Part shown: one piece after another, positions 1 through 22,413 of the stretch
How the letters are laid out: every line of letters begins with the position of its first letter
Numbering within the stretch: the stretch's first letter is position 1
Source: Ramicandelaber brevisporus
Lineage: Eukaryota; Kickxellomycota; Ramicandelaberales; Ramicandelaberaceae
Assembly (NCBI GenBank): GCA_025201865.1
Contig: MU602749.1
Span: 42,522 to 64,934, forward strand
Reading direction: 5' to 3'
DNA: 22,413 nucleotides
The notes under the pieces: model-generated
What the model was told of the DNA's origin: nothing
The model's input: only the letters and a program-made list of their open reading frames with translations
The model's database searches: none
Translations under genes and position numbers: made by a program

Positions 1-279
1 TGTTTTTATTTTTCCTCTGAACACACTCGAAACTGCGTATATCTCTCGGCAGCCTTACCCGCTCGACTTGCACTTCCACCCCCTTGACGAAGCTGCACTC
101 ACTACCTTCCCTGCTCCACAACAACTCACTCGTATATTTTCTTTTCTTTTCTTTCCTTTTCTTTCCTTCGTTGCAGTCAGCAGTTAGTTGTTTGCCAGAT
201 TCGCTAGATAGTACCAAGTCAACAGCTCAACCAAGTCAACCAAGCAGTCGAGTTTATCATACACCGCTAGCAGCAACAG

Positions 280-320
280 GTAAAAGACAGTCGGGTGATT
301 TATTACCACGTCCTTTATAG
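280..320 (+). other. Candidate 41-nt 5'-UTR intron of the LIS1 gene
   Basis: ACAG|GTAAAAG at 280 and TTTATAG ending at 320 would delimit a 41-nt intron that stops one base before the LIS1 start codon. Its size and position match candidate introns ahead of PITHD1 and the His-rich gene. The rest of 1-279 is pyrimidine-rich leader or promoter sequence with CTTTT runs around 139-170. A second acceptor-like site, TTCGTTGCAG, ends at about 176. Inferred from motifs only. Confidence 0.35.
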
Positions 321-321
321 T

Positions 322-1941
322 ATGGATCTGCAGTCTCCCACAACAGACGTAGGTGGTAGATTGCCCTCTCGCGCTCCTTCGGCTGTGCCAACCTCGGCTG
401 CCTCATCGCGCGCCGCCTCTCGCCTCCACAATGGCAGTATCAGCAGCGGTTCGTATCTTTCAACGCCGGGTACATCCACAAATGTGAACGGCAATGCAAC
501 AGGCTCCATCAGTGGCAGCAGCATTGGCCATCGCTACACTCGCTCCTTTGCCTCTCCGCATCCAGACTTCAGATCCGGCAGTAACACGCCTAGCTCGCCG
601 GCTGCAGCGTCATCTTCATCATTCAGCGCGGCACAGTTGGCACGGCCAGTTCTCACCGACAATCAGCGCAAGGACATGCACATGGCCATTTTGACATATC
701 TGAAGCTGAACAAGTTTGATGACACGGTGACCGCCCTCAAGAAGCAGATGGGTTTTGGCGATGACTATGAGGTTGACGAAAGCTCCAAATTTGCCGGAAT
801 GCTCGAGCTCAAGTGGACATCAGTAGTAAGACAGCAAAAGAAACTCCTTGAACTTCAGTCCAAAGTCACAAAGCTAGAGGCCGATCTCGAGACTGCAAAA
901 ACCATGGCTCCAACCGGCCCTGGCGGCAGACGTCCTGGTGGCGGCCGGCAGAGCGATATGCTGCCTCGCGCGCCGCAAAAGTTTGCGCTGACTGGACACC
1001 GAATGAATGTGACGCGTGTGAGATTCCATCCACTGTATACTCAAGTGGCTTCAGCCAGCGATGATAGTACCATCAAGCTGTGGGAATGCGAATCAGGAGA
1101 GTGTGAAAAGACTCTGCGTGGTCACACGAAGTCGGTCACGGATGTTGCATGGGGTCCCAAGGGCGATTGGCTGGTTAGCTGCTCGTCGGACATGTCGGTC
1201 AAGATTTGGGACACGTCTCCAGATGGCGACTACCAGTGCCTCCGCACACTCTTTGGACACGACCACACCGTGTCTGGCGTGATTGTGTTCCCTGGCGGCG
1301 AGAGAATTGCCTCCGTATCACGTGACAAGTCTATCAAGATTTGGGAGTTTACAACCGGCTATTGCACCAAGACCATTACCGGCCATGCAGAGTGGATCAA
1401 GTGCATCGATGTCAGCGAGGATGGCAAGCTGTTAATCACCGGCTCCACCGACCAGAGTGTGAGACTGTGGGATCCCGCTAACGGTGAATGCAAGGCTGAC
1501 ATGCGCGGCCATGACAACGTCGTCGAATCAGTCATGTTTGTGCCCACCAGCGCATATCCTCACGTTAGACAACTCCTCGGCATCGATCCCAAAAACACTG
1601 CAGCCATTGCCAGGCTGGGCAACCACCCTGGCCAATACGTCATATCCGGCTCTCGTGACAAGGTCATCAAGCTCTGGGAGACAGCCAGCGGTCGGTGCCT
1701 GCACACATTCACCGGTCACGATAACTGGGTGCGCCAGATCGTGTTCCATCCTTCTGGCAAGTTTATGCTATCGGCATCTGATGACAAGACTGTCAGATCC
1801 TGGGATTTGGCAACGGGAAGATGTTCGAAACAACTGCAGGCCCACGACCAGTTTGTATCGACGCTAGCATTTAGTTCAGTGTTTCCGCGGGTGGCTACTG
1901 GTTCGGTCGACACGGAGGTCAAGATTTGGGAATGTCGTTAA
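322..1941 (+). CDS. LIS1/NudF/PAC1-type dynein regulator (LisH + coiled coil + WD40)
   Basis: The 539-residue product is a clear LIS1 homologue, the dynein-binding protein that, with NudE/NudC partners, controls nuclear migration and microtubule-based transport. Residues 1-109 are a Ser/Ala/Gly-rich low-complexity extension absent from animal LIS1. A LisH dimerisation motif lies at about 114-146 and a coiled coil at about 165-193, containing KWTSVVRQQKK, close to KWTSVIRLQKK of LIS1. Seven WD40 blades run from about 221 to the C-terminus, which ends VKIWECR as in LIS1 (VKVWECR). A YPH..LLGI insertion between two blades recalls fungal NudF. I chose the ATG at 322; the open frame extends upstream only to a GTG at 295, inside a likely 5' UTR. 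Identity is very secure; the extension could be a regulatory tail. Confidence 0.96.
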   Translation: MDLQSPTTDVGGRLPSRAPSAVPTSAASSRAASRLHNGSISSGSYLSTPGTSTNVNGNATGSISGSSIGHRYTRSFASPHPDFRSGSNTPSSPAAASSSSFSAAQLARPVLTDNQRKDMHMAILTYLKLNKFDDTVTALKKQMGFGDDYEVDESSKFAGMLELKWTSVVRQQKKLLELQSKVTKLEADLETAKTMAPTGPGGRRPGGGRQSDMLPRAPQKFALTGHRMNVTRVRFHPLYTQVASASDDSTIKLWECESGECEKTLRGHTKSVTDVAWGPKGDWLVSCSSDMSVKIWDTSPDGDYQCLRTLFGHDHTVSGVIVFPGGERIASVSRDKSIKIWEFTTGYCTKTITGHAEWIKCIDVSEDGKLLITGSTDQSVRLWDPANGECKADMRGHDNVVESVMFVPTSAYPHVRQLLGIDPKNTAAIARLGNHPGQYVISGSRDKVIKLWETASGRCLHTFTGHDNWVRQIVFHPSGKFMLSASDDKTVRSWDLATGRCSKQLQAHDQFVSTLAFSSVFPRVATGSVDTEVKIWECR

Positions 1942-2192
1942 ACCACCAAAACAAACCTCTGTTCCCATTGTTTTTCCTTCTTATTTTCTTGCAAAACACG
2001 CCTTATTCTATTTTACACCTGTTCACCTAATCCTCTCTCTCTCTCTTTCATTTTTTTTTATAACGCATTGTTGGATGTCTTTTAAAACATACAAAACTGA
2101 GCAAATCTGTTTGGACCGAGAACAAGTTAACAAAGGTTAATAAAATGAAGGATAACATCAAGAATGAATGAATAAATGGGATGGAAACACAA
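1942..2192. other. Convergent intergenic region (3' ends of LIS1 and the helical-repeat gene)
   Basis: This 251-bp spacer lies between two convergent genes. It is T-rich after LIS1, has a CT run at about 2034-2047 and an A/T-rich stretch with AATAAA-like words on both strands. It presumably holds both 3' UTRs and polyadenylation sites. I see no gene. Confidence 0.5.
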
Positions 2193-5100
2193 TTAATAGT
2201 CGTAGAGGGCAGGCATCTCATCTGGAACGTCGATGTGCTCGTCAGCAAGACTGCCAAGTGCCAGATCAGCTGGATCGTGTTTATAAACATCATATCGATT
2301 CAGCAGCCACAGCATGCTCACCTTTTGCACATCGTCAATGCACGACGACCGGAGAACCACTCGATAGGCAGCTATGCCACCGCACTCCACAAATGTTCTG
2401 GCGACATTGTTTGTGGGTTGACTGGCTGAAAACAGAATCTCCAAACAATCGTACTCACGGATGATATTAGTTGATAAACTATGCGATGAATGTCTCAGAG
2501 ACTGCACAGCCATTGACATCAGAAGAGGCTGACCATTGCGTGACAGTTGCAGGAGATGGCTCAGTTGCTGATCACCATGAGGTCGCCGTGCACAACGCCA
2601 AATCATTTGGAAGAATAGATTAGCAGTATCCTGCCACAGCCCTATACAGTATGGGCTATGAATGATCGAGTGAGCGAGCTCGAGAATGCCGCTATCCACC
2701 AACAAGTACCAGAAGCTGTCTGTATCCTTTAGCCACTGTACCAAAGGCACGAGAATCCACATCAGCTCAAGGCCCTCAATCGAACTCGTTGGTGAAGCCA
2801 GCTGTGGTTGGGCAGAAATGGCAGCCAAAACATACAAGGACTGGTTGTGGTCACGGTGATCGTTGAGGATACTCACGAGAGATCTGCGAAGGTCATAGGG
2901 GTGTCTCTGGTTGTGGCTGCCTGAGAATGCCATTCTGAACAGAAGTGGGATAATGTCCAAGTCCATCATGCGGACGACGTAGACATTGCTGGTTGCCAGG
3001 AATCGAATCGTGTCGAGGATGTTATTGAATGAAGCACGGAGGAGCTTCTTTGCTGTGTTGTGGCGCTGTAGGAGCTGACTGAAGCACTCTAAAATGGCAA
3101 CCATGTCTTTGCGATGAGTGGTGGACTTGCTGACTGTTTTGCACAAACTGGACAGCGTCTCGATGGCTGCTTCACTCAGAATACGCGGGATGGATTGATC
3201 CAGGGCAAGCTGTGTAAAATACGAGACTGGATAGCGAGACAAGACTTGCAGGGCCAGCTCAGCTTGACCGTTAAATACACAATCTACGACAGACATCGCA
3301 GCCGCTCTCACCACTGGCGGATTGCCAATATCAACCAGATCGAGTATTCGGACAAAGTGCGCCGAGGATGCCAGGTGAGCAGCATGCTCGGAGCTACGTT
3401 TACCATTACTACCCAGGTGGAACACAAGTGCTTTGAGCACTGCCAGTTGCTCAGAAACCAAGGGAGTGCCGAGACCAGCAGCCATCTCGATGATGAGCGA
3501 CTTCTGCAGAGTCTCATCGAGGAGACCTTGTGATTCCAAGCGAGAGAGGGAGATAGTTTGGCTGTAAACCAGAGTTGACAATGGTAAGCTGGTGAGCAGC
3601 TGAACAATGATCGGCTGGATCTGCAGTTTGAGAAGATTCATATTGGCGATATGCTGCTGAACCCGTTGATCATGGCGCTGTTGCTGTCGCCGATGGAAAT
3701 CAAATTCTGGCGGTGGTGGTGGTGGTGGGAGATGTAGCGGGTGGCGGATAAATGGGCGGTGAGGACTTGTTGGTTTCAGGGATATATCCACAGATTGGTA
3801 CAATGTCATAAGCAAGTCGAGCAATGAGAGGCGAGACTCATTCGAGATCTCAAAGCTGCTGCTGCTGCTGCTGTTACTCACTCGCTCAGATATAGCATTC
3901 ACCAATCCATCACGAATCAAGCCGAGTGCAAATCTTCTCTCAATGTTAAGCAGAGTGCGAACAAATGTGCAAACCATGCGAGTCACTGTGTCATTAGAGC
4001 TATGTATCAGGTTGACAACAACTGCAGACAGACCACTGGCAGCAAGGGATCCATGAATATCCAACCTAAGATGGTTGGAGTGCATTGACAAACCAGATGG
4101 TATACTGCGGCCATTAATCAAAGAATCACACAGTTGACTCACTGACCAGCTGAATATATCATAACGAGATAGTGTATTTGTGGGAAGATCACGTAAATTA
4201 AACCAAATAATAATAGAAGACCTCTCGTGCTGTAGGAGACGCTCATCCATGAGACCAGCAGTAAAACATGATAGAACACGCTCCACGTTTGACTTGAGAT
4301 TTATAATAGGGCAATTTATCACAGTTTGGCATATTTCAGACAAGACTCGATACAGCTCATACACAGTAAATGGGGGCTCAGAATGGCGACTATTGAATGT
4401 AGACAGCAAAGAGTCAATGTGGTTTGATAGAACTGGCGCAAGAGTGTCAAATGGAATCGAGTGCAGCATCATGTGCGTCAGTTGACGGGAATGTCGTCTG
4501 ACATTCAGGCTCTCGCTGTTGGATGCCATATGAATTACTACTGGAAACGCATTAAACAATGCTGCAAGAATGTCTTCTGTGATAAATCGGGACACTAGAC
4601 AATTGGCGAATATCAAACATGCGACAAGCTGAGATTCACTGGATGCCGCTGTGACTTGGTTGATGACATGCAAAGCAAGAGAGGATAGTGCGCCAGAATT
4701 GGTCCCAGAGCTGTCCCCAACAATGAGTGCATTGAGTATGCGACCACATTCAGATGCGTACTTGTACAGTAAGGATGGATCATTTATCACATTTTCAATC
4801 AGCTGAATAAGAATGGGATAATCTGAAGAGGACAGTACAAGACACTTGTGTCGATTATACTTGCACATCAACTGCGCAATTAAACCAAGCACAGCTGAAC
4901 GAAGCCAGACACAATCACTCTTAGCCAGCAGACTCGGAATCATACCAATCAATCCGGAGTCCAGTATCAACATGCTCATATCAGCGCTATCATCTGATAC
5001 AACGAGCGACCACAGCTGATAGAGCAATCTCGTTCTGACTCGTAAATTGGAGGAAACCTTCAACAGCTCAATAACAGCATGAATGAGGCGGCGAGGTATC

Positions 5101-5966
5101 AAATAATGAGCTCTTGGGGGAGGCGGGGGAGGTGGTAATGGCGATGTAGAAGACGGGAAACTGTAGCCATACACAATGTACTGGTGCAAAAATGAGATGG
5201 AGTGTTGAGCCACTGGCGTGTCGGAAGATGAAGTGGACGCTTCAACCAGTTTGTCAAATGCTTCTGCGACAGCTGGATCATGTTCACCAAGTATGCTCAC
5301 AAGAGCGTGTGTCAGCTCAACGGCATGTGACAAGGACTGTGACATTGCAGTTGGGAAACTATGTTGCTGAACAAAATGAACGACAGCTGCAAGAAGCTGA
5401 CGACACTGAGCTGCCGATAATTGTTCCACAAACTGTTGCATTGACTTGATGACATGGCGTGCCATGCATATCTGCGCAGACGATGAAGGCTGAGAGAGAA
5501 ACAAAACGAGACGATCGACTGATAAACCTAACACAGAACCTTCAGCAACAACGTGATTACCATCCTGGAAGACACTCCATGCCGAAATTGCACAGAATGC
5601 GACAGATTCGCAGCTGTGGTCAAGAAGGTCGATGACAACCGCCACAACGCCAGAGGTGATATACGGCTGCAAACTCGAGATCACTCGACGTCTGACCAAG
5701 TCCACATGAGTAAAGAGGAGTCGAAGGAGACTGGTAAGACGTGAACAGCAGCCAGTTGATGGTGATGGCAGTTGTGACAAAGTGGACCGCGCGTGCTTCA
5801 GCCACACGTTACAGAATGCCTCTGCAGTGAACAGAGCTCGGAAACGCGGGTCGCTGTTATGGAGAATGTCGGCTGCTTCCATGAGACGGTTGGAGGAGAC
5901 TAGCAACTGCGGCAAAGCAACCATCGAAGGCGACATCGATGCAACCATGTCAAAAAAACATCGGTG
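2193..5966 (-). CDS. Large ARM/HEAT-like helical-repeat protein, C-terminal part (downstream exon)
   Basis: This segment encodes about 1,257 residues of a Leu/Ser/Ile-rich protein made of successive amphipathic helices, most like ARM/HEAT solenoids used as scaffolds. I cannot assign it to a named family. Two proline runs interrupt it: PPPPPPP before RAHYL in the N-terminal third, and PPPPPPP before EFDFHRRQQQ at mid-length, followed by a Gln/Arg-rich stretch. It ends ALYDY followed by TAA. Read alone, the frame opens only at a GTG (6011) just after a stop inside a duplicated segment, so this is probably not an independent gene start. Joined to 6138-7304 it forms one protein of about 1,646 residues. 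The frame is long and clean; the function is unknown. Confidence 0.8.
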   Translation of the reverse strand, partial: HRCFFDMVASMSPSMVALPQLLVSSNRLMEAADILHNSDPRFRALFTAEAFCNVWLKHARSTLSQLPSPSTGCCSRLTSLLRLLFTHVDLVRRRVISSLQPYITSGVVAVVIDLLDHSCESVAFCAISAWSVFQDGNHVVAEGSVLGLSVDRLVLFLSQPSSSAQICMARHVIKSMQQFVEQLSAAQCRQLLAAVVHFVQQHSFPTAMSQSLSHAVELTHALVSILGEHDPAVAEAFDKLVEASTSSSDTPVAQHSISFLHQYIVYGYSFPSSTSPLPPPPPPPRAHYLIPRRLIHAVIELLKVSSNLRVRTRLLYQLWSLVVSDDSADMSMLILDSGLIGMIPSLLAKSDCVWLRSAVLGLIAQLMCKYNRHKCLVLSSSDYPILIQLIENVINDPSLLYKYASECGRILNALIVGDSSGTNSGALSSLALHVINQVTAASSESQLVACLIFANCLVSRFITEDILAALFNAFPVVIHMASNSESLNVRRHSRQLTHMMLHSIPFDTLAPVLSNHIDSLLSTFNSRHSEPPFTVYELYRVLSEICQTVINCPIINLKSNVERVLSCFTAGLMDERLLQHERSSIIIWFNLRDLPTNTLSRYDIFSWSVSQLCDSLINGRSIPSGLSMHSNHLRLDIHGSLAASGLSAVVVNLIHSSNDTVTRMVCTFVRTLLNIERRFALGLIRDGLVNAISERVSNSSSSSSFEISNESRLSLLDLLMTLYQSVDISLKPTSPHRPFIRHPLHLPPPPPPPEFDFHRRQQQRHDQRVQQHIANMNLLKLQIQPIIVQLLTSLPLSTLVYSQTISLSRLESQGLLDETLQKSLIIEMAAGLGTPLVSEQLAVLKALVFHLGSNGKRSSEHAAHLASSAHFVRILDLVDIGNPPVVRAAAMSVVDCVFNGQAELALQVLSRYPVSYFTQLALDQSIPRILSEAAIETLSSLCKTVSKSTTHRKDMVAILECFSQLLQRHNTAKKLLRASFNNILDTIRFLATSNVYVVRMMDLDIIPLLFRMAFSGSHNQRHPYDLRRSLVSILNDHRDHNQSLYVLAAISAQPQLASPTSSIEGLELMWILVPLVQWLKDTDSFWYLLVDSGILELAHSIIHSPYCIGLWQDTANLFFQMIWRCARRPHGDQQLSHLLQLSRNGQPLLMSMAVQSLRHSSHSLSTNIIREYDCLEILFSASQPTNNVARTFVECGGIAAYRVVLRSSCIDDVQKVSMLWLLNRYDVYKHDPADLALGSLADEHIDVPDEMPALYDY

Positions 5967-6128
5967 CTGAATATGATGAAGCGATGCCAGTGAGTCGAGT
6001 GGCCGCATCACACTTCACCAATTGAGCACGAACACTGTCCCGCTGCTTGATCAATTCCTGGAGCTGAATGAGTGCAATCACCTGCTGGGAACAGTCTGTC
6101 TTGTTTGTGCCATCCAATGCAGCAGCAA
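5959..6128. repeat. 170-bp local direct duplication, copy inside the junction
   Basis: This copy matches 6234-6403 at 165 of 170 positions. All five differences fall in the first 66 bp and the remaining 104 bp are identical. The copies are 275 bp apart, which is not a multiple of three, so this copy is out of frame with the gene entering it. With the ten bases before it (5949-5958) it forms a 180-bp segment bounded by GTCAA at 5949-5953 and 6129-6133. Confidence 0.93.
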
Positions 6129-6137
6129 GTCAAGTAC
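5967..6137 (-). other. Candidate 171-nt intron made almost entirely of duplicated exon sequence
   Basis: On the minus strand GTACTTGAC begins at 6137 and CATATTCAG ends at 5967. Removal is in frame (57 codons) and bypasses the stop at about 6078. The interval is nearly coextensive with the second copy of a 170-bp repeat (5959-6128). The acceptor AG exists only in this copy: the source copy reads TATTCGG where this one reads TATTCAG. Splicing is inferred. Confidence 0.45.
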
Positions 6138-7302
6138 AGCCGAGTGTAACAACTCGATATTGGCATCATCTAGAGAAATGTCAGTATGTTCAATCAACAC
6201 TCCGAGTGTGAGGAGACATTGAGCACGGAGAGGCATCGGTGCCGAATATGATGAAGCGATGCCAGTCAGCCGAGTGGCCGCATCACACTGCACCAACTGA
6301 GCACGAACACTGTCCCGCTGCTTGATCAATTCCTGGAGCTGAATGAGTGCAATCACCTGCTGGGAACAGTCTGTCTTGTTTGTGCCATCCAATGCAGCAG
6401 CAATCAGCCGGTCGATAAAGCCAGATGCGACAACTGGACTGCGCAGTGAGTCTGGACCAGATTTGACAATGCAAGCCAGCAGATTAACAACATACGGCAG
6501 CTGCTGGTGCTGTTTCTCGAGATCAATGATTCGGTTCAGCACACTGGACTGGTACACAGCATGTCCATAGCCCGAGCCATGCAGTGTTGAGAGTATATGA
6601 ACAGCGGCGGCTGTGGCAAGCTGCTCGGCGTCCTTGTCCATCACTGTCGAGACACAAATCTGCTCCAGCTGCACACAGTGACTTGAAAACTGCTCAATCC
6701 AGTAGGGTTTCAACGTCATTACTGATATCAGCTGTAACAGATGACCTCGAATGTGCACTGTTGTAGTGGCTCTGGTTTGGTCACTCAGCAGGTCAATGAC
6801 ATAGTCAATAATCTCAGAATCACGGATCAGCCTCTGTGCAAACAACTCTCCGCCAGCCAGCTCGGCAAGAATATCCACAGCGTCGACAAAGGCAGGATGC
6901 TCATAGCCAGTCATCACAACTCTATTCAGCGCTGGCACAACATCCAGAAGCCACACGTGACAATAGCTCGAACGCCAATGTGCTTTACAGTGCAAGAACA
7001 GTGCAAAAGTACGAACAGCCGCAGCCACCACCTCAGCGTTGCTCGATGTCATCAGCTTCGGAATGGCATCTATAAACACCGATACATCGCGCAGTGCTTC
7101 AGTTTTGGATGCCGCCTCGTCAAACTCTTCGCCGCGATAGTCATTGCGAGTCAGGAGAAAGTCAGAGCCAGCAGATGAAGACGCAGGCAAGGAGGACTTG
7201 AGCCAGGACTGCAGCTCGGAGAGAGTCTTCAGTTGAGAAACACATTCGCCAGCTAGTCCAGCACACAGTTCTTGAGCAGCAGCACGCAGATCACAGCAAG
7301 TC

Positions 7303-7304
<2 letters not shown>
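6138..7304 (-). CDS. Large ARM/HEAT-like helical-repeat protein, N-terminal part (upstream exon)
   Basis: This segment encodes 389 residues beginning MTCCDLRAAAQELCAG, with helix-rich, leucine-rich repeats of the same style as the downstream segment. The ATG at 7304 is preferred; the open frame continues upstream only through a CTTT microsatellite (KERK repeats) to a TTG. Without splicing the frame continues past 6138 into a duplicated segment and ends as TVPSR-stop at 6078, giving a truncated protein of 408 residues from this ATG. Splicing GT(6137)...AG(5967) joins it in frame to the downstream segment. Simple removal of 180 bp between two GTCAA repeats also restores one frame, giving 1,643 residues. 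BRAT1-like or other HEAT scaffolds are possible, but I have no specific motif. Confidence 0.75.
6234..6403. repeat. 170-bp local direct duplication, source copy within the coding frame
   Basis: This is the in-frame member of the repeat pair, coding for the region ALDGTNKTD through TRLTGIASSYSAPM on the minus strand. Relative to it, the other copy carries four synonymous third-position changes and one Gln-to-Lys change when read in this frame. Confidence 0.9.
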
Positions 7305-7339
<35 letters not shown>

Positions 7340-7523
7340 TCAATCAACAGCAGGGTTTGTGTGTTTGCAGATTTCGCGTGCAGGAACGGGGACTGCGCAT
7401 ACACACACACACACACACACACACATCCAATCATCGCAGTGAGATGCACGAGAAACCACATTGAAAGGAGGTCAAGAGAGAATCGCATGTATTAAAACAT
7501 ATAGTTATCATGCCTAATCAATT

Positions 7524-7673
7524 TTACTTCCAACAACGAGGCTGTCGTTGCCTCCAACGCCGTGAAGAGTGCGCATGACCCAATGCCATCACAAGAATAT
7601 CATTCAGCACTTTTGCACTCATTCCATTCTGCCATTGATCGATGCGCTTCCTCACTCGCTGTTGCCACAGCAT
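7524..7673 (-). CDS. Possible 49-residue small ORF (hypothetical)
   Basis: An ATG at 7673 opens a 49-codon frame preceded by an in-frame TAA four codons earlier and closed by TAA. The product begins MLWQQRVRKRIDQW, is Trp/Arg-rich and has a hydrophobic middle (VLNDILVMAL). It shows no recognisable domain or targeting signal. It lies in a region that otherwise looks noncoding, so chance is a serious alternative. It could also be the last exon of a spliced gene. Confidence 0.2.
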   Translation of the reverse strand: MLWQQRVRKRIDQWQNGMSAKVLNDILVMALGHAHSSRRWRQRQPRCWK

Positions 7674-7800
7674 GCTGTCAATTTATGGTAGAGGAGATCT
7701 GAGTTCGTTTTATTCACTCCAGTATATATCAACTGTCACTTTAATATCAGACAGGTATTACAAATCAGGTTGAATACAAGGGTACGGAGGGTATACACAC

Positions 7801-7819
7801 ATATGTACAATGTACATAT
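7801..7819. repeat. Perfect inverted repeat ATATGTACA-A-TGTACATAT
   Basis: Nine bases on each side of a single A are exactly complementary. The site sits in the intergenic region about 500 bp upstream of the helical-repeat start. It could be a dimeric factor site or chance in AT-rich DNA. Confidence 0.7.
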
Positions 7820-8230
7820 CAGGTTGACTGTATGATTGCCGAAGTGGGATGCAATGTGTGCGTATGTCTGTGCATCACGCCACTGCCAGTACTAAAACTG
7901 AATCAACTTTTGAAAGGTACTGATTTTAATTGAAGGGTACGTGAGTTTCAACTCTGTCTGTTTGAATAAGATGGAGTTAAAAAAAACAAAGGTGAGGAAA
8001 GAGGGATATATATATATATATATATAGAGAGAGAGTTTAGAGCTGAGGAACACTTGCAGTGGAGTCTTTTGAAGCAAACAAAGTATATTATAATATACAG
8101 TCTATGAACAAATTAAATAATGCCAGAAGTCAAGATCATCTGGTGATGATATATAAAACATGATATTATGTGATGGATGAGGTAGCCGGTGAGTTGAGTG
8201 AGGTTCTGCAGATACTGTCGATGGTTCCAG

Positions 8231-9304
8231 CTAAATAATTTCGTCTTCATCACTCGTGTCACTCGATACTGGCCTATGGTCATCATCATCATCATTACCA
8301 TTACCATTAAACCACCTTCTCTTATAGCGGCTCGACGAGTTGTTTGACTTGACATTGTTGGCGGCTGCGTCCAACTGAGTAATGAGAAAGACCGAAGTCA
8401 GTGCTTTCGATATAACAAGTCGCAGTACGAGCGCGGGGACTGTTGTTAATCTTTTGCCATGATGAGCGCGTTTTCTGTGATCACTCTTATTATAAACTGC
8501 ATAGCTACAATGTCCGCAGTCGGATGTAACACACATCCATCCCTGAACAATATCCTGATGCTGTGATTGACTTGGCTGGCTAATTGCTGCAGCGAGATAT
8601 GAGTTGCCAGTGTGCTGATTAATATTGGGATCGGCATTTGTATTTACTGCACTGTCTGGTAGAATCGTGCAGTCAATCGATTTCCCATCAAATCCATGTG
8701 CCTGCTGCAAATGAGTCAGCAGGCATTCCGGCACCAGTTTACATCCATAACAAACTAACACTCCAGTCGTAGTATGATGACCACAGCGAACATCATTCAC
8801 AAAAAAGTCCTCCACTCCATGGAAATTGAAGCTGCGATGAGCTTTATGAGCTGGAGACTGCTGCTGTTGCTGCTGTTGTTTTAAAGTTTTGCCATGAACT
8901 TTCCTTAAATGAGTACGTACAGCATCAATTGTCTTGAGTTTTGATGCACAATCCGAGAATGGACATGGCCAGCGATCATCCAACGACTCCCGAGTCAGAA
9001 CAAATGTTTGGTCAAATGTAATGAGTTCTGTTTGGAGCCTGTGCCCATACTGATGCATTCTCAGATGGCTGGAATAGCTGAACCTATGGCCGCATCCAGG
9101 ATGTTCACACACCAATCGTCCCTGATTACTGTGAGACTCATCATTGCTCCCGGATTTGACATCACCTTCTCCGCTGTTAGCTTCTGAGTCAGACTCGAGT
9201 TTGAGATTGCTCATAAGCAGACTCGGCTCGAGCTTGACTTGCACGTCGACTGCTGCTGCTGCTGCTGTGGCTGTCGGCTCCGTCTTGATCTGCACGGTCG
9301 ACAT
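8231..9304 (-). CDS. C2H2 zinc-finger protein with N-terminal SUMO-type motifs
   Basis: The 357-residue protein has well-formed C2H2 fingers: C66-X4-C71-X12-H84-X3-H88, C114-X4-C119-X12-H132-X4-H137 and C258-X4-C263-X12-H276-X4-H281. A degenerate finger-like element lies at C185-X2-C188-X9-H198-X4-H203. The N-terminus has three psi-K-x-E sites (IKTE at K7, VKLE at K24, LKLE at K35), the first two followed by proline. A seven-residue polyQ tract is at 143-149, and the tail is acidic (DDDDD, ending TSDEDEII). It is probably a nuclear DNA-binding regulator; fingers this scattered could also serve RNA or protein binding. The start is the first ATG and the 3' neighbour is intergenic DNA. Confidence 0.85.
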   Translation of the reverse strand: MSTVQIKTEPTATAAAAAVDVQVKLEPSLLMSNLKLESDSEANSGEGDVKSGSNDESHSNQGRLVCEHPGCGHRFSYSSHLRMHQYGHRLQTELITFDQTFVLTRESLDDRWPCPFSDCASKLKTIDAVRTHLRKVHGKTLKQQQQQQQSPAHKAHRSFNFHGVEDFFVNDVRCGHHTTTGVLVCYGCKLVPECLLTHLQQAHGFDGKSIDCTILPDSAVNTNADPNINQHTGNSYLAAAISQPSQSQHQDIVQGWMCVTSDCGHCSYAVYNKSDHRKRAHHGKRLTTVPALVLRLVISKALTSVFLITQLDAAANNVKSNNSSSRYKRRWFNGNGNDDDDDHRPVSSDTSDEDEII

Positions 9305-9721
9305 GGCTGGCTGGCTGGCCGCTGAGTTGATCTACTGTTCGGCTCTGCTGGTGGTGGTAGTTGGTCAATCTTCAGTCGAGTAGTTAAGATCTGAAGAGTA
9401 AACCAGCTGTTTCGTTTATGTGGCAATCGAGAATGAATGCGAATAAAACCAACTTTTGAAACTGACAGATGAGTCCGCACTTCACATAAAACGTTCCCTG
9501 TCCCACAGTGTCTCGGGTATTTTTTACGCTCTCTATGTAATAGGCGACCCTCCTTGTGGCACGCACACATGCCGGTGGTACGCACACACGCCGGTGGCAC
9601 GTAGCTGTCAATAAATTGACTGTGGGCAAATGACTCGTTTGATATTAATGGATTTGAACTCTATCAAGTATGAATACGATTAACGATAGTTTGAACACGA
9701 CCCGATAAGCTGGAATATGAT
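9305..9721. other. Intergenic region upstream of the zinc-finger gene
   Basis: This 417-bp interval holds the promoter and 5' UTR of the zinc-finger gene and the 3' UTR of the charged 166-residue gene, both on the minus strand. The only structured element seen is a 19-bp direct repeat at 9556-9603. A GGCT run lies just before the zinc-finger ATG. I see no supported gene. Confidence 0.5.
9556..9603. repeat. 19-bp direct repeat, about 2.4 copies (GTGGYACGCACACAYGCCG)
   Basis: GTGGCACG, GTGGTACG and GTGGCACG begin at 9556, 9575 and 9594, each followed by related sequence, a strict 19-bp period. The array lies about 250 bp upstream of the zinc-finger start and could be a cluster of factor sites, or a small minisatellite. 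Confidence 0.75.
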
Positions 9722-10222
9722 CTACAAACCACGGTCGCCTTTGTCCGACTTCGTTCCCTTGCCATCTCCATCATCACCAGTACTGTTACGAGATTCAGCA
9801 CGAATCCGCTCGGCATTAACGCGATAACCAAGCACGAACTTTTGCTCACCACCATCAGCATGCATTTCTCCCCTCCTTCGCTTCAATTCACGCTCAGTCT
9901 GCTTCCGTTCAGCTTCTTCGATCGTCATTGCTGACGTGGAACCGTTGTTTGATGCCGTATGCTTTTTATGCACTGTACCATCCTTCCGCTTGGTTGATGC
10001 TAATGCGTCTCGTCTATTTTCTGCTGAGGCGCGATGCAGTCGTTCCCGTATCTGATCAAGCCGAGCTTGATAGTCTGGCTTTGATGACCGCTGTGGCTGT
10101 GGTTGTGGCTGTGGTTGTTGTGGTTGTTGTGGCTGCGTTTCCTCGCGATCTGCGTCCTCTGTGACCTCTGTGACGTCTGTTGCCTTGCTTTCTTCAACGA
10201 TCTCCGTTCGCTTCGACGTCAT
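9722..10222 (-). CDS. Charged, low-complexity 166-residue protein of unknown function
   Basis: The product begins MTSKRTEIVEESKATDV. It has an acidic N-terminus, a Gln/Pro repeat (QPQQPQQPQPQ) at about residues 30-45, then basic and acidic helical stretches (QARLDQIRERLHRASAENRR and TIEEAERKQTERELKRRRGE) likely to form coiled coils. The tail is rich in Gly, Asp and Lys. I recognise no domain; the composition suggests a nuclear or RNA-associated protein, but that is a guess. The frame stays open upstream to about 10396, but that extension lies within the 3' end of the homeodomain gene and reads as noncoding, so the ATG at 10222 is preferred. It starts 79 bp after the homeodomain stop on the same strand. 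Confidence 0.7.
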   Translation of the reverse strand: MTSKRTEIVEESKATDVTEVTEDADREETQPQQPQQPQPQPQPQRSSKPDYQARLDQIRERLHRASAENRRDALASTKRKDGTVHKKHTASNNGSTSAMTIEEAERKQTERELKRRRGEMHADGGEQKFVLGYRVNAERIRAESRNSTGDDGDGKGTKSDKGDRGL

Positions 10223-10301
10223 GCCAAATAAACAAACGTGTATATGTATGTTTGTGTATTCAATGAGGTAGCAGTGTTGTTTATTGTTTTTTTGATTGAT
10301 T

Positions 10302-11180
10302 TTAAAGGGTAGATGCGAGATGAGCTCCAAGCTGCTGTTTGAGCTTGTCAACAATGCGCTGCATGAGCTGATCCAGCCGCGTACCGAACATTGCATCCAA
10401 TGTCACCTGCAATACCTCGATTGATCCGTCGTCTTCACCTTTTAGAACGGACTGGATGATAGACTCGCAGCACATTATCCAGATTGGACTACTCTCACCA
10501 CTCCTCATCACTCGCTTGGTGTCTGCATCGACACACGGAATGATACTACAGCCGAGACCGCGCATTCGTCTGTTTCCAAACCAGTTGGACACCTGACTCT
10601 GGAATAGTCCAAGATACACTGCTATTGTATCGATGCGAACTGTGCTGGGCATTTTGTCACATGTCCACATCCTTGTCAGCTTCTTTTCTTGAGACGCAGT
10701 AATGCCAATCACGCGATCCAGGGGACTTAGTGTCTGTTTCTGCTTGCATTGCGAGTATCGCGAACCACGGTTATACGAAGTGATTCCAGCTGCAACGATG
10801 CGGATGATTTCAATCAGTGCCTTGACCTCTTCTTGTGGGCTGTCTTGACTATCTTGGTCACTGTGCTTGCTTTCTTTTAGCTGCTGCATCTCTTTCACCA
10901 CCATTTGTCGGGTCAGACTGCAGATATGTCTACGATGTGCCGAAGCAACTGACGTAGTAGCTTTCGCCGTGTTCTTGGACACCTGAGTGTGCCTCGTCTC
11001 GCTAAGACTGATGGCTGCTCGTGTGTATATGGTTTCAATTGAGTCTTTGAACAAATCCGGCTGTTTGTCACTCCGTTCCAACAATGCATTTAGACGATAT
11101 GGCTGGTGAAGCTTGGCAATGTAAAGTATCTGTGCACTGCGCCAAAGACTCATCGCTTGTACGAACCTGTTCAATGTCAT
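10302..11180 (-). CDS. Homeodomain protein with atypical recognition helix (WFGNRR)
   Basis: The protein is 292 residues if translation starts at the ATG at 11180 (MTLNRFVQAMSLW); an in-frame ATG at 11291 would give 329. A 60-residue, non-TALE-length homeodomain lies at about 153-212. Landmarks are L16, W20 in place of the usual F20, P26, L38 and L40, then QSQVSNWFGNRRMR with W48, F49, N51 and R53. Position 50, a base-specificity residue, is Gly. The N-terminal 150 residues and the C-terminal tail (LDQLMQRIVDKLKQQLGA) are predicted helical. It is a sequence-specific DNA-binding regulator by family. The shorter start is preferred because the upstream sequence looks like the last exon of another small ORF, whose stop overlaps this start by ATGA. 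Confidence 0.82.
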   Translation of the reverse strand: MTLNRFVQAMSLWRSAQILYIAKLHQPYRLNALLERSDKQPDLFKDSIETIYTRAAISLSETRHTQVSKNTAKATTSVASAHRRHICSLTRQMVVKEMQQLKESKHSDQDSQDSPQEEVKALIEIIRIVAAGITSYNRGSRYSQCKQKQTLSPLDRVIGITASQEKKLTRMWTCDKMPSTVRIDTIAVYLGLFQSQVSNWFGNRRMRGLGCSIIPCVDADTKRVMRSGESSPIWIMCCESIIQSVLKGEDDGSIEVLQVTLDAMFGTRLDQLMQRIVDKLKQQLGAHLASTL

Positions 11181-11443
11181 TTTTTGTATTGTTGCTTCCG
11201 TTGCCTTTGCTGTTTTCGTTGCCGTAGTAGTTTGTGTATAGTTTGAACAGAACGAGCTGAGGCAAAGTAAATGGTAGAACCGAACACTCATTTACCTAAA
11301 TGCTCGTCCACTTGCTTGCTTACTGCCTCCCTATCTGCTTCATCCATCGCAATGACACCTAATTTCGCCAAATTGGAGGCAAGCTGTTTCCACCATCGTT
11401 TGCTGTGTTCCTCCCCTTCCTTCCTTTTCATCCTTCGTTTCAT
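11177..11443 (-). CDS. Possible two-exon 75-residue basic protein upstream of the homeodomain gene
   Basis: Exon 1 (11443-11296, 148 nt) begins MKRRMKRKEGEEHSKRWWK and is amphipathic, with an acidic patch (MDEADREA). It ends TTTAG|GTAAAT. Exon 2 (11256-11177) follows TTTGCCTCAG and reads ARSVQTIHKLLRQRKQQ, ending QYKK-TGA. The intron would be 39 nt (11257-11295). The continued amphipathic, basic pattern across the splice favours a real protein, but I recognise no family. Its stop overlaps the homeodomain ATG at 11180 (ATGA), so it could be an upstream cistron or regulatory uORF, or exon 1 could belong to a longer homeodomain isoform through another acceptor. Confidence 0.4.
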
Positions 11444-11721
11444 CCATACTCCGACATGTTAAAAAGAAAAGCGGGACTCATTTTTCACACAATTTTAATA
11501 CTCGATTTTTTTTTCATTCGCAATCATCCGCGAATAGGACTGCTTCTCGCTGACTCTCCTCTCTTCTTGGTTCGAAGTGCTTTGGCCTCCTCCTCTCTTC
11601 GTTCACACCTCTGCCGCTGACTGTTATCACTCTCGACGACGACGACAACGACGACTTGTAACAAACACGCGTACTGTTACTCTATCTTTTACTTTTGTTT
11701 CTTTTTTCTTCTCCTATTCTA
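11444..11721. promoter_or_regulatory. Divergent promoter region between the minus-strand homeodomain locus and the P-type ATPase
   Basis: About 278 bp separate the two outward-facing genes. The interval contains A/T-rich DNA around 11480-11520 and a long pyrimidine-rich leader (TTTTACTTTTGTTTC, CTTCTCCTATT) immediately ahead of the ATPase ATG. A GAC repeat lies at about 11635-11655. No TATA element or specific factor site is certain. Confidence 0.4.
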
Positions 11722-14700
11722 ATGTCCTTGAACGCGCTGCGTGTTCAAGCGGCTCATCCGCTCGCGTCGCTTGAATCTCAGTTCAAGACCAACTTCTCCA
11801 ACGGTCTGGCGTCAAAGACCGCGTCAGACCGCCTGCAGGCGCACGGACCCAATGTCCCGCCGCCGCCGCCCGCCGCGCAGCTCAGTATCCCCCGCATTAT
11901 CCTTCACGAGCTGACCGAGCCGATGATGGTTTTGCTCGAGGTTGTAGCGGTTCTCTACTACTTTTGGGGAGCTTCCTGGACCGACACTGCAGTTGTGTGG
12001 GTTTCGATTCTTTTGGCCGTCAGTGTGGAGCTGTATACCGATGTCAAGGCAAAGTTGAGCTTGGCAAGTCTGGCCAAAGAGGCTCCGTTCAATGTTATTG
12101 TGGTGCGCGATGGCGGTGACGATGTCATTGTCAAAAGCACCGATGTTACAGTTGGCGACATTGTCAAAGTCGGCAGAGGAATGCGAGTTGCAGCTGATGG
12201 TATCTTGGTGAAGTCATACGCGCTGACGGTGGATGAGAGCATCTTGACTGGTGAGAGCATTCCGGCCGACAAACACGTCATTGACAACTCTGAAGCACCA
12301 GCTAACTCTGCCGCCGCCGCCGCCACGGAAGGTGACGGTCTCCAGGTTGTGGTCGATGACAGCGCTCTGACTGTGCCAGCCAATGTGTTGTGCACCGGCA
12401 CGACTGTCGTGTCTGGTTCTGGCACCATGATTGTCACTGCCATTGGCGCTTCCGCGTACTCAGCAGAGATTGCATCCAAGTCTGTCCGTCCGTCGCCAAA
12501 GTTCAGACCAACTCCAGTGCAAGTGTTGATGCGCAAGATTACGTTCAAGTTGACGCTGATTGCAGCATTCTTCTGCTTCGCTCTGCCTCTCATTGCAGTC
12601 TACGTTAACCCAAAGGGTGCAGTCTCCTGGCGCGAGGCTGTCTTGATTGGCATTTCGCTGGCATTCGCAACCATACCTGAAGAGTTGCCTTTGATTGTCA
12701 AGTCTGCGCTGGCTGTTTGTGCAAACAACCTGGCTACAAAGCACGATGCATTGGTGAGAAACTTGCATGCAGCCGAAGCACTGGGTGCAGTTACGGCTAT
12801 TGTGACAGACAAGACTGGAACGCTGACAAAGGCGCAGCTGACAGTCAGCTCGTTCATTGTACCAACTGTGGATGGAAACGATAGCGATGTGAAGGAGGTT
12901 ACTGTGGAGGATATCAAGGCAGTCGATGACGCAATCTCTGCTGCTGCCGCTAGTGCTGCTTCTGCTGCTACTACTACTACTGTTCAGAATGATGAATCAG
13001 TTGAAGCAGTTGAATCGGCTGAAGCAGATGAGGCTGAAGAGGTTCCTTCTTTTGAGCAGACTGCACAGATTGGAGCTTTGCTGGCCACATGGCTCGGCGC
13101 ATTGGAGCCAGCCATTCGTAGTCACATCAATTCATATGTGAAGTCATCAATCTCCAAGCAGCAGCAGCAGCAGCAATCTCCAGCCTCATCTTTGCCATCA
13201 TCCTGCCATGATCCAGTTGACAAGGCAATTGTGAGCTACCTGTCGTCTACTTCTACACTTGGCTCATTGCTGGACAGCATTACCAGCGGCTCATCATCGC
13301 TTGGCCCAATGATTTCTGAAGACTCGGGAGTAACTGCAGAGAAGACATTTGAGCGCACATTTTTGCTTGATGCCAATGACAATAGCCGTCAAATTACATT
13401 GGTTAAAGGATCTCCAGAGTCTATAATTGAGTCGGTTGATGATATATTTGTTAATCAGCATTCAGAGAAGGCACTTGCGCAGTTGACTCCAACTACTCTC
13501 AGAAAACTACGCACTTATGAACCATCGGCGAGTGAGTCCGTTGTACTTGATTATCTGGATGCATGTGGAATCAAGGGTAGATTGGTTAGAATGACCGACT
13601 CTCGTAAGAAGCAATTACTGGACTCAATCAGCACTGCAGCCAACCGTGGATGCCGTAACATTGGCTTTGCTATTAGAGTCACTCTTCCACCGTCGCCTGC
13701 CCCATCTCCCATTAGTCACAAGGTGCACGGTGGTAGTGGTGGCCGTAAACACGTGTCTGCCTCAACATTTGCCAGATCAACTCCCACTGAACTGACTGTG
13801 TTTGTTGGCACACTGGCCACTATTGACCCATTGAGACCAGGTGCAATCTGGGGAGTTGCTGATTGCAAGAAAGCTGGCTTGCGTGTGCTGCTGGCATCCG
13901 GTGATCATGTTGGCACTGCCACTGCTGCTGCTCATGCCGTTGGAATCCCTTCATCCGTTCTTGCCATTGATGACGTTTCTAACAGCAGTGCTAGTGGTAG
14001 TGGCAATAATGAGAATGCCACACCGTATGCAATCACTGGTGCAACCCTTGAACATGCCTCATCTGAAGAAGCTGTATCGCTGGTTGAGTCCACTAATGTG
14101 TATGCAAGAATGACGCCAGATTCCAAGCTACTTTTGGTCAAAACACTTCAGTCAATCGGACACGTTGTGTGCTTTGTTGGCGATGGAGTGAATGATGCTC
14201 CTGCCATGGCTGCTGCTGATGTTGGTGTTGCTATGGCTGGCTCCCCAACCTCTGCTGATTTAGCCATGGATTCTGCTTCGCTGGTTATATTGAATTCTGA
14301 TCTTGGTGCAATCTCCCATTGCATTCGTGAAGGTAAGCGCGCTCTGTCTGCCGTTCGTAAAACTGTCATATTCTATGTGGCTTGCAAAATTGCAATGGTT
14401 CTGTTGTTTGCATCAGCTATTTTGATTGGCGGAATATCTCCATTGACTCCAGCTCAGATCATTGTATTGGAGATGTTTATGGATGTTGGCGCCGCTGCTA
14501 CCTTTGTTGTTGAGCCGTTGGAGGATGATGGCGATAACGAGCCTGCTGCATCTCGTGCTCCATGTCAAGATGGAGAAGGAGAAGGAGAGGAAGGCACTCG
14601 CGACATTGTCTCATCCACGCCATCTGCTGCAGTGCCATCCATTTATGGCTCTGATGTCACTCTGACTATTTTGTCTGGAGTTCTCTTGTTCCTTCTGACT

Positions 14701-15129
14701 GGATTTGACTTCTTCTTTACTCTGTTTGTCCATCCACGCTACCGTACTAATATCAAGGCAGCCACCACCGTACTGTTCCTCTCATGGCTTCTTAACCATG
14801 TCACACTTGGTCTCGTTCTCCGCACTCGCAAGATTCCACTGCGCAAGCATGGCTTCTTTAACTCAAACAAGATGTTCACTGCATGGACTGCCGCTGTCGT
14901 TATTGGTGCTCTCCTGGCCATTGGTCCACTGCGCAAGTTCCTTGGGTTTGCGAAGCTCTTCAGTTGGACGAAGGGCATTGATGGACTGGTGCTGGCTATG
15001 CTGGTGAGTGGACCTGTCATCACCATTGCCATCTTTGAGTCTATCAAGGAATACCTGTTGATCAAGAACTCAACTCTTCCACAGCCAGAGAATGCCGAAG
15101 AGGAATCTCAGCCTTTGCTTTCTAATTAA
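11722..15129 (+). CDS. P-type cation-transporting ATPase, type II-like with a PEELP motif
   Basis: The 1,135-residue membrane pump has all P-type landmarks: an N-terminal NF.NGL...GPN cation-ATPase segment, a TGES actuator loop (LTGESIPADK), phosphorylation site D363 in DKTGTLTK, a nucleotide-domain KGSPE, DPLRPG, and the hinge GDGVNDAP (D821). Hydrophobic segments suggest ten helices, four before and six after the catalytic core. TM4 reads IPEELP, keeping the Glu that binds Ca2+ in SERCA (IPEGLP). TM6 reads LEMFMDVGAA and keeps the Asp, but TM5 lacks the SERCA Asn and Glu. The substrate (Ca2+, H+ or another cation) is therefore open. The N-domain carries Ala/Thr-rich, acidic and polyQ inserts. 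The ATG at 11722 is preferred over an upstream in-frame TTG. Confidence 0.92.
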   Translation: MSLNALRVQAAHPLASLESQFKTNFSNGLASKTASDRLQAHGPNVPPPPPAAQLSIPRIILHELTEPMMVLLEVVAVLYYFWGASWTDTAVVWVSILLAVSVELYTDVKAKLSLASLAKEAPFNVIVVRDGGDDVIVKSTDVTVGDIVKVGRGMRVAADGILVKSYALTVDESILTGESIPADKHVIDNSEAPANSAAAAATEGDGLQVVVDDSALTVPANVLCTGTTVVSGSGTMIVTAIGASAYSAEIASKSVRPSPKFRPTPVQVLMRKITFKLTLIAAFFCFALPLIAVYVNPKGAVSWREAVLIGISLAFATIPEELPLIVKSALAVCANNLATKHDALVRNLHAAEALGAVTAIVTDKTGTLTKAQLTVSSFIVPTVDGNDSDVKEVTVEDIKAVDDAISAAAASAASAATTTTVQNDESVEAVESAEADEAEEVPSFEQTAQIGALLATWLGALEPAIRSHINSYVKSSISKQQQQQQSPASSLPSSCHDPVDKAIVSYLSSTSTLGSLLDSITSGSSSLGPMISEDSGVTAEKTFERTFLLDANDNSRQITLVKGSPESIIESVDDIFVNQHSEKALAQLTPTTLRKLRTYEPSASESVVLDYLDACGIKGRLVRMTDSRKKQLLDSISTAANRGCRNIGFAIRVTLPPSPAPSPISHKVHGGSGGRKHVSASTFARSTPTELTVFVGTLATIDPLRPGAIWGVADCKKAGLRVLLASGDHVGTATAAAHAVGIPSSVLAIDDVSNSSASGSGNNENATPYAITGATLEHASSEEAVSLVESTNVYARMTPDSKLLLVKTLQSIGHVVCFVGDGVNDAPAMAAADVGVAMAGSPTSADLAMDSASLVILNSDLGAISHCIREGKRALSAVRKTVIFYVACKIAMVLLFASAILIGGISPLTPAQIIVLEMFMDVGAAATFVVEPLEDDGDNEPAASRAPCQDGEGEGEEGTRDIVSSTPSAAVPSIYGSDVTLTILSGVLLFLLTGFDFFFTLFVHPRYRTNIKAATTVLFLSWLLNHVTLGLVLRTRKIPLRKHGFFNSNKMFTAWTAAVVIGALLAIGPLRKFLGFAKLFSWTKGIDGLVLAMLVSGPVITIAIFESIKEYLLIKNSTLPQPENAEEESQPLLSN

Positions 15130-15303
15130 CTATTCCTCTTCTGAATCCTCTTCTTCTGAATCCTTTTTTATTTAGCAGTTTTTTACTTTAAGATTTCAAG
15201 TCATTTGATTACAGTCAAGTCGGTTAAGTTATGTTAAGTTAAATTAAATGGATTCAAAAAGAAAGTAAAAAAGGATTCATAATAAAGGAAATCAAACAAA
15301 GAA
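15130..15303. other. Convergent spacer between the ATPase and the histone deacetylase
   Basis: The 174 bp after the ATPase stop contain a near-tandem TTCTGAATCCT repeat (about 15139-15163), a T-rich run, and GTTAAGTTATGTTAAGTTAAATTAAA repeats serving presumably as both 3' UTRs. I see no gene. Confidence 0.45.
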
Positions 15304-17440
15304 TTATTGTGGATAAAATGGAGTCTTTTCAGATGCAGCAGTATTGTTTGGTTGGAAGACTGCCTCACCACGAGGTGCAGGGAAACCGCCCGCAATCTTG
15401 TTACCAGCGGAGGCAGAATGAGTGGATGTGGATGCCAGAAGGGAAGTGGCACCTGGAGTGGATCGCTGTTGCTGTTCGTCACGTTCGCGACGTAGAGTGT
15501 ATTGATTTGCACTGCGCTTGCCCTTATTGCCTCTGCCAGTTGCACCAGCTGCTGCTGCAGAGCTTCGACCTGAGCGGCCACCATAGTATTGCTCATCTCT
15601 TCTATCATCACCATCGTCTTCGGAGTCAGAGTATTCTTGATATCTTACAATACGCTGATTGGTTTGACGCTGAGTACTTCTAACATCCATTGCGGCCTGT
15701 TCAGTGGCTGATCTATACTGTCCATTGATAGAATCGCCTCCATTAGTATTACCATGGTAAACATATTGATCAAAATCACCCTGCGCATTTAACATTGCAG
15801 TGTTGTTGGACATGTAGTAGTTGTATAAATCCAACTCACCATTTCTGGCTTTATTGATTTTATTCGAAAGACCGATTAATTCATCCTCATCATCTTCACT
15901 CTCATACTCTTCAGCTGTTGTGGCTGATTGATTCCACTGATCAGTTGTGGTAAAAATCGACTTCTTCATTGTTGGTCTGATTGGTGCAGATGGGGCAAAT
16001 GGCAAATTACGCAAGTGATCCACAATTTTCTTGATAATTTCATTCAGATACTCTGGTGAGTTATTGTTGGCCATGTTGGTTGGTGGAACCTCCAATCTAT
16101 GATTTGGGTAGTAATAGTCGCTATACTCATCAAATGGAAGTGTGACTGGCACGTCAGTTCCTACTAATCTGGATGTTTCATATGTCCACGCACGTGCCAC
16201 GTTTCTAATTGTGTATCCACCTCCTCCCAGCACCAGCATTGGAATATTGAATGATTTTACAAATTCAACACAGTTGGCATGTCCATACATTGACAGATTA
16301 AACGTGCCCAATTTGTCTCCAGCCAGCGAATCAGCTCCACATTGCAGCACAATTGCGCCTGGTCTGTACCACTCTATAACTCGGCTAATAACTGGCTGGA
16401 ATACACTGGCGTACGTTTCGTCATTAATGCCTGATCTGAGTGGCACATTGACTGCATAGTGCTTGCCCTTGCCAATTCCAATGTCCTCAACATCGCCTGT
16501 GCCTGGGAAGAATCTGTTTCCATATTTATGAAGCGAGACAGTCATTACTCGATCAGTGGTGTAGAATGCCTCTTCCACACCGTCACCATGATGCACATCA
16601 ATGTCAATGTACAATACTCGCTGATGCACTCTAAGCAACTCCAATATAGCCAATACAATGTCATTTACATAGCAGAATCCACTGGCTTCATTCTTCTTTG
16701 CATGATGCAATCCTCCACTCCAATTAATTGCCACATCCGCCTCTCCCTCGTTTAGCTTGTTTGCACCGGCAATCGATCCACCTGCCGATATACTGCAAAA
16801 TTCAATCAATCCCTGGAATAGTGGGCAATCATCCATGTATGCAAATCGATCTTGACGCTCCGGGTGCTTTTCAACCACTTCAGGTGTCATTAGCGTAATG
16901 AAATCAATGTATTCGTCTGTGTGGAACCGTGTCATTTGTGCCTTAGTTGCGCGTGGTGGAACCAGCACTTGCATCTTTGATGACAGTCCATAGTTTGTGA
17001 CTAGTGAATGGGTCATTCTCATGCGCTGTGGCTTCATCGGATGTGTTACACTGTACTGATAATTGCCAACATTGGCTGTTTAGATATAAGAGAAAAGTAA
17101 AGTAGAATGAAATGAAATGAAAAGAGAAGAGAATAGAAGAAATGAGTACATCATAATAGTGGATGCATTGGAGCAGAGCAGAGCAGAGCAGAGTAGAGTA
17201 TTGTCAGTGCCTAATTGCTTTTTGTGTTTCATTGTAAACACTTAAGCTCAGCTGCTGCCGTATCGAGACAAGAGGAAAGAGACAACAGGCAGGAGGAAAG
17301 GGAAGAGGAAAGAGAGAGATTGCAGACTGCAACGTGTGGGTGGGTGGCTGTAGATGGAGTTGAGCCAGTTATAACGTACGGTCGTAGTAATAGGAGACTC
17401 GCCGACGGCTGCCAGCTTCAACGTGCTTTATGCCGTTCAT
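15304..17440 (-). CDS. Class I (Rpd3/HDAC1-type) histone deacetylase, two exons
   Basis: The join is exon 1 at 17440-17380 and exon 2 at 17075-15304, giving 610 residues. Exon 2 alone opens at [10 protein letters not shown] and lacks the conserved N-terminus. The missing YYYD..VGNY block is supplied by exon 1 ([20 protein letters not shown]) plus the first 38 nt of exon 2 ([12 protein letters not shown]). Catalytic features line up with human HDAC1 at a constant offset of four: His144/His145, Asp180 and His182 (DIDVHHGDG), Asp269 (GADSL) and Tyr308 ([10 protein letters not shown]). Past about residue 400 lies a low-complexity, acidic then Gln/Ser/Arg-rich tail. It removes acetyl groups from histone lysines in Sin3/Rpd3-type corepressor complexes. 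Identification is very secure; splicing is inferred from the perfect fit. Confidence 0.95.
17076..17379 (-). other. 304-nt GT-AG intron of the histone deacetylase gene
   Basis: The donor is C|GTACGT at 17379 and the acceptor is TATCTAAACAG at 17076, preceded by a long pyrimidine-rich tract. The split codon is CCC (C from exon 1, CC from exon 2). The join reproduces the invariant YYYD-xx-VGNY spacing of class I deacetylases. The plus strand of the intron shows a GCAGA repeat at about 17174-17194 and GGAAAGAG runs. Confidence 0.88.
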
Positions 17441-17534
17441 ACTAGGTGGAAGCGTGTGCGTGCACTTGCGGGGTGTCTTTGTTGTTAGCTGATTGCTGTT
17501 GGTTGTTGCTGGTTGGGTTTCTTTTTGCTGTTGC

Positions 17535-17569
<35 letters not shown>

Positions 17570-17715
17570 TGGGCGATTTGCACAGGAAGTCAACTTTCCG
17601 CCTCGATGCTGTTACAGACAGGACACACACATACGCACATATACACATACACATACACATACACACAACTCATAGGTAAACAATCAGCGTTATTCTTCTT
17701 TTTCTTTTGTAGACG
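17441..17715. promoter_or_regulatory. Divergent promoter and leaders of the deacetylase and PITHD1, with simple repeats
   Basis: This 275-bp interval separates two outward-facing genes. It holds a GTT/CTG trinucleotide tract (about 17526-17568) and an ACACAT-type tract (about 17617-17667). Long open frames crossing these tracts translate to polyQ, polyC, polyL or polyV and look like artefacts of the repeats. Transcription of both genes must start here. Confidence 0.45.
17676..17712 (+). other. Candidate 37-nt 5'-UTR intron of the PITHD1 gene
   Basis: CATAG|GTAAAC starts at 17676 and a strongly pyrimidine-rich TTCTTTTTCTTTTGTAG ends at 17712, three bases before the PITHD1 ATG. Donor, tract and acceptor are all good; only the very small size is unusual, and it matches other candidates here. 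Confidence 0.5.
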
Positions 17716-18348
17716 ATGCCTTGCAGTTGTGGAAGCAGTGCTGATCATGTCCACGACCACCTCGAGGTGCCAGTGCTCCGTGACTTTTTGCTCCCTATTG
17801 TTGATCTCGACCACATCCGCTGCTTGAATGAGCAAACACCAAACTCTGCGCGCGCCGTCTTCAAGCCATGGCATCTTCGATATGATCCAGACCCCATCCT
17901 CGAGTCTGATGCGGACGAGCAGCTTCTCATCCACATCCCGCTCACAGCATCAGTCAAACTGAAGTCCATCTTTATCCGATGCCATCCAGATGCCGGCGCT
18001 CAGATTAACGAACTAAAGGCGTTTGTCAATCAGCCAGGCTTGGACTTTGGTGATGCTGAAAATGCCACGCCGGCTCAGATGTGGCAGCTGGGAAGACACT
18101 TTAATGTGAGTGGAAATGACATGATGGAATTGCCAGTAGCCAGATCGAACTTCAATGGAGTCAATCACTTGACGCTGTTTGTAGTGTCTAATCATGGCGA
18201 TGATACTACAAAGATTCAGTTCTTGGGACTGTCTGGCGACTGGAGTCCGCTGATTCACAAGGCGCCACAGGCTGTGTATGAGGCTCGCGCCAACCTCAAA
18301 GACCACAAGACCAAGAATGACGATCAGTTGGCAAAATACATTTATTAA
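17716..18348 (+). CDS. PITH-domain protein, PITHD1-like
   Basis: The 210-residue protein matches PITHD1 over its whole length (human 211). It has a Cys/His-rich start (MPCSCGSSADHVHDH), IDLxxxxCLNE-like DLDHIRCLNE, VFKPW, ESDADEQLLIHIPLT, VKLKSI, then DDTTKIQFLGLSGDW near the C-terminus. The PITH domain is the C-terminal fold of thioredoxin-like protein 1, which binds the proteasome; PITHD1 itself lacks the thioredoxin part, as here. The ATG at 17716 gives the expected length. It is transcribed away from the deacetylase from a shared 275-bp promoter region. Family assignment is secure; molecular function of the single-domain protein is poorly defined. Confidence 0.93.
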   Translation: MPCSCGSSADHVHDHLEVPVLRDFLLPIVDLDHIRCLNEQTPNSARAVFKPWHLRYDPDPILESDADEQLLIHIPLTASVKLKSIFIRCHPDAGAQINELKAFVNQPGLDFGDAENATPAQMWQLGRHFNVSGNDMMELPVARSNFNGVNHLTLFVVSNHGDDTTKIQFLGLSGDWSPLIHKAPQAVYEARANLKDHKTKNDDQLAKYIY

Positions 18349-19364
18349 AAAGAATAGTACAACAAAAAGTAGTAGTTTAGTAACAGTAGTTTAAAGATAA
18401 CACTAACTCAAGCTTTATGTAAGACTTGAATTAGCATTATATGATAGCAACAACAACAACAACAACAAACAATTAAACAAATGTTCCCGCATGCTGAAAC
18501 GGACGCAAGAATGACGCTTGCTAGCCCGCGATTAAATCGGGATTGGTATTTCATTTATGCTCCTTCCCAACTGTATAGCAATACTCTCCTCCAACAAACA
18601 ATCACCACAGTCTCCACAACACCCTTACTGCACTCGCTTTTGCACAATCCTCATCCTAACCAGAATAAACTGGTTTCGCATCTCCCATAAACCCAGGCTT
18701 CCTTCATGAGAACCAAGCCGTTTCCCCGCGTCTCTCTTACACAGCCATATCCATCGCAGTAGGTACAAAAGCAATGGCCGTCAGAGAGAGCACAGGTACT
18801 TTGGTAAGCACGTGGTACCAAGCCCGACGAGCATGTACAAGCGATAAGAGCCAACTGCCTCGCATTGAAGGAGGGGAAGTATACACATAGTGCACGAGCC
18901 GGCAGAACGCTAGCCGTGCGCATATACGACAAACTCAGTATGGCCACAAATCTCCATGCAAGCGGGAAACATGGGTTTTGAACTGAAGTAAAGCAGCGGG
19001 GCAACCTTTACAGGAAAGGAAAGTGGGAAGAAGCTCAGAGGACACTGAGGACTGTGCTGCGCTGTGCAGCAGTAGCGGGAGTCGAGAAACTTACTGGCGA
19101 TGGTCGGTGGAAAGTACGTCGCGATGACACACTACATACGTAGTGCAGCTATGGGAGATGGGCAAAAGTAAAGAATCAGACCCTTTCTTTTTCTTCGCTG
19201 ATCTTCCTCGCCGCATGCGCCTTTTTATCGCTCAAAAATGCTGTGCTTGCATCAAAATTTGCCTTCTTTCCTTTTAACACGGCATGTGGATTCAAATCCT
19301 TTCAAAGGAAAAAGAAAAATGAAATGGACGTGTACCTTAAGAGACTTTGAGAGAGAGCGTTTGT
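18349..19364. other. 1-kb interval without a supported gene
   Basis: After the PITHD1 3' UTR, which includes a CAA tract at about 18447-18468, comes about 680 bp (18480-19160) of more balanced composition than nearby spacers. It contains several small hairpin-forming stretches, for example TTGGTA...TACCAA around CACGTG near 18800-18825. Short frames at 18481-18690 (+) and 18651-19004 (-) have no recognisable content, and the latter lacks an ATG start. A structured noncoding RNA or a decayed gene is possible. The last 200 bp presumably form the 3' UTR of the His-rich gene. Confidence 0.4.
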
Positions 19365-20099
19365 TTAAAGAAGAGGCTGGAGAACGGGAGTGGCAGTCGG
19401 GGAGGTGGTAACGGCGCCAGAAGCAGTGAAGGTTGGAGTAGCCGTCATCCACCAATTAGAGTGGGTAGCTGTTGGAGTAGCTGTCAACCAAGGATAGGCT
19501 GGTGCTCCTCCGGTCAGCAATCTACGAGGCGGATACGTCGACACAGGGTAATGTGGAGTGTACGAGTAGTTGGTATAGCTGGGGTTTGGTCGATGATATG
19601 TCGGGGTTCCGTGGTAGTGGCTGTGATGAGGGTGTGGATGGGGGTGTGGATGCGGGTGTGGATGCGGGTGTGGATGCGGGTGGTCGTGGTCATGGTGATG
19701 GCCGTGGTGTGGTGGAGGTGGTGGGTGGTGGTGACCTGGATGGTGATCATGGTGATGATCATGGTGATGTGGCGGCGGATGAGGATGATGAGCACCGTGA
19801 TGAGGATGCTCATGATGAGGATGGCCGTGATGATGTGGCGGCGGCGGGTGTGGGTGAGAGCCGTGTCCGTGGCCTGGATAATCACGATGAGGATGGGTTG
19901 GATGACCTGGGTGAGCTCCAAACGGATACTGGTTGTGGGCGTGGTTTCCGTGGTGAGCCCACTCCTTGTACTCTGGCTGCGGCTCAACATAGTGCACGTG
20001 ATGTCCCTTGTAGCTCAGGTAGCTCAACAGCACAGCAGTTGAGGCAGCCGAGGCCAAGGCGACCGTAGCGATAAGGATAGCGTTCTTCTTCTTGCCCAT
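19365..20099 (-). CDS. His/Pro-rich protein with N-terminal signal anchor
   Basis: The 244-residue product starts MGKKKNAILIATVALASAAS, a short basic stretch followed by a hydrophobic segment at about residues 7-28 that should act as a signal peptide or membrane anchor. The central region (about 45-165) is dominated by histidine with proline and glycine: HHHGHPHHEHPHH-type blocks, PPPPHHH and a perfect HPHPHPHP run. The C-terminal 75 residues are Thr/Tyr/Pro/Ala-rich and may be O-glycosylated. I know no named family; dense His clusters bind Zn, Ni or Cu, so a cell-surface or luminal metal-binding role is plausible. The ATG at 20099 is the natural start. A long antisense frame is a by-product of composition. 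Confidence 0.75.
   Translation of the reverse strand: MGKKKNAILIATVALASAASTAVLLSYLSYKGHHVHYVEPQPEYKEWAHHGNHAHNQYPFGAHPGHPTHPHRDYPGHGHGSHPHPPPPHHHGHPHHEHPHHGAHHPHPPPHHHDHHHDHHPGHHHPPPPPHHGHHHDHDHPHPHPHPHPHPHPHPHPHHSHYHGTPTYHRPNPSYTNYSYTPHYPVSTYPPRRLLTGGAPAYPWLTATPTATHSNWWMTATPTFTASGAVTTSPTATPVLQPLL
19629..19683. repeat. 12-bp tandem repeat (GGGTGTGGATGC) coding for His-Pro
   Basis: About four and a half copies lie in the His-rich coding region and encode the HPHP run on the minus strand. The plus strand has regularly spaced G runs, a sequence type prone to slippage and possibly to G-quadruplex folding. Confidence 0.85.
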
Positions 20100-20102
20100 T
20101 GT

Positions 20103-20139
20103 CTGTTAGTGTCAAAAGTCGATAACAACAAAAGAATAC
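20103..20139 (-). other. Candidate 37-nt 5'-UTR intron of the His-rich gene
   Basis: On the minus strand GTATTC begins at 20139 and CACTAACAG ends at 20103, three bases before the ATG (AG|ACAATG). An ACTAAC branch-like word sits immediately at the acceptor, unusually close. The donor lacks a preceding AG, so this is the weakest of the short intron candidates. Confidence 0.25.
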
Positions 20140-20381
20140 GTGGTGACAAGTGGAGGAAAGAAGAGAGAGAGAGTACGAGAGCGAGTTAGTGAGTGAAGGG
20201 GGACAAAGAGAGAGAGAGAGACAGTTTTGTGAATGAAACAGAACGCGAGAGGTGACAAATGAAAGTGCTAAAGATAGCTTGGCAATGTAACACAAATCGA
20301 TTGTTAGCAAAGTCCGACTTGCATATTGCGCTACGACATTGGAGGCTTTAAACAGTTGAAGATGCAAGCAAGGGGGTTGAA
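20140..20381. other. Intergenic region between AspRS and the His-rich gene
   Basis: About 240 bp between two minus-strand genes, with GA-rich runs on the plus strand (about 20158-20222), read as pyrimidine-rich promoter or leader DNA for the His-rich gene. The part next to 20381 is the AspRS 3' UTR. No gene seen. Confidence 0.45.
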
Positions 20382-22073
20382 TTAAGGGAAGAGACGCTTT
20401 GGGTCGCGCGGGAACATGGAGGCATTGCGAATGTTGCCGAGACCGAGGTACAGCATCACAACACGCTCCAGACCGATACCGCAGCCAGCGTGTGGTGGAG
20501 CACCGTACTTGAAGGCCTCAACGTATGGCTTGATAGTCTCAGGGTCGACGCCGTGGAATTTGGCGCGCTCAAGCAGCAGCTGTGGCTCGTGGATACGCTG
20601 AGCACCGGAGGTAATCTCCTGGCCACGGATAAAGAAGTCGTAGCCGTTGGAGTAGCCAGGCATGTTCGGGTCCGGCATGGTGTAGAATGCACGAACGTCA
20701 AGTGGATACTTGTCAATGGCGTAGAAGTCGATGCCGTACTTGTCGCCAATGATCTTGCCCAGCAGCTTCTCGTGTGGAGTGGTCAGGTCGTCAAAGTCGT
20801 TGACCTCCTCACCAGCCTCGCGAAGCATTTTAACCACATCCGAGAACTGGAACACCTTGAGCTTGTCGCCAAACCGCAGTGGCTCGAATGGATGCTGCTT
20901 GTTGATGGTGATGAGCTCCTCGGCACACCGCTCATTCAGGCCCTTGAAGATGTGGATGAACATCTCGCCAATCAACTCAAGCACTTCGTGGTAATGCTCA
21001 TCGTACGCCATCTCCAAATCGAGACCCATGAACTCAGTCATGTGGCGGGCAGTCTGAGAGTTCTCTGCACGGAAGACTGGAGCAATCTCGAAGACACGCT
21101 CGAAATCGGCAACAACGCACATTTGCTTGTACAGCTGTGGAGACTGGGCGAGATACGCCTTGGTCTTGAAGTATGAAACCTCAAAGACATTGGCACCGCC
21201 TTCGGAGATTGCGCCGATAATCTTCGGGGTGTGGATCTCAACAAACTTCTTGGAGCTCAGGAACTCACGGAAGAGAGAGCACACAGCCGACTGAATGCGG
21301 AAGATGGCCTGGTTGGTGGTGGTGCGCAGGTCGATAACGCGGTTGTCGAGACGAGTGTCAAGACCAACGCGCGGCATGTCTGGGTTGCGCTCGTACTCCT
21401 CATCTGGGCGAGATGCATCGACCAACTGCAGTGGCAGCAATGGGATGGCGGCACTCTCCACATGCAGCTTGAGGATCTTGAGCTCGTAGTCGTGCACATC
21501 GCATGACTTGACAGGCTCCTCTGGCTTGGTTACGACAGCCTCCAAGAGCACAATCGACTCAGCCGGAATCTTGGTTTGCGCAAACTTGACAAACTGCTTG
21601 CTCACATGCTCGGTATCCATCACCAGCACAGCCTGCACAGTCTTGGTGCGCTGACGCAGCACAAAGAAGCACATCTTGTTACCAGCAGCACGCGACGTTT
21701 GCACACGAGCGCGCATCAAAATCTGCTGGCCAACAATGGACTCGTTGATGTCCTCAATGGCGGTGCGAACGCGGCCAGAGCGAGTCTTGCTCTGGTTGAG
21801 CTCGAGGAAGCCGTAGTTGGCAGAGGCGAAGTCTGGCTCAGCCGACTGCTGAGCAGCACGGAGAGCAGCGTCTTTTGCGGCAGCGGCAGCTTTCTTCTCG
21901 GCCTTCTCGCGTTCCTTAGCAAGCTTCTTGAGCTGAGATTTGGTGAGCGGCTTGCCATCCTCGCCCAAAACAACGTTTTCGACGGCAGCGGTCACCTCGG
22001 CAACCTGCTCCTGCTCCTGCTGAGTAGTAGTAGTGGTAGTAGTAGCTGCGTTCTGTGCTTCTTCGGCAGACAT
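20382..22073 (-). CDS. Cytosolic aspartyl-tRNA synthetase (class IIb)
   Basis: The 563-residue enzyme charges tRNA-Asp with aspartate in the cytosol. A Thr/Gln-rich start is followed by the Lys-rich helix of eukaryotic AspRS (TKSQLKKLAKEREKAEKK, about 44-61), which aids tRNA binding. The anticodon-binding OB fold spans about 112-205. Class II motifs follow: motif 1 around FVEIHTPKI (277-285), motif 2 FRAENSQTARHMTEF (334-348) and motif 3 GIGLERVVMLYLGL, ending NASMFPRDPKRLFP, the usual AspRS terminus. The ATG at 22073 lies in the downstream copy of a 153-bp tandem duplication; an in-frame ATG at 22226 in the upstream copy begins a 44-codon frame ending in TGA. If the duplicated unit is spliced out, 22226 is the true start and the protein is again 563 residues. 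Confidence 0.97.
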   Translation of the reverse strand: MSAEEAQNAATTTTTTTQQEQEQVAEVTAAVENVVLGEDGKPLTKSQLKKLAKEREKAEKKAAAAAKDAALRAAQQSAEPDFASANYGFLELNQSKTRSGRVRTAIEDINESIVGQQILMRARVQTSRAAGNKMCFFVLRQRTKTVQAVLVMDTEHVSKQFVKFAQTKIPAESIVLLEAVVTKPEEPVKSCDVHDYELKILKLHVESAAIPLLPLQLVDASRPDEEYERNPDMPRVGLDTRLDNRVIDLRTTTNQAIFRIQSAVCSLFREFLSSKKFVEIHTPKIIGAISEGGANVFEVSYFKTKAYLAQSPQLYKQMCVVADFERVFEIAPVFRAENSQTARHMTEFMGLDLEMAYDEHYHEVLELIGEMFIHIFKGLNERCAEELITINKQHPFEPLRFGDKLKVFQFSDVVKMLREAGEEVNDFDDLTTPHEKLLGKIIGDKYGIDFYAIDKYPLDVRAFYTMPDPNMPGYSNGYDFFIRGQEITSGAQRIHEPQLLLERAKFHGVDPETIKPYVEAFKYGAPPHAGCGIGLERVVMLYLGLGNIRNASMFPRDPKRLFP

Positions 22074-22157
22074 GTTGTAGGAATACTTTGATCAAAGAAT
22101 GAGACGTGATGTTACGCCCAAAACAACGTTTTCGACGGCAGCGGTCACCTCGGCAAC
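22005..22157 (-). other. Candidate 153-nt intron created by the AspRS tandem duplication
   Basis: Each unit contains CAGGTTGCC (AG|GT). Using the upstream unit's CAG|GTTGCC as donor (22157) and the downstream unit's GAGCAG (22005) as acceptor would remove exactly one unit, including the TGA, and restore the normal protein. The ACT-repeat stretch ahead of the acceptor gives CTACTAC and pyrimidine-rich sequence. A second AG|GT (GAG|GTGACC, 22148 to 21996) would work equally. Inferred only. Confidence 0.35.
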
Positions 22158-22226
22158 CTGCTCCTGCTCCTGCTGAGTAGTAGTACTAGTAGTAGTAGCT
22201 GCGTTCTGTGCTTCTTCGGCAGACAT
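22116..22226 (-). CDS. Upstream in-frame partial AspRS copy (first exon if spliced, otherwise 44-codon uORF)
   Basis: From the ATG at 22226 the sequence encodes MSAEEAQNAATTTSTTTQQE and onward to VENVVLG, matching AspRS except one Thr-to-Ser change. Then it runs seven more codons into the next unit's leader and stops at TGA (past the left boundary given here). If unspliced it would act as an upstream ORF that limits AspRS translation. Confidence 0.4.
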
Positions 22227-22280
22227 GTTGTAGGAATAGTTTGATCAAATAATGAGACGTGATGTTACTTTTTTTTGCAG

Positions 22281-22413
22281 ACGAATCTCCAGGTCAAGCC
22301 GAACGAGACTATTTGAAGGAGAACGCTGTCTTTAGGTACGTTTGGTGTTTGGTGTTGCATGGGTGAGTCACGCTGACTCGCAATGGTCACGAATGCATTG
22401 GCATCCGCAGCAG
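22281..22413 (+). CDS. Possible 5' end of a plus-strand gene cut by the window edge
   Basis: TTTTTTTTGCAG ends at 22280, and CTTTAG|GTACGT lies at 22335-22341, bounding a 55-nt exon-like stretch that in one frame reads DESPGQAERDYLKENAVF. An ATG at 22383 opens a frame (MVTNALASAA) to the edge. The donor has the same GTACGT as the deacetylase intron. Whether the exon is coding or 5' UTR, and what the gene is, cannot be told. Confidence 0.25.

Follow-up and report, generated by a model that had tools for sequence, protein, structure and literature searches.

A recent, apparently locally templated insertion of exon DNA in a large gene of Ramicandelaber brevisporus, considered as interruption and as candidate intron

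A large gene in the window (the whole 22,413-nt stretch of Ramicandelaber brevisporus DNA analyzed here) contains a second, out-of-frame copy of 170 nt of its own coding sequence, inserted at the point where its long reading frame is broken. Comparison with paralogues in the same genome indicates that the insert is a recent, locally templated insertion into an intron-free gene. The copy, its source, its flanking direct repeat and its absence from the closest paralogue are all directly visible, and from these we infer that the insert arose by a repair route. For its present effect, we give roughly an even chance to an interruption of a duplicate gene after local templated repair, and consider this more likely than an efficiently spliced intron.

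The duplicated segment and its origin

The gene lies on the minus strand of contig C82 in a 17.9-Mb, 510-contig draft assembly, and runs from a Met codon at 7304 to a stop at 2193. An earlier note, made from the sequence of the window alone, had described a 170-bp piece of coding sequence that recurs 275 bp away. The two copies of this direct repeat were indeed found at 5959–6128 and 6234–6403, with a spacing of 275 nt, a gap of 105 nt between them, and identity at 165 of 170 positions (97%), a match over a length that excludes chance. The features of the locus are as follows, all on the minus strand:

6234–6403, minus: copy A, the original coding segment and source of the duplication, from the in-frame alignment with the C6 paralogue
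5959–6128, minus: copy B, the inserted duplicate, which is out of frame, contains three stops and has no counterpart in the C6 paralogue
6129–6133, minus: TTGAC, left-hand flanking direct repeat (GTCAA on the plus strand)
5949–5953, minus: TTGAC, right-hand flanking direct repeat; the C6 paralogue has a single TTTGAC here
5967–6137, minus: candidate 171-nt GT–AG intron, GTACTT...ATTCAG, phase 0, from sequence and site scores
6078–6080, minus: first stop met in frame on read-through of the insert, from the frame-0 translation
6138–7304, minus: upstream coding part, 389 codons beginning MTCC, from translation
2193–5966, minus: downstream coding part, with 1,257 codons before the stop and no interruption of the frame, from translation

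When copy B was read through in frame 0, three in-frame stops were encountered (6080–6078, 6053–6051 and 6017–6015), in agreement with the claim that the copy is out of frame and brings a stop. The third is owed solely to one of the five differences between the copies, C to A (minus-strand letters) at 6015. All five are located, as copy A/copy B positions, at 6297/6022, 6290/6015, 6270/5995, 6267/5992 and 6243/5968. The flanking repeat, GTCAA on the plus strand, is located at 5949 and again at 6129, 180 nt apart, and five T residues (minus strand) that are absent from the source separate copy B from its right-hand member.

The genome was searched for relatives of the insert region, of window positions 1–12000 (39 of 140 candidates scored) and of positions 12000–22413. 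One close copy of the gene was found, on contig C6 (87% and 91% identical), with the similarity confined to the gene. At the insertion site this paralogue reads GCTGTG-TTTGACATGG, with no insert and a single TTTGAC; as suggested earlier, collapse of the flanking repeat (180 bp) restores the frame. More distant paralogues on C475 (29% identity) and C110 (28%) have one open frame each, of 1,664 and 1,688 residues, respectively. From the absence of the insert in C6 and these uninterrupted frames, we take the family to be intron-free at this place and the insert to be derived.

Copy A differs from C6 at 11 sites within the 170 nt, and copy B carries the base of copy A at 10 of these 11; B was therefore copied late, in this lineage and after the split from C6. 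With C6 as the outgroup, four of the A/B differences were polarized as changes in B and the remaining one as a change in A. All five fall within 54 nt; the probability of such clustering by chance is ≈0.036 in a post hoc test, and it may reflect error-prone copying, making the insertion younger than the number of differences suggests.

The sequence of events that we prefer would start with a double-strand break or stalled fork inside the gene, for the repair of which 170 nt of the sense strand, located 275 nt upstream, served as the template. This would have left about five untemplated T residues and the 5-bp direct repeat TTGAC; a short target direct repeat of this kind, as looked for in double-strand-break repair, is present at both ends (6133–6129 and 5953–5949) where C6 has its single TTTGAC. 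The insert would now interrupt the gene: transcripts would retain it or splice it poorly, translation would terminate at 6078–6080, and the downstream frame would still be open mainly through the youth of the event, in a multi-member gene family.

Splice signals of the candidate intron

The earlier note had proposed that a GT–AG interval from 6137 to 5967 is an intron that joins 389 and 1,257 residues in frame. The 171-nt interval does so, in phase 0, and the predicted spliced product would be 3 residues longer than the ancestor, with HRCFFD replacing VLD or VFD. The acceptor AG was likewise confirmed to result from a copy-specific change of TCGG to TCAG, at 5968, which the outgroup indicates to be a derived change in copy B. 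The donor GTACTT had been described as pre-existing; its GT predates the insertion, because the C6 counterpart is GTGTTT, but the complete GTACTT does not.

The reference introns were taken from 29 short stretches at conserved protein motifs and from the HDAC gene in the window. These yielded 12 introns, or 11 after removal of a paralogous one on C474; the remaining stretches had no clear intron, and two of the 29 were shortened by contig ends. Junctions were placed by eye from conserved residues and GT–AG, which may bias the set toward standard donors; only the HDAC junction is backed by a deposited protein (610 residues, 100% match), and the junction on C37 is the least certain. An ab initio intron search by coding score over 188,619 bases gave too few clear cases. 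Among the stretches, the two close actin paralogues on C306 and C474 (L076/L077) share a common 5′ intron and have an apparent frame break, seen as overlapping matches, at the same later place.

All 11 reference donors have G at +5 (six GTATGT, four GTACGT and one GTTCGT), whereas T takes this position in the candidate donor, GTACTT, which departs from the GTAYGT-like pattern. A GTAY donor that lacks the +5 G would keep few base pairs to U1. The acceptor is ACAG in 9 of the 11 reference introns and TCAG in the candidate. In 8 of the 11, a YTRAY motif precedes the AG by 9–27 nt; no such branch motif was found in the last 60 nt of the candidate, and the branch-like CTGAC of copy A is CTCAC in copy B. 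The reference introns are 189–304 nt long, compared to 171 nt for the candidate. New introns in Drosophila are reported to have weaker splice sites (PMC2809761), which softens the argument from the weak signals of the candidate.

The combined site score of the candidate, 10.39, lies among those that the 11 reference introns reach when scored leave-one-out (8.8–18.6). In the ranges tested, however, the 26 donor and 17 acceptor sites form 142 frame-restoring, stop-free GT–AG pairs, among which the 171-nt pair ranks 8th with matrices from 11 introns and 9th with matrices from eight. The best-scoring pair, GTATGT at 6495 to TAACAG at 5854, reaches 18.53 and spans 642 nt.

That a GT–AG interval is almost coextensive with the copy is correct (its sites are offset from the ends of the 180-nt insertion by ≈4 and ≈13 nt) but unremarkable alone. 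Insertions of 175 nt with a 5-nt repeat were simulated in the gene (frame-breaking n = 5,258, 5,227 and 5,323), and 27%, 43% and 49% of the frame-breaking ones had a frame-restoring GT–AG within 9, 13 and 15 nt of both ends, respectively. A separate count within 6 nt of both ends gave 15% of 3,984 simulated insertions. The mere presence of such a pair is therefore not evidence for an intron. The quality of the candidate sites, on the other hand, is better than chance, since only 0.6%, 1.4% and 1.8% of the simulated insertions scored as well.

The genome looks intron-poor inside domains. Of 28 Ras matches, 18 covered at least 150 of 162 profile positions in a single frame; the corresponding figures were 6 of 7 for proteasome matches (180 or more of 189 positions) and 7 of 10 for ubiquitin-conjugating matches (130 or more of 140). 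Introns near gene starts do occur, as seen in the 11 reference introns.

Constraint on the frame and competing explanations

The 3,771-nt (3.8-kb) downstream frame has neither a stop nor a frameshift, and no stop was present among the aligned codons of C82 and C6 in the upstream or the downstream part. Between these two genes, dN/dS is 0.348 over 388 codons of the upstream part and 0.376 over 1,250 codons of the downstream part. If the downstream part were evolving neutrally, the probability of finding it intact would be 0.063, 0.008 or 0.002 at indel/substitution ratios of 0, 0.05 and 0.1 on a clock of four changes, and 0.33, 0.14 or 0.08 at the same ratios on the one-change clock of copy A. 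Protein changes were assigned to C82 or C6 with the help of two outgroup paralogues; the C82:C6 counts were 15:6 upstream and 42:42 downstream when a match to either outgroup sufficed, and 5:1 and 6:10 when both had to agree. The intact frame and the relative rates favor a gene that is still in use, provided that the clock is correct. The C6 paralogue has a lesion of its own, a 7-nt frame-changing insertion with neighboring changes near the equivalent of window position 3963 (C6 ≈37665–37708), with both flanking parts open; young lesions thus arise in this gene pair without any intron.

The earlier note had called this a giant helical-repeat gene. Neither part matched any Pfam family at an E-value of 0.001; at E-values up to 1, the window parts gave weak matches below the cut-off, ARM and HEAT models among them, and the intact paralogues matched no family. 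A family profile weakly reached importin alpha (E = 0.0013), and a single-sequence structure model of the upstream part was all-helical, with a mean pLDDT of 55.5 (low confidence). A helical-repeat protein is plausible from these predictions. No relatives of the downstream protein were found in a set of 5.8 billion proteins that is incomplete for this fungus: a zinc-finger-like family with dozens of matches in the genome is missing from it, and absences therefore mean little. A member of that family, zinc-finger-like by eye, is located at 8231–9331 of the window. The family is dispersed, with genomic matches at ≈70% identity and often a second partial copy nearby; the gene in the window matched no Pfam family and had no match in the 5.8-billion-protein set.

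We considered the possibility that the spliceosome removes the insert as a 171-nt phase-0 intron, so that a break-repair insertion whose template lies elsewhere in the exon, 275 nt distant, would now be spliced out as an intron, in a fungus that looks intron-poor. The fit of frame and phase, the score within the reference range, the derived acceptor, the intact downstream frame and a downstream protein that has changed no faster than that of C6 all point this way. Against it stand the missing +5 G, ACAG and YTRAY motif, a length below that of every reference intron, seven other frame-restoring pairs with higher scores, and a genome in which a weak mid-gene intron is less expected. Efficient splicing is thus a possibility that we hold only tentatively, at appreciably lower weight than interruption, which we prefer because of the lack of a +5 G and of YTRAY, the loss of CTGAC, the seven better pairs and the lesion in C6. 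Of the original proposal of an intron from duplicated exon DNA, the duplicated exon DNA, the recent insertion and the insert-free ancestor were upheld; splicing was not established.

Two of the better-scoring pairs, the 642-nt pair from 6495 to 5854 and a 342-nt pair from GTTCGT at 6308 to ATTCAG at 5967 (score 12.9), might rescue the gene with a shortened protein. However, both would excise coding sequence that C6 also retains, C6 has GTATGC rather than GTATGT at the 6495 donor, and each distant paralogue has one continuous frame, all of which makes rescue through such sites very improbable. It is also rather unlikely, if less so, that the duplication is a false join or the allele of one haplotype in the 510-contig draft. 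Assembly redundancy is indicated by equal-scoring gene matches on contig pairs such as C344/C484 and C164/C275, and two other local duplications are 99–100% identical. Copy B, however, has four derived changes of its own, junctions without long overlap with the source and a 5-bp flanking repeat, which are not usual products of an assembler, and no second allele was found in the searches with the insert region and the two parts of the window. A further pair of contigs with equal-scoring gene matches, C179/C337, was observed; together with C344/C484 and C164/C275, this suggests unmerged haplotypes or very recent segmental copies.

Known intron-gain systems and genome context

Tandem or segmental duplication of genomic DNA as a source of new introns has been described in the Rogers model, by Gao and Lynch (2009) and by Hellsten (2011), as reported in PMC3443670 and PMC4974935. 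The nearest parallel is an intron of the potato RdRp gene, born from a duplication with a cryptic upstream donor (PMC4974935). As in such gains, exonic DNA of the same gene has been duplicated here and could supply an intron from latent or newly mutated sites, the "imprecise" gain of these accounts; the insert is homologous to an exon of the same gene, and an insert-free ancestral state was found. In contrast to them, the copies are 105 nt apart rather than head-to-tail, and the candidate sites do not come from a duplicated AGGT, the donor being flanking exon and the acceptor a point change in the copy. A classical AGGT tandem-duplication intron was rejected: the two copies do not abut, and continuing through copy B in the frame of copy A leads to a stop just beyond it.

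Introns gained in Daphnia are reported to have short direct repeats at their ends (4–12 bp in PMC4202315) and filler bases (PMC3443670, PMC4202315), similar to the 5-bp repeat and extra bases seen here. Potential sources were given there for four of 90 introns, whereas the source in this case is known and belongs to the same exon, at a distance of 275 nt. For Daphnia, cDNA was prepared; the present locus is known from genomic DNA. The insert also resembles an ordinary gene-disrupting local duplication or templated insertion, in that neighboring DNA was copied, the frame was broken and the gene belongs to a duplicate family; it differs from one in that its GT–AG fits the insert better than in 98–99% of the simulated insertions.

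The phenomenon, if real, belongs to an already known kind of intron gain. No account of this locus was present among the literature titles listed for Ramicandelaber and for templated insertion with intron gain. Few cases of intron gain combine a known source with a sister copy that has no intron. Were it spliced, the present insert would be young enough for the source, the target, the flanking repeat and the base change that made the acceptor all to be readable, and would tie break repair to the birth of an intron at a single readable locus. If it is not spliced, it carries a caution, as about a quarter to a half of the simulated insertions here offer a frame-restoring GT–AG near their ends.

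Local direct duplications (at least 60 nt, at least 85% identity, starts 50–3,000 nt apart) were surveyed in 201,620 bases of fetched loci, which are not a random sample. Six were found, five of them head-to-tail or within 10 nt of being so; a gap of ≈100 nt is seen only in the duplication studied here. One of the others, at C6:14954–15174 (L007), is a head-to-tail duplication with a spacing of 109 nt and 99% identity that splits an open frame into 242 and 290 residues, so that a frame-breaking local duplication is not unique to the gene studied. Its best frame-restoring GT–AG pair scores 10.72 and excises 673 nt, far beyond the duplicate.

Within the window, a 153-nt head-to-tail repeat with four differences is present at 21962–22267, in a class II (D/K/N) tRNA synthetase gene on the minus strand. 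It covers the 5′ leader and the first codons and provides two ATGs, the upper of which begins a short reading frame that terminates within the second leader. Elsewhere, an insert in the frame of a kinase (L043, C1:23340–23491), which we take to be Aurora-like from a motif, was considered as an introner-like element, a reading rejected when the insert turned out to be a dispersed TG...CA element. This element is ≈148 nt long, is flanked by CATC and is presumably a solo LTR; near-identical copies are found on C226, C426 and C11 and a partial one on C323 (L057, L058, L059, L060), and three of the four full copies have 4-bp target repeats.
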